NCBI RefSeq assembly: GCF_016900895.1
Contig: NZ_JAFEUN010000003.1
Coordinates: 1-64,000 of the forward strand
Origin: Parashewanella hymeniacidonis
Lineage (GTDB): Bacteria > Pseudomonadota > Gammaproteobacteria > Enterobacterales > Shewanellaceae
Length of the DNA: 64,000 nucleotides
Direction: 5' to 3'
This document shows, piece after piece, positions 1-64,000 of this stretch. The position numbers and the translations under genes are program-made. How positions within the stretch are numbered: the stretch's first letter is position 1; the number at the start of each line of letters is the position of its first letter. The notes below the pieces were generated by a model. That model saw only the letters and a program-made list of their open reading frames with translations. It ran no database searches and was not told the origin of the DNA.

Positions 1-945
1 TTCTTGTGCTTGCTCTTGCGTCATCAAAGCACCTGTCTTTAGGTTAATACAAGCAAAGCTTCGACGAACATAACGTATGGCTTTGGCTGCATTGTCGTAT
101 TGCACTATCCGTTTTTGGCACTTATATTGGCAGGTGCGTAATTCGTCTTCGGCTTGTTTAAGCGCTTCTTGGTCAGTCCTATCTACACGCTCCAGCTGTT
201 TTTGCATCTGAACCTCTTTCTCAATGTAACGATAGGCAAGACGCTCTAATTTTTGCACCGCTTTGCCTGCAATATACAGGGCATGAAACGCATCGTCTCT
301 TTGCTCTGTTTGGGGAAAAACATCATTGACACCTTTTGCCATTCCTTTCGCTCCATCTTTTACTACATGCATTGGAGACAACCCTTGTTGTTGCGATTGT
401 GTGAGTACCTTAGCCCAAACCTCCCCATCTCGTTTGTTTTCATGTGAGAGTGAGAATAAATAACCATTATCAAGGTCGATTCCAGCTAAAACAGGCGAGC
501 CCTGACTAAACATTTCATCAAGAGCAATACTTTTTATCTTGGAGAGAGGCACTTGCTCGTTAAATTTCTTGGCTTGCTCCTGAGCTTCAACGATGACGCC
601 TTGTATGTACCCGTAACTGACTTTACAACCAGGGAAAAGAACAGGTATTTGCTCTTGTATCGCACGAATAGAGTTAGGGGCGGTTATTGAGAGAGCGACA
701 ATCGCACGGCGAAGGTGTGCGACATCAACATAAGCGGTGGTAATAACATCGGGGATATTATCAGAGTTAACAACTTGTTGGATGGCTTTGTTCGCACAAG
801 CTTTAGCGGTGTAAACCGCTTTACGAGAGACATTAAACTCTTCAGCTAATAAAGAAATGTCACCATGGGCTTGGCATGAAAGCGTTTTTAAGAGAAGATC
901 ATGCTTGTCTGAGGAGTTGAGAGGTGTTTTGTTCAGAATCGCCAT
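1..945 (-). CDS. Transposase-like protein of an insertion element (3' part beyond the window)
   Basis: An open frame of 315 codons runs from ATG at 945 to the left edge without a stop. The N-terminus carries a helix-turn-helix-like stretch (LLAEEFNVSRKAVYTAK). The middle has an RNase H-like pattern with acidic residues in LDEMF, AGIDLDNGYL and VVKDGAKGMAKG, then RDDAFHALY, which fits a DDE-type transposase core. A lysine/glutamate-rich, probably coiled-coil segment follows near residues 260-290. The family cannot be named with certainty from the sequence. The ankyrin gene to the right has lost its start where this element begins, which supports an inserted mobile element. The C-terminus is outside the window. 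Confidence 0.6.
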   Translation of the reverse strand, partial: MAILNKTPLNSSDKHDLLLKTLSCQAHGDISLLAEEFNVSRKAVYTAKACANKAIQQVVNSDNIPDVITTAYVDVAHLRRAIVALSITAPNSIRAIQEQIPVLFPGCKVSYGYIQGVIVEAQEQAKKFNEQVPLSKIKSIALDEMFSQGSPVLAGIDLDNGYLFSLSHENKRDGEVWAKVLTQSQQQGLSPMHVVKDGAKGMAKGVNDVFPQTEQRDDAFHALYIAGKAVQKLERLAYRYIEKEVQMQKQLERVDRTDQEALKQAEDELRTCQYKCQKRIVQYDNAAKAIRYVRRSFACINLKTGALMTQEQAQE

Positions 946-1025
946 TTTATTTTGATAGTTGTCGTGGTTGACTTATTATCTCAAAAATAAAGCTTTTCTC
1001 CTCAGATTTTTCTTCTTAATTTGTT

Positions 1026-1042
1026 ACCCATGTTTGATGGGT
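1026..1042. repeat. Short inverted repeat near the insertion-element border
   Basis: ACCCAT, five bases, then ATGGGT form a perfect 6-bp inverted repeat. It lies between the transposase start and the first ankyrin codon, so it may be a subterminal structure of the element. The exact end of the element cannot be fixed from one copy. Confidence 0.3.
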
Positions 1043-2873
1043 TCCGCAGATAAGTTGTGCATTAAATATATCTGTCGATGCTAAACACTATGGCATCACA
1101 CTGTTACTGCTCGAAAGCGGAATCGAGCCTAATACAACTAATGGGAATGGAAATACGCCCGTTCATTTGGCCGTCATTACTCATCAAATGGCTTTACTTC
1201 CTGTTCTTTGCAAAAAAGGGGCAAATATTAACGCCACCAACAAAAAGGGAGAAACCGCATTATTTATAGCGGTTGGAGAACAAAAACTCGCTACAGTACA
1301 GGTGCTTTTAGAGTTAAATGCAGACACATCAATAGCTAATAAAGAGGGCCTTACTCCCTTGATGCTCGCAGCTAAAAATAGGAATTTTTTGCTTTGCAAA
1401 CTTTTGCTCTCAAAAGACGCTGACGTGAATGCTGTAGATAACAAAGGAAATTCAGCACTTCATCACTCGATCATTAAGGGATGCTTAGAGAATTTAGAAG
1501 CGATTCTGGAAGCTAACCCCAGATTGACATTAAACCAAGCCGGAGAGTCTCCCCTCAGTTTATTAATCAAAAATCAAAGAGTGATGCGCACAATTTCATA
1601 TATAAACCATTTAATCACAACAAATCAACTAAGTGCATTAACTGGCATCTGCTTAAGCGGGAAAACAGCTACTGAACTTTATAAGTCCACTTCAAATCTA
1701 ACAGGATGCCAGCAGCAAGTTCTCTATATCATTCAGTATTGTATAAGAAACAAAGAGCAAATATTCACAAAACGAATTCTATTACAAGATATCCCCAGCA
1801 TACAGGTACAACTCGCCCACATTCAGGGAATCAGTAAAAAAGTGATAGAATGGGCTATTAAAGGAATTGCCAATGAAAGTATCAGACAACAACCATTTAC
1901 TCAATTCAACAAACTTCTCGTAGGCATTACTGCAGACGGCTCTGACAGTGAGCGTGAATCATTTCGCTTCATGTTAAATAATGGTGGAGATATCAATGCC
2001 TTCAACCCAAATGGCTTATCTATAATTCAAGTTGCAGTACTTTATAACCGCCCAAAACAATTAAAACTCATATTAGACCAAAAGCCCCAAGTAGATACTG
2101 TTACTGCAGCATACCGAAAAGCTAAGAATAAAATAACATATTCTGAGAATTCACCAGCGCTCATCATCTGCGCCAAAAAGGGAACGCTTGAGTGTGCAAA
2201 ACTAATCATAGATTACTATCCGAAAGGAATAGACATCAAAGATAAAAATGGTTGGACTGCATTACAACATGCCGCTAAGCATGGTCATAATGAAATAGCC
2301 ATATTACTCGTCAACTCAGGAGCGTGCCTTGAAGTCCCTGATGATGTATTGACAAGTCCTGTATTGTTGTCAGCTAAAAGAATTAACCCGCCTTTAACAC
2401 ATTTTTTGCTTCAAAATACCGAGCTAACTGAAGAGTTAGCAGATCAACTGACGAAACAATTTATTCAAAATAACGACCTTTCTACCTTATGTTATTGCTT
2501 TACTAAAATGCCTTATCTTTTCTTTGTAAATGCAGATTTAATTGCAATGGCAATAGCGACAAATAATAGTGCTATCGTTCAAATACTCGTAAATAAGGCC
2601 ATTTCAGACTCGAGTGGCTCGTCCAAACACAAACTTAACTCTGCTGAGGTGGCACATTTAAGCGCAATATCTGCAGGCTTGAAATCTGGAGAAGTGAGGC
2701 AATTGATTCAAAATTTAGTGGCTATACTCTCAGTCAAATCTGACGAGTATTCAGTTCAAGAGCTTACCGCTCATAAAATGCCTGACGCTACGACCAACAG
2801 AGAACCAGTGAGTCCTGAACAAATCGAACTAAATGTATTTGAGAGGACTGATGAGCCAGAGCATACACAATAA
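1041..2873 (+). pseudogene. Ankyrin-repeat protein, 5' end lost
   Basis: The frame encodes ankyrin repeats (for example NTPVHLAVITHQMALLPVL, KGETALFIAVGEQKLATVQV, EGLTPLMLAAKNRNFLLCKL, NGWTALQHAAKHGHNEIAIL). A TTG at 1167 could start a 568-residue protein, but repeat-like sequence continues in frame upstream to 1041 (AKHYGITLLLLESGIEP), where a TGA at 1035-1037 closes the frame with no good start. The simplest reading is a larger ankyrin gene truncated by the element on its left. Ankyrin proteins mediate protein-protein contacts and are often effectors or anti-effectors. No enzymatic domain or signal peptide is visible. A shortened protein from TTG 1167 remains possible. Confidence 0.65.
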
Positions 2874-2947
2874 CCTAAAAAACATTCTTAGCTTAAAAAT
2901 TTTATACTATGTTAGAGACAAGTTTGCTATAACATGGATTATCTTAA

Positions 2948-3328
2948 ATGGAGTTTAACAGTAACAACAAACCTACGGGCTTAAGGCGCATTTGGCTTGC
3001 TCTACCAAATTCCGTAAAAGGATTTAAATGGCTCATTAATAATGAATCAGCGTTCAAACAAGAAATCATAATGGTCTTAGTAACCATTGTTATTTTAAGT
3101 TTCTGGAACATTACTCTTTACGAAAAGTTCGCCATCTTTTGTGCTGCTCTTTTAGTTCTTTTTGCCGAAATCATCAATACAGCAATTGAAGTCACTGTCG
3201 ACCGAATTAGTTACGAAATGAACCCGCTATCAGGTCTAGCTAAAGACCTAGGCTCTGCAGCTGTCTTCATCAGCCTGTTGATATTTGTGCTCGTTTGGTT
3301 AACTGTTATCTATCAAAACCTGCTATAA
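2948..3328 (+). CDS. dgkA: Diacylglycerol kinase, DgkA type
   Basis: A small integral inner-membrane kinase of 126 residues that phosphorylates diacylglycerol to phosphatidic acid, recycling lipid from periplasmic glucan synthesis. The family signature is clear: an amphipathic N-terminus (TGLRRIWLALPNSVKGFKWL), three membrane helices, the catalytic stretch AEIINTAIEVTVDRI with its essential glutamates, and AKDLGSAAVF before the last helix. Length matches the usual 120-130 residues. It sits 43 bp before the helicase gene on the same strand and could be co-transcribed with it. Confidence 0.93.
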   Translation: MEFNSNNKPTGLRRIWLALPNSVKGFKWLINNESAFKQEIIMVLVTIVILSFWNITLYEKFAIFCAALLVLFAEIINTAIEVTVDRISYEMNPLSGLAKDLGSAAVFISLLIFVLVWLTVIYQNLL

Positions 3329-3371
3329 TCCGCCGCCGTTCTGGTTTTTGGGTTATTTTAAGGTTATTGCT

Positions 3372-4655
3372 ATGAACTTTGAGTCATTTAGTTTTCCATC
3401 TGAACTGTTACGAGCAGTAGCCGATTGCGGCTATAAAACGCTAACACCAGTTCAACAAAAAGCGATCCCTGCCATTCGCCGTGGCAATGACGTCATCGCC
3501 AGTGCACAAACTGGAACGGGTAAAACTGCCGCTTTCTCATTACCGATTCTGCATAAGCTTGTAGAAAACCCAAAGTCAATATCAAAAGCCAATGCTAGAG
3601 CCTTGGTACTTGCACCTACTCGTGAGCTTGCCGCTCAAGTAGCTAAAAATATCGAGGCATATAGCAAATATCTACCGATTACTTTAGCCACCGTTTATGG
3701 TGGAGTAAAAGCGACCCCACAAGCAGAAAAACTACGTCAAGGTGTGGACATTATTGTGGCAACGCCTGGTCGTCTGCTAGAGCACTTAATGGCTGGAAAC
3801 ATCAGCTTAGCGAACATCGAATTTTTAGTATTGGATGAAGCTGACCGTATGCTGGATATGGGCTTTAGTGCTGATATCCACAAAATTCTGCAGGCCACCA
3901 GCAAAGAAAAGCAAAGCATGCTGTTCTCAGCAACATTTTCCGGTGCAGTAAAGCGTCTCGCCAATGACTTGATGAACAAGCCTCAAGTTATCAGTGTTGA
4001 TAAACAAAACACTACTGCCGAAACCGTAAGCCAGGTGGTTTACCCTGTTGAGCAACGCCGTAAGCGTGAATTACTTTCTGAGCTCATCGGTAAAAAGAAC
4101 TGGAGCAAAATTCTTGTTTTCAGTGCGACTCGTGAAGATGCGGATCGTTTGAATAAAGAGCTGAATTTAGATGGTATTCCATCTAAAGTGATTCACGGCG
4201 AGAAAAACCAAGGTAGTCGTCGTCGTGCTTTGCGTGAATTTGAAGAAGGCAAGCTAAAAGTATTGGTTTCGACCGAAGTTGCTGCTCGTGGTCTCGATAT
4301 CCAAGAACTTGAATACGTCGTTAACTTCGATATGCCATTTTTAGCGGAAGATTACGTTCATCGTATAGGGCGTACAGGTCGTGCAGGTAAATCAGGTGTA
4401 GCGATTTCATTTGTTAGCCGTGAAGAAGAACGTATTTTAAAAGATATTGAAAAGCTTATCGGTCAAAAAATTCGTCGTATCATGGTACCAGGCTATGAAG
4501 TAAGTAATCGTGATTTGCTACTGAAACAGCTACAAAAGCGTCGTAGTTTTAGTAAAAAACGTGAACGTACGGATAATGTTCGTGAGCAAGTCGTTGCTGA
4601 GAAAAACCTTTCAGGGCGTCGCGTAAAACTCAACGCGACTAAAAAAGCGAAATAA
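3372..4655 (+). CDS. rhlE: DEAD-box ATP-dependent RNA helicase, RhlE-like
   Basis: Predicted cytoplasmic RNA helicase of 427 residues involved in RNA remodelling or ribosome assembly. The motifs appear in order: Q-motif region (FPSELLRAVADCGYKTLTPVQ), Walker A AQTGTGKT, PTRELAAQ, GG, TPGRLLEH, DEAD in VLDEADRMLDMGF, SAT in LFSATF, then STEVAARGLDIQ and HRIGRTGRAGKSG. A basic tail (KKRERTDN to KKAK) replaces any auxiliary domain and resembles RhlE rather than DbpA or CsdA. The ATG at 3372 is preferred over an upstream TTG at 3348 because the Q-motif begins directly after it. Confidence 0.9.
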   Translation: MNFESFSFPSELLRAVADCGYKTLTPVQQKAIPAIRRGNDVIASAQTGTGKTAAFSLPILHKLVENPKSISKANARALVLAPTRELAAQVAKNIEAYSKYLPITLATVYGGVKATPQAEKLRQGVDIIVATPGRLLEHLMAGNISLANIEFLVLDEADRMLDMGFSADIHKILQATSKEKQSMLFSATFSGAVKRLANDLMNKPQVISVDKQNTTAETVSQVVYPVEQRRKRELLSELIGKKNWSKILVFSATREDADRLNKELNLDGIPSKVIHGEKNQGSRRRALREFEEGKLKVLVSTEVAARGLDIQELEYVVNFDMPFLAEDYVHRIGRTGRAGKSGVAISFVSREEERILKDIEKLIGQKIRRIMVPGYEVSNRDLLLKQLQKRRSFSKKRERTDNVREQVVAEKNLSGRRVKLNATKKAK

Positions 4656-4729
4656 TTGAAATAAATGCTCTATTGGGCAGGTCTTTGTTGACGATTTCGA
4701 CATCAACAACAAAAAAAAGGATCTGCCCC

Positions 4730-5368
4730 ATGCTACGACCAATTGTTGCAGCTTTTGCACTCACAATGAGCTTTAGCCTCGCTGCAAAACCTGTTGCCCA
4801 TTCTGATAACGACGTTGCACCATTACTTAATGGTCATGATATTCCAGATGTTACTCTTCAAGGCTTAGATGGCAAACCCGTCAACCTTCAAAATCTTGCT
4901 CAACAAAAACCAACCATATTCTTTTTCTATCGTGGCGGTTGGTGTCCATTTTGTAATATGCAAATGGGACAGTTACAAGGCATTCAACCTAAACTTATCG
5001 AAATGGGTTTTCAGTTAGTTGGCATCTCCCCTGATTCGCCAGAAAAGCTGCGTAAATCGATGACCAAGAATAAGCTTGATTATATGTTGCTTTCTGATTC
5101 TGATAATAAAGCGGCACAAGCATTTGGGGTTGCGTTTTACACCAGTAAGAAGGTCACAGCTCGCTATGCTAGAGTTCCTGACTTGAAAGAAAAGCTCGTT
5201 GATATTGGCAATGGCGACATGCGCATTATCCTGCCAGTTCCTGCTATTTTCTTGAGTGATAAATCAGGCCTCATTCACTTTCAATATGTGAACCCTAACT
5301 TCAGAGTTCGTGCAGAACCTGAATTGCTATTAACAGCTGCAAAACTTGTTGCAGACAAGCAAAAGTAA
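4730..5368 (+). CDS. Secreted AhpC/TSA-family thioredoxin-fold protein
   Basis: A 212-residue protein starting at ATG 4730 behind an AAGGA ribosome site. The first 20 or so residues form a signal peptide (LRPIVAAFALTMSFSLAAKP), so it should act in the periplasm. The fold is thioredoxin-like: IPDVTLQGLDGKPVNL, then FFYRGGWCPFCNMQMGQL with a CxxC that replaces the single peroxidatic cysteine of classical peroxiredoxins, and LVGISPDSPEKL. It belongs to the peroxiredoxin-like family often named by the AhpC/TSA domain. The substrate is unknown: peroxide reduction or thiol-disulfide exchange are both plausible. A hairpin (TTGTTGA ... TCAACAA, about 4685-4709) precedes the ribosome site. Confidence 0.75.
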   Translation: MLRPIVAAFALTMSFSLAAKPVAHSDNDVAPLLNGHDIPDVTLQGLDGKPVNLQNLAQQKPTIFFFYRGGWCPFCNMQMGQLQGIQPKLIEMGFQLVGISPDSPEKLRKSMTKNKLDYMLLSDSDNKAAQAFGVAFYTSKKVTARYARVPDLKEKLVDIGNGDMRIILPVPAIFLSDKSGLIHFQYVNPNFRVRAEPELLLTAAKLVADKQK

Positions 5369-5426
5369 TCGCTTTATCTTGTCATTTGAAAGATAATTGG
5401 CGTATTTTCTGAAACTTATCATTAAT

Positions 5427-5948
5427 ATGAAAATACGCCCAGCTACGATAAATGATCTCGCTACACTCGCTCAATTAGAAAAAACTCACCTTAACGCCGA
5501 GCTGTCATCAGCTTCAGAACAAATGCTTGGACAAGGGTTTAGCTTGAATGATCTCAAATCGTTTCTAAATCATGGCTGGATAGTCGTTGCTGAAGTTGAC
5601 TCAAATATCGTCGGGTATGTCATCGCTGCAGATTGGAAGGCATTTACACATTGGCCTATCTATAAAAGCATCCTCAAACACGTTTCACTTGAGCATCCTC
5701 AGTTTTCAGACAAAAACAGCTGCCAATATGGTCCTATATGGATACATCAAAATCATCGTGGCCACTCTATTTTTGAACAACTCGTTACTGAGATAAAACG
5801 ATTGAGCTCTAGTCAATATCAGCACATGATGACCTTCATTGCTGAAGAGAATCAACACTCTTACTTCGCTCATACTAAAAAAGGAAAAATGCAGGTATTG
5901 GACTTTTTTGAATTTGAAGATCGTGGTTATTATCTGTTATCTCTATGA
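5427..5948 (+). CDS. GNAT-family N-acetyltransferase
   Basis: A 173-residue cytoplasmic acetyltransferase. MKIRPATINDLATLAQLEK is the typical first strand and helix of a GNAT domain. The acetyl-CoA motif is seen as IWIHQNHRGHSIFEQLVTEIKRL, where Q-N-H-R-G-H corresponds to the QxxGxG/A loop, and DFFEFEDRGYYLL is the final strand. The ATG at 5427 is taken because an upstream TTG at 5397 adds only a non-domain tail. The acceptor substrate cannot be inferred. It stands alone between a thioredoxin-fold gene and a disrupted small gene. Confidence 0.7.
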   Translation: MKIRPATINDLATLAQLEKTHLNAELSSASEQMLGQGFSLNDLKSFLNHGWIVVAEVDSNIVGYVIAADWKAFTHWPIYKSILKHVSLEHPQFSDKNSCQYGPIWIHQNHRGHSIFEQLVTEIKRLSSSQYQHMMTFIAEENQHSYFAHTKKGKMQVLDFFEFEDRGYYLLSL

Positions 5949-6077
5949 AAGTAATTGTTTTAAAAATCATGTTCACTCATAAAGATTAAGCCCTTTTAAT
6001 TTTACTCTAAACATCGATTACCCCATACTAATCAGTACCATGATGACGTCTAAGTCTTTTCTAAATAGAGTATTAAC

Positions 6078-6603
6078 ATGTCTCTAACTTCAGATTATGT
6101 AGCGAGATACATCAATCAAAACCCAAATAGCTTGCGCCCAAGAGGCACTGGAGACGGCGCCTATGTTCTATACCCATGATACCTGAAGATGCTCGATTTC
6201 AGCGAGAATGCACAACTTGTTAATCAAGGCGACGGTGTGCGGCAATAGTGAACTATTGTTAGCACTGGCAACGAAGAGTAACACGCTGTGCAACTCGCAC
6301 TGCGTGGACTTCTCAGCGCCAATTCTTCTTTGTTACATTAGCTCGAAAGAATCCCGATATTCCTTCGCTAATGCGCCTCAAAGAATTGGCGCTTAAAAAG
6401 TCCTGAAACATGCATCTTCAAGTATCATGGGTATATACATTAATGATCAATATAAATTCAATATCCTCTGCAGTAATAAAGAACGTGATCGAATGAACTC
6501 AGATTGGTTTGAGTATAAGCCCGTCTTCGTCGAGCAAGCCATAGGCCCAAAACAAGACTGGTTGGACACTCTATCCAGTTGCTACCCCAAGCCAGAACAG
6601 TAA
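6078..6603 (+). pseudogene. Small hypothetical gene split by a MITE
   Basis: ATG 6078 opens a frame (MSLTSDYVARYINQNPNSLR...) that reads 31 codons to 6170, where a 263-bp inverted-repeat element starts. If the element and one TA are removed (6171-6435), the frame resumes exactly with TACATTAATGAT and continues (YINDQYKFNILCSNKERDR ... YPKPEQ) to TAA at 6601-6603. The intact protein would have been 86 residues. In-frame repair by excision is good evidence that both halves were one gene. The function is unknown and no domain is recognised. Confidence 0.7.
6171..6433. mobile_element. MITE-like element, copy 1 (TA target duplication)
   Basis: 263 bp bounded by inverted termini TACCCATGATAC and GTATCATGGGTA, which extend less perfectly into TGAAGATGC / GCATCTTCA. 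The flanking bases are TA on both sides, and removal of the element plus one TA restores the frame of the surrounding gene. Internal inverted repeats (AGCGCCAATTCTT ... AAGAATTGGCGCT) predict a long hairpin. No transposase is encoded: the 62-residue frame inside it is a by-product. TA duplication suggests mobilisation by an IS630/Tc1-mariner type transposase elsewhere. A second copy lies at 17909-18174 in opposite orientation. Confidence 0.85.
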
Positions 6604-6607
6604 CGTC

Positions 6608-6718
6608 GTGAAAAAAGCATTAGTAACATTTTATCCAATGACTTTGGAGCAAACGGATATTTCTTACCTTCATTCACATATAAGTAAAACTGATGAAATT
6701 GAGGAAACCGAATTATGA
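6608..6718 (+). CDS. Possible 36-residue peptide
   Basis: GTG at 6608 opens a short frame (KKALVTFYPMTLEQTDISY...) ending with TGA at 6716, five bases after the disrupted gene. Spacing suggests a second gene of the same unit. There is no recognisable domain, and the frame is too short for certainty. The remaining bases to 6916 are AT-rich and hold the presumed recG promoter (TATAAT-like ATATATGTATAAAT near 6894). Confidence 0.25.
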   Translation: MKKALVTFYPMTLEQTDISYLHSHISKTDEIEETEL

Positions 6719-6916
6719 ACTCTAACTTTGTAATGATTTAAGTGCTTATTAATATTGAAATCAATAAAGTACCTCAACATTCAACCATCACCCAGTCAAT
6801 CTATTAAGCTTGTCCTACTACTATTAAACGGTCACTATTCGCACGATTTAGAATGAATTTAATTTCAAATTGTCAAAGCCATCCATTCTGTTAATATATG
6901 TATAAATTCACAGTAC

Positions 6917-9007
6917 TTGGATGCGAATATCTTGCAGCGATTGGATCAAACCCCAATAACCGAGCTCAAAGGAGTTGCAAAAAAGGTTGCCGAAAAACTC
7001 GACAAGCTAAGTATTCGCACGGTTCAAGATCTGTTGTTTCACTTACCTTTACGCTATGAAGATCGCACTCGAATCTATCAAATTGCAGATTTAATGCCAG
7101 GAATGCACGGTACAGTTCTCGCTGAAATTCAGTCTTCAAAAATCATTTATGGGCGCAAACGTATGCTGACCTGTGATGTGAGAGATGAGACAGGAAATTT
7201 AACGCTACGCTTTTTTAATTTTTCAGCAGCTCAGCACAACTCCATGCTTAAAGGCCGCATGATTAAAGCCTATGGTGAGTTAAAAGCAGGGAAATATCAG
7301 GCCGAAATCATTCACCCTGATTATCGAATTCAAAGCGCTGAACAACCCATTGATTTGGCAGAGACCTTAACACCAATTTACCCTTCCACTGAGGGGTTAA
7401 AACAAGCAAGTTGGATAAAACTCACCGATCAAGCACTCGATATGCTTAACGACGGTGGTCTTACTGAATTGTTACCTCCAGAGTTAAGGCCTAATCAAGT
7501 ATCCTTAGCCGATGCGATTCGAACTCTGCACCGACCAACTTGTGATGTGTCGTTATTTGATCTAGAAAACGGCACACACCCAGCGCAACAACGTCTCGTA
7601 CAAGAAGAGTTGTTAGCGCATAACCTCAGTATGCTGAAATTGAGGCACAAAAGTAATCAAGATGCAGCGAAACCTGTTACCGCTTCAGGTCAGTTACTTA
7701 ATCCGTTTTTAAAAGAGTTGCCATTCAAACCGACGAATGCCCAACAACGAGTCGTTGCCGAAATATGCCAAGACTTAGAACAAACATCACCTATGATGCG
7801 TTTAGTCCAAGGCGATGTAGGCTCTGGAAAGACATTAGTTGCCGCTCTCGCAGCATTACAAGTCATCGAAAATGGTTATCAAGTTGCGCTGATGGCACCA
7901 ACAGAACTGCTCGCAGAGCAGCATGCCAATAATTTTAAAGAATGGTTTGAACCTCTCGGACTCAGTGTCGGCTGGCTAGCAGGTAAAATCAAAGGAAAGG
8001 CAAGAGAGCAATCACTAGAAAGTATTAAGAGCGGCAGTGCTCATATCGTTATTGGCACTCACGCTATTTTTCAAGAGTCGGTTGAATACAAAAACCTCGC
8101 CCTAACTATTATTGATGAACAACATCGCTTTGGTGTTCATCAGCGATTGGGCTTGAGAGAAAAAGGGGTTCATCAAGGCTTTTATCCGCATCAGCTGATC
8201 ATGACGGCGACACCAATCCCAAGAACTTTGGCCATGACAGCTTACGCCGACCTTGATACTTCCGTTATCGATGAGTTACCACCAGGACGTACACCAGTGA
8301 CAACTGTTGCCATTGCCGACAGTCGACGCCAAGATGTGATTGAACGAGTGAGGCTTGCAGTAACTCAGGATAAACGCCAAGCATACTGGGTTTGTACTCT
8401 GATTGACGAATCTGAAGTACTTGAATGTCAAGCAGCTGAAGACACCGCTGAGGAACTAAAACAGCAATTACCGGAACTAAAGATAGGACTGGTTCACGGA
8501 CGCCTTAAAAGTAGCGAAAAACAAGCGATCATGGATCAATTCAATACAGGTGAAATTGATTTACTCGTTGCGACGACCGTTATTGAGGTTGGTGTAAACG
8601 TACCTAACGCAAGTTTGATGATTATTGAAAATCCAGAACGCTTGGGGTTAGCACAGTTACATCAATTAAGAGGTCGTGTTGGTCGTGGTGCCATCGAAAG
8701 TCATTGTGTAATGCTTTATAAATCACCATTGACTCTAACGGCTAAGCAGCGTTTAGGCGTACTGAGACAAAGTAATGATGGTTTTGTTATCGCACAAAAA
8801 GATCTTGAAATACGAGGCCCTGGCGAAGTTCTTGGTACAAAACAAACAGGTTTAGCAGATATGAAAGTCGCTGATTTAACTCGAGATCAAGCGCTAATTC
8901 CACAAGTGCAAAAATTGGCTGGCCACGTTTTGAGTCAAGCACCAGAAAACGTCGATGCACTTATCCAACGTTGGCTTGGTGATAGAGATAAATACGTACA
9001 AGCGTAA
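6917..9007 (+). CDS. recG: ATP-dependent DNA helicase RecG
   Basis: A 696-residue branch-migration helicase that regresses stalled forks and processes Holliday junctions and R-loops. Seen in order: N-terminal wedge/OB domain (LDQTPITELKGVAKKVAEKL, VQDLLFHLPLRYEDRT, LRFFNFS), Walker A GDVGSGKT, DEQHRFGVHQR as the DExH box, MTATPIPRTLAMTAY, and the C-terminal TRG region (GRVGRG, PGEVLGTKQTGL). Length matches E. coli RecG (693). The start is TTG at 6917; no in-frame ATG gives a better N-terminus. Confidence 0.96.
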   Translation: MDANILQRLDQTPITELKGVAKKVAEKLDKLSIRTVQDLLFHLPLRYEDRTRIYQIADLMPGMHGTVLAEIQSSKIIYGRKRMLTCDVRDETGNLTLRFFNFSAAQHNSMLKGRMIKAYGELKAGKYQAEIIHPDYRIQSAEQPIDLAETLTPIYPSTEGLKQASWIKLTDQALDMLNDGGLTELLPPELRPNQVSLADAIRTLHRPTCDVSLFDLENGTHPAQQRLVQEELLAHNLSMLKLRHKSNQDAAKPVTASGQLLNPFLKELPFKPTNAQQRVVAEICQDLEQTSPMMRLVQGDVGSGKTLVAALAALQVIENGYQVALMAPTELLAEQHANNFKEWFEPLGLSVGWLAGKIKGKAREQSLESIKSGSAHIVIGTHAIFQESVEYKNLALTIIDEQHRFGVHQRLGLREKGVHQGFYPHQLIMTATPIPRTLAMTAYADLDTSVIDELPPGRTPVTTVAIADSRRQDVIERVRLAVTQDKRQAYWVCTLIDESEVLECQAAEDTAEELKQQLPELKIGLVHGRLKSSEKQAIMDQFNTGEIDLLVATTVIEVGVNVPNASLMIIENPERLGLAQLHQLRGRVGRGAIESHCVMLYKSPLTLTAKQRLGVLRQSNDGFVIAQKDLEIRGPGEVLGTKQTGLADMKVADLTRDQALIPQVQKLAGHVLSQAPENVDALIQRWLGDRDKYVQA

Positions 9008-9089
9008 TCAAATGAAACAAATGGCGGATTGACATTCACATTCAATTCAGCATGATTGAGAGCATGACGCTCAGGAAGTAGGAAGAGAT

Positions 9090-9974
9090 ATGCAAGCAAA
9101 TCAAGATGACAGAATTACCCAGTCAGAGACGACCAAGGGCGGCAAAGGTGTTGTTATTGCCGTTGCTGCCTTACTAGCGATTGCTGCTGTTGGTGGGTAT
9201 TACTACTTAAATCAACCTGAAGAGCCAACTCAGACTCAAACACCAGAAGACACGACGGTTCAAGTGCCTGATGTGCTTCCTGAAAAGCCAATTCCTACAG
9301 AGACGATTCCTGAACCAGAGCCTGAACCTGAAGTCAAAGCACCGGAACCTCAGCCAGAACCAATAAAAGAAGAGCCAAAACCGGCGAAACCTGAATTACC
9401 AAAGTTAAATCAGAGTGACGCCTTTGTTCGCGAACAAACTCTCGAGGCCTTTAAAGGGCTTTCGATTAACAATGTGCTGTTGAATAAGAACCTAGCTCGC
9501 CAGTTTGTTGTTTTTGTTGATAACTTAGCCCATGGTGAGTTGGCTCGTAAAGCTAGCCCATTAGTTGGCCCTAATCAAAGTTTTGATGCATTAGATGTTA
9601 CTGACAAAATTTACTTAGATCCAGACAGTTATCATCGATACGACATGTATGCTGACTTATTACAAACAATGAACACTCAGTCTATCGTCAGTTCGTATAA
9701 ACTGTTATTGCCTATTTTAAACGACGCATTTGCGGAGTTAGGCTATGAAGACGTCACATTTAATCAACGCATTAAAGCGGCAATCAAAGAAATGCTCAAT
9801 GCACCGATTATTGAGCAACCTATTGAACTGACTTCAATCAGCGTTAATTACAAATTTAAAAATGCAAATTTAGAAGCTCTACCAGATGCTCAAAAGTTGA
9901 TGATCAGAATGGGACCAGAAAACACCCGAAAAGTGAAAGCAGCGCTTAGAGAAGTACTTAAAAAACTGCCTTAA
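9090..9974 (+). CDS. DUF3014 membrane-anchored protein
   Basis: A 294-residue protein behind a strong ribosome site (GGAAGTAGGAAGAG). One N-terminal membrane helix (about residues 21-41, VVIAVAALLAIAAVGGYYYL) is followed by a proline/glutamate-rich linker (about 45-110) and a globular periplasmic C-domain (AFVREQTLEAFKGL, KNLARQFVVFVDNLAHGELA, NTQSIVSSYKLLLPILNDAF) typical of DUF3014. The family has no established function. It follows recG by 82 bp and may share its transcript. Confidence 0.75.
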   Translation: MQANQDDRITQSETTKGGKGVVIAVAALLAIAAVGGYYYLNQPEEPTQTQTPEDTTVQVPDVLPEKPIPTETIPEPEPEPEVKAPEPQPEPIKEEPKPAKPELPKLNQSDAFVREQTLEAFKGLSINNVLLNKNLARQFVVFVDNLAHGELARKASPLVGPNQSFDALDVTDKIYLDPDSYHRYDMYADLLQTMNTQSIVSSYKLLLPILNDAFAELGYEDVTFNQRIKAAIKEMLNAPIIEQPIELTSISVNYKFKNANLEALPDAQKLMIRMGPENTRKVKAALREVLKKLP

Positions 9975-10013
9975 CCCGTTATATCAATTACAGCAAAAGA
10001 TATTGTCCGAAAA

Positions 10014-10043
10014 GCAATGCTTCTTTCTCCATAGAAGCATTGC
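10014..10043 (+). terminator. Hairpin after the DUF3014 gene
   Basis: GCAATGCTTCT, eight bases, then AGAAGCATTGC form an 11-bp perfect stem 40 bp after the stop codon. No run of T follows, so it is either a weak intrinsic terminator or an mRNA-stabilising structure. Confidence 0.5.
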
Positions 10044-10193
10044 AATACCTTCTGTTATTAAATCTCATATCAATCCAGAGCACCCATTTTTAATGACTTT
10101 CTTTGTATAAAGACGTTAAAGGTGAACTAAACTCCTTAATAGTTGTCAGTTTATTCGGCATGTTTTTATATTATTAAGGTGTAAGGGCACTCT

Positions 10194-11834
10194 ATGAAGT
10201 TACTTACTATGGGAAAATCTTTATCCTATTCTAGCCTCGCTTTCATTACCGCTCTTTACTACACGACAATTGTAAATATCCCCGTATATGCCGAACTAAG
10301 AACTATTTTTGACCATTCTCAAGCGGTAAAAATAGGTTTTATCATTTCTATACCTATTCTTTTCTTGGCTGTATTTAACTTAGTTTTTAATCTATTCAGT
10401 TGGCCTTATCTTACAAAACCTATCTTTGTATTATTATTAATTTCATCTTCAATGGTGAGTTATGCAAGTTTCAATTATGGCACGCTATTCGATAGAAGCA
10501 TGATGGAAAATATTTTTGAAACAAATTCAGGGGAGGCTCTAAGTTATCTTAGCTGGAGTTCGATTGGCTGGATATTTTTGATGGGCGTTATTCCTGCTCT
10601 GATACTGATAAAAACTCCTATAAATAAAAAACAAACCTTCATAAAGCTTCTATTATCGAAATCTATTTCAATAATTATCTCAGTGCTTACGGTAGTTCTG
10701 ATTGCGAGCTTATATTATCAAGATTATGCGTCTGTCGGCCGAAATCACAAGTTACTAAATCGGCTTATTATTCCAACTCAATACGTTTACAGCACAATAG
10801 AATATTTAACTAAGACCTATTTATTACCTCCTCTTACATACAAACAACTGGGCACAGATGCAGTCCAAGCTCCAACAGCTTTGATAACTGCAAGTAAAAA
10901 ACCGACATTACTTGTTTTTCTGGTTGGTGAAACCGCAAGAGCTCAAAATTATCATTTAGATGGGTACAAGCGAAATACTAACCCTTATACCGAAAAGCAA
11001 AACGTAATTGCGTTTCAACATGTGACCTCATGTGGAACTGCCACAGCAATTTCGGTGCCCTGTATGTTTTCAGCACTCCCAAAAGCGGACTATAACGCTA
11101 GAAGAGCGGCGCAACAGGATAATCTCATTGACATCTTGAATAGAGCCAAAGTAAGTACTTTTTGGCTTGATAACGATGAGGGCGATAAGGACGTAGCCAA
11201 GCATACTCGAGAAAAAGAATTAGATACATCTCAAGGTAATCAAGAGTGCGATTGTCGCTCATGTCACGATATTGAATTACTGGATGGTTTTAAAAAATAT
11301 GTTCAAACACTAACAGGAAATCGAGTCTTCTTTATGCACATGATGGGAAGCCACGGTCCAACCTATTTTCAACGTTATCCTAAAAACAGAGCAAAATTTC
11401 AACCAGACTGTCAGCGCTCAGATATTGAAAACTGTAGCATCGAACAAATCACCAATTCCTATGACAACACCATTTTATATACCGACTTTTTCATGTCTCA
11501 AGTCATCAATCAATTGAAGTCGATGCAAAACCAATTTAATACCGCTTTGTTTTATATCTCTGATCATGGAGAGTCTTTAGGAGAAGATGGGCTGTTTCTT
11601 CATGGTACACCTTACTCTTTAGCCCCAGACTATCAAACTCATGTTCCACTAATTTTTTGGGCATCGAAAGGTTTTGAACAAACCAAACATTTGAATCGAG
11701 AATGTTTACTCCAGCAAGCAAAAACACAACATTTATCTCAAGATTATGTCTTTCACTCTGTTTTAGGGATTATGGATATCAAAACTAGGGCCTACAATAC
11801 CAAGCTGGATATTTTTGCAGCTTGTAGAAAATGA
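10194..11834 (+). CDS. eptA: Lipid A phosphoethanolamine transferase, EptA family
   Basis: A 546-residue inner-membrane enzyme that transfers phosphoethanolamine from phosphatidylethanolamine to lipid A, lowering surface charge and sensitivity to cationic peptides. Five N-terminal membrane helices lie within about residues 15-175. The periplasmic alkaline-phosphatase-like domain shows LVFLVGETARAQNY (metal-binding Glu about 246), SCGTATAISVPCMFS with the nucleophilic threonine, HMMGSHGPTYFQRYP and ISDHGESLGEDGLFLHG. It belongs to the same superfamily as MCR enzymes, but a chromosomal place among housekeeping genes argues for an intrinsic EptA. No PmrAB-like pair is nearby. Confidence 0.88.
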   Translation: MKLLTMGKSLSYSSLAFITALYYTTIVNIPVYAELRTIFDHSQAVKIGFIISIPILFLAVFNLVFNLFSWPYLTKPIFVLLLISSSMVSYASFNYGTLFDRSMMENIFETNSGEALSYLSWSSIGWIFLMGVIPALILIKTPINKKQTFIKLLLSKSISIIISVLTVVLIASLYYQDYASVGRNHKLLNRLIIPTQYVYSTIEYLTKTYLLPPLTYKQLGTDAVQAPTALITASKKPTLLVFLVGETARAQNYHLDGYKRNTNPYTEKQNVIAFQHVTSCGTATAISVPCMFSALPKADYNARRAAQQDNLIDILNRAKVSTFWLDNDEGDKDVAKHTREKELDTSQGNQECDCRSCHDIELLDGFKKYVQTLTGNRVFFMHMMGSHGPTYFQRYPKNRAKFQPDCQRSDIENCSIEQITNSYDNTILYTDFFMSQVINQLKSMQNQFNTALFYISDHGESLGEDGLFLHGTPYSLAPDYQTHVPLIFWASKGFEQTKHLNRECLLQQAKTQHLSQDYVFHSVLGIMDIKTRAYNTKLDIFAACRK

Positions 11835-11914
11835 ATACCTTAATACTTAGCTTAACGTTTCCCAATAAGCATCTGTGGATATAGGCACGCCGAATATTCA
11901 TCTAAGCATTTGCA

Positions 11915-12553
11915 TTAAGCAGGCTGAATTAGAGACATTAGCTCACCGGCGTACTCAAAAATATAATCGGGTTGCTCACTTTCAATTTCTTGTATCGATC
12001 CATAACCCCATAAAACCCCTGAGGTTTTCAATCCAGAATGTTTTGCGGCAGTGATATCGACTGCACGATCACCAATCATTATCGTATCTTCGTCAACGAG
12101 CCCTTGGTGTTTTAGATCTACAATTTGCTGCCACTTTTCGACACCAACCTCACCCCCACTAACAAACTCGAAGCAATCAAGTAAATCAAAATGTTCAAGT
12201 ATTTTAACAGCGAATCGCTCTGGCTTTGATGTACAAACGGCTACAGAAATATTTCTCTTTTTTAATTCAAGAAGAATCGATTTAACGCCGTCATAAAGCT
12301 GGTTTTCTTTGTAACCTAATACAGCAAAACGTTCTCGATATTTAGTGACTAAGGCTAGGATGTGCGCCTTGTCATCAGTTTGGGTGATATCACTGAAGGT
12401 TTTATCCAACGGAGGACCAATATAGTTAGCCAGTTCAATTTGCGAAGATTGTGAGTAACCAAAAGCTTCTAAAGCGTAATTGATACTATTAGCGATCCCC
12501 TCTAAGGGATCACTAATCGTTCCATCCAAATCAAACAATAATTTAATCGCCAT
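11915..12553 (-). CDS. HAD-superfamily phosphatase, Gph-like
   Basis: A 212-residue cytoplasmic hydrolase with the HAD motifs in order: LFDLDGTISDP (nucleophilic aspartate), VCTSKPE, a lysine in the GGEVGVEKW segment, and IMIGDRAVDI (acidic metal site). The helical cap between motifs I and II (GPPLDKTFSDI) matches the phosphoglycolate phosphatase/PpaX-like group. The substrate is uncertain. Its ATG overlaps the TAA of the upstream DUF418 gene (TAATG), so the two are translationally coupled. Confidence 0.75.
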   Translation of the reverse strand: MAIKLLFDLDGTISDPLEGIANSINYALEAFGYSQSSQIELANYIGPPLDKTFSDITQTDDKAHILALVTKYRERFAVLGYKENQLYDGVKSILLELKKRNISVAVCTSKPERFAVKILEHFDLLDCFEFVSGGEVGVEKWQQIVDLKHQGLVDEDTIMIGDRAVDITAAKHSGLKTSGVLWGYGSIQEIESEQPDYIFEYAGELMSLIQPA

Positions 12554-13806
12554 TAAGCCAACTCAGGCTGACGTAACTTAAGAATATTGACAAAACTGCG
12601 ATACGTTAAACAGCGCCACAACCATTCCATCGGTCCATATTGAAAGTATTTCAGCCAAATACTGGCGATACCTAATTGTGTTAAGGCAATACACAGAGTG
12701 ATGAATACAAGTTCAGTTCTGTCAACATGACCAAACCACGCTAAACCAACGCCCCAAAATAAAAACACGCCAATAACAGATTGCATCAAATACATAGTGA
12801 GTGCCATTCGCCCTACTTTTGAGACAGCTTGCGTCCAACGAGCAAGTTCTGAGCGGTTCAGTAAGAGTTGCACTAAAGCGATGTAACCTAACACCATAAA
12901 TGGCGAGCTAATCACAATGAATGTATTTCCTAAACCAAAATATTGTTGAGGGTCACTGTAATCATGAGAATAGTTATAAATAAGCCCTAGACAACTTACA
13001 ATGACTCCGATTGCGATACCTATCATGGCCGACATTTTATAGGACTTTTCAGACCACTTTTCGGTTAAAAAGCCATTTTTATAAAGTAGGAAACCAAGTG
13101 CAATCATAGCGCCAGCTCTGACTAAACCAGAAATGCTATCCATCATAAGTAACAGTAGCACCCCCATTCCCATATCTTTACCATCTAGGGTTAGTGACTC
13201 ACCAAAATCAGTAATATCAGATATGGAGCCACGATAAATCTGAACAATTTGATTGATCTGCTCTACGGTTGGCTTAAAGAAAACCAACATCTGTGACAAC
13301 TCAGTCTGAGAAAGATCCCCTGCATCAAAACTCGTGCCTAACGCACCTAATATGACGATTGAATACAATACGACAAATAAAATCGTGAGCCCTTTTTTTG
13401 AACTCCCAAGAAATGGAAATAACACCATCCCCCAAGCAGCATAGAACATTAAAATATCACCAGACCAAAGGTAATTCAGATGAAGGTATCCGAATATCAG
13501 CAACACAAAAAGCCTGATATAAATCGTTCCTGCGCCTCTCTGCTTTTCAACACAAGGTTCTGACTTAAATTTTTCATAAAGTAAAGCCAGACCAGCACCA
13601 AATAATACTGAAAAGATCCCCATGAATTTTTGATCTGCGAAAATATAAAACAGACTAAACCAAAAGTGGTTCAGCGTATTATCGCCATGAAAAGCTTGTG
13701 GGTTAATATAAGCTGAAAACGGCATAGAAAACGCCACTAAATTCATTAGAGGCAAGCCTAAAAGTGCGAATCCTCTCAATACATCAAGAGCGTCAATCCG
13801 TTGCAT
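12553..13806 (-). CDS. DUF418 (YeiB-type) membrane protein
   Basis: A 417-residue multi-pass inner-membrane protein. The N-terminal motif RIDALDVLRGFALLGLPLMN, the following IFADQKFMGIFSVLFGAG and a C-terminal section ending in GPMEWLWRCLTY are hallmarks of the YeiB/DUF418 family, which is related to acyltransferase-3 membrane proteins. The function is not established and a transport or acyl-transfer role is only suggested. It is coupled to the HAD phosphatase by a four-base overlap. Confidence 0.8.
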   Translation of the reverse strand: MQRIDALDVLRGFALLGLPLMNLVAFSMPFSAYINPQAFHGDNTLNHFWFSLFYIFADQKFMGIFSVLFGAGLALLYEKFKSEPCVEKQRGAGTIYIRLFVLLIFGYLHLNYLWSGDILMFYAAWGMVLFPFLGSSKKGLTILFVVLYSIVILGALGTSFDAGDLSQTELSQMLVFFKPTVEQINQIVQIYRGSISDITDFGESLTLDGKDMGMGVLLLLMMDSISGLVRAGAMIALGFLLYKNGFLTEKWSEKSYKMSAMIGIAIGVIVSCLGLIYNYSHDYSDPQQYFGLGNTFIVISSPFMVLGYIALVQLLLNRSELARWTQAVSKVGRMALTMYLMQSVIGVFLFWGVGLAWFGHVDRTELVFITLCIALTQLGIASIWLKYFQYGPMEWLWRCLTYRSFVNILKLRQPELA

Positions 13807-13964
13807 AGTATTATTTTGTTATAGATTTGTGACATCACCTTAAAGTTTTCTACTCTTAAAATCAAAAGCGAATAATCAAACCCCAGTTTACCTCACTGAC
13901 TGAAACACTTCATTTCTTACAATTGCGTTTATACAAAGTACGTGTACTCATATCAATGAATCAT

Positions 13965-14150
13965 TTAATGGTTGGGAGCGATATGAGCTTTATGACTCTC
14001 TTTTACTCGCCCTTTAAGCTGTATCAATCGGTAAGTATTTAGAGGTAATAATGCGCAATGAAGAATCCAAATCGGCGGTAAATGCCTGCTAACAGCATAA
14101 GAAATACATAATACGTTGCATGTGATTGCGAAAACTCGCAACTTTGTCAT
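13965..14150 (-). CDS. Small two-helix membrane protein
   Basis: 61 residues with two hydrophobic stretches (VFAITCNVLCISYAV and PIWILHCALLPLNTYRLIQL). The pattern of an N-terminal NVLFISY-like helix followed by ILH...LLPLN-YRL resembles, from memory, the N-terminal membrane part of Popeye-like cyclic-nucleotide-binding proteins, but no cNMP-binding domain follows. It could be a stand-alone small protein or a remnant of a longer one. Confidence 0.45.
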   Translation of the reverse strand: MTKLRVFAITCNVLCISYAVSRHLPPIWILHCALLPLNTYRLIQLKGRVKESHKAHIAPNH

Positions 14151-14506
14151 GTCTGTGTCAAAAAAAGAAAGAAAAAAAATGAAGCTGCGGCGCCAATTAC
14201 TTCTCTCATATCCGCAGCAGAAAAATCAATGGAAAGTGTAAACATAATCAACTCTAATGCTCTAAAAATAAGACAACGAGACGGTAAAGTTTTATGCTTT
14301 AAATCGCAAATTAATGATTATTTATTACGAATTCACTTTCTAACACCGCTATTTGTTTGAAAAAGTTATAAGCATTAAAAAACAATTAACTACCACAGTA
14401 TTGATGATTGCCTAGCCTGATGAGTAATTACAAAGTTGGGTCTGTTATACCTGTCTATAAAATTCTTATTATCAATAAGTTTGGGCTCGACTTCTCCTTG
14501 GTAAAC
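14151..14506. other. Intergenic stretch, no supported gene
   Basis: About 356 AT-rich bases between the small membrane gene and the end of the MFS gene. A 43-codon frame from ATG near 14230 is open on the plus strand but has no ribosome site or family resemblance. No convincing promoter or terminator stands out. Confidence 0.4.
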
Positions 14507-15703
14507 CTAATTCACAGTACTCACAGCCTGATTAAATGATTTCTCCTTTATCAATACCATTGATAACCCAGCCATCACCGAAGCAACTGTAAAGAAAAAT
14601 AAAAGCCCAAAAAGTACTTTAAAATGACTAACAGGGTTATAAGTCGAGGCCAATAACCAATAAGCTGCAGTCGCACTTCCTAAGGATAACGTGTATTTCA
14701 AAGCATAGAATAGAGAGCGCCACTTATCATGGGCATGCTTTCCAATGATAAAATCATTAATAGGAAGCTGAGCCATAATAAAAAACACACTAATGCCAAG
14801 TACAACGAGTGAAACTTGAAATACTGCCATAATGCCAAATGTAATTGCTTGTATTGCCACAATGGTGAATAGGAGTTTTTCAGCCTGAAAGCGATGCAAT
14901 AATTCACCGACTACAAGCTGAGCTAACGAAGCCACGAATAAAACCGTCGTTGCGATACCTCCAATTTGTACGAGTGAATATGCTTTAAGCGTATCCTCAA
15001 CACTGAGTATTTTGGGCAACCCCGTGGTTAAACTATTAAACGCTAAACCACCACAAGCCGCTATAACTAAGATACAAGAAAAAATAGCTTTCATATTTAC
15101 AGGTTCAGGTTCAGGCATATTTTGCTTACCTAGACTGTTACTATTGGTATATGCCTTAAAGCCTTTTAAATAAAACAGCCCTATAATAAAACACACAACT
15201 CCTGGAATAATAAAAGCCCAACGCCAACCGAATTGTGTCGCAAAAAAACTGCTGCATACTGCTGCAATCGCCAACCCAAAGTTTCCATATACCCCGTTTA
15301 TAGCAAGCAATCGTCCTGACTTTTTTGATAAGCCATAAATAATAGATAAACCCACAGGGTGATAAATTGCAGAAAACAAGCCAATAAATCCAGTAGAAAC
15401 CATCAAGGAAAACGGTGATTGACTCACACCAGCCATCACACAGGCTAGTGCTGAACCAAAGAAAAAAATCGCCATCACTTTAGCCCGACCGAGTCTATCG
15501 GCAAGCCAACCAGAGGGTAAAACCCCGACCCCATACATTAACGCACCGAAGCTACCCAATTTCAGTAATTGTGGGTAACTCATCTGCCAAGGTTTCACTA
15601 AAAATAGAGCAACGGTTGGGAATATCAAAACTAAATAATGTGTCAGTAGGTGACCCATGTTCAGCAGTGAAAAGTGATGTCGGTGATCTCTTTCCATATC
15701 CAT
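14507..15703 (-). CDS. MFS transporter (first of two paralogues)
   Basis: A 398-residue major facilitator protein with about twelve membrane helices. The loop 2-3 signature is GWLADRLGRAKVMAIFF and the N-terminus (LLNMGHLLTHYLVLIFPTVALFL) matches the fosmidomycin-resistance-like branch. The second MFS protein at 16570-17754 has the same N-terminus and the same YP(Q/E)LLKLGSFGA stretch, so the two are paralogues. It is transcribed divergently from the AraC regulator, 100 bp away. Export of a small organic compound is the likely role; the substrate is unknown. Confidence 0.82.
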   Translation of the reverse strand: MDMERDHRHHFSLLNMGHLLTHYLVLIFPTVALFLVKPWQMSYPQLLKLGSFGALMYGVGVLPSGWLADRLGRAKVMAIFFFGSALACVMAGVSQSPFSLMVSTGFIGLFSAIYHPVGLSIIYGLSKKSGRLLAINGVYGNFGLAIAAVCSSFFATQFGWRWAFIIPGVVCFIIGLFYLKGFKAYTNSNSLGKQNMPEPEPVNMKAIFSCILVIAACGGLAFNSLTTGLPKILSVEDTLKAYSLVQIGGIATTVLFVASLAQLVVGELLHRFQAEKLLFTIVAIQAITFGIMAVFQVSLVVLGISVFFIMAQLPINDFIIGKHAHDKWRSLFYALKYTLSLGSATAAYWLLASTYNPVSHFKVLFGLLFFFTVASVMAGLSMVLIKEKSFNQAVSTVN

Positions 15704-15803
15704 GGTTATGATCTCTTTCGATTCATGTTTAATGTAAATTTAGAAAGAAATTACGATCAACTCTAGCTACAATTAAGACAATAAATGGTAGTTATCGGAC
15801 AAA

Positions 15804-16586
15804 ATGAAAACGAGCAGCGAACGGTATCAATTTCAATTACTTGAACAGCACCATAATGTTCAAGCAACTGGTAATTTGTATCAAACAAAACAAAAAGTAA
15901 TTTGGCATCAGCACAGTACAGCGCAGTTTTTATATGCTGCGAGTGGCGTGATTAGAGTTACAACACATCAAGGCTGTTGGGTTGCTCCTTCATTAAGAGC
16001 GATTTGGATTCCAGCAAATACTGAGCACCAGCTTGAAATAGTGAAAGCTGCTGCAGTAAAGAGTTTGCTTATAACAGAACAGTATCAACAAAGTCATTTA
16101 CCGACACAATGCCAAGTTATTACCGTATCATCATTATTGAGAGAAATCGTTTTACATTGCCATTCACAAGAGTGGCCAGTGGATGCCCCACAAAACCAAC
16201 GACTTATTGAGGTTTTCTTTGATCAAATTAAATTGATGTCAGTTGAACCTCTTTTATATCCTAAAAGCTCTCACCCCAAAATAAAGCTCATCATCAACCA
16301 TTTCTTAGAACAGCCACATGTGACTACCTCAATCGAGCATTGGGCCAATAACTTTCATATGAGCGTAAGAAGTTTATCTCGGCTGTTCAGTAAAGAAATG
16401 AATATGGGATATCGTCAATGCCGCTTACAAATCCGCTTAATCAGAGCTATCGAATTACTCGCACAAAACAAATCGGTCACCGAAGTAAGCTACAGTCTTG
16501 GATTCAGTAACGAAAGTAACTTCATTCGGTTATTCAAATCTGCTTTTGGAGTCACACCGAAACAATACTTTAATGCGAATTGCTGA
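15804..16586 (+). CDS. AraC-family regulator between two MFS genes
   Basis: A 260-residue regulator with an N-terminal cupin (HQHSTAQFLYAASGVIRV, WIPANTEHQLEI) and a C-terminal double HTH (HVTTSIEHWANNFHMSVRSLSRLFSKE; VTEVSYSLGFSNESNFIRLFKSAFGVTPKQYF). The architecture resembles E. coli NimR, which controls a neighbouring exporter. It is divergent from one MFS gene and its 3' end overlaps the other by 17 bp tail to tail, so it probably controls one or both. Confidence 0.85.
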   Translation: MKTSSERYQFQLLEQHHNVQATGNLYQTKQKVIWHQHSTAQFLYAASGVIRVTTHQGCWVAPSLRAIWIPANTEHQLEIVKAAAVKSLLITEQYQQSHLPTQCQVITVSSLLREIVLHCHSQEWPVDAPQNQRLIEVFFDQIKLMSVEPLLYPKSSHPKIKLIINHFLEQPHVTTSIEHWANNFHMSVRSLSRLFSKEMNMGYRQCRLQIRLIRAIELLAQNKSVTEVSYSLGFSNESNFIRLFKSAFGVTPKQYFNANC

Positions 16587-17754
16587 TGCGACTCAATGAC
16601 GCTAATCGATAGATAAAAATTGAGAAAACCATTGAAACTATCGTTACAGCAGCGAGAAGTTGATACATAAAAATAAAGTCGTTTGAATGCTGCAAGCTTA
16701 AAGCCACTAGCCAATATGCGACAGCCGCAACGCCAAGAAATACCGTATATTTGACAGCATAAACAGTGGATCGCCAACTGTCGTGAGAGCGTTGTCCAAT
16801 AATGACATCATTGATGGTTATTTGAGCAAAGGTCAAAAAAAGTATTGCTGCAATTAACAGCATAGATTGCGGCAATACGTTAAGCATTGCCAATGCAAGT
16901 ACTTGTAAAAAAACAACACTGAGCAGTAACTTTTCAGGCCGAACTCTATCTAATAACTCCCCGATGACTACTTGTGAAACAGATGCAAATAGTAAAAGTC
17001 CCGTAACAACCGAACCGATATGCGTCAACGAGTCTGTTTTGAATTCGTCAAACCGCGTTAGAATTTTTGGCAGTCCAGTAATAAACGCATTAGAACTCAA
17101 CCCACCACAAATTGAAGTCACAACGATACAAGATAAAATTTTAATGACCGCTTTTGGAGTCTGTTCATGCTCAGAGTGTGATTCTACTGACGTTGCATGA
17201 TATTTATTCTTACTCACAACAATGAAAATGAATCCCGCAAGTATCGCAATCACACCTGGTAAAATGAATGCAATACGCCAACTAAAGTAGTGCGCCAGAG
17301 CAGCAGTCCCAATCGCAGCCATGGATAAACCGATATTTCCAGCAATTCCATGTAATGCGAGTAATCGCCCGGGTTTATCCGATAACCGATAGACTAATGC
17401 AATTCCAACAGGATGATATATCGCACCGAAAACCCCAATAGCAATAAGCGCCATGCCTAACTGAGTCGGCGTTTGAGTAAAGCCCGCAGCCAAAGATGCT
17501 AACCCAATCCCAATGAAAAAAATATTCAGCATTTTATGACGGCCTATTTTGTCGGCCAGCCACCCCGCTGGAATAACGCTCACGCCGTACGCCATAGCGC
17601 CAAAACTTCCAAGCTTTAACAATTCTGGATAAGATATATTCCATAGTTTAGTCAAAAACAATGCAGCAGTAGGAAATATCAGAACGAGATAATGGTTTAG
17701 GGCATGCCCAAGATTAAGCAGTACAAATTGCTGAATCGCAGCTTTTGATTTCAT
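16570..17754 (-). CDS. MFS transporter (second paralogue)
   Basis: A 394-residue twelve-helix transporter, clearly homologous to the protein at 14507-15703 (LLNLGHALNHYLVLIFPTAA; ISYPELLKLGSFGAMAYGVS; GWLADKIGRHKML). The last 17 bp overlap the AraC gene on the opposite strand. The pair probably arose by duplication around the regulator and may have diverged in substrate. Confidence 0.82.
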   Translation of the reverse strand: MKSKAAIQQFVLLNLGHALNHYLVLIFPTAALFLTKLWNISYPELLKLGSFGAMAYGVSVIPAGWLADKIGRHKMLNIFFIGIGLASLAAGFTQTPTQLGMALIAIGVFGAIYHPVGIALVYRLSDKPGRLLALHGIAGNIGLSMAAIGTAALAHYFSWRIAFILPGVIAILAGFIFIVVSKNKYHATSVESHSEHEQTPKAVIKILSCIVVTSICGGLSSNAFITGLPKILTRFDEFKTDSLTHIGSVVTGLLLFASVSQVVIGELLDRVRPEKLLLSVVFLQVLALAMLNVLPQSMLLIAAILFLTFAQITINDVIIGQRSHDSWRSTVYAVKYTVFLGVAAVAYWLVALSLQHSNDFIFMYQLLAAVTIVSMVFSIFIYRLASLSRISNSH

Positions 17755-17908
17755 AGGTGTACTAAATGATAAACAGTATTTATAACTGTATAGCAGAATA
17801 TGTAGACCTAAGCTGAATGCTTAATCAATTATATTGATAAAAATAAGCAATAAACAGTACAGTTAAGAATGTCCATGACACAACAAACAACTACGATTTT
17901 TATTGATA

Positions 17909-18174
17909 TACCCATTATGATACTTGAAGATGCATGTTTCAGGACTTTTTCAGCGCCAATTCTTTGATGCGCATTAGCGAAGGAATATCGGGATTCTTTC
18001 GAGCTAATGTAACAAAGAAGAATTGGCGCTGAGAAGTCCACGCAGTGCGAGTTGCACAGCTTGTTACTCTTCGTTGCCAGTGCTAACAATAGCTCACTAT
18101 TGCCGCACACCGTCGCCTTGATTAACAAGTTGTGCATTCTCGCTGAAATCGAGCATCTTCAGGTATCATGGGTA
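17909..18174. mobile_element. MITE-like element, copy 2
   Basis: 266 bp, the reverse-oriented counterpart of the element at 6171-6433. Termini are TACCCATTATGATAC (one extra T) and GTATCATGGGTA, flanked by TA on both sides. It carries the same internal inverted repeat around the AGCGCCAATTCTT segment. It lies in intergenic DNA downstream of nothing obvious and interrupts no visible gene. The 102-residue frame spanning it is an artefact. Confidence 0.85.
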
Positions 18175-18245
18175 TATACATATCGAACATAACTTGTTTA
18201 TATGGACCAGACTTTGCAAATTGATTCAGAAAACTATTAGGGTTT

Positions 18246-18563
18246 TTAAGGCATTGTTGACGACAAACTTATATCGCCAATGGTCAAAATTAGGGGCATT
18301 TGGCTTTTAAGTAAATACTTAACTGCTTTTTGTTTTTGTCCTATTCTTGCGTAGGTTTCTGCAAGTGTAAAATTAACACCAAGGACAGCAAAAGGCGCAA
18401 CTTTAGGGTTAAATGTACAGCCAGGTACCGCTTTATTACAGCCATATCGGTCGTAAAATGCCATCAATGCGTTCTCAATTGCGACCAATGCCCAAGTGAT
18501 GATAATTTTCGCTTTGAAGGTTTTAGTGATTGACCATAAAGTAAGTTTATCTAATGATTCCAT
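18246..18563 (-). CDS. Hypothetical protein, 105 residues
   Basis: ATG at 18563 follows a strong ribosome site (GAGGGGAAG). A hydrophobic segment (IIITWALVAIENALMAFY) is followed by FAVLGVNFTLAETYARIGQKQKAVKYLLKSQM, which reads like a TPR-type helix pair. The last residues look unstructured, so the gene may be C-terminally truncated. A 7-bp inverted repeat (GTTGAAT ... ATTCAAC, 18579-18602) lies just upstream and could be an operator. No function can be given. Confidence 0.45.
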   Translation of the reverse strand: MESLDKLTLWSITKTFKAKIIITWALVAIENALMAFYDRYGCNKAVPGCTFNPKVAPFAVLGVNFTLAETYARIGQKQKAVKYLLKSQMPLILTIGDISLSSTMP

Positions 18564-18717
18564 TGAACTTCCCCTCGAGTTGAATGAGCGAGATTATTCA
18601 ACAGAAGCATTAGAAAAACGTGTCCAAACCTGTGATATCAAATAAAAAGTTAAACTCGAGAACTCAGGTTAAGTTCCCACTTTTATAGGTGGTTAATAAA
18701 ATCAATAATCGTCTGAT

Positions 18718-19779
18718 TTAAAAATAAAAATCAAAACTCAAATAAGTCGCAGCAAAATCGCCTTCGAACACTTGACCATTTCTATCGACATACCCATTTT
18801 GATCTAAGTATTCGAGGTATATCCAACCGGGACCATAGTTATAAGTAATACCTGGAGCCCATGCCGTAACGGTATCTACAGTCGAACCTTCGGTGTCAGG
18901 TTTGGCTTGAGTCACATCAACATAAAAGTTCCACTCATCCCACTTATAACCCATTTCAATAGCTAATCTTTGATTTTTGATTTCTGAAACGGTTAAGTTT
19001 TGCTGCTGAACATAACTTTCAGGCAATGTTCTTTGAGCATCAATGTATTCGGCTTTAGTATAAAAATTACCGAACTGTCCGAGGTAATAAAGCGCCCACG
19101 CAGAATGTTTACCGTCTTCTTGATTTGAAATAAGATCTTCAAGTTTCCCAGATTGAAATGAGGCGCCTACTCTCTGATTTTCAGTAAGTGGGTATTGTAC
19201 ATCTGCGACTCCCGTTTTGATTTTACGGTAAGTGGTGCTGCTTCCCCAATGACGGTTATCATCTGTGGTATCTGTTGAGGTTTTTCCCCAATCATCAGCA
19301 AGAAAATAAGCTAAATTAACATCTACTCCTTTTACTGATGAGATTAATTTAACTCCTGTATCCATTTGGTCACCGTAACCCGCCTCTAGCATATCACCAG
19401 GCCAAAAGTTGATGGTTTTCCAGCCGAAAGGAACTTGGCTTTTACCAATAAGGATTTTATTATTTTCTGATAAATCAAAACCTATCCATGCTTTGTGAAG
19501 AGCGACATTATCGCCGGTACTATTATTATCTACATCAGTAAAACTACCGGGGCCTACTCTTAACTCAGCTGAATAGGACCAATTGCCTTTATCTTTATCA
19601 GCTTTACCGTCCGCATAAAGCACAAAAGCTTCGTTCCCTAAATTACCATTTGAGTCTTTGTCATGCTTTACATTTTCATAATTAAACCAAACTCCCCCGC
19701 TTATTTGGTTAGAACAAAACGCAACAGGCGCAACAAACAGTGCACTACAAATCATCAGTGTGCGAGTAAACAACTTCAT
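18718..19779 (-). CDS. Outer-membrane porin
   Basis: A 353-residue protein with signal peptide (KLFTRTLMICSALFVAPVAF) and beta-barrel composition: alternating polar/aromatic strands and a terminal phenylalanine in YLSFDFYF as needed for BAM-dependent assembly. KILIGKSQVPFGWKTINFWPGDMLEAGYG resembles phosphate/carbohydrate-type porins. The solute is unknown. It is divergent from the BCCT transporter 296 bp away; joint control of outer- and inner-membrane uptake is possible but not shown. Confidence 0.75.
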   Translation of the reverse strand: MKLFTRTLMICSALFVAPVAFCSNQISGGVWFNYENVKHDKDSNGNLGNEAFVLYADGKADKDKGNWSYSAELRVGPGSFTDVDNNSTGDNVALHKAWIGFDLSENNKILIGKSQVPFGWKTINFWPGDMLEAGYGDQMDTGVKLISSVKGVDVNLAYFLADDWGKTSTDTTDDNRHWGSSTTYRKIKTGVADVQYPLTENQRVGASFQSGKLEDLISNQEDGKHSAWALYYLGQFGNFYTKAEYIDAQRTLPESYVQQQNLTVSEIKNQRLAIEMGYKWDEWNFYVDVTQAKPDTEGSTVDTVTAWAPGITYNYGPGWIYLEYLDQNGYVDRNGQVFEGDFAATYLSFDFYF

Positions 19780-20075
19780 ATCTCAATTCATCATTTAGTT
19801 AGAGGGCGAACTATTCTAATGAAATTGCTTTTTGAGTTTGTGATTAGCCTCTCAGTTGTAAAAAACTTCACTTTCAAATAAACCATTATGTTACCAGCCA
19901 CTAGTGACTTTCAGCATGCATTTATATACCATCGGTTCAAAATTCATACTCAAGTCAACTTAATTAGTGTTGTGACTAATTACTCTTCTTTCAAAGCGTG
20001 TTTTATTTTTTAAGTTAGACAAATTTTCACTTCTGCCTAATGATGTAATGACTTGTGCTCTTATCGAGATACGTA

Positions 20076-21647
20076 ATGAGTAAAAAAATTGATCGGTACA
20101 GTATCGATAATACTGACTACACCATTGGCCAAGATAATGTGCAAAAATGGGGGTTCGATGTTCACAATCCTGTATTCGGATTCAGCATTGCCATTATTGC
20201 TCTGTTTCTAATTACCGCTGCGCTTGTTGAACCAACGACAGCAAAACAACTCTTAGACGGCGTAAAATGGGACATCATTAACAACTTCGACTGGCTCTTC
20301 ATTTGGTCAGCCAACTTCTTTCTAGTCTTCATTATCGCCATTGCACTTTCCCCGTTTGGGAAAATACGCCTAGGCGGCAATAAAGCAACGCCTGAGCATT
20401 CAACGTGGACATGGTTAGCCATGCTGTTCGCCGCAGGCATGGGCATTGGTCTTGTTTTCTGGGGTGCTGCAGAGCCCGTCGCCTACTTCACAGGCTGGTT
20501 TCATACACCATTAAATGTAACCCCTAATACACCAGAAGCCGCTAAATTAGCTTTAGCAGCCACCATGTATCACTGGGGACTGAACCCTTGGGCCATCTAT
20601 GGCATTGTTGCACTATCATTAGCTTTTTTTACTTATAACAAAGGCTTACCATTATCTATGCGCTCTGTTTTCTATCCAATTTTAGGCGATAGAGCTTGGG
20701 GCTGGATGGGTAACGTTATTGATATTCTCGCAGTGATTGCCACCTTATTTGGTTTAGCGACATCTTTAGGGCTGGGTGCCCAGCAAGCTGCGGGCGGTAT
20801 CAACTATGTATTTGGCATTGAAAATGGCCTAGGCTTACAAGTCGGTATCATTACTTTCGTCACCTTAGTGGCAGTGTATTCTGTGTGGCGCGGTATTGAT
20901 TCAGGCGTTAAGTTATTGAGCAATATCAATATGATTATCGCTTTTGCTCTGCTCGCTGTCGTAACCATCATTGGCTATCATGTTTCGTTTGCATCCATCT
21001 GGACAACCTTAACTGGCTATATCGAAAACATTCTTCCATTAAGCAATACCTTTGGTCGTGAAGATACCGGCTGGCTTCATGGGTGGACGGTCTTCTATTG
21101 GGCTTGGTGGATTTCTTGGTCACCATTTGTTGGTATGTTCATTGCCAGAGTCTCTAAAGGCAGAACGATCAGAGAATTTGTGGTTGCAGTTTTACTTATC
21201 CCAACGCTCGTAACGCTCATATGGATGTCAGTATTTGGTGGTTTGGCTATCGATCAAGTAATGCATAAAGTAGGAGAGTTAGGAACCAAAGGGCTCACGG
21301 ATATCTCACTGGCTATGTTTCAAATGTTTGACCATTTAATTTGGGGTAAATTTTTATCCGTGATAGCTGTTGCACTGGTTCTGGTATTCTTTGTCACCTC
21401 ATCTGACTCTGGTTCACTGGTGATTGATAGCATTACTGCTGGAGGCAAAATGGATGCGCCAGTTACCCAACGTGTGCTTTGGGCATTAATTGGTGGCTTA
21501 ATTGCCGTTGCTTTGCTGTGGATTGGTGGCGCTAATGCATTACAAGCGATGCAAGCCGCAATTATCTCAACCGCACTCCCATTTACGCTTATCTTACTGT
21601 GTATGTGTTTAAGCTTATATCTCGGCTTAAAAACAGAAAAGTTTTAG
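20076..21647 (+). CDS. BCCT-family betaine/carnitine/choline transporter
   Basis: A 523-residue twelve-helix sodium- or proton-coupled transporter for quaternary ammonium osmolytes. The family motifs are seen as AAGMGIGLVFWGAAEPVAYF, WGLNPWAIYGIVALSLAFF and the signature WAWWISWSPFVGMFIARVSK followed by GRTIREFV. ATG 20076 is preferred to TTG 20055 because MSKKIDRYSID is a normal cytoplasmic start. The C-terminal tail is very short, unlike osmosensing BetP. Choline, betaine or a related compound is likely. Confidence 0.9.
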   Translation: MSKKIDRYSIDNTDYTIGQDNVQKWGFDVHNPVFGFSIAIIALFLITAALVEPTTAKQLLDGVKWDIINNFDWLFIWSANFFLVFIIAIALSPFGKIRLGGNKATPEHSTWTWLAMLFAAGMGIGLVFWGAAEPVAYFTGWFHTPLNVTPNTPEAAKLALAATMYHWGLNPWAIYGIVALSLAFFTYNKGLPLSMRSVFYPILGDRAWGWMGNVIDILAVIATLFGLATSLGLGAQQAAGGINYVFGIENGLGLQVGIITFVTLVAVYSVWRGIDSGVKLLSNINMIIAFALLAVVTIIGYHVSFASIWTTLTGYIENILPLSNTFGREDTGWLHGWTVFYWAWWISWSPFVGMFIARVSKGRTIREFVVAVLLIPTLVTLIWMSVFGGLAIDQVMHKVGELGTKGLTDISLAMFQMFDHLIWGKFLSVIAVALVLVFFVTSSDSGSLVIDSITAGGKMDAPVTQRVLWALIGGLIAVALLWIGGANALQAMQAAIISTALPFTLILLCMCLSLYLGLKTEKF

Positions 21648-21661
21648 AGTTTCCCTCTGTT

Positions 21662-21696
21662 GTTTTGGATTTAAAGTGCAACTTTAAATCCAAAAC
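21662..21696. terminator. Hairpin between convergent genes
   Basis: GTTTTGGATTTAAAG, loop TGCAA, then CTTTAAATCCAAAAC make a 15-bp perfect stem between the BCCT gene and the convergent exonuclease gene, overlapping the latter's stop codon. The symmetry suits bidirectional termination although neither side has a long T run. Confidence 0.65.
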
Positions 21697-22406
21697 TCTT
21701 CAATAAACGCACTCTCTGAATAGTGTTTCGCAACTTGAGCTTGCAGCAACTCTGCGGTTGCAATAGCATCCGTTAATGCATGATGTGGCGTATAAGTGGG
21801 TAAACCGTAACGCTTTCTGCTTTGTTGCAACCGAATCGATGGTACTTTTTTTCCTCTCAAGCGGTTCAAAAATCCAGATGCTATTTGTTGCTGGATCTGA
21901 TGTTCCAATTCCAATGTGTCAATAACTGGAAACTCGATACCTTCTTTCAACGCATGCAATAAGGCTTTATTAAGAAATTGCCGCTCGATAGGATGATAAT
22001 GAACCACAATCACCTTACTTTTCATCGTTTCAAGCAGTTCTGGGATCACGTTAGAAAAATCAGGTGCATCAGCAATATCATTATGAGTGATCCCATGAAT
22101 CACAATGGAGTCTGACGTCAGTTTTGTTCTTGGTTTCACTTCCCACTGCCGAGCTGCATTGAGGTAAATACGCTGTAAATTAAACGGCACTGTGCCCACG
22201 CTAATAATGGAATCTTTCTTTGAATTTAGACCTGTTGTTTCGAAGTCCATCGCTAAGAATTCGCACTCAGATAAAGGCGTATTTAGCTTAGGTAATATTG
22301 AATCAGAGTAATAATGTTTTAATAATGGATGAACAGAACCCACACTGGCTGATTCAAAGCGTGTCGTCCAATCGAGCTGTGGCTTTCTGTGCGTAAAACC
22401 AAACAT
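21684..22406 (-). CDS. DnaQ-like 3'-5' exonuclease
   Basis: A 240-residue DEDDh exonuclease. Exo I is FLAMDFETTGLNSKKDSII, Exo II is around VVHYHPIERQFLNKAL, and Exo III is HHALTDAIATAELLQAQ with the catalytic histidine and aspartate. It is similar to stand-alone PolIII-epsilon-like proteins that sit beside a CBS/DUF294 gene in marine gammaproteobacteria. The start is 16 bp after the stop of that gene, so the two form an operon. The substrate is not known. Confidence 0.85.
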   Translation of the reverse strand: MFGFTHRKPQLDWTTRFESASVGSVHPLLKHYYSDSILPKLNTPLSECEFLAMDFETTGLNSKKDSIISVGTVPFNLQRIYLNAARQWEVKPRTKLTSDSIVIHGITHNDIADAPDFSNVIPELLETMKSKVIVVHYHPIERQFLNKALLHALKEGIEFPVIDTLELEHQIQQQIASGFLNRLRGKKVPSIRLQQSRKRYGLPTYTPHHALTDAIATAELLQAQVAKHYSESAFIEEFWI

Positions 22407-22422
22407 ATAAACCTACTAAATA

Positions 22423-24303
22423 TCACTTCAAGTTCGCATTGTAGCGATACTTTAAAAAATTCTGCGCATTACTTAATATCTGAAATGCATCTTTTAAATT
22501 TCGCCGTTCAAAGTCAGATAAGTTCTCAGGCTCAATGTTATTGTCAGCTTCAATTTTATTTTCAATGTCTTTCGCTTGATGGCGTATTCTCACCATAGAA
22601 ATGAACTCTAATGCGTCTCTAAGATCTTCTCCTTTCCCTTCTGGCAACACATTAGCCTCAATAACTTCATCAAGTCGCTCAAAAGAGTTATTGATTGTTG
22701 ACCCAATTGCTAAGGCATGAACTCGGATAAGATCTGTTAGGGGCGCAGTCCCCCGTCGCTTAATATTAATTGAGTTGTTATGGCGACCATCTTTTTCCAT
22801 CACAAAGTCTTTAAAGAACCCTAAAGGCGGGGTTCTGTTGATGGCATTTCTTGCTAAACAGGCCAAGAATCGATTGTTACTTTTAGCGCGACGCGAAATA
22901 AAATAACTCAGTTGATCTGCCCATTTGATTCGTCCATAAACACCGTCTATATCGAAAAAAATAGAAGCGTTAAGTAAAGCTTGAGGCTTGGGATCGTCAA
23001 TCCAACTCGAAAATCGTTGTTTCCACTGTGATATTGTCATTCTCCAAAGCGGATTTGATGCCATAATTTGCCCTGAACAATGAGGGTAGCCACACTCATT
23101 GAGCGCATCACAAACGAAGGTCGAAAATGCTGCAAAGTACGCTCCATGTTCTGACTCTTGGTAATGCTCATCAAGTATAATGGCATTATCTTGATCTGTT
23201 ACGATCGTTTGCTCATCCCTTCCCATCGAACCTAAAGCGATAAAGCAATATGGTATGGGTGGTTTTCCCAGTGACGCTTCTGCTAACTCGATAATACGCT
23301 GTTTTATACTGCGCCCTATTACTGACATCGCAGTACCAATCATGTGACTATTGGCATCTTCATTTACCAAGCGCACAAAACTTTCTTTTACTTGATAGGC
23401 AACATCTTTAAGCTCTTCAACACTTTGCTGTACGAAGATATTATTGACCAGTAATAAGGTATTTTGAGACTCGTAATGTACGATGTCTGCTGTCGTCACA
23501 ATGCCTATCGGTTTTTTATTTTTGATTACAGGTAGATGATGTACTTGATTACGAAGCATTACCATCATTGCTTCGTAGACATAAGCATTGTGGTCAAGCG
23601 TCACAACATCAGTTGTCATTACAGAAGCAATTTCATTGTCAATACAAACACCTTTAGCTAAAACACGAGTACAAAGATCTCTGTCTGTAATAATACCAAC
23701 CACACAATTTTGTTCTGTATCTTGAGCTTCAATACTCGGGTCGATAATCAATAGTGCAGACTCACTATCATCGGCCATTTTCTCTGCCGCCTCACGAATA
23801 CTTTGATGCTTGTTGATGTATGCAGCTTCATGAGTCAGCAAGGTTTTCACTTTAGAGGTGGTTAAATCATTTTGCTCATTTGATTCAATGACTGCTTGTC
23901 GTAACCGGGTGTTATCTTCGACTTCAACAAAATCAGCAAAACTGTCAAACTCATCATAGAGCTCTTGAAAAAGCACCTCGGGAATACAATAAATGAGCGT
24001 GTCATCGATGGCTTTGGCAGGAAAGCGTACCTTATTATGGGTCAGTAAGCCCATCTGACCGAATATCGCCCCTTCATCTAAACGATTGTAAAGTTCACCA
24101 CTGCGACGATAGACCTCCACTGCACCACTTCTCACCAAAAATAGATCATGGATGTGATCACCAAACTCGATAACTTTTTTACCTTCACTAAAGTATGCAA
24201 TTTCAATTTGGCGAGCGACGTTAGTCACTGTGTCCTTAGGCAAGGCATCGAATGGTGGATACTCATTAAGAAAGTTAGAAATTTCTATTAATTCAGCTTC
24301 CAT
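22423..24303 (-). CDS. cNMP-binding / CBS / DUF294 nucleotidyltransferase-like protein
   Basis: A 626-residue cytoplasmic signalling protein. An N-terminal cyclic-nucleotide-binding fold (about 15-115; VRSGAVEVYRRSGELYNRLDEGAIFGQMGLL) is followed by two CBS domains (about 155-285; VVGIITDRDLCTRVLAKG, HHLPVIKNKKPIGIVTTADI). The DUF294 nucleotidyltransferase-like domain contains LGSMGRDEQTIVTDQDNAI, which matches GlnD-type catalytic sites, and is followed by a helical substrate-binding domain. It probably senses nucleotides and modifies or binds an unknown partner. It is first in an operon with the exonuclease. Confidence 0.88.
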   Translation of the reverse strand: MEAELIEISNFLNEYPPFDALPKDTVTNVARQIEIAYFSEGKKVIEFGDHIHDLFLVRSGAVEVYRRSGELYNRLDEGAIFGQMGLLTHNKVRFPAKAIDDTLIYCIPEVLFQELYDEFDSFADFVEVEDNTRLRQAVIESNEQNDLTTSKVKTLLTHEAAYINKHQSIREAAEKMADDSESALLIIDPSIEAQDTEQNCVVGIITDRDLCTRVLAKGVCIDNEIASVMTTDVVTLDHNAYVYEAMMVMLRNQVHHLPVIKNKKPIGIVTTADIVHYESQNTLLLVNNIFVQQSVEELKDVAYQVKESFVRLVNEDANSHMIGTAMSVIGRSIKQRIIELAEASLGKPPIPYCFIALGSMGRDEQTIVTDQDNAIILDEHYQESEHGAYFAAFSTFVCDALNECGYPHCSGQIMASNPLWRMTISQWKQRFSSWIDDPKPQALLNASIFFDIDGVYGRIKWADQLSYFISRRAKSNNRFLACLARNAINRTPPLGFFKDFVMEKDGRHNNSINIKRRGTAPLTDLIRVHALAIGSTINNSFERLDEVIEANVLPEGKGEDLRDALEFISMVRIRHQAKDIENKIEADNNIEPENLSDFERRNLKDAFQILSNAQNFLKYRYNANLK

Positions 24304-24499
24304 TAGCGTCTGAAATATTGGGTAAGATAACGTGAGTGTGAGCTTTTAAAGGTAAAAAGACAAGCTAAGGTGCTTGATAGTATGGAGAACTGAGATAGAC
24401 AATACAGTTGATTTACTTTTAAGCGGATTCATCAATAACATTGATATTAAAGAATATTGTTATCAGATATAGAAGTTTGAGAGTTTAAGATTTTGAGAT

Positions 24500-24593
24500 T
24501 GGAGCGACATATCAGGTTCGAACTGATGACCTATACCTAAGAAAGAAAAGGTATCGTTCACACCCAAATAGCGCAACTGAGCTAACTATCGAT
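24500..24593 (-). pseudogene. Decayed tRNA-Gly copy
   Basis: The 3' acceptor strand and T-arm are identical to the three intact tRNA-Gly genes downstream of it in the array (CCA end, GGTTCGAAC region), but the anticodon region is replaced by an A/T-rich stretch and the 5' acceptor strand no longer pairs. The D-arm (GAGCTAACT ... ) is partly kept. It is the last, promoter-distal copy of the cluster. A functional tRNA is unlikely. Confidence 0.7.
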
Positions 24594-24645
24594 ATAAATG
24601 CTTTAGGTTTAGTTTGAATTTTTAGATTGATATAGAGGTTGAGAT

Positions 24646-24721
24646 TGGAGCGACATATCAGGTTCGAACTGATGACCTATACCTTGGCAAGGTATCGCTC
24701 TACCAACTGAGCTAATGTCGC
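24646..24721 (-). tRNA. tRNA-Gly (GCC)
   Basis: 76 nt including encoded CCA. Acceptor GCGACAT pairs with ATGTCGC, D-arm AGCTCAGTTGGTAGAGC, anticodon loop CTTGCCAAG giving GCC, and T-loop GTTCGAACC. Third of three identical copies in transcription order, apart from a decayed fourth. Confidence 0.97.
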
Positions 24722-24740
24722 ATCTCGGTTTGAATTTGAT

Positions 24741-24816
24741 TGGAGCGACATATCAGGTTCGAACTGATGACCTATACCTTGGCAAGGTATCGCTCTACCA
24801 ACTGAGCTAATGTCGC
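24741..24816 (-). tRNA. tRNA-Gly (GCC)
   Basis: 76 nt, identical to its neighbours, encoded CCA, anticodon GCC. It is separated by 19 bp from each adjacent copy, as expected for one polycistronic precursor. Confidence 0.97.
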
Positions 24817-24835
24817 AATCAAATTTGTTTAGAAT

Positions 24836-24911
24836 TGGAGCGACATATCAGGTTCGAACTGATGACCTATACCTTGGCAAGGTATCGCTCTACCAACTGA
24901 GCTAATGTCGC
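24836..24911 (-). tRNA. tRNA-Gly (GCC)
   Basis: 76 nt, first copy in transcription order, anticodon GCC, encoded CCA. It lies about 58 bp downstream of a strong promoter. In E. coli the glyVXY cluster also lies beside orn, so the arrangement is conserved. Confidence 0.97.
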
Positions 24912-24968
24912 ATATTTTAATTCTAAACTCTATCGAAGTATTGGTGTATCCCCGAAAGATGAGGCCGC

Positions 24969-24996
24969 ATTATAGGGCTATTTTAAAATGACGCAA
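24969..24996 (-). promoter_or_regulatory. Sigma-70 promoter of the tRNA-Gly operon
   Basis: On the minus strand TTGCGT, 16 bases, then a perfect TATAAT, followed by a GC-rich discriminator (GCGGCCTC). The discriminator is typical of stringently controlled stable-RNA promoters. It lies between orn and the first tRNA. Confidence 0.8.
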
Positions 24997-25025
24997 GCCC
25001 TATTTTAATACTTTTTACTGTTTGG

Positions 25026-25571
25026 CTAAATTTTAAATACTTTGCTGCGATAATAAACTAATTCTGCGATGGATTCTTGAATATCCTTTAATGCTTGGTG
25101 TGTATTTTCTTTTTTAAAGCCTTTTTGGATTTCTGGCTGCCAACGATTCACTAACTCTTTAATCGTGCTGACATCGATATTGCGATAATGGAAGTAATCT
25201 TCGAGTTCACGCATGTATTTATTCAAAAAGCGGCGATCTTGCCCAACACTATTTCCACAAATAGGTGACTTGCCTGCGGGTACAAAAGCTCTCAGAAACT
25301 CTATCGTTTCCTTCATCGCTTGCTCTTCACTGTACTCACTGCCTTTTACACGCTCAATCAGCCCTGATTGACCATGGTGTTTTTGGTTCCAGTCGTCCAT
25401 CGCATTCAAAACGTCATCACTTTGATGAATCGCAATCACTGGCCCTTCGCCAATGATGTTTAATTCTTTGTCCGTCACCAAGGTCGCAATTTCAATAATA
25501 CGATCCGTCGCTGGCTCTAAGCCTGTCATTTCCAAATCAATCCAAATTAAATTGCTGTCATTTAGTGACAT
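25026..25571 (-). CDS. orn: Oligoribonuclease
   Basis: A 181-residue DEDDh 3'-5' exoribonuclease that degrades 2-5 nt RNAs (including pGpG) to mononucleotides. [20 protein letters not shown] is Exo [19 protein letters not shown] is Exo II and [18 protein letters not shown] is Exo III. Length and sequence match E. coli Orn. GGAG precedes the ATG. It is divergent from rsgA. Confidence 0.97.
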
Positions 25572-25657
25572 TGTTGCTACTCCAAGTCGGGAAATATCTT
25601 AAAAAAAAAGGTATCATACGCTTTTTTGAATAAACTAAAAATCACCTTAGGAATCTT

Positions 25658-26716
25658 GTGAGTAAAAAGAAGCCCCTAAGCAAAGGTCAATTACGACGTA
25701 TGAAGGCGAATCACCAAAAGCGCCTGCAACGTAATAAAGAAGCCCCTGCTGCGGAGATTGAAAGCGAAAAGTTAGGTCCAGAACAACCCGGTCGAGTGGT
25801 TTCTCGTTTTGGTCAACACGTTGACATTGAAATTGTTGACGGCAATATCTACCGCTGCAATATTCGTCGAAACATTGCTAGCCTCGTAACTGGTGATGAT
25901 GTCATCGTACGTATCGCTGATGAAACTCAGCATTCTCAGATTGCTGGTGTTGTAGAAGCGGTTCAGCCTCGACGCTCGAGCTTAAGCCGCCCAGATCTTT
26001 ACGATGGCGTTAAGATTATTGCAGCCAATATTGATCAAATTTTGATTGTCAGCTCTGTAGTACCTGTATTCAGTAGCCAAATTATTGATCGCTATTTGGT
26101 GGCAGCAGAGGATACCGAAATTCAGCCTGTCATCGTACTCAATAAAATTGACCTATTAGAAGGTGAGTTAAAAGACATCTTAGATGAATCATTAGAAGTC
26201 TATAAAGATCTCGGATATCAGGTTTATCAAGTCAGCAGTCATACTGGTGAAGGTGTTGATGAATTAAAAGATTTACTTGCTGACAAAGTTAACGTGTTTG
26301 TCGGGCAATCAGGGGTTGGTAAGTCCTCACTTATTAATGCATTAATGCCTGAAGCTGAGTTGATCATAGGCGATGTTTCCGAAAACTCTGGGTTAGGTCA
26401 ACATACTACGACTGCGGCAAAACTTTTGCCGTTAGCAGATAGCGGAGACTTAATTGATTCGCCCGGGGTACGTGAATTTGCATTATGGCACCTTCCTGCC
26501 GAAAGAGTTGCTTGGGGATTTGTTGAATTCCGCGAGTTTTTAGGCGGCTGTAAATTTCGTGATTGTAAACACCAAGATGATCCAGGCTGCGCTATCCGAG
26601 AAGCCTGTGAACAAGGTAAAATCGACGAAGAACGTCTTGAAAATTTCCATCGAATTATCGCCAGTTTAGATGAACAGCGTCATGCACGTCAGTTCAGAAC
26701 TGGAAAAGAACTATAA
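25658..26716 (+). CDS. rsgA: Small ribosomal subunit biogenesis GTPase RsgA
   Basis: A 352-residue circularly permuted GTPase that proofreads late 30S assembly. Basic N-terminus ([17 protein letters not shown]), OB domain (RCNIRR, LVTGDDV), G4 NKID, G1 [10 protein letters not shown]3 DSPGV and the zinc-binding [14 protein letters not shown] are all present. It starts with GTG behind AGGA. Followed 14 bp later by psd. Confidence 0.97.
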
Positions 26717-26730
26717 AGGAAAGTACAACA

Positions 26731-27594
26731 GTGGATAAAGTTAAAATCGCACTTCAATATATTATGCCTAAGCATCTGGTTTCGCGCTTAGTCGGAAAGT
26801 TGGCTGCGGCTCAATTGGGTAAAGTCACGACATTTTTTATTTCATGGTTCATCAAGCAATATAAGATTGATATGAGTGAAGCTCGACAATCTGATCCAAA
26901 GGCTTATAAATCATTTAATCAATTTTTTACTCGCCCTCTTAAAGCGGGCATTCGTCCTCTTTGTGAAGATGAAAATATGCTGGCACACCCAGTAGATGGC
27001 GCCGTGAGCCAGTTGGGCCCGATTGAAGCGGGTGAGATTTTCCAAGCAAAAGGCCACTCATACTCCACACTCGCTCTACTCGGTGATCAACCTAAAGACG
27101 CCGAACGCTTTGAAGACGGTGATTTTGCAACCATTTATCTTGCGCCTAAAGACTATCACCGTTTACATATGCCGATTAAAGGTACGTTATCTAAAATGAC
27201 CTACGTACCGGGTGATTTATTTTCAGTAAATCCATTAACGGCAGAAAATGTGCCGGGACTGTTCGCCCGTAACGAACGTGTGGTAGCGATTTTTGAGACT
27301 GAAGTTGGACCGATTGCGATGGTATTAGTTGGTGCAACGATTGTAGCCAGCATTGAAACCGTTTGGGCTGGCACGGTAACACCACCAGCGGGTAAGCAAG
27401 TATTCACATGGGAGTATCCAACGGAAGGTGAAGACGCAATTACCCTAGAAAAAGGCGCTGAGATGGGCCGATTTAAACTAGGTAGCACCATTGTGATGTG
27501 TTTCGAAAAAGGCGCTATTGAAAAATTCGCTGACGACGTTGAGCCACAATCAGTCACACGAATGGGCGCACCTTTTGCGCATATTACTAGATAA
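26731..27594 (+). CDS. psd: Phosphatidylserine decarboxylase proenzyme
   Basis: A 287-residue membrane-associated enzyme making phosphatidylethanolamine. Autocleavage at the LGST motif ([14 protein letters not shown], near residue 250) yields the pyruvoyl alpha chain. [11 protein letters not shown] and [13 protein letters not shown] are the other conserved sites. It starts with GTG after AAGGA, in an apparent operon with rsgA. Its product is the donor for the EptA-type enzyme at 10.2-11.8 kb. Confidence 0.97.
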
Positions 27595-27601
27595 AGACAC
27601 A

Positions 27602-27631
27602 TTGCCACACCAGTAACAATTGGTGTGGCAA
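27602..27631 (+). terminator. Hairpin after psd
   Basis: TTGCCACACCA, eight bases, TGGTGTGGCAA form an 11-bp perfect stem seven bases after the psd stop. The following bases are A-rich rather than T-rich, so termination may be partial. Confidence 0.5.
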
Positions 27632-27662
27632 ACACAAAAAAAGTTCTACTGAGTATGATTCA

Positions 27663-28199
27663 ATGTCCCAACCTTTTGTTGCTATCGGCTTACAAAACCC
27701 TAAAACACCAATTAATGTTGATGGCATTATGCGGGCTTGCGGTTGCTATCAGGCTAATGCTGTTTTCTATACGGGTCGTCGCTATGAACTGGCGCTGAGA
27801 TCAAGTCCTCAGTATCAGGTTGATACTAAAAAAGCTGCACAACATATTCCAATGAAGAAAGTAGAGTCGCTGTTAGAAGCCGATGTTCCTGAAAATTGCA
27901 ACATTATCTGTGTTGATTTTGTCGAAGGCGCTACACCCCTACCTGAGTTTGAACACCCAGAAAATGCCTTTTATATTTTCGGCCCCGAAGATGGTACGGT
28001 GCGACAAGAGTTGGTCGATAGAGCCGATGCTGTGGTTTATGTGCCAACGATAGGTTGTATGAACTTGGCTGCTTCAGTTAACGTTTTGCTTTATGATCGC
28101 TTATCGAAAGCATCGAATACGAGTTCAGAGTCATTGAATCACAATCAACATATCCAACAAAACCGCGATACCAACAACAGAGTGAAAGTTCGTAATTAA
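27663..28199 (+). CDS. SpoU/TrmH-family RNA 2'-O-methyltransferase
   Basis: A 178-residue SPOUT methyltransferase. The trefoil-knot motifs are NVDGIMRACGCYQANAVFY near the start, FYIFGPEDGTVRQELVDRADA in the middle and VPTIGCMNLAASVNVLLYDRL at the end. The RNA target (tRNA or rRNA) cannot be assigned. It sits between psd and mscM, which are adjacent in E. coli. A hydrophilic tail (about 155-178) is extra. Confidence 0.8.
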   Translation: MSQPFVAIGLQNPKTPINVDGIMRACGCYQANAVFYTGRRYELALRSSPQYQVDTKKAAQHIPMKKVESLLEADVPENCNIICVDFVEGATPLPEFEHPENAFYIFGPEDGTVRQELVDRADAVVYVPTIGCMNLAASVNVLLYDRLSKASNTSSESLNHNQHIQQNRDTNNRVKVRN

Positions 28200-28291
28200 A
28201 TTTAATGAAATATACTTAAATTAGTCATACCAAATTCACGCTAAGTTATCTAATATTAAGGCAGTTTTTTTATTTGAATTAAATGCCGTAA

Positions 28292-31200
28292 ATGAAACGT
28301 GTATATTGGTTGTGCACTCTACTTTCACTCTTTCTGATTTTTACTAATGCTACTGAAGCAAAAAATGCTTTGGGTATTAATAAACAACTGGGTATAACTT
28401 CCCAACAAAGTGACAAAACCGCTTCCTCTGACAACATGCAGCAGTCCATAGAGCAGAGCATTGCTCAACTTGAAGAACAAGCGAATCACTTTTCGCAAAT
28501 ACAAGCGAGCTTTGAGCAACAAAAGAGCGAGCTTGAAAAGCAAATTGTTGATGCTAATAAAGGGGTTTCGATTGAGCAGGATCAAGATCTTAACCAACAA
28601 GCCTCTCTGGCTAATTTCGACTTAACAGATTTAAAACAACAAGAGTCAGATTTATCACAGCAAATTACTGAGCTACTTGATAAGCGCAATGAATTGCCAA
28701 ACGAAATCCTTAATGCTAAGAGTAACTTAAACCAGCATAAGAAAACCATTCTCGCCCCAATCGGCACACCTACAGGTCAACTGCAACAAAAGAGGCGTGA
28801 GTTATATCTGCAGAGTATTGATACGCTAGAAACTGACTTCGCCAGCTTACCTGTTCGTCTAAGGTTAACTCAGCTAGAGCTGCAGATAGTAAGAATCAAA
28901 TTAACAAATCAAGAAAAGTTGATCGAAGCGCTTAATCAAAAATTAAGTCAACAAAGGCAACAGAAAACGGCCGAAACGATAGCGAAAGCCATCAATGTTA
29001 AGACAGACATTAACGACCCACTTGCCGAACAGCTTAACGCTCAGAATCAATCTTTCGCTTCGTCTTTAGTTATACTCACCGACAAAATAAATCAGACCGT
29101 CAAACAACAAGAAAAAGCTGAAAATTTATATCAATTGCAATCGAAGCAGTTGGCCAATATTAAAGAGCAACTCTCTTGGGTAACGTTAAATTCAACGTTT
29201 GGCGAGCATTTTTTAAAAACGCTAGAATCGCTTCCAAAACCGCCAAACATAACAAAATTACAAACTCGACTGTCGGATAACCGCTTAAAACGTTACACCT
29301 TAAGCCAGAAACAAGCTCAAAATAAAGATCGCTTAGCGGCCAGTTTAGCGCTTACGCTACCACAACGAGAGTTATTAGAAGCGCAAATCTCACTTACGAC
29401 AAAACTCTTGCTTGAATATGATCAATATTTAAGTGAGCTCAATCGTCTCAAAGTAAGTTATAACCAATTGATTGCCCAGCATCAAGAACTTGCGAGTATA
29501 TTAAACGAGCAACTTTTTTGGGTTCCTAATGCCAATACAATTGGCAAACAGTGGTTCATCGATATTGGTTTAAGTTTCCAATGGTTATTAACTCAAGCCC
29601 CTTGGAATGATCTAAAGTATTCTTGGGAAGAGCAACAAAGCTATTGGCTGTTGTGGATGCTCATTTTAACCCTTTGCACCGTCAGCCAAGATTTGAACCG
29701 AAGTCGTTTCCGTCGTGTTTTAAGAGCAAATATGGACCACGTAGGTAATGTAACTCAAGATACCTTCAGCGCTACATTTAAGACCTTATTAACGACGATA
29801 GGTTACAGCCTGTTAAAACCAACATCGGTTATTTTAGCTGGTGTACTTATGCTACATTCCGAGCGCAATATCGTTTACGCTACCGGCGGTGCACTATTTG
29901 GTATTGGGCTTTTTTATCTTCTGCAAAGGTTAGTTTATGTATTTACCTTGCCGGAGGGACTATTGGTTGGTCACTTCAAACGCCCACAAGAAATGGTCGC
30001 CCGTGGTTATCAATACATTAAGCGTTTTTATTACATCAATATCATACTCATCGGCACCCTTGCTTTCACTCAGTTGATCGATGAATCTCTACTGCGTAAC
30101 AGCCTCGGCCGTGGTGCTTTTATCTTAATTTGTTTGCAACTCTTCTTTCTTGTTCGCCACTTGAACCGTTTAATGGAAGACTATAAGCAACAAAGTGATA
30201 AAACCAACGCCAGACTGTTGCAAAAAATGCTCTGGGGAGCACTGTCCGTCGCCCCTCTCGCCGCAACGATTTTATCCTTTATGGGCTATTATTTTTCTGC
30301 CTATCAAATGATGCAACAATTAGTACTTTCCGTGGTCATTGCGCTTGGCTTCCTAATGTTATACCAACTGATAAAACGCTGGATGTTGATTGAGCGTCGT
30401 AGAATCGCTTTTGATCGTGCAAAAAACAAACGTGCGGAAATACTGGCACAACGAGAAAAGGGTGAAACCGTTAACCAAACAGAAAATAGTGAATTTTATG
30501 AAGAACCTGAGGTCGACCTTGAAACCATTTCGAGCCAATCTTTAGGTCTGGTTCGTTCTCTGCTTTTACTTGGATTACTCGCCAGTTTAATTGGTCTTTG
30601 GACCCAGACTCATACCGCATTATTTTCATTTTTTGATGGGATAACATTGTGGAGTTCAACTGCGACGGTAAACGGAATCGAGCAACAGATCCCGATCACC
30701 ATCAAATCCCTTCTCTATGGCATCATCATCTTTGGCTTTTCGATGATGATAGCGACAAACTTACCCGGCTTATTAGAATTAACGATTTTACAGCGACTAG
30801 AGCTTTCTTCTGGTACGGGTTATGCCATCACCACCGTAACTCGATATTTAGTTTTGTTTATTGGTAGTTTAATCGGCTTTAATACGCTAGGCGTTGAATG
30901 GTCAAAACTGCAATGGTTAATAGCCGCACTTTCAGTAGGGTTAGGTTTTGGCTTACAAGAAATCTTCGCCAACTTCATTTCAGGCCTGATTATCCTATTT
31001 GAAAAACCGGTGCGGATTGGGGATACAGTAACAATTCGAGAATTAACCGGCACTGTGAGTAAGATAAAAATCAGGGCAACAACGATCATCGATTGGGATA
31101 GAAAAGAAATCATTGTCCCTAATAAAGCGTTTATTACTGAACAGTTAGTGAATTGGTCTTTGTCTGACCCGATCACTCGTGTCACTATTCAAGTTGCAGT

Positions 31201-31513
31201 GGCAAGGGATTCCGATCCGGCCAAAGTGGAAGCGGCGTTATATCAAGCCGTTGAAGAATGCCAACATACGCTCAAAACACCTGAACCTGAGGTTTGGTTT
31301 GCAGGCTTTGGCAAGCACACTCAAGATTATGAGATCAGAGCTTACGCAACTGACATGACAACACGTTGGCCGTTACGTCACGAGCTTCATAAAAAGATCA
31401 CCAAAAAACTCAAGGATAATCATTTGGAAATGGCATATCCTCAAATGGAAATTCACCTCAACACAGGCATTCCCAAAGAGACCGGTTTGGCTCAAGGGAT
31501 GATTAAAAGCTGA
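28292..31513 (+). CDS. mscM: MscM/MscK-type mechanosensitive channel
   Basis: A 1073-residue inner-membrane channel that opens on membrane tension. Signal peptide (about 1-23), then a long periplasmic coiled-coil domain rich in Gln/Leu (about 45-410), about eleven membrane helices, and a C-terminal MscS core (LGVEWSKLQWLIAALSVGLGFGLQEIFANFISG; ILFEKPVRIGDTVTI). Psd next to MscM is conserved with E. coli psd-yjeP. Its TGA overlaps the ATG of the GDPD gene. Confidence 0.9.
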   Translation: MKRVYWLCTLLSLFLIFTNATEAKNALGINKQLGITSQQSDKTASSDNMQQSIEQSIAQLEEQANHFSQIQASFEQQKSELEKQIVDANKGVSIEQDQDLNQQASLANFDLTDLKQQESDLSQQITELLDKRNELPNEILNAKSNLNQHKKTILAPIGTPTGQLQQKRRELYLQSIDTLETDFASLPVRLRLTQLELQIVRIKLTNQEKLIEALNQKLSQQRQQKTAETIAKAINVKTDINDPLAEQLNAQNQSFASSLVILTDKINQTVKQQEKAENLYQLQSKQLANIKEQLSWVTLNSTFGEHFLKTLESLPKPPNITKLQTRLSDNRLKRYTLSQKQAQNKDRLAASLALTLPQRELLEAQISLTTKLLLEYDQYLSELNRLKVSYNQLIAQHQELASILNEQLFWVPNANTIGKQWFIDIGLSFQWLLTQAPWNDLKYSWEEQQSYWLLWMLILTLCTVSQDLNRSRFRRVLRANMDHVGNVTQDTFSATFKTLLTTIGYSLLKPTSVILAGVLMLHSERNIVYATGGALFGIGLFYLLQRLVYVFTLPEGLLVGHFKRPQEMVARGYQYIKRFYYINIILIGTLAFTQLIDESLLRNSLGRGAFILICLQLFFLVRHLNRLMEDYKQQSDKTNARLLQKMLWGALSVAPLAATILSFMGYYFSAYQMMQQLVLSVVIALGFLMLYQLIKRWMLIERRRIAFDRAKNKRAEILAQREKGETVNQTENSEFYEEPEVDLETISSQSLGLVRSLLLLGLLASLIGLWTQTHTALFSFFDGITLWSSTATVNGIEQQIPITIKSLLYGIIIFGFSMMIATNLPGLLELTILQRLELSSGTGYAITTVTRYLVLFIGSLIGFNTLGVEWSKLQWLIAALSVGLGFGLQEIFANFISGLIILFEKPVRIGDTVTIRELTGTVSKIKIRATTIIDWDRKEIIVPNKAFITEQLVNWSLSDPITRVTIQVAVARDSDPAKVEAALYQAVEECQHTLKTPEPEVWFAGFGKHTQDYEIRAYATDMTTRWPLRHELHKKITKKLKDNHLEMAYPQMEIHLNTGIPKETGLAQGMIKS

Positions 31514-32199
31514 TGAAGATATATGCGCATCGTGGTGCGAGCGGTTATTATCCAGAAAACACGCTTTTGGCTTTTGAAAAAGCGGTTCAGATGGGCGTGT
31601 CTGCCATTGAGTTAGACATACATAATGTTGAGGGTGAATTGATCGTATTTCACGATAGACGTATTGATAAGCTCACTCAGCAGCAAGGCTTACTTTCTAG
31701 CTTAACCACAAAAGAAATTTTAAGTCTTAATATTGAAGACCAAACCATTCCAACACTGTGGCAAGTGCTAAATCTTGTTGCTGGACGATGTGAAGTCAAC
31801 ATTGAGTTAAAAGGTTTTAATACGGTAAAGCCACTCATTAACCTTTATCCTAAAGTGTTGTCCAAGCTAAATTTTCAAGCGAAAGATTTGTTATTCTCAT
31901 CGTTTAAGCACTTTGAATTGCAACAGCTCAAACAAGCCATTCCGGAAGTCAATATTGCGCCACTGATTGACGGGGTGCCTTTGGATCTCGCACAAGCTGC
32001 AACGACGCTTAATGCCACAGCTGTCAACTTATCACTCAACTTTGTCCATCAAACAATGGTTGACGATGCACATCAACGTGGGAAGCTCGTCAACGTATTT
32101 ACCGTGAACCATAAAGAAGATATGCAAATGCTTGCAGATATGGGCGTAGATGGTATTTTTACCGATTACCCAGATAAAGCTTTAGCTTTCTTTAAGTAA
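31513..32199 (+). CDS. Glycerophosphodiester phosphodiesterase
   Basis: A 228-residue cytoplasmic GDPD that releases glycerol 3-phosphate from deacylated phospholipids (UgpQ-like). IYAHRGASGYYPENTLLAFEKA, IELDIHNVEGELIVFHD and IELKG supply the metal and catalytic His/Glu/Asp residues. There is no signal peptide. It is translationally coupled to mscM by a TGATG overlap. Confidence 0.88.
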   Translation: MKIYAHRGASGYYPENTLLAFEKAVQMGVSAIELDIHNVEGELIVFHDRRIDKLTQQQGLLSSLTTKEILSLNIEDQTIPTLWQVLNLVAGRCEVNIELKGFNTVKPLINLYPKVLSKLNFQAKDLLFSSFKHFELQQLKQAIPEVNIAPLIDGVPLDLAQAATTLNATAVNLSLNFVHQTMVDDAHQRGKLVNVFTVNHKEDMQMLADMGVDGIFTDYPDKALAFFK

Positions 32200-32224
32200 G
32201 TATTTTCTAAAATAGGATCGTTCA

Positions 32225-33151
32225 ATGTCCAATAAATTGTTATTGCTCACTCAAAGTAACGAAAAGTATATTGAGCTATTAACAAAGCAAAATCTACCCG
32301 AATTAGAAATTGTCGACGATACTCCTGAACATATTGCTCGCACCAATATTTGGCTTGCTGACCCACCGTTAGCAGCCCCACTGCTTGGTATTGGTAAAAA
32401 TCTAAAATGGCTTCAGGCTACCTATGCGGGTGTTGATAAGATAGTTTCAGTCAAACAGCGTTCGGACTATCTACTCACCAATGTGCGTGATATTTTTGGC
32501 CCAATGATGAGCGAATATGTATTTAGCTATTTGATTTCACACTTACGCCACCACAACTCATACTTTAACAGCCAAAAAGAACAAGTATGGCAATCTTGTG
32601 CTGATCAACAATTGCGAAATAAAACGATGTTGATCCTCGGTACGGGATCGATTGGTCAACACTTAGCTCAAACTGCAAAACTATTTGGTATGAAAGTCAT
32701 AGGCGTCAGTCGCTCTGGCGATAAAAAAGCCAACTTTGATGAATGCACTCATATTTATCAACTCGATGAGCAGCTCCCTTATGCAGATGTAGTGGTATCC
32801 GTTTTACCAAGCAGCCCGCAAACTGACGATATCTTTAATTCAGCTCGTTTTTCAAAGATGAAAGAGAATGTCATTTTCTTTAATGTTGGCCGCGGTAATG
32901 CCGTCGACCTTTATGATCTCAATGTCGCATTAATTGAGCGGCCGAATATGCTTGCAGTGTTAGATGTATTTAAGACAGAGCCGTTACCAAAGCAAGATGA
33001 GATATGGCAAAGAGATAATGTCGTCATCACTCCTCATATTGCCGCTCCGAGTACACCAGAACAAGTCGTTGATATTTTCGCAGAGAACTATCGTCGCTGG
33101 TTAAAAGGCGTAGATTTACAATACCAAGTTGATTTTAAATTAGGCTACTGA
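32225..33151 (+). CDS. D-2-hydroxyacid dehydrogenase
   Basis: A 308-residue NAD(P)H-dependent dehydrogenase of the 2-hydroxyacid family (GhrA-like size). The nucleotide fold is LILGTGSIGQHLAQTAKLFG; catalytic Arg lies in VVSVLPSS...NVGRGNAVD, Glu in LDVFKTEPLP and His in ITPHIAAPS. The substrate, glyoxylate, hydroxypyruvate or another 2-oxoacid, is not determined. It follows the GDPD gene by 25 bp and overlaps the convergent FAH gene by 12 bp. Confidence 0.85.
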   Translation: MSNKLLLLTQSNEKYIELLTKQNLPELEIVDDTPEHIARTNIWLADPPLAAPLLGIGKNLKWLQATYAGVDKIVSVKQRSDYLLTNVRDIFGPMMSEYVFSYLISHLRHHNSYFNSQKEQVWQSCADQQLRNKTMLILGTGSIGQHLAQTAKLFGMKVIGVSRSGDKKANFDECTHIYQLDEQLPYADVVVSVLPSSPQTDDIFNSARFSKMKENVIFFNVGRGNAVDLYDLNVALIERPNMLAVLDVFKTEPLPKQDEIWQRDNVVITPHIAAPSTPEQVVDIFAENYRRWLKGVDLQYQVDFKLGY

Positions 33152-33745
33152 CCAAGCAGCTTCAATCAGCTTTTGCTCTCCGTTAAACACGGTACCAATG
33201 AAGCTATCACCTTGATGCACAGCGCCGACACCTTTCGGCGTTCCTGTCATGATGATATCACCATCGAGCAACTCAAAATCTTGTTTTATCGAATCCAGAC
33301 ATTGCAGCGGTTTAAACATCATCAAATCCACAGTTCCGTGCTGTATAAGCTTGTCATTGATATGAAGTGTAAAGCTGAGTGTTGAAAGATCTTCAGGCAG
33401 GTTCACAAATTTACCGAGCACCGCAGATGCATTAAATGCTTTTGCCCTTTCCCATGGCAGCCCTTTTGACTTCAATTGCGACTGTAGGTTACGTTTGGTT
33501 AAATCAATACCAAAGCTCACTGCAGCGAACTTACCACCTTTAATCAGAAAACAAAGTTCACCTTCATAATGCAAATCATCGCACCATTGTATTTCATTAC
33601 TCAATGCTGAATTAGGCTTAATGAAAATAACAGGCTCATCGGGGATTTCATTACTCAATTCATGAATGTGTTCAACATAATTTCGGCCAATACAAACAAT
33701 TTTAGAAGGGGCAATGTGCTGATGCTTGAATTTAATGAAGTGCAA
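33140..33745 (-). CDS. Fumarylacetoacetate-hydrolase-family protein
   Basis: A 201-residue FAH-domain protein. IAPSKIVCIGRNYVEHIHEL, PVIFIKPNSAL, ELCFLIKGGKF with the metal-binding glutamate, and GDIIMTGTPKGVG are the family's motifs. TTG at 33745 is chosen as start because it follows GAGAGAG at good spacing and gives the normal N-terminus; the longer frame from 33811 adds a non-homologous hydrophobic tail. It may be an oxaloacetate tautomerase or acylpyruvase; the substrate is not decided. Confidence 0.82.
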   Translation of the reverse strand: MHFIKFKHQHIAPSKIVCIGRNYVEHIHELSNEIPDEPVIFIKPNSALSNEIQWCDDLHYEGELCFLIKGGKFAAVSFGIDLTKRNLQSQLKSKGLPWERAKAFNASAVLGKFVNLPEDLSTLSFTLHINDKLIQHGTVDLMMFKPLQCLDSIKQDFELLDGDIIMTGTPKGVGAVHQGDSFIGTVFNGEQKLIEAAWSVA

Positions 33746-33908
33746 TGAACTCTCTCTACTAAGCCAAAAGTTACGGCATAATACTACAATAAAAGTTAAT
33801 GAAAACAGCATGAAGGTAATTTTTACTAAAGGAAACTGTAAACACAGCCTCCCTTATATGCATAAGAGAAGATGGCACATCAACCTGTATAAAACAAAAA
33901 ATACCTAT

Positions 33909-34787
33909 TCACTTAACTTTAGCTTTGCGACTCTCACCAGGTCCATAACCAAAGTGTCGTTTATAAGCTTTAGCAAATGAAGCGTCACTTTGATAACCCA
34001 CATCAAGCGCTACTTCAAAAACACTATCACCTTTCCTTAAACGCTTCTGTGCTTCAGAAAGTCTTAATTGAGTCAGGTAGTCCATGACACTGGTGCCAAA
34101 ATACTCTTTAAAGTATTTTGCAAAGCTGGCTCTGGAATACCCACCAGTATCGGCTAACGATTGCGTTGTCCAGTTGTCTGCGATATTTTGCTGAATGGTT
34201 TCTAACACTCGGCTCATTTTAACATCTTGCAGCGCTTTGAAATAACCCGTTTGATTATCGAGTTTCGCTAACCCCCTCAAGACTGCGATAAAAAACGCCT
34301 CGCTCAAACGAGACAGCAAAATGCTACTTGAATCCAATCCTGATTCTGCTTCAGCGACCAACGCTTGAATTAAGTGGCTGGTTAAGCCATTCGTGTCTTT
34401 TGCCTTTAATACAATACAACTTGGTAACTGCATCAATAAAGGGTGAGCAGCATCTTCCGCAAAATCGAAAAAACCGCACACTAAGCCAGTGCTATTGTCG
34501 ATGGACTTTTCAATAGGATGACTAATGAAAGGAGCACCTAATTCAGTCTCAGGGGTATCAGCAATAACATGTTGGGCATCATGGGGAAAAATAACCATAT
34601 CGCCAGCAACAAGTTCAATACCTTTTAACTCATGAGCGTGTAAATAGGCTTTACCGCTAGAGATAAAGTGAAAACTCGCCAGCCCAGAACCTGAAGTATC
34701 CGTAGACCATGTATTGCACATCCGTGCGCGATGAAAAATCGTTGCATTGAGATGAAAACGATTCAAGACTTGTTCCAGTAATTTCAT
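33909..34787 (-). CDS. AraC-family regulator with N-terminal cupin
   Basis: A 292-residue regulator. The cupin (about 10-130; HFISSGKAYLHAHELKGIEL, GDMVIFPHDAQHVI) is followed by a typical double HTH (WTTQSLADTGGYSRASFAKYF; FEVALDVGYQSDASFAKAYKRHFG). It resembles the group that controls oxidoreductases or efflux genes. It is divergent from the small periplasmic protein gene, which is its closest candidate target. Confidence 0.85.
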   Translation of the reverse strand: MKLLEQVLNRFHLNATIFHRARMCNTWSTDTSGSGLASFHFISSGKAYLHAHELKGIELVAGDMVIFPHDAQHVIADTPETELGAPFISHPIEKSIDNSTGLVCGFFDFAEDAAHPLLMQLPSCIVLKAKDTNGLTSHLIQALVAEAESGLDSSSILLSRLSEAFFIAVLRGLAKLDNQTGYFKALQDVKMSRVLETIQQNIADNWTTQSLADTGGYSRASFAKYFKEYFGTSVMDYLTQLRLSEAQKRLRKGDSVFEVALDVGYQSDASFAKAYKRHFGYGPGESRKAKVK

Positions 34788-34924
34788 CGATTAATTTATC
34801 CCTAGACACTCGAACATAATTTGCAGACGGATGAGCATACCGCACTCATGAAGCTTTATCTAATATGTACTCAATAAACATCAACCCCACTAAATTTGAA
34901 TTGTTAACTTTGAGGTACATTGAA

Positions 34925-35311
34925 ATGTTTAAATCTATCACTAAATTTGCCAGCGTTGCCCTACTTGGTTTAGCTACATTATTTGCCGGTTTTGCTAGCG
35001 CAGGAACACCACAAAAAAATGAAGATGGTGTTACCGTCATTTACTTAGACCAGCACGGTGGTCATTTCTCAGCGAAAGATACCCTTGCAGGTTTAAAAGA
35101 AGGTAAATATCAATTTGAAATTACCAACAAAGCCGGCAAGCTAGTTGGTTTTCAATTACAAAACTTTACCACTCGTGAGCAATTAGACATGTTTCCAATT
35201 GAAGCTGGTGAAACAAAACGTACTGATGTAATCACAGTGACTAAAGAAGGTGTGCGTTTCCGTTGCCCTATCAACCCAACACCTTGGTACGACATGGACG
35301 TAATTAAGTAA
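34925..35311 (+). CDS. Small periplasmic protein, cupredoxin-like
   Basis: 128 residues with a clear Sec signal peptide (SITKFASVALLGLATLFAGFASA). The mature part is beta-rich (VTVIYLDQHGGHFSAKDTL, YQFEITNKAGKLVGFQLQN, RFRCPINPTPWYDMDV), as in cupredoxin-like domains, but the Cys-His-Met spacing of a blue copper site is not present. ATG 34925 is used because the upstream 20 codons precede the signal peptide. It ends in a strong terminator and is therefore monocistronic. Confidence 0.6.
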   Translation: MFKSITKFASVALLGLATLFAGFASAGTPQKNEDGVTVIYLDQHGGHFSAKDTLAGLKEGKYQFEITNKAGKLVGFQLQNFTTREQLDMFPIEAGETKRTDVITVTKEGVRFRCPINPTPWYDMDVIK

Positions 35312-35366
35312 CATTAATGAGTTTTCATCAACCTTATTCACTTCCCTAACGTTCAAAGTGAAGCCC

Positions 35367-35395
35367 AAGCCCTCAATCTAGAGGGCTTTTTTAGT
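35367..35395 (+). terminator. Rho-independent terminator
   Basis: AAGCCCTC, loop AATCTA, GAGGGCTT, then TTTTTAGTTTT. An eight-bp GC-rich stem with T tract 55 bp after the periplasmic-protein stop. Confidence 0.9.
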
Positions 35396-35486
35396 TTTAA
35401 CTAAACTTCAGCTTAACGGACTTTAACTTACTCTATGAGCCAATTTCACTCATATTAGTGTAAACCTCTTAAGAACCTATAAATCT

Positions 35487-36854
35487 GTGGATAAACTTGG
35501 TCCTATTTATCAACAATTATCTGAAATTGTTAAATACGATGATAATGAAGAAGTGATTTCTACTGAACGTCAAGATACAAAGGAAAATCAAATTTCAGGT
35601 CATCATTATGACATTGAGCCTGATACGGAAATTGCTAATCAAGATGATGATTTTTTCAGTCATTACGATGGTAGCTTCATCATTCGGGAAGCAGAAATTC
35701 AACCCACACCGGTCATGCAGCAAAAAACGAGAGAATCAGAAACCAAAAACGAAAGCTCTAATAATGCACAGCTCAAATCAAAAACTAACTCAATCAAAAG
35801 TGAACCTCACGCTACACAACAAGATTCTAAAGCTAGCCCGTTATTAAATGCCAGTGTCCCAGCAACTTTAAATAAACAGGTTACGAAAAGACCAGATGTA
35901 GAATGGGCATTCGCCGAAGTAAAAGCGCAACACTTATCAAAGCTACAGCATGATATCTGTCAGGGCTTACACAAAACCCTGCAAACAGATATCAATACCG
36001 ATTTGCCAATTAGTGTATATATAGCTGGCTTAAGCCAGTTCATTCAAGAAGTGTCTGGTGACTTATCAAAAGCCCAGCAAGGCGCTTTATGGGAGTGTGT
36101 TTCTTGGCTTAACCATGCAGCTCAATGCACTATACCTAAAGACTGTATTTCAATGTCTAGGTTAGCTTTACAATTTAACATCAAGTATCAATATAATGAA
36201 TCGAGCGATGAATATACAATGACAACAACGCCACAATACTTTAAGTATGCAGCTTTTTTCGGTGTCGCTAGATCTGCAAGCTGCTTGCATCTAGGTGTTT
36301 ATGATCATTTTAGTGAAAAGTACGCAAGAGACGTTTGTAGAATTATCAACGAACTAGGCTTTAAATCCGCAGTTGAGCTCGCAGCGGGCCGAGGACAACA
36401 AACGGCTTGTTTTCAAGCTATTAAACAAAACGTTGCAGAAACTACCGACCCCATTATTAATCCCAGACCTTACCCAACAGTAACAATCACTGCGAAAGAT
36501 GGAAAAACATCTGTTTTGGATAGAGAAAGAGCAAAAAAGAATACAACCTTGTATTTAGCCTGCCATCCAGTAAAAGGTATGTGGTCAACACTATTTGAAA
36601 ATACAGAATATCCCTTTGTTGTTTTAACGGTAGGACCAGAAGCTTCTGGCTTTTTAAGAGATGCAAATAAGTTTCTGAGCTATAAAACTGAGAGTGCGTC
36701 CATTGACATAAATCTAAAGCACTACTCTAAACTGAATAATGCAGATAAGGTGCAGCTACTATTTTTCAACACTTCAGCTCAAAAAGCTCAAAAACTGGTT
36801 CGCCAACTTTCCCCTAAATATGCAAAAGTTGACGACCTCAGATGTTATAAATAA
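35487..36854 (+). CDS. Orphan protein, possible SAM-binding fold
   Basis: A 455-residue protein starting with GTG. The first 130 residues are hydrophilic and probably disordered (rich in Glu, Asn, Lys, Ser). The rest is globular. Residues around 290-315 (CRIINELGFKSAVELAAGRGQ) have the hydrophobic-E-x-G-x-G shape of motif I of class I methyltransferases, but the later motifs are not clear, so this is only a suggestion. A disordered head and a globular tail also fit a secreted effector, though no signal is visible. It is convergent with parC. Confidence 0.5.
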   Translation: MDKLGPIYQQLSEIVKYDDNEEVISTERQDTKENQISGHHYDIEPDTEIANQDDDFFSHYDGSFIIREAEIQPTPVMQQKTRESETKNESSNNAQLKSKTNSIKSEPHATQQDSKASPLLNASVPATLNKQVTKRPDVEWAFAEVKAQHLSKLQHDICQGLHKTLQTDINTDLPISVYIAGLSQFIQEVSGDLSKAQQGALWECVSWLNHAAQCTIPKDCISMSRLALQFNIKYQYNESSDEYTMTTTPQYFKYAAFFGVARSASCLHLGVYDHFSEKYARDVCRIINELGFKSAVELAAGRGQQTACFQAIKQNVAETTDPIINPRPYPTVTITAKDGKTSVLDRERAKKNTTLYLACHPVKGMWSTLFENTEYPFVVLTVGPEASGFLRDANKFLSYKTESASIDINLKHYSKLNNADKVQLLFFNTSAQKAQKLVRQLSPKYAKVDDLRCYK

Positions 36855-36889
36855 GAAAGATAACGTCTTTGACGTAGGGTCTCTTTCTT
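36853..36889. terminator. Convergent hairpin before parC end
   Basis: AAGAAAGA ... TCTTTCTT encloses an inner ACGTC/GACGT stem, followed by TCTTC. It lies between the orphan gene and parC, which converge here. Confidence 0.5.
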
Positions 36890-36910
36890 CTTCATAGCGA
36901 CACACACTTT

Positions 36911-39184
36911 TTAAATTACAGTTTCAGCTTCTACGCCGCCAACTTCAACAAGGTCAACTCGCTGTAATCCTCTTGGTAATTTAGCACCACGGCGACCACG
37001 TTCACCTCGATAATGCTCAAGGTCACTTGGTTTAAGCGTTAACTTGCGCTTACCGGCCCATAAGGTCACAGGCGTATCAGCAGGGATCACTTGTAAATGC
37101 GTCAGTAGTTCTTCTCTGTCTTTCGCTTTGGCACTCGGAATACCGATGATCTTATTACCTTTACCTTTGCTTAACTGAGGTAATGCATTAATGGAGAACA
37201 ACAGCATCCGACCTTCGTTGGTAATCGCAATCAACGAAGCACCATCAGAGTTATCAATTTTACGAGGTGGTAATGCTTTTGCGTTTACTGGTAGCGATAA
37301 CAAAGCCTTGCCGGATTTATTTCGCGACACCATATCGGCAAAATTACAAATAAAGCCATACCCTGCGTCACTTGCCATTAAGTAACATTGCTTATCTTCA
37401 CCCATGACCACATGCTCCATTTGCTCACCTTGAGCAACATTGAAACGAGTGGTAATCGGCTCCCCCTGACTTCGAGCCGATGGCATGGTATGCGTCTCAG
37501 TTGCGAATGCTCTACCGGAAGAGTCAATAAATACGGTTTGTTGATTACTTCGGCCAATAGCGCTGCTCAGATAAGCATCACCTGATTTATAGTTTAATGT
37601 TGTTGCATCAATATCGTGCCCTTTAGCACAACGTATCCAACCTTTTTCAGACAGTACCACCGTTACCGCTTCACTTGGAACTAAGTCTTGCTGAGACAAC
37701 GCTTTAGACTCTTGACGCTCAACAACAGGTGAACGTCTTTCATCACCAAATGTCTCACCATCTTTAACCAGCTCTTTTTTAACAAGAGTCTTTAAACGTC
37801 GCTCTGAGCTTAACGTTAACTGCAATGCATCACGCTCTTTAGCCAATTCATCTTGTTCGGTACGGATTTTCATCTCTTCGAGCTTGGCTAAGTGTCGCAA
37901 TTTAAGGTCGAGTATCGCTTCAGCTTGCTTATCAGATAAATTGAAGCGAGACATTAACTCCGCTTTCGGCTCATCATGAAAACGAATGATCTCGATCACT
38001 TCATCAATATTGAGGAAGGCCACCATCAAAGCGTCAAGCACATGCAAACGGGCTAACACTTTGTCTAAGCGGAATTGTAAGCGACGACGAACGGTTTCGG
38101 TTCTGAAAACCAGCCATTCTGTCAGTAACGTGCGTAAACCTTTTACTTTTGGGCGACCATCAAGCCCGAGAACATTTAAATTAACTCTGAAACTTTTTTC
38201 TAAATCTGTCGTGGCAAACAAGTGCGCCATCAACTGTTCACAGTCGATACGATTTGAACGAGGTACAATGACTAAACGTACTGGATTTTCGTGATCAGAT
38301 TCATCTCGAATATCTGAAACCATTGGCAGCTTTTTCGCTTGCATCTGTGATGCAACTTGCTCAATTAACTTGGCACAACCGACTTGGTGAGGTAAGGCTG
38401 TAATGACAATTTCACCATGCTCAATGCCATACACTGCCCGCATTTTTATTGAGCCGCGTCCAGTATCATAAATTTTACGTAAGTCTGGAGCAGGAGTAAT
38501 GATTTCAGCTTCAGTCGGGTAATCTGGCGCTGGTACAAACTCCATCAAACGCTCAGTATCAGCTTTAGGATTATCTAAAAGCTCAACGCTAGCATTCACT
38601 AACTCTCGCACGTTATGTGGAGGTATATCGGTAGCCATGCCAACAGCAATACCCGTAATACCGTTTATCAATATGTGCGGCAGGCGTGACGGTAACACTA
38701 ACGGCTCTTTCATCGTGCCATCAAAGTTAACGCCCCAATCGACAGTCCCTTGCCCAAGCTCACTTAATAAAACTTCAGAAAACTTAGATAATTTCGCTTC
38801 AGTGTAACGCATTGCTGCGAATGATTTTGGATCGTCTGGCGCACCCCAGTTACCTTGACCGTCAACCAATGGATAACGATACGAAAACGGCTGAGCCATC
38901 AACACCATAGCTTCATAACAAGCACTATCGCCGTGAGGATGATATTTGCCGAGCACATCACCTACAGTCCGAGCCGATTTTTTGTATTTTGCTGCAGCTG
39001 ATAAGCCGAGCTCGCTCATTGCGTAAATAATACGGCGCTGTACTGGTTTTAAGCCATCACCAATGTGTGGTAAAGCTCGATCCATGATGACGTACATGGA
39101 GTAGTTTAAATAGGCATCTTCGGTAAAACGCCTCAGCGGCATTTGCTCAACGCCATCAAGGCTCAAGTCAATGGCATCACTCAT
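36911..39184 (-). CDS. parC: DNA topoisomerase IV subunit A
   Basis: A 757-residue type IIA topoisomerase subunit that decatenates chromosomes with Par[23 protein letters not shown], the QRR site ([12 protein letters not shown]), [19 protein letters not shown] (quinolone-resistance region with Ser at the usual position) and the active-site tyrosine in [11 protein letters not shown] are visible. The short beta-pinwheel C-domain marks ParC rather than GyrA. The upstream gene overlaps its start by 8 bp. Confidence 0.96.
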
Positions 39185-40325
39185 TATCTAAATCCTGTTC
39201 TTGTGAAGATTGTTGTTCTTCTTTTTGACCTTTATAAAACAGGCGATATAGATTGCCTTTGAGATCATCAGAAATATACATCGCACCGTCTTGAGCAATC
39301 GCCAATGAGTAAGGTCTTGCAACCGGGAACTCACCATCTAAAAAGCTCACTAGTGTATTGCGACTGATCACTTTATTATTTTCTAGCTGTAGCCAAACAA
39401 TTTGGTAGCCCACCTTACTTGAGCGATTCCATGAACCATTTTCAGCAACAAAAAGTTGATTGTGATACTTTTCAGGGAATTGTTTTGCTTTATAAAACTT
39501 TACCCCAATCGGCTCAACATGCGCAGGTAACTCATACTCAGGCAAGGTGATTTGTAAGTTTTTTGGTTTGATATAGGCGCGTTCTTTTACCGATGCGCCA
39601 TGTAAATACGGGAAGCCAAAGTGCTCGCCTTTATAAGTAACACGGTTAATTTCATCGGCAGGAATGTTATCTCCCATCCAGTCTCTGCCACTATCAGCAA
39701 ACCACAAAGCGCCGTCAGTTGGTGACCAATCAAAACCTCTTATACGGCGAATTCCTGTCGCGATTTGCTCCGTAGACCCCGTATTAACGTCTATGGCAAT
39801 AATGCCACCAAAAGGCTGCTCAGCTTCACAGACATTACAAGGCGCACTTAACGATACATACAGACGCCCATCATCACCAAAGTGCATGGCTCGATGTGCA
39901 CGCTTTTTAGGTTTTGGTAATTTGTCATAAATGATTTGTGGGCGTCCTGGGCGGCGTAATCTTTGCTCAATTGAGCGATATTTCAGGATCCGATTTTCGA
40001 CTGCAACGTATAAATCGCCATCATAAAAAGCAATCGCCTCAGGGGATTTCAGTCCCTTAGCAATAACATAACGCTTTTCTACTCGACCATCATGATCGCT
40101 ATCAACCAAGGCGGTAATTATGCCTGCTTTACCAGAACCAACAAATACAGTTCCTCTATCGCCAATGGCCAACTGCTTAGCGTCACCGAGACCCGAGGCA
40201 TACAAGCTCACCCCAAACCCTTTCGTTACAGTGATATGTAACGACTGGGAAGCGACTGCCGTCGTCGTCACTAATAATGCGACGGCAACAACATAATTTC
40301 TAAATTTATTTAGACTGCTCAACAT
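39177..40325 (-). CDS. PQQ-dependent sugar/sorbosone dehydrogenase-like protein
   Basis: A 382-residue six-bladed beta-propeller. [68 protein letters not shown] and [14 protein letters not shown] fit the Gdh/Asd-like soluble PQQ dehydrogenase family. ATG 40325 is used because a signal peptide ([17 protein letters not shown]) begins there and GGTGA precedes it; the frame is open to 40364. The stop overlaps the parC start, as is seen in related genera. The substrate is unknown and many family members lack demonstrated activity. Confidence 0.8.
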
Positions 40326-40582
40326 AAAGTCACCATTTTTAGTGATTACACCATAAGTTTGCATAAGGCACGCCTTAAAGTACTTGTAAACTCAGGCTTT
40401 AAAAAAATCAAGGTAATCACTTTTCCTCCATATAGCTGCACAGAATGAGATAAATTACACCATATAATTGCATTTTATTTTTTAACATAAGTAATCATTC
40501 TGTAGTAAGCCATAATATATAAGAACTACTTTAATTGAAAATCTAATCTATATTTTCAGAATTATGGATCACGACTACCAAT

Positions 40583-43500
40583 TTACACCCTTCTCTTAGT
40601 TAAACTTTCAATTCCAACTGTTTGCTTCAAACTCTGCGTCAATGCAGTTTTGAACGCAGGATCTTGTGCATACAATTTGTAAAACTCAAGTTCATCTTTG
40701 CGAATTCTGAGCATAACTTCTTTCAACATTTTATCGAACGCTAAATCACTATTGAATGCATCTGGGTTATTCAAATATTTACTTTCAAAATCTGGGTGCT
40801 TCTTTAAGCTTTCCGTCATATCAATAAGCTTTACCCTCTGTGCCTCAGGCGTTGCACTCCATCCTTGAAACCAGCGTTCATTAAATGCCTTAATTATGTC
40901 ATCAAGCGGATCTTTATCCTCATCATTACCATGAGTACCACGAGTGTTTGGGTTTTGAGGCTCTAACTCCGTTTCATCATCGTCTAATTCAATTGAGTGA
41001 TTTAACTTAACTCGCTGAAGTCCGTATGAACTCAAATCAACAGAATCCAGAAGCTCATCTAGAGCTTCAGAATCAGGGTCTTTCACGATCAGCTTTGGAA
41101 TTAAGAACTTCAAAAACCAGAAAAGCTTTTCCCATGCGACAATTTCGTAAAGCATGATAGAGGCCATTTGCCCGTAGATTTTAACAAACTGTTTGGCCTT
41201 AATTTTGAAGTCGATTTTATCTTCATCTTCCAGCTCTAACTCAAAGTTAAAACGATTGGCCGCTATATCGATAATTGGACTTAATTGCTGAGCATCAGCG
41301 TCATCAAAGTAACGTTCAACAAAGGTTTCAACTTCGTGCCATTCATAAACACCAACATCATCCATTGCATCTTTAAGTTCATGTAACACATTAACATCGG
41401 TTGCTTCAGATAAGGTGGTTGAAGTATAGAAAGGGTCAAATGCTGTCTTGATATCACCCGTTTCATTGAAGAAATCCAGAACAAACAAATCTTCTGTTTT
41501 TTTACCCAGTTTAGGCGCACTTCTATTGAGGCGTGATAGGGTTTGCACACATAAAACACTTGCCAGTTTTTTATCAACGTACATTGCACAAAGCTTAGGT
41601 TGATCAAAGCCAGTTAAGTATTTATTGGCAACAACTAATAACCTATATTCATCTTGATTTACGGTTTTAGGAATCTTTTCTTGTGAATTCTTACGCTTAT
41701 AATTTACATCAAAGTAGTCTTTGGTATCACCCTCAGGAAAACCGTTTATTTCAGCTTCGGTATACTCAATACCATCAACCTCTTTAGTGCCTGAAAACGC
41801 AATTACTACTTTAAATGGATTGCCTTTTTCATCTAGTAAACGTGTTAAAGCTTTATAATACCGAATAGCAGTTTCAATATTTTGCGTTACCACCATACCT
41901 TTTCCTTTACCACGTAGCTTCTTCGCATTGATAACTTGAGGGATAAAGTGATCAAGCATGATCTCAGCTTTAATATTGATGGTTTGCTGCTCTCGCTCTA
42001 CATAGGCACGTAGCTTCTTTTGCGCTTTCTTGGTATCAAAAAGAGGATTATCCTTTATCGACTTTTCAATCTCGTAGTAACTTTTGTATGTGGTGTAATT
42101 AGCAATAACGTCTAAGATAAACCCTTCTTCAATAGCTTGTTTCATTGAATATAAATGAAAAGGTTTAAAGGTTCCGTCTGTTTGTTTTTGCCCAAACTTC
42201 TCTAAGGTTGTGTTTTTAGGCGTTGCAGTGAATGCGAAATATGAAGCGTTACCTCGCATTTTTCTTGAACGCATAGCTTTTAGAATCTTATCTTGGGCAT
42301 CCTCAGCCTCTTCAATCTCCGACTTACCCATAGCACGATTCATATTGTCGTGTGCCGAGCCAGATTGTGAGCTGTGTGCCTCATCAATAATTACACCAAA
42401 ACGTTTATCACTTAAATCACTTATGCCATCAATAATAAATGGAAACTTTTGAATAGTAGTGATGATGATTTTCTTGCCGTTTTCCAACGCCGACTTAAGC
42501 TCAGATGACTTAAACGCTGGCGCTACGATATTCTTAACCTCTGAGAATTCCTTAATATTTTCTCTAAGCTGCTTATCAAGTAACCTTCTGTCAGTGACAA
42601 CAATCACTGAATCGAACAGCGGAACATCAACTCCTTTGCTTCCTTGAATATTCTCATGCAAAGGATAGGTTTCAATCAGCTGATATGCAGCCCAAGTAAT
42701 CGAGTTAGATTTACCTGAACCTGCCGAATGTTGGATCAAATATGTCTGCCCCACACCATTAGTTGCAACATGCTCAACCAACTTCCTGACAACATCCATC
42801 TGGTGGTATCTAGGGAAGAATAAAGTCCGTTTCCTTAACTCATCTTTGCTGCTGCCATCTAAGCGAACAAAATGCTGAATAATGTTTACCAAGCTCTCCT
42901 TAGCAAAAACCTCTTCCCATAGATAACTGGTTTTATGCCCATTTGGATTTGGAGGATTACCTTGACCATGATTATGACCTTTATTAAAAGGTAAAAAGAA
43001 CGTGCTCTTACCCGCTAATTTTGTGGTCATGTAAACTTCATCGGTATCTACCGCCATATGAACAAGGCAACGACCAAACTGAAGTAAAGGTTGGGTAACA
43101 TCTCTGTCATCACGATACTGTTTTTGACCGTGATAACGAGCAGTCTGATTAGTCCAATGATTTTTTAGTTCAAGAGTAATGAGTGGGATGCCGTTGATAA
43201 ACAGCACCATATCTATTTCTTGGAGAGGATTAGCTAAAGAAAAACGTAGCTGACGAGTTACACTAAAAACATTACTCGCAAAGTTTTGCTTTACTCGCTC
43301 ACTGCTGCTGGCTAATGGTGCGGGGAACATTAAGGTGAAGTGAGCATCATCAACACTCAAGCCTTTCTTTAATAGATGTAAAACCCCGTGTTTTTTGATC
43401 AGCCTATCAAAACGCTCTAAAATCTTTCTTTGCCAGTCATGAGGACTATTTCGCTTAAGCTTTTCAAGCTCTTCTTCTTGGGTCGAATCTAAAAATTGCC

Positions 43501-43684
43501 AGAAGTAATGCGTATCCAAGGCATAGTGCATATCAAAGTTAGCTGGCGCTCCATGCTGATACTTTTGATTTCCATAGTCAGGCTTAACCTCATTAATACC
43601 CGCTTTGATTTCTTCTATGCTACTACCTGTTAAGTATTTTTCTATCGCAGCTTCTAGTGCCTGCTCATTTGTTTGGCTAACCAT
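40583..43684 (-). CDS. hsdR: Type I restriction enzyme, HsdR
   Basis: 1033 residues, motor and nuclease subunit of a type I R-M complex. The N-terminal PD-(D/E)xK nuclease is seen as EIDMVLFINGIPLITLELKN (about 156-174). Walker A is HSAGSGKSNSITW (about 319), DEAH lies in VIIDEAHSSQSG (about 434) and FAFTATPK follows. It is the last gene of a five-gene leftward run, 18 bp after the TPR/OB gene, and far from hsdM and hsdS (56-59 kb). The C-terminal helical region should contact the methyltransferase. Confidence 0.93.
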   Translation of the reverse strand: MVSQTNEQALEAAIEKYLTGSSIEEIKAGINEVKPDYGNQKYQHGAPANFDMHYALDTHYFWQFLDSTQEEELEKLKRNSPHDWQRKILERFDRLIKKHGVLHLLKKGLSVDDAHFTLMFPAPLASSSERVKQNFASNVFSVTRQLRFSLANPLQEIDMVLFINGIPLITLELKNHWTNQTARYHGQKQYRDDRDVTQPLLQFGRCLVHMAVDTDEVYMTTKLAGKSTFFLPFNKGHNHGQGNPPNPNGHKTSYLWEEVFAKESLVNIIQHFVRLDGSSKDELRKRTLFFPRYHQMDVVRKLVEHVATNGVGQTYLIQHSAGSGKSNSITWAAYQLIETYPLHENIQGSKGVDVPLFDSVIVVTDRRLLDKQLRENIKEFSEVKNIVAPAFKSSELKSALENGKKIIITTIQKFPFIIDGISDLSDKRFGVIIDEAHSSQSGSAHDNMNRAMGKSEIEEAEDAQDKILKAMRSRKMRGNASYFAFTATPKNTTLEKFGQKQTDGTFKPFHLYSMKQAIEEGFILDVIANYTTYKSYYEIEKSIKDNPLFDTKKAQKKLRAYVEREQQTINIKAEIMLDHFIPQVINAKKLRGKGKGMVVTQNIETAIRYYKALTRLLDEKGNPFKVVIAFSGTKEVDGIEYTEAEINGFPEGDTKDYFDVNYKRKNSQEKIPKTVNQDEYRLLVVANKYLTGFDQPKLCAMYVDKKLASVLCVQTLSRLNRSAPKLGKKTEDLFVLDFFNETGDIKTAFDPFYTSTTLSEATDVNVLHELKDAMDDVGVYEWHEVETFVERYFDDADAQQLSPIIDIAANRFNFELELEDEDKIDFKIKAKQFVKIYGQMASIMLYEIVAWEKLFWFLKFLIPKLIVKDPDSEALDELLDSVDLSSYGLQRVKLNHSIELDDDETELEPQNPNTRGTHGNDEDKDPLDDIIKAFNERWFQGWSATPEAQRVKLIDMTESLKKHPDFESKYLNNPDAFNSDLAFDKMLKEVMLRIRKDELEFYKLYAQDPAFKTALTQSLKQTVGIESLTKRRV

Positions 43685-43702
43685 TTTAATTCTACCCTTT
43701 TC

Positions 43703-45124
43703 TTAATAGGTCACAGCTTTCGATGATAGCTTGGCTAATTTTATAACCCTCCAGCTTGGCGTGCCTTTTTTAGGGTCTCTATCCCAAACTTTAATTGCAC
43801 TAACATTTTCTCCGTCTTTAAAATCACTTAATAGATAGGGTGCTATAAAAGCATCATTCACAAAACCAAAGCCTTTAGGGTTAAGCTTTAGATCGCCTTC
43901 AACATAAATAACCCTCTCACTAACTTGCGGATCAACTCTATGAACTTCCAGAGCAGAAGCTTCACTATCATCTATCGCTAACTTTACTTCAACCCATGTA
44001 CCTATGTCGGGAAGACCTTTACCAAAGAAAATACCTTTTCTGGCGCTAACTTTTTTTTCAATATCAAAATAAATACTAAAACCTTTACCAGAACGATGAT
44101 GAGAATCAACGATTCCTATCGCTGATTCCATCTTCTCTGTTGCAAACTGCAATGCTTTATCTGCAAACTTACTTATATGAGACTCAAAATCAAAGAGTTC
44201 AATATAGGCAGCATCAAACCAAGATCTTTGGATGAAGTCTTCATATTCTGACTTTAGAGGCCAACCATTCTTCGAATAAACATCAATTAACATACTTAAA
44301 CACGCCGATGCTAAGTTATATTCACCCGATTCCTCATAAGCCTTCACTAATCCAAAGTACATTGGAATTCTAAAACTAGGCTCATGAGCTTCCCTTATCC
44401 CCTTACAATAACAAGCTATTGCAGCTGATGAATTGCTGGCAAAGTATGTATCAGCTAAAGCAGCCCATGCCCACGATTCTGACATTTTTTGTTTTAAAAC
44501 ATTTAAAGCAAATTTACGTGACTCATCATACCTACCTGCGCTAGATAAACATCGAGAAATATCGAACTGTAACCATGTTTTATTTCTATCCTTTGCATTT
44601 TTTAATGCAAAATTCAGTAAGTTCAAAACACTATCTAGGTTAAGATTCCAATGCCCATGATGTTGTAACCAAGCCTTACTTGCTTGCCTTGCCAGTCTTA
44701 CAACCAAACTTGGTGATTCACCTTTATCCGATTGATATGGCTGAAAATCATTTGCTTGGTATAACGCCCCTCCGTAATAGGTCAACATTTGAATGTAAAC
44801 TTCATAATGTTCACCGCAGCCACGGAATAAATTAAAAAATCGGTAATCAAGCTCCTCGCAGGGTACTTGTAAATTAAGTTGAGAAATACAGTTAATCCAC
44901 GCATTAACTGTTTGTTGCTCTTGTTGGTTTGGAGCTTTATTTTGCCTATTCTGCACCTGAGTTTGCACTGATTTTATTGCAGCAAAACACACCCAAAATA
45001 AAGAAGTTCTTAAAAAAGTGTTGTGAATGTCATTTTGAAAAACAGGCAAACCAATATTCCATGCTTCTACATATTGACCTTTTTGTTTCAACTCTCTGAT
45101 TTGAGCAAATACTTCTCTACTCAT
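43703..45124 (-). CDS. TPR-like protein with C-terminal OB/cold-shock folds
   Basis: 473 residues. The first 330 are helical repeats of TPR type (QYVEAWNIGLPVFQNDIHNT; ESWAWAALADTYFASNSSAA; EYNLASACLSMLIDVYSK). The last 130 contain two OB-like stretches: one near 350-400, and LKLNPKGFGFVNDAFIAPYL at about 410-430, which looks like the cold-shock/RNase II nucleic-acid-binding fold. No catalytic residues are evident, so it is probably a scaffold or nucleic-acid sensor. The ATG overlaps the end of the helicase gene by 8 bp, which implies joint production. Confidence 0.6.
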   Translation of the reverse strand: MSREVFAQIRELKQKGQYVEAWNIGLPVFQNDIHNTFLRTSLFWVCFAAIKSVQTQVQNRQNKAPNQQEQQTVNAWINCISQLNLQVPCEELDYRFFNLFRGCGEHYEVYIQMLTYYGGALYQANDFQPYQSDKGESPSLVVRLARQASKAWLQHHGHWNLNLDSVLNLLNFALKNAKDRNKTWLQFDISRCLSSAGRYDESRKFALNVLKQKMSESWAWAALADTYFASNSSAAIACYCKGIREAHEPSFRIPMYFGLVKAYEESGEYNLASACLSMLIDVYSKNGWPLKSEYEDFIQRSWFDAAYIELFDFESHISKFADKALQFATEKMESAIGIVDSHHRSGKGFSIYFDIEKKVSARKGIFFGKGLPDIGTWVEVKLAIDDSEASALEVHRVDPQVSERVIYVEGDLKLNPKGFGFVNDAFIAPYLLSDFKDGENVSAIKVWDRDPKKGTPSWRVIKLAKLSSKAVTY

Positions 45125-47876
45125 TTATAAATCCTTTTACTTGTTCAACTAAAGCTTCTGAGCTTGCTTTCTCTGGCATTATTTTGGTTATTAACCCTTT
45201 TTTGTCTACCCAAGCTTTCAACTCTATAGTCTCTGTCTCATTTCTCACACCAACCATGACTTCCCACTCAGAACGCTGCTTTGCACTTACAACATTAAAG
45301 TTTTTTTCTAAGAAAAAGTGTTCGAGTGAATCTAGAGCTATATTTAGCCTCGTTGACGATAGTTTTGGCGAACTATCTAATTTTTGTTTTAATCCATTAC
45401 ATAGACTTTGATTTACTTTCTCATCTAGAAAAACCATATTTGTAACAGTTACTGATTTATCATAATGGAATCGTACTCGACATGTCTGTCCCGAAGAATG
45501 AGCAAAAGTATAAAGTTCCTGATAGCTATTTTGCTTTACTCCTAAAACTTTCCATTCACTCTCATTCAGTCGATTACAAATAGAAAAACATAGAGATTTC
45601 AATTCAATAATGTCAGATTCAAAACCGTTAGGGAAGTCAAAACCCTCTAGCTTTGCAGCATCTACAACATCAAAATGAAAACCTTTTTTCACTTGAAAAT
45701 CAGCAATTTTCAAGTTCTGATTAGGGATAAATTGAGTTTGATGTAACGGGGTCAAGTTAGGGTATCTCAACAACCCCAGTTTACTTTCAGTACAGGTACT
45801 AGCGGTATAAATAAATCTAAAGTAAGCATCATTAGTAATTGCTTCACCACTTGGGCTTCTAAAAGCATCTAAATAAACCTTGTCCCAAGTTCTTCCTTGC
45901 GCTCGATGCACTGTCATCGCATATGCAAATCTAATTCTTGCTGCATTTAAAAGAGGGCTATTGGCAATAATCGCTCGAACAGAGTCATCATATTGCTTTT
46001 TCTTAGATGAATAATCCTTTGACTTTGCATCTTTAAGAGCCTTAAGCTCATCTTTCAAATACCCTAACTGAGACTCTGCTTGCTGCTTTGCAACTATGTT
46101 TAAGGTTAAGATTTGATCTTGAGTTAGTTCAGGTTTGTCTGATTGAAGATAATCAACCAAATACTTTATTTTAAACTCGCCAACAGAAGGGATACGGCAC
46201 TCGAGTTCACCAATCCTTATATATGTAGGAGCATTCCTACCTTTAAGGCTAAATTCGATAGCTTCAACATGATCATAAACTTTTGTGACTTCAGCGATTT
46301 CACCAGAGTGAATCCACTTCGGATTTATATCAACGGCTAGCTGATTTTCAACTTGTTCAGGCGTGCTGTTATGAAAGTCGATTAGATCACCAACAGTAAG
46401 AGTATTAGGGTTCTGGTGGTTCAAGAATCTTTGTTTAACAGAGTGATTAACCTTCTGAGCTGTTTCATTAAGTGCTGTTAAATAAACAGCATTAAACCTT
46501 CCGTGCGAAAGCTCTTGACCAACCTGCTGATTACCATCAACTTTACTAACAACATTTCCTTCAAACTTTTGAGGAAGCCGATTAAATTGCTTCTGAACCA
46601 TTTGCTGAACAACTTCAAACTGGAATTTTGAGATTTCAATCGGTTCCGATTCTATCTGTTGGTCAAGGAGTATCTCCGTTACGCCTAGTTCTTGCGCTTT
46701 TATCTCTTGGGCAAAAATCAAACTTTGTTCGGTATCCCCCCTAGATAATTGATAAGGGTCACCAACGATAAATAACTTTGGTTGCTCTTCACCATAAACA
46801 CTTAATAGGTCACTCACCATATGACCAGAACCAAAAATTGAATTATCCAGATCGTAATAGCTGTTGCTTATCAAATGGGCTTCAACAAAAATAATGACTT
46901 TGTCAGCTAACTCTTCGAAAGTAAGACTTACAGGGTGCACAGCCAATTCCACTCCATTGGATTTTGTAATTACCCCATCACTTTTACTGCTATACAGCCA
47001 TTGATAGACAGAGCTAAATTCACCCAAACCCAATTCGGTGTACTTCTTAGCCAACCGAGCATTAGGAGCAATCAATTCAAAGTTTTTATTCAACCGCTGT
47101 AATTCTTTAACTGTTTCAGTAAGTAACGTTTTTTTTCCTGTACTCACCATACCACTAAGAGTCAGCGCACTTTGTCCTGAGTCAACCCAGTCAACAATGG
47201 ATCTAAAAGCTTGCTTCTGTGAGCCAATAGGAGAAAAAGGTTTGCTACTTTCACTTGTTTGCTCTGAAGCTAACTCCTTCGTTGACGGCCTGCCATCAGG
47301 GAAATACTCTTGAGTTCCAAATGCCTCGACCAATAACTCCATTTCTTTAGCACTGAGATCAATCGCTGCACTTGCAATACCATTGATTGTTCTCAAGGCT
47401 CTTTGCATATCACAAATGTGAAACCAACTTCTAATTTGCTGAGGAAGTTGCTGCTCATCAAAATCAATATCTTGATGGAATAGAGTGAGTCCAGCAATAT
47501 GACCTAAATTAGGCTTCGACAGGAGATTCACATAACCACTTTTGACATAATCTAACAAAGCAAATTTATTATTTCTTATCTGCAAAAATGGATTTCGACT
47601 GTTACCTCCCTTGACAATGACATCACCACACTGCCAATGCCCATTCTCTGAAAAGCTTAAAGTACCGCCAAAGTTCTTAAAGTCGATAACAATAATTGCA
47701 TTGTGTTTGATTATAAGAGCGTCAAACTCTTTACCTGCTACAAAGAAATTTCCAAATAGATAAAGCTGCTCATCTTTGTCTTGCCAGTCATTACGAAGAG
47801 TATCGTGTAAGGCATTAAACGCCTGATTTTCGTGGCTATGATTAAAGGTACTACCTAAAAATGCTTTAAAACCCAT
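45117..47876 (-). CDS. NERD-domain nuclease fused to SF1-type helicase
   Basis: 919 residues. A NERD nuclease-related domain (about 15-115) carries FFVAGKEFDALIIKHNAIIV and VIDFKNFGGTLSF with the acidic and lysine residues of that fold. After about 215 comes a superfamily 1 ATPase: Walker A SGMVSTGKKTLLTETVKEL, LFIVGDPYQLSRGD, and YAMTVHRAQGRTWDKVYLDAF as the C-terminal UvrD/RecD-like motif. A C-terminal 150-residue extension is unassigned. NERD-helicases occur in defence loci and in conjugative or viral DNA processing. It starts 11 bp after the DUF262-HNH gene. Confidence 0.75.
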   Translation of the reverse strand: MGFKAFLGSTFNHSHENQAFNALHDTLRNDWQDKDEQLYLFGNFFVAGKEFDALIIKHNAIIVIDFKNFGGTLSFSENGHWQCGDVIVKGGNSRNPFLQIRNNKFALLDYVKSGYVNLLSKPNLGHIAGLTLFHQDIDFDEQQLPQQIRSWFHICDMQRALRTINGIASAAIDLSAKEMELLVEAFGTQEYFPDGRPSTKELASEQTSESSKPFSPIGSQKQAFRSIVDWVDSGQSALTLSGMVSTGKKTLLTETVKELQRLNKNFELIAPNARLAKKYTELGLGEFSSVYQWLYSSKSDGVITKSNGVELAVHPVSLTFEELADKVIIFVEAHLISNSYYDLDNSIFGSGHMVSDLLSVYGEEQPKLFIVGDPYQLSRGDTEQSLIFAQEIKAQELGVTEILLDQQIESEPIEISKFQFEVVQQMVQKQFNRLPQKFEGNVVSKVDGNQQVGQELSHGRFNAVYLTALNETAQKVNHSVKQRFLNHQNPNTLTVGDLIDFHNSTPEQVENQLAVDINPKWIHSGEIAEVTKVYDHVEAIEFSLKGRNAPTYIRIGELECRIPSVGEFKIKYLVDYLQSDKPELTQDQILTLNIVAKQQAESQLGYLKDELKALKDAKSKDYSSKKKQYDDSVRAIIANSPLLNAARIRFAYAMTVHRAQGRTWDKVYLDAFRSPSGEAITNDAYFRFIYTASTCTESKLGLLRYPNLTPLHQTQFIPNQNLKIADFQVKKGFHFDVVDAAKLEGFDFPNGFESDIIELKSLCFSICNRLNESEWKVLGVKQNSYQELYTFAHSSGQTCRVRFHYDKSVTVTNMVFLDEKVNQSLCNGLKQKLDSSPKLSSTRLNIALDSLEHFFLEKNFNVVSAKQRSEWEVMVGVRNETETIELKAWVDKKGLITKIMPEKASSEALVEQVKGFINE

Positions 47877-47887
47877 ACTGTACTCTC

Positions 47888-49861
47888 TTAATTTATGTAA
47901 TGCTTTGCTAAAACACCCAGCATATCTTTTTGGTGCGCTTTAATTTTTTCTTCGTCCCAATCCTCTTGTTCTCCCAGTAAATCGAACATCATTTTTAACT
48001 TTAAAGAGTCGTAATAATCTTTGTTTTCAAAGTCAATTTTTTTCTTTTTTACTGCCTGATTACTGTATGAAGAGTTTTCACTCGGACTGAGTAAGACTAG
48101 GTTACCGAACGCATCAAGAAAATCCCTATCCATCACACTTTCATATTCCTCATGTTGAGGGTGAACATGCTCAACGGAGTTTTTTGATGTTATCCTAAAC
48201 TTCGAAAAATTTTTATCGCCATTTGATGTTGTTTTGATCTGTTTCCAAAGCAAGTATTCCAACTTCTGGAACCAGTAATGCTCAAATGATGTGCCTCTGG
48301 ATTGAGTCAAGTACTCACTCTTTTGTTTCCAAGCAACAGTTATAGGCTTTTGATGTTGAGCCAACTTAAAACTGGCAGTTTTTTGAGTTTCGTCTTCACC
48401 TGCGAGTGACAAACTATTATCGATTCTCTCAATTAGGCGAACAACTTGGTCATGAGTTGTATATTGATTCTCTACTAACTCAGCTAAAAATGGCGTTAAC
48501 CAGTACTGTGCGCTACGCTCACCAGTGAAGTTACGAACACTTTGCAGTAAAGTAATTTCCTCTACTTCCCGCTGATTACGATTAATATACCAATTTGAAC
48601 CTGACTGACTTCGAGATTGATAAGTTAATCTCAATTGCTCATCATCGCTGTCGTCACGTTCAACCCACTTCACGACCCAACGATCAAACTGAAACCGTAT
48701 TTTCCAAAGTAATTTTATAAAATTTTTAACCTCTTCTTCATTGCTCGAGGTCAAAGCTTCAAAGGATTGCAATAACTTATCTTGGTGAATTCGATGGCAG
48801 ATATCTTCTTGCTGAAGTTGTGCTAAATGAATGCGATAGGTGTGAATAAGCAATAGAGAAAAGTTAATAATAGGCCGACAATATACAGTTTCCGCTGTGA
48901 TCTCTACAGCATTACTGCTCTTGCTTTTGGCATGTTCAGGTTTTGGTTCTTCCCTTATCAATTCAGCAATAGTTAAACCTTCTGTCGATTCTTTAGTACT
49001 TTTATCTACGGCGAATAATTCAGACTTAAATGTTACCAACGACTCAAATTCAATTGAATTCCAATCTGCATTGGGAAACAAATTGCGAAGGTTTTTTTCA
49101 AAGTAATTGTCCATGTGTTCACAAGCACTCCACATAGATTCATAAACCGATTTGTCTGACTTAATTCGCTCCAATAACTTTGATTTAAGAATATCCGTTT
49201 GTTCTAGTTGAATGCCTGAAGTATTCATGGTTGCAAATAAACGATTCAGATCCATTGACACAGGTACGGTGTTATTTACCCATTGGACTGAAGAGAAAAT
49301 ATAATCAGCCACTGATTTTTGCTTATCATCCGCAAGCGAACTTATGCGCTGCTTTAATACTGCCAATGCTGCATATATCCTGTTTAGGTATTCATCCTTA
49401 TTTATTTCTTCAGAGCTTGGTGACGTAAATTCCTTCAAACCTGCAAAATTACCTAATAGCTGCTGCACTTGCTCTCTAATATCAAACTGTAATCTTGGTT
49501 TTTGATTCAATTTAGGAACATGAGTAATCTTAGCGTCAACACCTGCCATTTTGAAGGCAATAGCAATCAGCATTAATGTCGTAGTACGTTGCTGACCATC
49601 AATTAATTCATAGATTTTTTCACCGTTGCCCAACTGATGCGTTGAGGTCAACACCGTACCAATAAAATAACTGCTTTCGCATTCGTTTTGTGCTTTGCAG
49701 ATATCATCAAATAATTTCAATACGGCTTCATCTGACCATACATATGGGCGCTGATAGCTAGGAATACTAAACTGGTACCCCTGTTCATAGGTTTTTTCCA
49801 ATGTAAGCACCTGAGACTTGACCAAGTCTTTTTGTGTTATATCATTCCGTTCGAAATCCAT
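47888..49861 (-). CDS. DUF262 + DUF1524 (HNH) protein, GmrSD-like
   Basis: 657 residues. The DUF262 (ParB/GmrS-like) part has IPSYQRPYVW (about 33-42) and ELIDGQQRTTTLML (about 85-98), the conserved DGQQR nucleotide-handling motif. The C-terminal DUF1524 HNH nuclease is seen in SVEHVHPQHEEY (about 562-573) and FGNLVLLSPSENSSYSNQ. Fusions of these two are the architecture of GmrSD, a type IV enzyme that cleaves glucosylated phage DNA. It is separated from the second DUF262 gene by only two bases. Confidence 0.85.
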   Translation of the reverse strand: MDFERNDITQKDLVKSQVLTLEKTYEQGYQFSIPSYQRPYVWSDEAVLKLFDDICKAQNECESSYFIGTVLTSTHQLGNGEKIYELIDGQQRTTTLMLIAIAFKMAGVDAKITHVPKLNQKPRLQFDIREQVQQLLGNFAGLKEFTSPSSEEINKDEYLNRIYAALAVLKQRISSLADDKQKSVADYIFSSVQWVNNTVPVSMDLNRLFATMNTSGIQLEQTDILKSKLLERIKSDKSVYESMWSACEHMDNYFEKNLRNLFPNADWNSIEFESLVTFKSELFAVDKSTKESTEGLTIAELIREEPKPEHAKSKSSNAVEITAETVYCRPIINFSLLLIHTYRIHLAQLQQEDICHRIHQDKLLQSFEALTSSNEEEVKNFIKLLWKIRFQFDRWVVKWVERDDSDDEQLRLTYQSRSQSGSNWYINRNQREVEEITLLQSVRNFTGERSAQYWLTPFLAELVENQYTTHDQVVRLIERIDNSLSLAGEDETQKTASFKLAQHQKPITVAWKQKSEYLTQSRGTSFEHYWFQKLEYLLWKQIKTTSNGDKNFSKFRITSKNSVEHVHPQHEEYESVMDRDFLDAFGNLVLLSPSENSSYSNQAVKKKKIDFENKDYYDSLKLKMMFDLLGEQEDWDEEKIKAHQKDMLGVLAKHYIN

Positions 49862-49863
49862 TT

Positions 49864-51303
49864 TTAGTCTTCCTTAACTTTATTTCTATGAAGGTTATGA
49901 ATAACTGCTTGGTCAATACTTGTTCTATATTTCTCTGCAAGTTCGGTTGCTGAACACTTTTCCGATAACTCGATGTTAAACCACTCTATTGTTTTATAGA
50001 TAAAACGCTTTTTAACACTATTTTTTTCAAGGCTCGCTGGATCTACTTTTAGTTCAAACTTATCAAACCACTCCAAACACATTTCTGGCGTATAGCTTGT
50101 TGTTATCCAATCTAAAACAGGGTGTTTATTAACAAAAGAAGGGATTGAGGTTTCTCGAACTGCTTTTTGGTTAGAGACTCGACGTGAATAAACAACCCGA
50201 AAAATCTTCTTCGCTGCGACGATTAATTGCTCCTCCCCAAACTGACTGATATAAAGCAATAAACACGTGTCATACAAACCTTTTAAATAGCTACAGCCAT
50301 CGAGCTTACAAACTAAATGTTGATAAAAGTCAGCAAAGATTTCGTATTCAGCGCTGACTAAAGTTGAGTTGATTGTCAGGTAGTTAACTCTTAAGGTTTC
50401 AAAATAAGACAAATAGTGAATGCTATTAATACCTGTATTGAGTGGTTGGCGCATTTCATATCCATTTTGTGTATGCTGCTCTAGGTAACTACTATCTTGT
50501 TGCAATACACGATAGAACCGCCCATAAGCTACATCATCACCGTTCATGGTGTCTTCACCTAGTTCTTCGACAATTGCAGCTCTAACTTGCTGTGGTTTAC
50601 GGTGAGAAGGGAGTTCTCGCCTATTTAAAGCTTGCCAGTAGCGTCCTTTGAGTAAACTACTAATAACAGGGTTTAAATTACCTAGCGCTTCCCACTTACT
50701 CGCAAAATCATTTTGATACTTTCGCTCAATGGCTCTTAAGTGATGCGCCTTAATAATGTCTGCACCGCCAAGCCGAACACCACCTGTATTTTGTGTTTCA
50801 AAAAAACGATATGCATCATCTTCCGATTGAGTTACCACTAAGGTTAGATTGATATTAGATTCATCAAGCTCTTCTAAAAAAGAAGCTGCTTGCTCTTTAA
50901 TCCAAAGCCAATTTTTCTGAATTTGTTGTTGTGATTCAGGCGAGTGAAATTGAATATCTACTTCAAAGCCATTGCCAAATAACTGCAATTTGAAATAACT
51001 CAGTAATGCGAGAGTTGTAAGCCTTTGTTGACCATCAATGATATTCAAACAATTGTCACTTGGAGATTGATGCAGAATCACACTCCCCAAGTAATAACAA
51101 TATTGGGATTGCTTTGAGCGTAAGACTTCCAAATAATCTTGATAGTCACTCAACAACCTTTGAATTTGTTTCTCTGTCCAGCGGTATGGTCTTTGATATT
51201 CAGGAATGGTGAGCTTTCCCGATATGGGAATGCCATCAGAATCGATGATATTATCGTTTTGAAACAGTTGCGCTAAAGTACAACTGGCAACAGAAACCGT
51301 CAT
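49864..51303 (-). CDS. DUF262-only protein
   Basis: 479 residues. IPEYQRPYRW (about 33-42) and NIIDGQQRLTTLALL (about 87-101) are the DUF262 motifs; FFETQNTGGVRLGGADIIKAH is also typical. There is no HNH motif at the C-terminus, which is instead helical. It is the first gene of the leftward operon. Paired DUF262 proteins, one with and one without HNH, suggest a heteromeric complex. Confidence 0.8.
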   Translation of the reverse strand: MTVSVASCTLAQLFQNDNIIDSDGIPISGKLTIPEYQRPYRWTEKQIQRLLSDYQDYLEVLRSKQSQYCYYLGSVILHQSPSDNCLNIIDGQQRLTTLALLSYFKLQLFGNGFEVDIQFHSPESQQQIQKNWLWIKEQAASFLEELDESNINLTLVVTQSEDDAYRFFETQNTGGVRLGGADIIKAHHLRAIERKYQNDFASKWEALGNLNPVISSLLKGRYWQALNRRELPSHRKPQQVRAAIVEELGEDTMNGDDVAYGRFYRVLQQDSSYLEQHTQNGYEMRQPLNTGINSIHYLSYFETLRVNYLTINSTLVSAEYEIFADFYQHLVCKLDGCSYLKGLYDTCLLLYISQFGEEQLIVAAKKIFRVVYSRRVSNQKAVRETSIPSFVNKHPVLDWITTSYTPEMCLEWFDKFELKVDPASLEKNSVKKRFIYKTIEWFNIELSEKCSATELAEKYRTSIDQAVIHNLHRNKVKED

Positions 51304-51469
51304 GCTACGTCCTTGTTATTATAGATATTTGAGCATATCAAAATTAAGCTGGGATATTGTAGTTAAAAAAAACGCTGATAAATCTATTCAATCAACACCA
51401 TTTATTAAGTTTTCATATAAAACAATGCTTCCATGCATTGTTTATAATCCATAAATAATTCATTAGCGC

Positions 51470-52744
51470 TTACTGAGCGCTTACTTCAAACGAATCAATC
51501 TTTAATAAAGAATCTGTTTTTGCTAAGCCAATAAAGAAGCTAGCTCGTTCAATTGATACAGAAGAGTACTTAGATGCTAATGAAGAAAAACTAATATTAG
51601 TTTCAATATCGTGCCCTGCGACTTCGTAACGGCAAACACTCAGTGACTTGTTGCAATGGATTTCATTGTTACCACTTTCACTAAACGTCCACTGCTGAGA
51701 CGTAAAGTTCTCATATCCTGAGTTGCTTGAAGTAATATTTGTTGCGGTAAAATCAATAGAGGCACTGAAGTCACCAATAGCAATACCGTTAGAAGGCATA
51801 CTCATTGCCCGAACAAAAATACCACCATTTACGATTGGGTTTACATAATCTACTGCACCGCTTTGACGTACAAACTTACCTTGAAAGCCTGTCACCATGT
51901 CAGAACTATCTACAGGAGTAGGTTCAGGGTCTGGTATTGGCGTATTGTCATCATCACAATGTTCGCCTAAGCAGATATCATCCCCATTGCTAAAGTTGAT
52001 GTCTGCAATACTAAAATTTACGGTTAGGTTTCCTTCATCTCCACCAACGTAAAAGTTATATTGTTTATTCGATTCGAGAGAGTCTTTGTCTAATTGAGCG
52101 ATATGCTCTTCCCCCTGAGGGGTTGTGATTTTAAGCTCAAAACTTGTAGCTTGATTGACATAAGCATAGTAATGGTCATTTTGCTCGTGCATAGCAGCAA
52201 AATCTGCTACTCCAATTGTCTTTTTGAGCATAGGAGCTTGTTGAACAAATACCCCCTTCTCAACGGTGATTAAACTGTAATCCTTGTTGAAAAACTCCAT
52301 ATTCGCAGTCGTTTCGTCAGCACCGACACTAGCTGATGAATATAGAGGGATTGATTTATTAAACCCACCATCTGAACAATTGCCATCCAATTGTTCGCAA
52401 TAATCAACCGCAAAAGCTGTTAATGCAACATCGCCAGTCAAATTATAAAATTTAACAGGTGTGTTTTCACTGGCTGTATCTTTTATTTCAACTACTTCAA
52501 CACATTGGCGGTCATGGATAGTATCATTAGCGCAAAAACGATAATTACTTTTCCAAATTTGAGAGGTATGGTTAGGGAGAGTATGTTCTTCATTAGCCAT
52601 TAGTTTAGAACTAGAATTGAGTTTAGTTTTAAACCCTATGACTATATTTCTCATTGGTGCATCGGATTGTTCACTGTCACTACCTCCACATGCAACAAGA
52701 CCTAATGATGCAATGACAGTTAAAGCCAAATATTTTGCTTTCAT
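51470..52744 (-). CDS. Lipoprotein with two beta-rich parts
   Basis: 424 residues with a lipobox (LTVIASLGLVACGGSDSEQ), so it is lipid-anchored after Cys19. A first domain (about 30-255; MRNIVIGFKTKL, VKFYNLTGDVALTAFAV, ANMEFFNKDYSLITVEKG) is homologous to most of the smaller lipoprotein upstream. An acidic Pro-rich linker (about 262-285) leads to a second unit that ends with FEVSAQ. Function is unknown. A palindrome at 52838-52853 lies upstream. Confidence 0.6.
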   Translation of the reverse strand: MKAKYLALTVIASLGLVACGGSDSEQSDAPMRNIVIGFKTKLNSSSKLMANEEHTLPNHTSQIWKSNYRFCANDTIHDRQCVEVVEIKDTASENTPVKFYNLTGDVALTAFAVDYCEQLDGNCSDGGFNKSIPLYSSASVGADETTANMEFFNKDYSLITVEKGVFVQQAPMLKKTIGVADFAAMHEQNDHYYAYVNQATSFELKITTPQGEEHIAQLDKDSLESNKQYNFYVGGDEGNLTVNFSIADINFSNGDDICLGEHCDDDNTPIPDPEPTPVDSSDMVTGFQGKFVRQSGAVDYVNPIVNGGIFVRAMSMPSNGIAIGDFSASIDFTATNITSSNSGYENFTSQQWTFSESGNNEIHCNKSLSVCRYEVAGHDIETNISFSSLASKYSSVSIERASFFIGLAKTDSLLKIDSFEVSAQ

Positions 52745-52837
52745 ACACTTCCCATAAAATGAATAGAACTAAAAATTAACAGCTCCTTTAAGAGAGCTTT
52801 TACTCTATTCATTTTATAAGAGTGGCTGCTTTTATTT

Positions 52838-52853
52838 TGTCACTTACGTGACA
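52838..52853. promoter_or_regulatory. Palindromic operator 1
   Basis: TGTCACTTACGTGACA: a perfect TGTCAC / GTGACA dyad with four central bases, 94 bp upstream of the larger lipoprotein start. The same half-sites recur at 53705-53720 next to a Crp-like regulator gene. Spacing and size fit a Crp/Fnr-family binding site. Confidence 0.65.
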
Positions 52854-52941
52854 CAAAAAACTTCATTCATCTTTTAATTAGTAAAAGTGGAACCCAGTTC
52901 AAATAAACCGCATAACAAGTTAATACTGTGAAAATACCTTG

Positions 52942-53610
52942 TTAGTTGGTTGTATTTGCCATCCTGCCTGCTTCATCATATTTGTGCAACTCACCACTAT
53001 TTATTTCAACATTTTCTAATCGATAACTTCCAGATTGTGCGTCAACTTGAATTTGGTACTCTTTTTTAACATATAAATTCACTGGATAATCACTGCTACC
53101 TCGGGACAAAGAACCATTAATGATCACATCGGAGTACAAGCCTTTTTGAGCTTCTGAGCTTTGATAAGACACCAAGCCATATTTCTCATTTTTGAGTAAC
53201 ACGGTAGCCTCATCAGCTTTCCCAGTTATATTTGTGACGCCTTGCAACAAAGCACAAGTCGCAACATAACCATCAAACTCTCTGTTTTCAGTGCACTGAT
53301 TACTATAACTGTTATGGCGCTCATACCTCACCGCGGTGATCTTTGCATCACCAGTAACACTGTATAACTTTATCGGGTTAGAAATATCAATCCCTTCCTC
53401 ACACTCTTTAACGCCAGACTCATCAAAAAAACAAACCGTATAACCACGTTTAAACACCTTAACTTCATCGTCAAAGCCTTCAAATTTAGGTGTCTCAACA
53501 TCAAACGAAACTTCGATATTTCTTACTAGTGGAGCTGAACCACTGTCGCCACCACAAGCTGTTACTCCAAGAGTTGCAGCAACACATAAAACCAAGCTTT
53601 TAATTTTCAT
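52942..53610 (-). CDS. Lipoprotein, paralogue of its neighbour
   Basis: 222 residues with lipobox LCVAATLGVTACGGDSG. It shares VRNIEVSFDVET, IKLYSVTGDAKITAVRYE and VLLKNEKYGLVSYQSS with the first domain of the 424-residue lipoprotein, so one probably arose from the other. It ends in a short hydrophilic tail. Function is unknown. It is divergent from the Crp-like gene across a shared region containing operator 2. Confidence 0.6.
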   Translation of the reverse strand: MKIKSLVLCVAATLGVTACGGDSGSAPLVRNIEVSFDVETPKFEGFDDEVKVFKRGYTVCFFDESGVKECEEGIDISNPIKLYSVTGDAKITAVRYERHNSYSNQCTENREFDGYVATCALLQGVTNITGKADEATVLLKNEKYGLVSYQSSEAQKGLYSDVIINGSLSRGSSDYPVNLYVKKEYQIQVDAQSGSYRLENVEINSGELHKYDEAGRMANTTN

Positions 53611-53704
53611 ATCTTCTCAATCTGAACAAACCGAATGTTAACTTATATAAATTTCAGTAAACCTTGTTATAAAGCTTATTTTATGAAGAAAGTGCTTTTT
53701 GCTA

Positions 53705-53720
53705 TGTCACCTAAGTGACA
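53705..53720. promoter_or_regulatory. Palindromic operator 2
   Basis: TGTCACCTAAGTGACA: the same TGTCAC-N4-GTGACA dyad as at 52838, located between the divergent small lipoprotein gene (starting at 53610) and the Crp-like regulator (starting at 53783). It can serve both promoters and autoregulation. Confidence 0.7.
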
Positions 53721-53782
53721 AAAGGCATAGAATTGTAAAAGCTAAAGTTAAAACTCAAATCCATTTCACAATTTTGCCCAAT

Positions 53783-54496
53783 ATGAAATCAAAATTTCTA
53801 CTAGCTGACGTTGAGCGTTTTCTTTTTAAAGGAACTTCTTATTCAGATGATTTTTGTGAAAAGCTAATAAAAATCGCCAAAGTTGAAAAAACACCAAAAG
53901 GAAAACTATCTGCTTTAAAGAACAAACACTTAAACGGGATTAATTTTATAATGGAAGGAACGGTTATAGTAGGAATTTGCTCACCAAACCTAAAAACCGT
54001 TAACTTTATGGTTTTAGGTAAAAGTGAAAGCTTTGGTGAATTTGAAGCCAGTAATATCAACCAACCATTTTTTATTATCGAAATTGAAAAAGCAAAAGTG
54101 CTACACCTAAGCACATTAAAACTAAAAGAAATTGCAGATTCAAACAACGAGTTTTACAAATGGCACTATTATCTAAACTTAACGCCAAAGAGTAAGTGGC
54201 TTCAATCACAGCTCATTATGAATGAAACACTAGAGAACAAGATCGCTTATCTATTAATTGAGCTTGTCATTCATTCCGATACACATCAGATCAAGTTGTC
54301 CCAACAAGCCATTAGCGATATTACTGGTGCCGCAAGACAGCGAATAAATCAGGCTCTAAATCTACTTGAAGCTCAAGATATTCTCAAGCTTTCAAGGGGT
54401 AACATAACCATTCGAGATTTGAGTCAACTGACAAACAAGCTCAACAATGTAGACCTCAGCTTTAGGGATCCTAGAAAGTTATTAAAACAGAAGTAA
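53783..54496 (+). CDS. Crp/Fnr-family transcription regulator
   Basis: 237 residues. An N-terminal cyclic-nucleotide-binding-type beta roll (about 20-120; GINFIMEGTVIVGI, FMVLGKSESFGEFEASNI) is followed by a long helix and a winged HTH (IKLSQQAISDITGAARQRINQALNLLEAQDILKLSRGNITIRD). The classical cAMP-binding Arg-Ser pair is not evident, so the ligand is unlikely to be cAMP. ATG 53783 is preferred over a TTG at 53699 because the latter would overlap operator 2. Candidate targets are the two lipoproteins and itself. Confidence 0.8.
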   Translation: MKSKFLLADVERFLFKGTSYSDDFCEKLIKIAKVEKTPKGKLSALKNKHLNGINFIMEGTVIVGICSPNLKTVNFMVLGKSESFGEFEASNINQPFFIIEIEKAKVLHLSTLKLKEIADSNNEFYKWHYYLNLTPKSKWLQSQLIMNETLENKIAYLLIELVIHSDTHQIKLSQQAISDITGAARQRINQALNLLEAQDILKLSRGNITIRDLSQLTNKLNNVDLSFRDPRKLLKQK

Positions 54497-54517
54497 CTTA
54501 CTGTAAAAAAGAATTAA

Positions 54518-55105
54518 TTATTTGGAAAAATTGATAGCACTTTTTACCGCTTTAAACACGCTATGACCATGACGCATCATAGACTTGGCGTATTTATCAA
54601 AACTGGTGTCCCATACCGCACTTGAGTAGCCAGAAGCGCTGACACCTTCAAATGTGGCATATTCTTTTAACTGGTATTGCTCAATCGTTTTATCAAATTC
54701 TGACGCCACCGAATCACTTATGTGAGCGAGTATTTTTTCGTTTATAGTCACAGCAAAACGCAGTTCTCGTTTATCAATATGAGGAAACACATCATCACCA
54801 AAGTACTGTAATAATGTACCTCCCGTAACTGCTCCACGCCTGACATCATCAACAGCATAAAGTGCTGTAATTACACTGAGTATTTCGCAAACCGTTTCTT
54901 TATCTCGCTTAATCGCTGAATAAAGCGCTAATTGAATAGCGATTTCTAGATCATGTTTATTTACTTTACCAAGCTTCTCTTGTATCCAGTCTGCTATCCC
55001 TCTGACGTTCAACAACACTTTCTCTTGTAGTTCTTCATTTTGAGATAATTCTAATAAGGCTTTTTCTGCGATACTCATCAACAACTCAACAAACACTGGG
55101 TTCAT
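54518..55105 (-). CDS. Unknown 195-residue protein in the hsd block
   Basis: A mostly helical, acidic-basic mixed protein (MSIAEKALLELSQNEELQEK; DLEIAIQLALYSAIKRDKET; VFKAVKSAINFSK). No signal peptide, membrane helix or catalytic motif is seen. It is transcribed in the same direction as hsdS and hsdM, 65 bp after hsdS, so it probably belongs to that transcript. It could be an accessory or anti-restriction-control protein; nothing in the sequence proves this. Confidence 0.5.
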   Translation of the reverse strand: MNPVFVELLMSIAEKALLELSQNEELQEKVLLNVRGIADWIQEKLGKVNKHDLEIAIQLALYSAIKRDKETVCEILSVITALYAVDDVRRGAVTGGTLLQYFGDDVFPHIDKRELRFAVTINEKILAHISDSVASEFDKTIEQYQLKEYATFEGVSASGYSSAVWDTSFDKYAKSMMRHGHSVFKAVKSAINFSK

Positions 55106-55169
55106 AAATATCCTTTAAGGCGTAGACAAGCAAATGATTAGGTTTTTCAAAGCCCCATAAGCGACATCA

Positions 55170-56438
55170 TCATGATATCGCCGTTGGCAGTTTAATTTTG
55201 CCCGTTACTGCACTGTTGATTAGTGTGGTTTTGTATTCTTTGAGTTTTTCGATTTGCTCTGTTTGCAATTTAATCGCTATATCAAATTTCCCATTCTGAG
55301 CATCGATAAATTCTAAAATTTGAACTTGTTCTTTAATTGGTGCAATAGGAATTGCAATATCAAACAAATCATCTGTGTATAAACGAATTAACCCTTCAAC
55401 AATTCCAGTTGCACGAATTACAAATTGCTCAATGTAACGTGGATGACGGAATAACAACTCAAGCATCTTCACATCTGCAATAAAAGCCTTGGGTTTATAG
55501 ACGGCGTAATCGGGGCTTACGAGTCCTTTAAAATCAATATTTGATTTAAAGAACACACCTAAATGTGCTTTTAGCTTATTGAACACTAAATCATTCTTAT
55601 AAACTATCTTATTATCAATATTTGAAGCCGCCACCTCAGCTTTGTCATGATAATCAGCCCTTACCACCAAGCCATGAACTTGGCTCATCATGAATAATGG
55701 CTCTTCGCCAGTTTTTGAACGCTCATTCCTTTCTTCTAAAACGTACTTAACCCGTTTAACCTCCCAATGCTCTGGAATTTTTCCAATCCAATCTACACCT
55801 GAGTCTTTCATTGGTACGTTTGGGTCGAGTCCTTGAGTAACGGCTTGCTGGATAATGATTTGCTTGCGTTCTTTTAACAGCTCAATTTGCTGCTGTTTAA
55901 TGGCAATGGCTTCATCAATCTGCGCTGTTTTTTGTTCGAGGAAGTGTATGATAGCTTCCTGTTCTGACTCACACTCTGGATAACAAACCTCAAAATTTTG
56001 AATTAAAGGCAGTCGAAGGCTATCTACAGTCGATTTAGCTGTACCCAAAATAGCAACATTGAAAAAATTAACATATAAATAGTTATACAAATACTTGCCG
56101 ATCACTTCTGAGAAATCAGAAAATTTATAAACCCTTTGGTGAAAATCAAATTTGCCATTTATATAATGATAAACCTTACCTACACCAGCCCCATCTCCAG
56201 CAGTCAAAATCGCTTCACCATCAAAAGCGTATGTACTAATTTTTTCAAGAGTTTGAGAACGAACAAAGAAAGGATATTGACCATCATCTTCTTTATCTTC
56301 AGTATTTTTTTCACCCGTTGTTATTGAAGCGAGAAACTTAAATCTTTTAACTTTCCAACTCTCAGGAATTTCTCCTAACCATTCAACACCCGAATCTTTG
56401 TACTTTTCATACTTAGGCATCATTGTTAATTCAGTCAT
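55170..56438 (-). CDS. hsdS: Type I restriction enzyme specificity subunit HsdS
   Basis: 422 residues with two target-recognition domains, each preceded by a near-identical lead (YKDSGVEWLGEIPESWKVKR and MKDSGVDWIGKIPEHWEVKR) and followed by a coiled-coil spacer (HFLEQKTAQIDEAIAIKQQQ; QTEQIEKLKEYKTTLINS). This is the duplicated plan of HsdS, which sets the bipartite target. The ATG at 56438 is seven bases after GGAGG; a GTG at 56441 is too close. It begins about 11 bp after hsdM. Confidence 0.92.
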   Translation of the reverse strand: MTELTMMPKYEKYKDSGVEWLGEIPESWKVKRFKFLASITTGEKNTEDKEDDGQYPFFVRSQTLEKISTYAFDGEAILTAGDGAGVGKVYHYINGKFDFHQRVYKFSDFSEVIGKYLYNYLYVNFFNVAILGTAKSTVDSLRLPLIQNFEVCYPECESEQEAIIHFLEQKTAQIDEAIAIKQQQIELLKERKQIIIQQAVTQGLDPNVPMKDSGVDWIGKIPEHWEVKRVKYVLEERNERSKTGEEPLFMMSQVHGLVVRADYHDKAEVAASNIDNKIVYKNDLVFNKLKAHLGVFFKSNIDFKGLVSPDYAVYKPKAFIADVKMLELLFRHPRYIEQFVIRATGIVEGLIRLYTDDLFDIAIPIAPIKEQVQILEFIDAQNGKFDIAIKLQTEQIEKLKEYKTTLINSAVTGKIKLPTAIS

Positions 56439-56449
56439 CACAATGCCTC

Positions 56450-58900
56450 CTATGCTTTAGCTACTTCGATACCCAAGATCTCTGAAATCAAACCTTCGGC
56501 TTTTTTCTCAAGGGCAATAATGTCGCTGGCAACGTCAATCAGTGAACGCAGTGCTTTATGCTGATAGAAGTATTTATTAAAGCTGATCTCATAGCCGATT
56601 TTCACTGAATCAAGGTTGATCCACGCTTCATCTACATGAGGTTTCACTTCATCAAGATAATATTGGTGAATTTCACTGTTGTCAGTGTTTTGAAGCGTAT
56701 CTTTAGCTGAGTAAGTTAGCGGTACAGATTCAGCATCACGTAAATCAGAGCTTGGCTCATAGATGATAAACTCATTGGCATTTGCTGTAGCATTTTCATT
56801 GAGGTAATAACCAAAATCCACTAAATCAGCTTGCTCACAGCCTAAGTGATGCAGCAGCTCGTCCAGTTTTTCTTGCTTAAACTTCACCGTCTTTTTAATG
56901 ACTTTTTCAGCCGTTTCGTCATACCAACTCACTGCATTTACCACACTGGTGAAAAAAGCTTTACGTTTGGCAGGCTTGATGTCTTCCAGTAACTTAGGAG
57001 CTAAAGGCTTAAAGACTTTTTCAACATCGACTTTAAATTGATTAAAGTCGTTATACTCTCTAGTAATGCTTTGTTTTAGCTTATTGGCCAGCTCAACCAA
57101 TAAACGAGTTTCTTGCCATGTATCTTCTGCAAACAGCTTTTTCTTGGCTTTGGCATTTAGGCGGATGTCGTTCTCTTCACACCATTTTAGAATGTTTTTT
57201 TGCTCAGTCTGTAGAAAGTCTTGCTGATAAACTTTATCGCCATACTCGCTGTAAATGTACTCCATTGGCTCACGCAGCGATTTATCAAAGCGTAATGGCT
57301 CAATCAACTCAGCTTTAAATTGTGCTTTACGACGGTCTGGACGCTCAACATTCACCTTGTAATAGCCAAAGTCTGCATTGTCGAATACCTTAGTTGCAAG
57401 ACCTGTTGGCTCGTTATTTTCATCTTTTAGGCGCTCAATGCTTTTGCCATCTAGATAAGCTTGGGTGATTTGCTTGATGTGCTCTTGTGAAAACTCGCAG
57501 TTTTTATTGCCTAAGTTTTTACGCAGCTTTTGGAACAACAGGCTTGCATCAATCAGCTGCACTTTGCCTTGGCGCTTTGCTGGTTTGTTATTGTTTAGCA
57601 GCCAGATGTAGGTAGTGATACCTGTATTGTAGAACATGTTATTAGGCAGCTGCACGATGGCATCGAGCATATCGTTTTCAATCAGGTAACGGCGAATATT
57701 GCTTTCACCTGAGCCAGCATCGCCCGTAAACAAACTTGAACCATTATGAACTGATGCGATACGGCTTCCTAAAAGCCCTTGAGAAGGCTTTTTCATTTTA
57801 CTGACCATTTCCATCATGAACAGTAATTGACCGTCACTAGAGCGTGGTGCGGCATCTACAGTGGCGTTTTCGCCCCAATAATCAGCAAGCTTGACTTGGA
57901 AACGGCCATCAATGATATCCGAGCCATCTTTAATATGCTTTTGGTCGCTCGCCCAGCTTTTGCCATAAGGCGGGTTAGACAGCATAAAGTCAAAGCGATT
58001 AGCGGTAAAATCATCGGTAGCGAGTGTTGAACCGACTCTGATATTTTCAGGGTTATTGCCTTTGATCATCATATCGGACTTACATATGGCATAAGTCTCG
58101 TCGTTGATCTCTTTGCCGTATAAGTGAATATCACGCTTACCTGTTGCAACAGGATATTTTTCTTCAATAAAGTTTTGCGCTTCGGTAAGCATGCCGCCAC
58201 TACCGCAAGCAGGGTCGTAGATAGTCAACGGATCGGGTAAATTGGCTTCGATTGGGTCAAACACCAAGTGGGTCATTAACTCAATCACTTCTCTTGGCGT
58301 GAAATGCTCACCTGCTTCTTCGTTGTTTTCTTCGTTAAATTTTCGAATCAATTCTTCAAACACATAACCCATTCCAAGATTCGTAAGTGCTGGAAGTTTG
58401 TTGCCTTCAGGATCTTCTTTTTCATTAGGCGTTAGGTTGATATACGGCGATACGAACTTTTCAATCACTTCAAGCAACACGTCCTTTTCAGACATATGCC
58501 GTACTTGTGATGCGAGGTTAAAGCATTTTACGATTTCTTTGACGTTACTGCTAAAACCGTTTAAGTAATCCTCCATATTCGCCAATAGAATTTGACGATT
58601 ATTGGTCGCTGTATTTTTTAAACTTTTCAGCGTCCATTTTGAGGTGTTGTAAAATACATAACCTGAGGCTTCCATCAGCGGAGCATCATCAAGCTCGGTT
58701 GCTTGCATGTCTTCTTTCTGGAATTTTACTTCATCGAGCACAGCTTGTTTTGTTGGTTCTAGCAAAGTATCAATACGACGCAGCACTACCATCGGCAGTA
58801 TCACATCTCGGTATTTACCTCGAACATACACATCACGCAAACAATCGTCCGCAATCGACCAAATAAAAGAAACCAGCTTGTTGTGTACGCTGTGGTTCAT
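56450..58900 (-). CDS. hsdM: Type I restriction enzyme methyltransferase HsdM
   Basis: 816 residues, N6-adenine methyltransferase. The N-terminal HsdM helical domain precedes GEHFTPREVIELMTHLVFDP (about 197), the SAM motif IYDPACGSGGMLTEAQNF (about 227) and catalytic NPPYGKSW (about 309). The C-terminal 300 residues are an extension beyond the ~500-residue classical HsdM, as seen in long forms of this family. It leads hsdS and the 195-residue protein. Confidence 0.93.
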   Translation of the reverse strand: MNHSVHNKLVSFIWSIADDCLRDVYVRGKYRDVILPMVVLRRIDTLLEPTKQAVLDEVKFQKEDMQATELDDAPLMEASGYVFYNTSKWTLKSLKNTATNNRQILLANMEDYLNGFSSNVKEIVKCFNLASQVRHMSEKDVLLEVIEKFVSPYINLTPNEKEDPEGNKLPALTNLGMGYVFEELIRKFNEENNEEAGEHFTPREVIELMTHLVFDPIEANLPDPLTIYDPACGSGGMLTEAQNFIEEKYPVATGKRDIHLYGKEINDETYAICKSDMMIKGNNPENIRVGSTLATDDFTANRFDFMLSNPPYGKSWASDQKHIKDGSDIIDGRFQVKLADYWGENATVDAAPRSSDGQLLFMMEMVSKMKKPSQGLLGSRIASVHNGSSLFTGDAGSGESNIRRYLIENDMLDAIVQLPNNMFYNTGITTYIWLLNNNKPAKRQGKVQLIDASLLFQKLRKNLGNKNCEFSQEHIKQITQAYLDGKSIERLKDENNEPTGLATKVFDNADFGYYKVNVERPDRRKAQFKAELIEPLRFDKSLREPMEYIYSEYGDKVYQQDFLQTEQKNILKWCEENDIRLNAKAKKKLFAEDTWQETRLLVELANKLKQSITREYNDFNQFKVDVEKVFKPLAPKLLEDIKPAKRKAFFTSVVNAVSWYDETAEKVIKKTVKFKQEKLDELLHHLGCEQADLVDFGYYLNENATANANEFIIYEPSSDLRDAESVPLTYSAKDTLQNTDNSEIHQYYLDEVKPHVDEAWINLDSVKIGYEISFNKYFYQHKALRSLIDVASDIIALEKKAEGLISEILGIEVAKA

Positions 58901-59050
58901 TTGCTATCCACCCAGAAAAGTAAAGAGAATCGAGTTATCAATCATGTTGTGTAATTTTTGGCTGATTGATTTATTCAAGAATCAAAGAAAAAGACAGGCT
59001 ATTCTGCCCTAAGTTAAATGATTATTTAAGTAAAAGATGCCTTGATTAAA

Positions 59051-59156
59051 ATTTGTGATTTTAAGCCCATGATTATCCCAAACATCGAAGTCGTAAAATG
59101 TGAGATGCATTTATTTATGCAATTTAGATATTACTTAATATAAATAAGGAATAAAT
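59051..59156. repeat. Direct repeat, copy 1 (about 106 bp)
   Basis: It matches 60391-60496 at a constant offset of 1340 bp, with about 11 differences by eye in the last 96 bases (TGAGATGCAT and AATTTAGATATTA are identical). It lies in the 600-bp stretch after hsdM, whose remaining bases contain only a gene remnant. The two copies flank the PDZ lipoprotein gene. Confidence 0.75.
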
Positions 59157-59163
59157 AGTTAGT

Positions 59164-59349
59164 TATGAGATAGAGGGTGCTAAGTACCACAAACTATCAT
59201 TTGCAATAGATCACCAATTTATCAAAGCGATATGGATTTCCAACCAGCCAGCTATATTAGAGGAGCGATATAATTCTGAAGCATATTACTCTTTAATGAG
59301 CACTCGTGATTCCGCTGCTGCATTACTATGGGCTTCAAATGTTAAATAA
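59164..59349 (+). pseudogene. Possible gene remnant after repeat copy 1
   Basis: An open stretch on the plus strand reads like a protein (FAIDHQFIKAIWISNQPAIL; STRDSAAALLWASNVK) and ends at TAA 59347-59349, but it lacks a convincing start. It follows repeat 1 just as the 122-residue gene follows repeat 2, so it may be a decayed gene that used the same promoter. The rest to 59505 is featureless AT-rich DNA. Confidence 0.25.
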
Positions 59350-59505
59350 GCTGATTGATAACTAGTGCGAATAAGATTTTGTAGTTCAGTCTGATGTAAC
59401 AACTTTCAACTTTTTATAAAACTTCAAATAGTCCTAAGTGGGACACAAAGACGGTTTGGCTTGTGCCCCTAAGTCATTTAAATGATCTAGCTTATTATTT
59501 GATAT

Positions 59506-60330
59506 TTACAGGGTTACCTTAACATCCTGTTCTTCACCTTTACGTATAACTCTTAAAACAGAGTAGATTTGAGAAGGGGGAACCTCCCTTAGTAACTTGA
59601 CTGCATGACTTACATTCTTGACGTTGACACCATCAATTGAAATTAATACATCATTTACTAATACATTTGAATTGAAAGCGGGAGAGTCTTCTACGACAAT
59701 TTCGACTAGGAGCCCTGTATTTCGTCCTAATGTTGTTCTTTGCTTTGGAGTCAAATCTCTTAAAGAGATACCAAATTTTGGCTTAAAATTTGATTTTACA
59801 AAATATATAGCCTCTTGATCATACCTGCGTTGATGTGTGGTTATTGGAATGATTTGTGTATCGTGGGTTGTTGATGTTTCAGTGTATGTACCTGTTATTG
59901 TACCACTAGAGATCGAACCGTAATGATTAGTTGTTGTATTACTTGGTATAAGTAAAGTATTTGTCGTTGCCTGGGTATTGGTATATTGTGCATTTACAAG
60001 AACAACTGTTGCACCAACTATTAAAGCTTGTTTTGCTGCGTTGCTAGTATCCTCATAAACGCCATTGAATGATGAATAGCCAATTGGTATATATCGTTTG
60101 GAACGCAAAATGAGAGTATCTCTAGTCAAATTATTGCTGCTAAGTATTTTTGGCATCTCTCCTTTGGAAATAAGCTCTACATCTGGTATAGCCTTAATAT
60201 CCACATATGAGTGATAAAACTGCTTGTAACCACTTTGAGCGCAACTAACCAGAAACAGAGGGGTTATTAGCAACGTTATAACCTTTATCCATTCTTTCTT
60301 CATATTGCATACAAATGCAGCTTTTTTCAT
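59506..60330 (-). CDS. PDZ-domain lipoprotein
   Basis: A 274-residue protein with a lipobox (TLLITPLFLVSCAQSGYKQF). The middle is rich in Thr/Asn/Ser (TQATTNTLLIPSNTTTNHYG), resembling low-complexity surface linkers. The C-terminal 90 residues form a PDZ domain (TGLLVEIVVEDSPAFNSNVL; VNDVLISIDGVNVKNVSHAV). There is no protease domain. ATG 60330 is chosen because upstream codons in the frame fall inside the direct repeat. It sits alone between the two repeats and is a possible inserted or duplicated cassette. Confidence 0.65.
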   Translation of the reverse strand: MKKAAFVCNMKKEWIKVITLLITPLFLVSCAQSGYKQFYHSYVDIKAIPDVELISKGEMPKILSSNNLTRDTLILRSKRYIPIGYSSFNGVYEDTSNAAKQALIVGATVVLVNAQYTNTQATTNTLLIPSNTTTNHYGSISSGTITGTYTETSTTHDTQIIPITTHQRRYDQEAIYFVKSNFKPKFGISLRDLTPKQRTTLGRNTGLLVEIVVEDSPAFNSNVLVNDVLISIDGVNVKNVSHAVKLLREVPPSQIYSVLRVIRKGEEQDVKVTL

Positions 60331-60390
60331 ATTTACTATTCTCTTTTTGGCTGAAAGATGCAGCCGTATTTCAAACTTTTTAATACTATT

Positions 60391-60496
60391 AAATTTGATT
60401 GTTAGCCCATAATTATGCCAAACAATAAAGTCGTAAAGTGTGAGATGCATTTGTTTATGCAATTTAGATATTAATTAATATAGATAAGGAATAAAT
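60391..60496. repeat. Direct repeat, copy 2 (about 106 bp)
   Basis: Second copy of the repeat at 59051-59156. It ends 31 bp before the 122-residue gene and contains TTAATATAGATAAGGAATAAAT, so it may hold that gene's promoter. Confidence 0.75.
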
Positions 60497-60527
60497 TGGC
60501 AATTAAAAAATAGAGGCATTAGAGTAT

Positions 60528-60896
60528 ATGGGGTTTGGTGTAAATAATGATCCTGAGAAAGTATTTAAAGATACGCTAGCAAGGCATAATGATTCAGTCC
60601 AGAAAGATAAAGAGTTTAAACAGCTAGTTAATGACTTGTCTCCTTTGAAGTTTAGAACCAGCAAAGAGTTATCTGCATACATTGTCCAGAATAATTTAGG
60701 TCATCACTATCCTAATATTTCTGGTGTGCTCGATATGAGTAATGGCGAAGATTCATGGAAGTATGAAGGCGGGTTTCCGCCAGATATTTATCGTAGGCTT
60801 TGCATTGAGTTAAAACTGGAAAGCCAGCACAGCTTAGCGAGACCTGGCAGTTTTAAATCGTACAACCAATTAAGTAAAGAAGACGATTTGTTTTAA
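60528..60896 (+). CDS. Hypothetical protein, 122 residues
   Basis: Hydrophilic and probably cytoplasmic (MGFGVNNDPEKVFKDTLARH; LKFRTSKELSAYIVQNNLG; FPPDIYRRLCIELKLESQ). No domain is recognised. It is the first of two small plus-strand genes separated by 24 bp that end at a terminator, which makes them a likely bicistronic unit. Confidence 0.55.
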   Translation: MGFGVNNDPEKVFKDTLARHNDSVQKDKEFKQLVNDLSPLKFRTSKELSAYIVQNNLGHHYPNISGVLDMSNGEDSWKYEGGFPPDIYRRLCIELKLESQHSLARPGSFKSYNQLSKEDDLF

Positions 60897-60920
60897 TTAA
60901 AAGCCATAAGAGATTAAAAG

Positions 60921-61328
60921 TTGAAACTTACAGGAAATACACCGATAGAGCGTAAACGCAATTTAGCACACATTGTTATAGAACACTTATTGGCGCTCAA
61001 TATCAAGGCCAAGCTTATTGAAAATCATAGAAACTCAATTGGACACACTGCAAGATTTTTGATTGATAGCGATATTGGCTTAATACATTTGACGGCTACA
61101 GGAAATAAAGCACCTAACTCATCAATAGCCGTCGCAGAATTTAAAACTGGTAATCAAGACTACCTTGCTGACATCAAGTATATCGCTTATGGCTGGAATA
61201 CTGCTGATGACCAAACAGTCTTAGCTTTTGTTAAGTCTAAGGATGTTGGAGGGCATAAAAGGCTTTCAAAAGGTAAGATTATTGAGTTGAGTGATAAGAA
61301 ATTGAGTACTGATCATTTATGCCAATAG
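60921..61328 (+). CDS. Hypothetical protein, 135 residues
   Basis: It starts with TTG after the first gene of the pair. Mixed alpha/beta composition (RKRNLAHIVIEHLLALNIKA; HTARFLIDSDIGLIHLTATG; SSIAVAEFKTGNQDYLADIK) might be a small nuclease-like fold (D-x-E-F-K), but the motif is too weak to claim. No signal peptide. Cotranscribed with the 122-residue gene. Confidence 0.5.
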   Translation: MKLTGNTPIERKRNLAHIVIEHLLALNIKAKLIENHRNSIGHTARFLIDSDIGLIHLTATGNKAPNSSIAVAEFKTGNQDYLADIKYIAYGWNTADDQTVLAFVKSKDVGGHKRLSKGKIIELSDKKLSTDHLCQ

Positions 61329-61336
61329 TTTTTTAT

Positions 61337-61370
61337 AAGACCTGAATCGATAACGACTGAGGTCTTTTGT
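61337..61370 (+). terminator. Terminator after the two small genes
   Basis: AAGACCT ... AGGTCTT followed by TTGT, nine bases after the stop codon. The stem has seven pairs with a 16-base loop. Confidence 0.6.
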
Positions 61371-61654
61371 AGGGTATTTATGAATCAAAGGTTTCTATCA
61401 CATGGAAAAACCATAGCGGCCTATTCTGAATTGATGTGCATCAACATTACAAATAACAACCTTTATAATTTTAAAGTCTAAATTCAGGTTCACTTTTACC
61501 GGAATACGCACTTTATTACAAAAATATCGCAAACATCTATCGAACAATACCCCAGATTAAACCTTAACCATTGATTAATATAAATTAATCTTAATTGAAT
61601 AATTAACTATTTTTTGTATTAATTAGTTATCAATATTAATTATCTGATACTTTA
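61371..61654. other. AT-rich stretch, candidate transposon-end region
   Basis: 284 bp without a gene. It holds a perfect 14-bp palindrome TTGATGTGCATCAA (61431-61444), AACAACCTTTATAATTTT (61454-61471) and TTAACCATTGATTAATAT (61564-61581). The last two loosely recall the CAACCATAAATTGATA-type TnsB sites of type I-F CASTs. No TGT...ACA terminal pair is proven. It also contains the promoter region of the TniQ gene. Confidence 0.3.
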
Positions 61655-63421
61655 TTGAAACTCCTCAATCGCTTGTACCTCCACCCCAATGAGCTTCTCC
61701 CTTGCTACCTGCATCGATTAGCCAACGCAAACGGCTATCGCAACATTCAAACTTTGATGAAGAATTTAGGTGAAGAACTTATCAACACAAGGGTTCCAAG
61801 TAAGCGTTTATTTTTTGGTGAGTTTGATACTGACAAACTTTCATATCTAGTGAACTTAGAGCCTAACCAAATAACTCAACATCGCTTATCAAATACTGCC
61901 GCAACTAGAATCAAATACAAACAGCAAGAGTACTTAATGAAGCTGATAGACTTTACGTATCTGAGAATTTGTCCTACCTGTTACCAAAATTCTGGTGAAT
62001 TAAACCTTCTCAATTCATTGAAGTTCAAAACCTATTGTAGTAAACATCGCTGTAGGATGATCTCTGTTGACAATGAGACAGGAAAAAGATTCAGCTGGAG
62101 TACACATTACCTCAGAAAAAAGATAAATTACATAAAAGATAACACTCCTCATAACCACACTTGTGAAGCTGAGATAACGATAAATACTCACATTGATGGA
62201 CTATGGCAAAACAAGTCACCTAAAACTTATCCTTGTGTTGAAGGTTTCAACATCGCTGAATTTTTAGATATCGTCTCGTTCCTCTCACGCTTTCATTATC
62301 GAGCATATCCATCAAATACAAAAAATAAAAATCAGTATTTAGCAGCCCACTGGTATTTGAAAGATTGGCCTAAGTCGTATTTCAATCTTCTTGAGCACTT
62401 TCAAAATAACCCAATGAGTAATAAGCGCTTAACGGGAATTAGGAAGTGCTATCGTGATTTATACGACGAACTTTATGCCAAAAGTAATCAGGTTTCCGAA
62501 GGGTATACTTGGCTTAGAAAGTACTTTGAAAGCTATATCGAAACACATTTCGCTAATGGCGTAATTTCAACTTCGTCAAAATGGATAGCTGCTAATACAA
62601 TTGCATCAGCTGAATACATTAATGAAAAAACAGCTTGCCAATTTTTGTCAGTCCCAAAGACCAAGCTTAGCATTTTTATTCGTGAGGGATTTATCCAGCC
62701 TTATGAATCATCAGTAAACGGTAATTGTGTTTTTAAACGTAGCGAGATGGATACTCTCCGAAAGCGGCTAACTAAATGTCTCAGTCTTACAGAAGCTTCC
62801 AGCCTATTACAAATTAGTCAATTTCGCCTCAGAACTCTTATTAGATCAAACATCATCACACCACTTCTTCAGCCATCTGAAACCAGCAGAGATTGGCTGA
62901 TAGAAGAAAATGAACTTATTAAACTAGTAAAACAATTGAAACAAAGAGCTTCGTTAATAGATACTGGAAAAGGACGTGAGAGTAGTTATAAGCAATTTTC
63001 TTTACGAGGAGATAACTTTGCATCTGTCATCTGCAAGATGCTGTCTGGTAGGCTTAGCTTCACTTTAAGCCAATCAAAAAGCTCACCTCTTTCCTTTCAA
63101 CAATTCACACCAATGCTTTCAATTGAAGATCCTGAAGATGAATTACACCTAACACCAAGTGATGCTTGCAAAAAGCTAGGGATAAACAAAAACGTTATTT
63201 ACGATTTCATAAAAAGAGGCTTTGTAAAAGGCGTCAAACTAAAAGTGAATCGTACGACAAGACCTGTGCTTCATATCACAGCTACAAGCATTAAAGAATT
63301 TCAAGCCCGATATTATCTTCGACATCAACTAAAAGGTAAGCCGCTGCAAGACTATGAGCTTATTTCAGGGACAAGTGTGGATGATGGTATTATTAACTTA
63401 TACACCAATAAACTTAATTAA
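61655..63421 (+). CDS. tniQ: TniQ/TnsD-family transposition protein
   Basis: 588 residues from TTG 61655 (an in-frame TAA closes the frame upstream). The N-terminus NELLPCYLHRLANANGYRNI is the TniQ signature, and a zinc site is formed by C106-P-T-C109 and C128-S-K-H131. DWPKSYFNLLEHF (about 237-249) has a counterpart in the V. cholerae CAST TniQ. Three MerR/excisionase-like HTH units follow: EKTACQFLSVPKTKLSIF (about 324), LTEASSLLQISQFRLRTL (about 378) and TPSDACKKLGINKNVIYD (about 500). TniQ proteins carry target-site information to TnsC. A CAST TniQ is nearer 400 residues, so this is a long form, perhaps a TnsD-like direct DNA binder. It converges on the CRISPR array. Confidence 0.88.
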   Translation: MKLLNRLYLHPNELLPCYLHRLANANGYRNIQTLMKNLGEELINTRVPSKRLFFGEFDTDKLSYLVNLEPNQITQHRLSNTAATRIKYKQQEYLMKLIDFTYLRICPTCYQNSGELNLLNSLKFKTYCSKHRCRMISVDNETGKRFSWSTHYLRKKINYIKDNTPHNHTCEAEITINTHIDGLWQNKSPKTYPCVEGFNIAEFLDIVSFLSRFHYRAYPSNTKNKNQYLAAHWYLKDWPKSYFNLLEHFQNNPMSNKRLTGIRKCYRDLYDELYAKSNQVSEGYTWLRKYFESYIETHFANGVISTSSKWIAANTIASAEYINEKTACQFLSVPKTKLSIFIREGFIQPYESSVNGNCVFKRSEMDTLRKRLTKCLSLTEASSLLQISQFRLRTLIRSNIITPLLQPSETSRDWLIEENELIKLVKQLKQRASLIDTGKGRESSYKQFSLRGDNFASVICKMLSGRLSFTLSQSKSSPLSFQQFTPMLSIEDPEDELHLTPSDACKKLGINKNVIYDFIKRGFVKGVKLKVNRTTRPVLHITATSIKEFQARYYLRHQLKGKPLQDYELISGTSVDDGIINLYTNKLN

Positions 63422-63426
63422 ATAAT

Positions 63427-63459
63427 AAGCTGTTGAGCTAAGAAAAGCTTCAACAGCTT
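63427..63459. terminator. Bidirectional terminator between tniQ and CRISPR array
   Basis: AAGCTGTTGA ... TCAACAGCTT makes a perfect ten-bp stem six bases after the tniQ stop. The symmetric form suits termination of tniQ from the left and of the pre-crRNA from the right. Confidence 0.75.
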
Positions 63460-63517
63460 ATAGGTCAAGCAACTAACTAATTTTCAACAATACATTAATC
63501 AGGCATTGTGATTGTGT

Positions 63518-63665
63518 ATTTTTAGCTACCTGTGCGGTAGGTTACACTTACAACCAGCAACTTGAGCACCTACTAACATTTTCGGCTACCTGTGCGGTAG
63601 GTTACTATGGATGACAGCGAAAACATGCTGAGCGATTATTTTCGGCTACCTGTGCGGTAGGTTAC
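63518..63665 (-). CRISPR. Type I-F CRISPR mini-array, three repeats and two spacers
   Basis: Three 28-bp repeats (63518-63545, 63578-63605, 63638-63665) with an exact 60-bp period and two 32-bp spacers (63546-63577, 63606-63637). On the minus strand each repeat reads GTAAC, then stem CTACC, loop GCACA, stem GGTAG, then an eight-base tail. This is the Cas6f/Csy4 hairpin and 8-nt 5' handle of type I-F. The transcript runs leftward, downstream of cas6f. The last repeat in that direction (63545-63518) has a changed tail, CTAAAAAT instead of CCGAAAAT. 28/32 spacing and hairpin make the type secure. Confidence 0.95.
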
Positions 63666-63788
63666 AAGAAAAAATACAGTAAAAGCCCATACTTCTCTGA
63701 CTGTTACAATGATTCCTACAAAAGCACCCATCTATTTTCACCATAGATTAACCTCCTGATATTTAAGTGCATTTAACTCTCGTAGAAA
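63666..63788 (-). promoter_or_regulatory. Probable CRISPR leader / spacer between cas6f and array
   Basis: 123 bp of AT-rich DNA between the cas6f stop and the first repeat. The array may be transcribed from here or by read-through from the cas operon. No convincing promoter can be named. Confidence 0.4.
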
Positions 63789-64000
63789 TTAATGGTCGAA
63801 ACTTAGATCTGGTACGGTTCCCATTATTAACTGATTAGAACCGAGCCCGTAGTGACTAAAATCACATTTCACCTCTTTTACTCCTTCCACTTTTTCAATA
63901 TATAACGGAAAGGAACGCCTCGAACTTTGACTAATCAAAATTAATTTATGAAATAAACCGAAGCTTCTGTCTTTATATTCATGCTGAGGTTGGTATTCTC
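63789..64000 (-). CDS. cas6f: Cas6f (Csy4) crRNA endonuclease, C-terminal part
   Basis: The frame enters at the right edge and ends with TAA at 63791-63789 (about 69 residues visible). It reads FGLFHKLILISQSSRRSFPL, then YIEKVEGVKEV and CDFSHYGLGSNQLIMGTVPDL. This matches the end of Cas6f: a final strand with F-x-x-YGL-(S/G), as in P. aeruginosa Csy4 (FTCYGLSKGG) and the V. cholerae CAST Cas6 (FSSYGLSNSE...PVPL). Cas6f cuts pre-crRNA at the hairpin seen in the adjacent array. The N-terminus and the other cas genes lie outside the window. Confidence 0.85.
   Translation of the reverse strand, partial: EYQPQHEYKDRSFGLFHKLILISQSSRRSFPLYIEKVEGVKEVKCDFSHYGLGSNQLIMGTVPDLSFDH

Follow-up and report, generated by a model that had tools for sequence, protein, structure and literature searches.

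The window, which is the first 64,000 nucleotides of contig NZ_JAFEUN010000003.1 of Parashewanella hymeniacidonis, contains at its right edge a TniQ-family gene, a type I-F CRISPR array and the C-terminal part of Cas6f. A preliminary description had placed these three within 2.3 kb, and the Pfam TniQ match, the repeat spacing and a TIGR02563 match confirmed them at exactly those coordinates. The first gene, tniQ2 (61655..63421, + strand), has a TTG start and encodes a TnsD-like protein of 588 aa, a candidate target selector for homing to parE. It faces, as had been described, the array (63518..63665, − strand) and cas6f (contig 63789-64388, − strand), of which the window holds positions 63789..64000.

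The contig (85,142 bp) continues 21 kb beyond the window's right edge, where the parts predicted to lie rightward were indeed found. All on the − strand, these are cas7 (contig 64391-65452), a fused cas8/5 (65462-67456), tniQ1 (67450-68634), which leads the cas operon, tnsC (68727-69767), tnsB (69781-71826) and tnsA (71798-72457). The core ORFs are all open and full length. Searching window positions 40000-64000 against Rfam gave no match.

The element begins 21 kb further left than the preliminary description had it, at position 40340. Its cargo on the − strand includes an hsdR-like type I restriction subunit (40583..43684; PADLOC REase_I), both genes of the phage-defence candidate PDC-M16 (B, 43703-45124; A, 45117-47876), two GmrSD_N proteins (47888-49861 and 49864-51303), hsdS (55170-56441), hsdM (56450-58900), a PDZ-domain protein (59506-60462) and three ORFs without a Pfam match (51470-52744, 52942-53610 and 54518-55105). 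An ORF with a Crp-type HTH (53699-54496) and two small ORFs (60528-60896 and 60921-61328) are on the + strand.

Ends and insertion site

The whole element measures 32,264 bp (contig 40340-72603) and has matching repeats at both ends. A 5-bp target-site duplication, ATTTT, flanks it and is still perfect (left copy 40335..40339; right copy contig 72604-72608, beyond the window). The left end, 5'-TAGTGATT (40340..40364), contains one exact TnsB-type site and the right end (contig 72535-72603, beyond the window) three, with the outermost exact copy at offset 10 on either side. Across the contig, the 15-nt core of this motif occurs without mismatch four times, each time at one of the two termini. 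With up to three mismatches allowed, the motif had five matches, three of them exact, in the 20-kb right-hand stretch versus 0.29 expected. A second left-end site (40458..40473, − strand, three mismatches) is weak on count alone, its match count being reached by 30 of 100 shuffles. The place and spacing of the end repeats suggest that they are TnsB sites.

The insertion lies at the stop codon of parE, a gyrase-like housekeeping gene (contig 72607-74496, − strand). An empty site was found in a genome of the same genus, which matched the joined flanks at 97.3% over 1,601 bp and has a single ATTTT. In the seven rows of nine where it was readable, the window's element included, the element end lies 0-7 bases beyond the parE stop. 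The element has the marks of a Tn7-like transposon: TnsABC, two ends that bear repeated sites, and the 5-bp duplication. The usual, although not defining, terminus of such elements is 5'-TGT, and the termini set by the duplication here are TAG and TGC. Since the termini of the relatives, placed by the same offset, vary as well, we consider the non-TGT ends a deviation and not a reason to exclude the element from the Tn7-like transposons.

These unusual termini could also belong to an element that is complete in appearance and no longer mobile. A defunct element would also fit the short array, whose two spacers lack known targets, and the presence of a single copy of the array-tniQ2 stretch in the assembly. 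Conversely, the core ORFs are undamaged, there is no mismatch among the main end sites and the duplication has not decayed, making loss of mobility unlikely.

A type I-F3 Cascade and two TniQ proteins

The full-length Cas6f scored 77.0 bits against TIGR02563 (cut-off 36.25). The preliminary description had proposed the absence of adaptation and cas3 genes as a check for a CRISPR-associated transposon (CAST), and neither Cas1 (PF01867) nor the I-F Cas3 family TIGR02562 was matched in the assembly (307 contigs, rated 100% complete). A fused cas8/5, cas7 and cas6 without these two matches, together with tnsA, tnsB, tnsC and a Cascade-type TniQ within one element, are as in type I-F3. Cas7 fell within the I-F3 clade (100/100), against 19 candidate I-F1 rows, whose status was taken from the tree and family score and not from gene neighbours, and one unassigned row; L141, with one internal stop, was left out of this tree. 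A conventional I-F immune system with an unrelated TniQ next to it, in which cas1 and cas2-3 would adjoin cas6f without tnsABC nearby, was rejected and is exceedingly improbable: tnsABC is present and contiguous, the Cas1 and I-F Cas3 searches of the assembly came back empty, and Cas7 groups with those of CASTs.

Judged by its sequence, the element is a type I-F3 CAST. The earlier reading as an I-F CRISPR-associated Tn7-like transposon thus holds, but the TniQ at 61655-63421 is not the one belonging to Cascade. That role would fall to TniQ1 (contig 67450-68634), whose gene has the usual leading place in the cas operon and which, like Cas8/5, matched I-F3 structures.

TniQ2 is a second, TnsD-like TniQ and not the Cascade partner. 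It matched Pfam TniQ with 54.4 bits (cut-off 27) and HTH_17 with 46.4 bits, and consists of a TniQ core followed by a C-terminal half with helix-turn-helix units. Its predicted fold is moderate (mean pLDDT 65), with the N-terminal third mostly below 60, and the better modelled C-terminal half resembles excisionase/MerR-type HTH units. The best structural matches of the model were CAST TniQs, with TM-scores no higher than 0.29 and an rmsd near 20, and so support the family only. TniQ2 had no match by sequence among solved structures or in viral contigs, and a first scan of genome contigs with a single-protein query also gave none. TniQ2 probably recognises the 3' end of parE.

The array has three 28-bp repeats spaced exactly 60 bp, giving two 32-bp spacers, as in I-F3 arrays. 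A hairpin with a 5-bp stem is expected of Cas6f repeats, and the repeats here can form one (−6.2 kcal/mol); for the two versions of the repeat, 5 and 10 of 200 shuffled sequences folded equally stably. No protospacer was found for either spacer: searches of plasmids and phages gave E-values no better than 0.3, and across 295 genomes of the order, with up to three mismatches allowed, the array was the sole match.

Homing to parE could alternatively be RNA-guided as in other I-F3 elements, in which case TniQ2 would have another role or be a relic. Atypical repeats and spacers are tied to homing, and the cas6-distal repeat is slightly divergent, differing at two bases. An 'atypical' repeat and spacer are also named as a CAST feature in excerpts of the literature. 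According to an excerpt of PMC11406308, most I-F3 CASTs lack an additional TniQ/TnsD dedicated to the attachment site, and it was in I-F3 that attachment-site guide RNAs were first found. Furthermore, the 32 bases past the last repeat, read as a third spacer, match parE with 10 of 32 mismatches. However, this match lies some 1.2 kb away from the insertion, no repeat follows these 32 bases, and they have further 11-mismatch matches elsewhere on the contig. I-F3 elements insert ~50 bp from their target. Elsewhere on the contig, spacer 1 has a single match, with 10 mismatches, and for spacer 2 there is none within 11; no convincing spacer match was found at parE, and this candidate was rejected. 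Considering also that the tniQ2 reading frame is intact over its full length, and that eight relatives without a Cas match lie at the same gene with a TniQ2, we find RNA-guided homing very unlikely.

We are largely confident in reading both the anatomy and the two pathways as a complete, apparently intact 32.3-kb I-F3 CAST at the parE stop codon with two target selectors. TniQ2 would recognise the 3' end of parE, leading to safe chromosomal insertion. TniQ1, on a Cas8/5-Cas7-Cas6 complex with crRNAs from the two-spacer array, would direct insertion at other, probably mobile, targets. As in the known families, TnsC would link either selector to the TnsA and TnsB cut-and-paste transposase acting at the mapped ends.

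Cas-less relatives and the origin of the CRISPR block

We compared the element with those encoding relatives of TniQ2 (28-40% identity). In all eight whose context could be read, tnsABC and parE are neighbours of tniQ2 and there are two TniQs. Queries for Cas6, Cas7 and Cas8 matched in none of the eight in the DNA examined; in 19 of 19 CAST loci, the same queries recovered every one of the three genes. Cas-less parE elements occur in Colwellia, Thalassotalea, Alteromonas, Psychromonas and Rheinheimera. They share with the window's element the attachment gene, the order tnsA-tnsB-tnsC-small tniQ facing tniQ2, and a TnsB that is up to 51% identical. They differ in the lack of a cas match in the DNA examined and in their small TniQs, which are 343-365 aa long and form one clade (100/99) that excludes TniQ1 of the window. 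The cas block occupies the slot where these relatives have one small, fast-changing tniQ, which differs sharply among otherwise close elements. More distant TniQ2 relatives, in G107 and G158 (24% over part) and on one Acinetobacter plasmid, were not at parE in the DNA examined.

In the TnsB tree, the window's element falls inside the parE clade (98/99, 100/98, 100/99), beside that of Alteromonas sp. 5E99-2, which has no cas match, and outside the clades of the 19 other sampled CASTs. Grouping its TnsB with those of all 19 was rejected (p 2e-8). These 19 rows are each genome's best TnsB match, found on the same contig as cas8/5 in 15 and on another contig in the fragmented assemblies G468, G426, G541 and G685, where the pairing is assumed; the long branches L016 and L017 end up together in this tree. 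TniQ1 does not follow TnsB. Grouping it with the small TniQ of Alteromonas sp. 5E99-2 was rejected (p 1e-6), while grouping it with all eight parE small TniQs was not (p 0.099; 0.219 once the long outgroup row was removed). Its placement among CAST TniQs has weak support (47/93). The TniQ tree was rebuilt without L016, and the small-TniQ tree omits L017, L023 and L025, from which no separate small TniQ was taken. Cas7 of the window branches deeply within I-F3, outside a clade (98/95) that unites 16 of the 19 others. Both TniQ1 and Cas7 have long branches (1.35 and 1.92).

Three observations lead us to favour, without proof, a CRISPR block that was gained rather than repeatedly lost: tnsB is nested among its Cas-less relatives at parE, tniQ1 departs from this placement, and the cas block occupies the small-tniQ slot. 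Most likely, a Cas-less parE element had its small tniQ exchanged for a tniQ1-cas-array block. In the reverse history, Cascade would be ancestral to the parE lineage and lost many times, with the anatomy unchanged. Faure et al. 2023, in the available excerpt, leave the Cascade history of the dual-TniQ branch open as 'multiple gains or losses' (PMC10293859). The deep Cas7 branch could be that of a long-resident copy of an ancestral Cascade, and the non-rejected grouping of TniQ1 with all the parE small TniQs would also allow it. An ancestral Cascade nevertheless takes at least three losses on the TnsB tree, each leaving a small TniQ of the one clade without the window's, and sits poorly with the sharp small-tniQ differences between close elements. 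We regard this history as a secondary possibility with a modest chance of being right, and gain as the better account.

More tentatively, at slightly less than even chances, the parE elements may be a platform. It would combine a homing side, made up of tnsABC and tniQ2 (themselves exchangeable), with a slot between tnsC and tniQ2 whose occupant, the second selector, can be exchanged. The stand-alone small TniQs would be fast-turning, guide-free selectors, and at least once the slot would have received a whole tniQ-Cascade-array block. In that case, CRISPR guidance would be one option there that can be exchanged for another.

Comparison with known CASTs

No second TniQ is known in Tn6900 (AsCAST, I-F3b), Tn7016 (PseCAST) or Tn6677 (VchCAST, I-F3a), which sets the window's element apart from all three. 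Tn6900 and Tn7016 provided the best structural-database matches of TniQ1 and Cas8/5, and Pse TnsAB was the best match for TnsB. Structure entry 7u5e is titled I-F3b, and we take 7u5d/7u5e to be AsCAST. Tn6677 has the same functional parts, but its TnsB, TniQ and Cas8 matches were weaker.

The closest parallel is Tn7017 (EasCAST), compared by published description and not by sequence, with which the element shares two TniQ-family proteins, the parE attachment site and an I-F Cascade. Excerpts of the two sources describe Tn7017 as a type I-F3 CAST whose parE site is targeted by TniQ/TnsD (PMC11406308) and which has a dual tniQ-tnsD, in a branch of mostly Cascade-less dual-TniQ elements (PMC10293859). 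The window's element likewise has a second, larger TniQ, an insertion at parE and mostly Cascade-less relatives with two TniQs (eight of eight in the DNA examined). Its architecture is thus already published, and it is a further example of a rare kind: dual-TniQ I-F3 CASTs are few, with only Tn7017 named in these excerpts. What is new here is the direction of change, with gain of the CRISPR block favoured by comparison with the Cas-less parE elements. The element and its Cas-less neighbours share attachment gene, transposase clade and slot, with and without CRISPR. Such a comparison makes it directly testable whether a TniQ-Cascade from elsewhere can drive the TnsC of an element that uses no guides, and the answer bears on the modularity of these gene-insertion tools.

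Gene content and boundaries of the element

The preliminary description placed part of a type I-F CRISPR-associated Tn7-like transposon (CAST) at 61655-64000, citing a TniQ gene, a I-F array and a Cas6f C-terminus. All three are present. The gene tniQ2 (61655-63421, plus strand) is a 588-aa ORF that matches Pfam TniQ at 54.4 bits (cut-off 27) as well as HTH_17. The CRISPR array (63518-63665, minus strand) contains three 28-bp repeats spaced by exactly 60 bp, which fold on the minus strand into a hairpin with a 5-bp stem. The window ends within cas6 (contig 63789-64388, minus strand), so that only the C-terminal portion of Cas6f is encoded in it. Since the window represents bases 1-64000 of an 85,142 bp contig (C223) in a 4.81 Mb assembly, the DNA to its right was examined too. 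There, the rest of cas6 and the components predicted to lie rightward were found on the minus strand: cas7 (contig 64391-65452), cas8/5 (65462-67456; 664 aa), tniQ1 (67450-68634; 394 aa), tnsC (68727-69767), tnsB (69781-71826) and tnsA (71798-72457). They are transcribed in the order tnsA, tnsB, tnsC, tniQ1, cas8/5, cas7, cas6 and array. TniQ1 matches solved CAST TniQs (best E 8e-57, entry 7u5d), and Cas8/5 matches solved Cas8/5 structures. Thus, the TniQ beside the array does belong to a I-F CAST, but it is not the partner of Cascade, which is TniQ1. The proposed check on Cas1 and Cas3 also points to a CAST. Neither Cas1 (PF01867; control positive in 9/14 genomes) nor I-F Cas3 (TIGR02562; control positive in 4/14 genomes, above cut-off in one) matched in the assembly, an absence that is not absolute as the assembly is rated 100% complete yet split into 307 contigs. 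Csy3 occurs once in it. The same genome encodes another Tn7-like TnsB on a different contig (G000:C293:17990-18448), a distant one (37% over 151 residues) in an open frame of 698 aa, which clusters closely with one from genome G672.

The element terminates in 5'-TAGTGATT and 5'-TGCTGATT with ATTTT flanking both sides, and therefore spans 40340-72603 (32,264 bp). Of the two ATTTT copies, the right-hand one overlaps the stop codon (TAA) of parE (contig 72607-74496). Three copies of the motif ATGCAAACTTATGGTG lie between tnsA and parE, and a further exact copy is at 40349. Its 15-nt core has four exact copies on the whole contig, all of them terminal; the outermost copy at either end has an offset of 10. 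From their place and spacing, we infer that these copies are TnsB sites. The motif count at the left end is not significant alone (two matches at ≤3 mismatches, reached by 30/100 shuffles); this end was accepted because one copy is exact and has the expected offset, and because there is a duplication as well as an empty site. Three of 29 relative loci aligned across the junction of the joined flanks, and the empty site, from a genome of the same genus (locus L028, genome G759), has 97.3% identity over 1,601 bp and one ATTTT. The gene downstream of parE (39177-40364) has an extended start (MQTYGV...) because its ORF runs into the left-end ATGCAAACTTATGGTG site; its native start is probably a later ATG (MLSSLN). 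We conclude that the element is a complete dual-TniQ type I-F3 CAST at parE, and that the original finding was real and well interpreted.

The cargo includes a type I restriction system, whose hsdR (40583-43684) and hsdS plus hsdM (55170-58900) enclose two phage-defence-candidate genes and two GmrSD-type proteins. At 43703-51303, these are PDC-M16A and PDC-M16B (NERD, helicase and TOTE-type domains) and two GmrSD_N proteins, one with DUF7834. This nest may be one composite defence locus; according to PMC8649781, Tn7-like elements carry defence genes among their cargo. A 121-bp direct repeat (85%; 59056-59176 and 60396-60516) flanks a PDZ-domain gene inside the element.

TniQ2 and its relatives at parE

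TniQ2 is rare. It was found in four of 394 genomes of the order and in three of 369 in the class, own genome counted in both, the other two class matches being partial (24%). It had no match among solved structures by sequence. Its AlphaFold model, of moderate quality (mean pLDDT 65), is better in the C-terminal half, which as modelled resembles excisionase/MerR-type HTH units.

A scan covering one genome for each species and limited to places with two short peptide patterns yielded nine TniQ2 loci, two of them halves of one gene. L022 and L024 are the same records as genomes G525 and G459, and adding G503 gives nine distinct relative elements. The Neptunomonas element (L023) is truncated where its contig stops, leaving eight with readable surroundings. 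In all eight, tnsA, tnsB, tnsC and parE adjoin TniQ2 (parE partial in L021), and a small tniQ (343-365 aa) lies between tnsC and tniQ2. Cas6, Cas7 and Cas8 queries matched none of the eight in the locus sequence examined, while matching all three proteins in 19/19 CAST loci. The element end falls 0-7 bases beyond the parE stop in seven of nine rows, window counted (offset-10 rule), and was not placeable in L019 and L026. Duplications were examined in two elements, the window's and that of T. loyana, where one base is ambiguous. More distant TniQ2 relatives (G107, G158) are not at parE in the sequence examined, and neither is one on an Acinetobacter plasmid that encodes TnsABC and a single TniQ (one of two plasmid matches inspected).

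Two Colwellia loci contain additional TniQ2 sequence. L021 (sp. NORP201) has a full TniQ2 and a C-terminal remnant beside the small tniQ (9935-11767 and 16089-16457), as after tandem insertion or replacement at parE. L018 (sp. 75C3) has a second, fragmentary TniQ2-like match (4997-5256) upstream of the full one.

Predicted targeting

Transposition of the element by either of two pathways is predicted as most likely. TniQ2 would bind the end of parE, after which TnsC would recruit TnsAB for insertion just beyond the gene. TniQ1, Cascade and crRNA would direct the same recruitment to a guide-chosen site. PMC11406308 gives such a scheme for a third branch of I-F3 CASTs, listing Tn7017/EasCAST.

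The array fits TniQ2 homing and guide-chosen TniQ1 sites, because its spacers lack a close match on the contig: spacer 1 has a sole other match, at 10 mismatches, and a search up to 11 mismatches gave none for spacer 2. No protospacer of either was found in 72,556 plasmid records or among phages (50,697 records; best E 0.3), nor, at ≤3 mismatches, in 295 genomes. The 32 bases past the last repeat, read as a third spacer, match within parE with 10 mismatches. We do not take them for a homing guide, as they lack a following repeat, the parE match is ~1.2 kb away from the insertion, and three further matches, each with 11 mismatches, are located elsewhere.

Origin of the CRISPR block

Cas8/5 matched in 20 of 394 genomes of the order, own counted; the other 19 do not overlap with the four that have TniQ2. 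A TnsB tree with 32 rows placed the window within the parE clade (98/99), where its sister (100/99) is Alteromonas sp. 5E99-2, which has no cas match. Grouping its TnsB with all 19 other CASTs was rejected (p 2e-8), as was grouping with the 16 CASTs that make up the larger clade (p 0.003); four of the 19 CAST TnsB rows are on a different contig from cas8/5, their pairing being assumed. The Cas7 tree placed the window inside I-F3 (100/100), where 16 of the others form a clade (98/95) to which it does not belong. The small TniQs of eight parE elements formed one clade excluding the window (100/99). Grouping TniQ1 with the small TniQ of its TnsB sister was rejected (p 1e-6; 6.6e-35 without the long row L016), grouping with all eight was not (p 0.099; 0.219), and TniQ1 grouped weakly with CAST TniQs (47/93). 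Judged from these TnsB and TniQ1 trees, tniQ1 and tnsB differ in history.

Two Psychromonas-type elements sharing a genus code, G503 and B3M02, were compared in 150-bp steps. Their DNA identity is 77-85% per step in parE, climbs to 94-95% where the element ends, and is mostly 80-95% in tnsABC. For the small tniQ it drops to 48-63%, and over most of tniQ2 it is 65-79%; the proteins are 92% (TnsB), 33% (small TniQ) and 64% (TniQ2) identical. In a further pair, Alteromonas sp. 5E99-2 and T. loyana share 35% identity in TnsB and 87% in TniQ2. From the contrasting identities in both pairs, it appears either that transposase cores at parE exchange selectors or that the small tniQ evolves very quickly.

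The tniQ1-cas8/5-cas7-cas6-array block occupies the position of the relatives' small tniQ. Its gain by replacement of the small tniQ is the simplest reading, and the evidence leans towards gain without proving it, Tn7017 being absent from the trees. Repeated loss of Cascade from the parE lineage is less simple, as at least three losses are needed on the TnsB tree, plus a TniQ change. Faure et al. 2023 (PMC10293859) suggest 'multiple gains or losses' in the branch of Tn7017, a published parE-site member.

A literature search found no publication on this particular element; related work includes PMC12150760, PMC13345079, PMC13228271, PMC13370975 and PMC12452197. New here is the added evidence for a CRISPR block slotted into a Cas-less two-TniQ element. 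The Tn7017 branch, according to PMC10293859, is mostly without Cascade and has a dual tniQ-tnsD; our element likewise has two TniQs. A known, sparsely sampled kind of element gains one further member.
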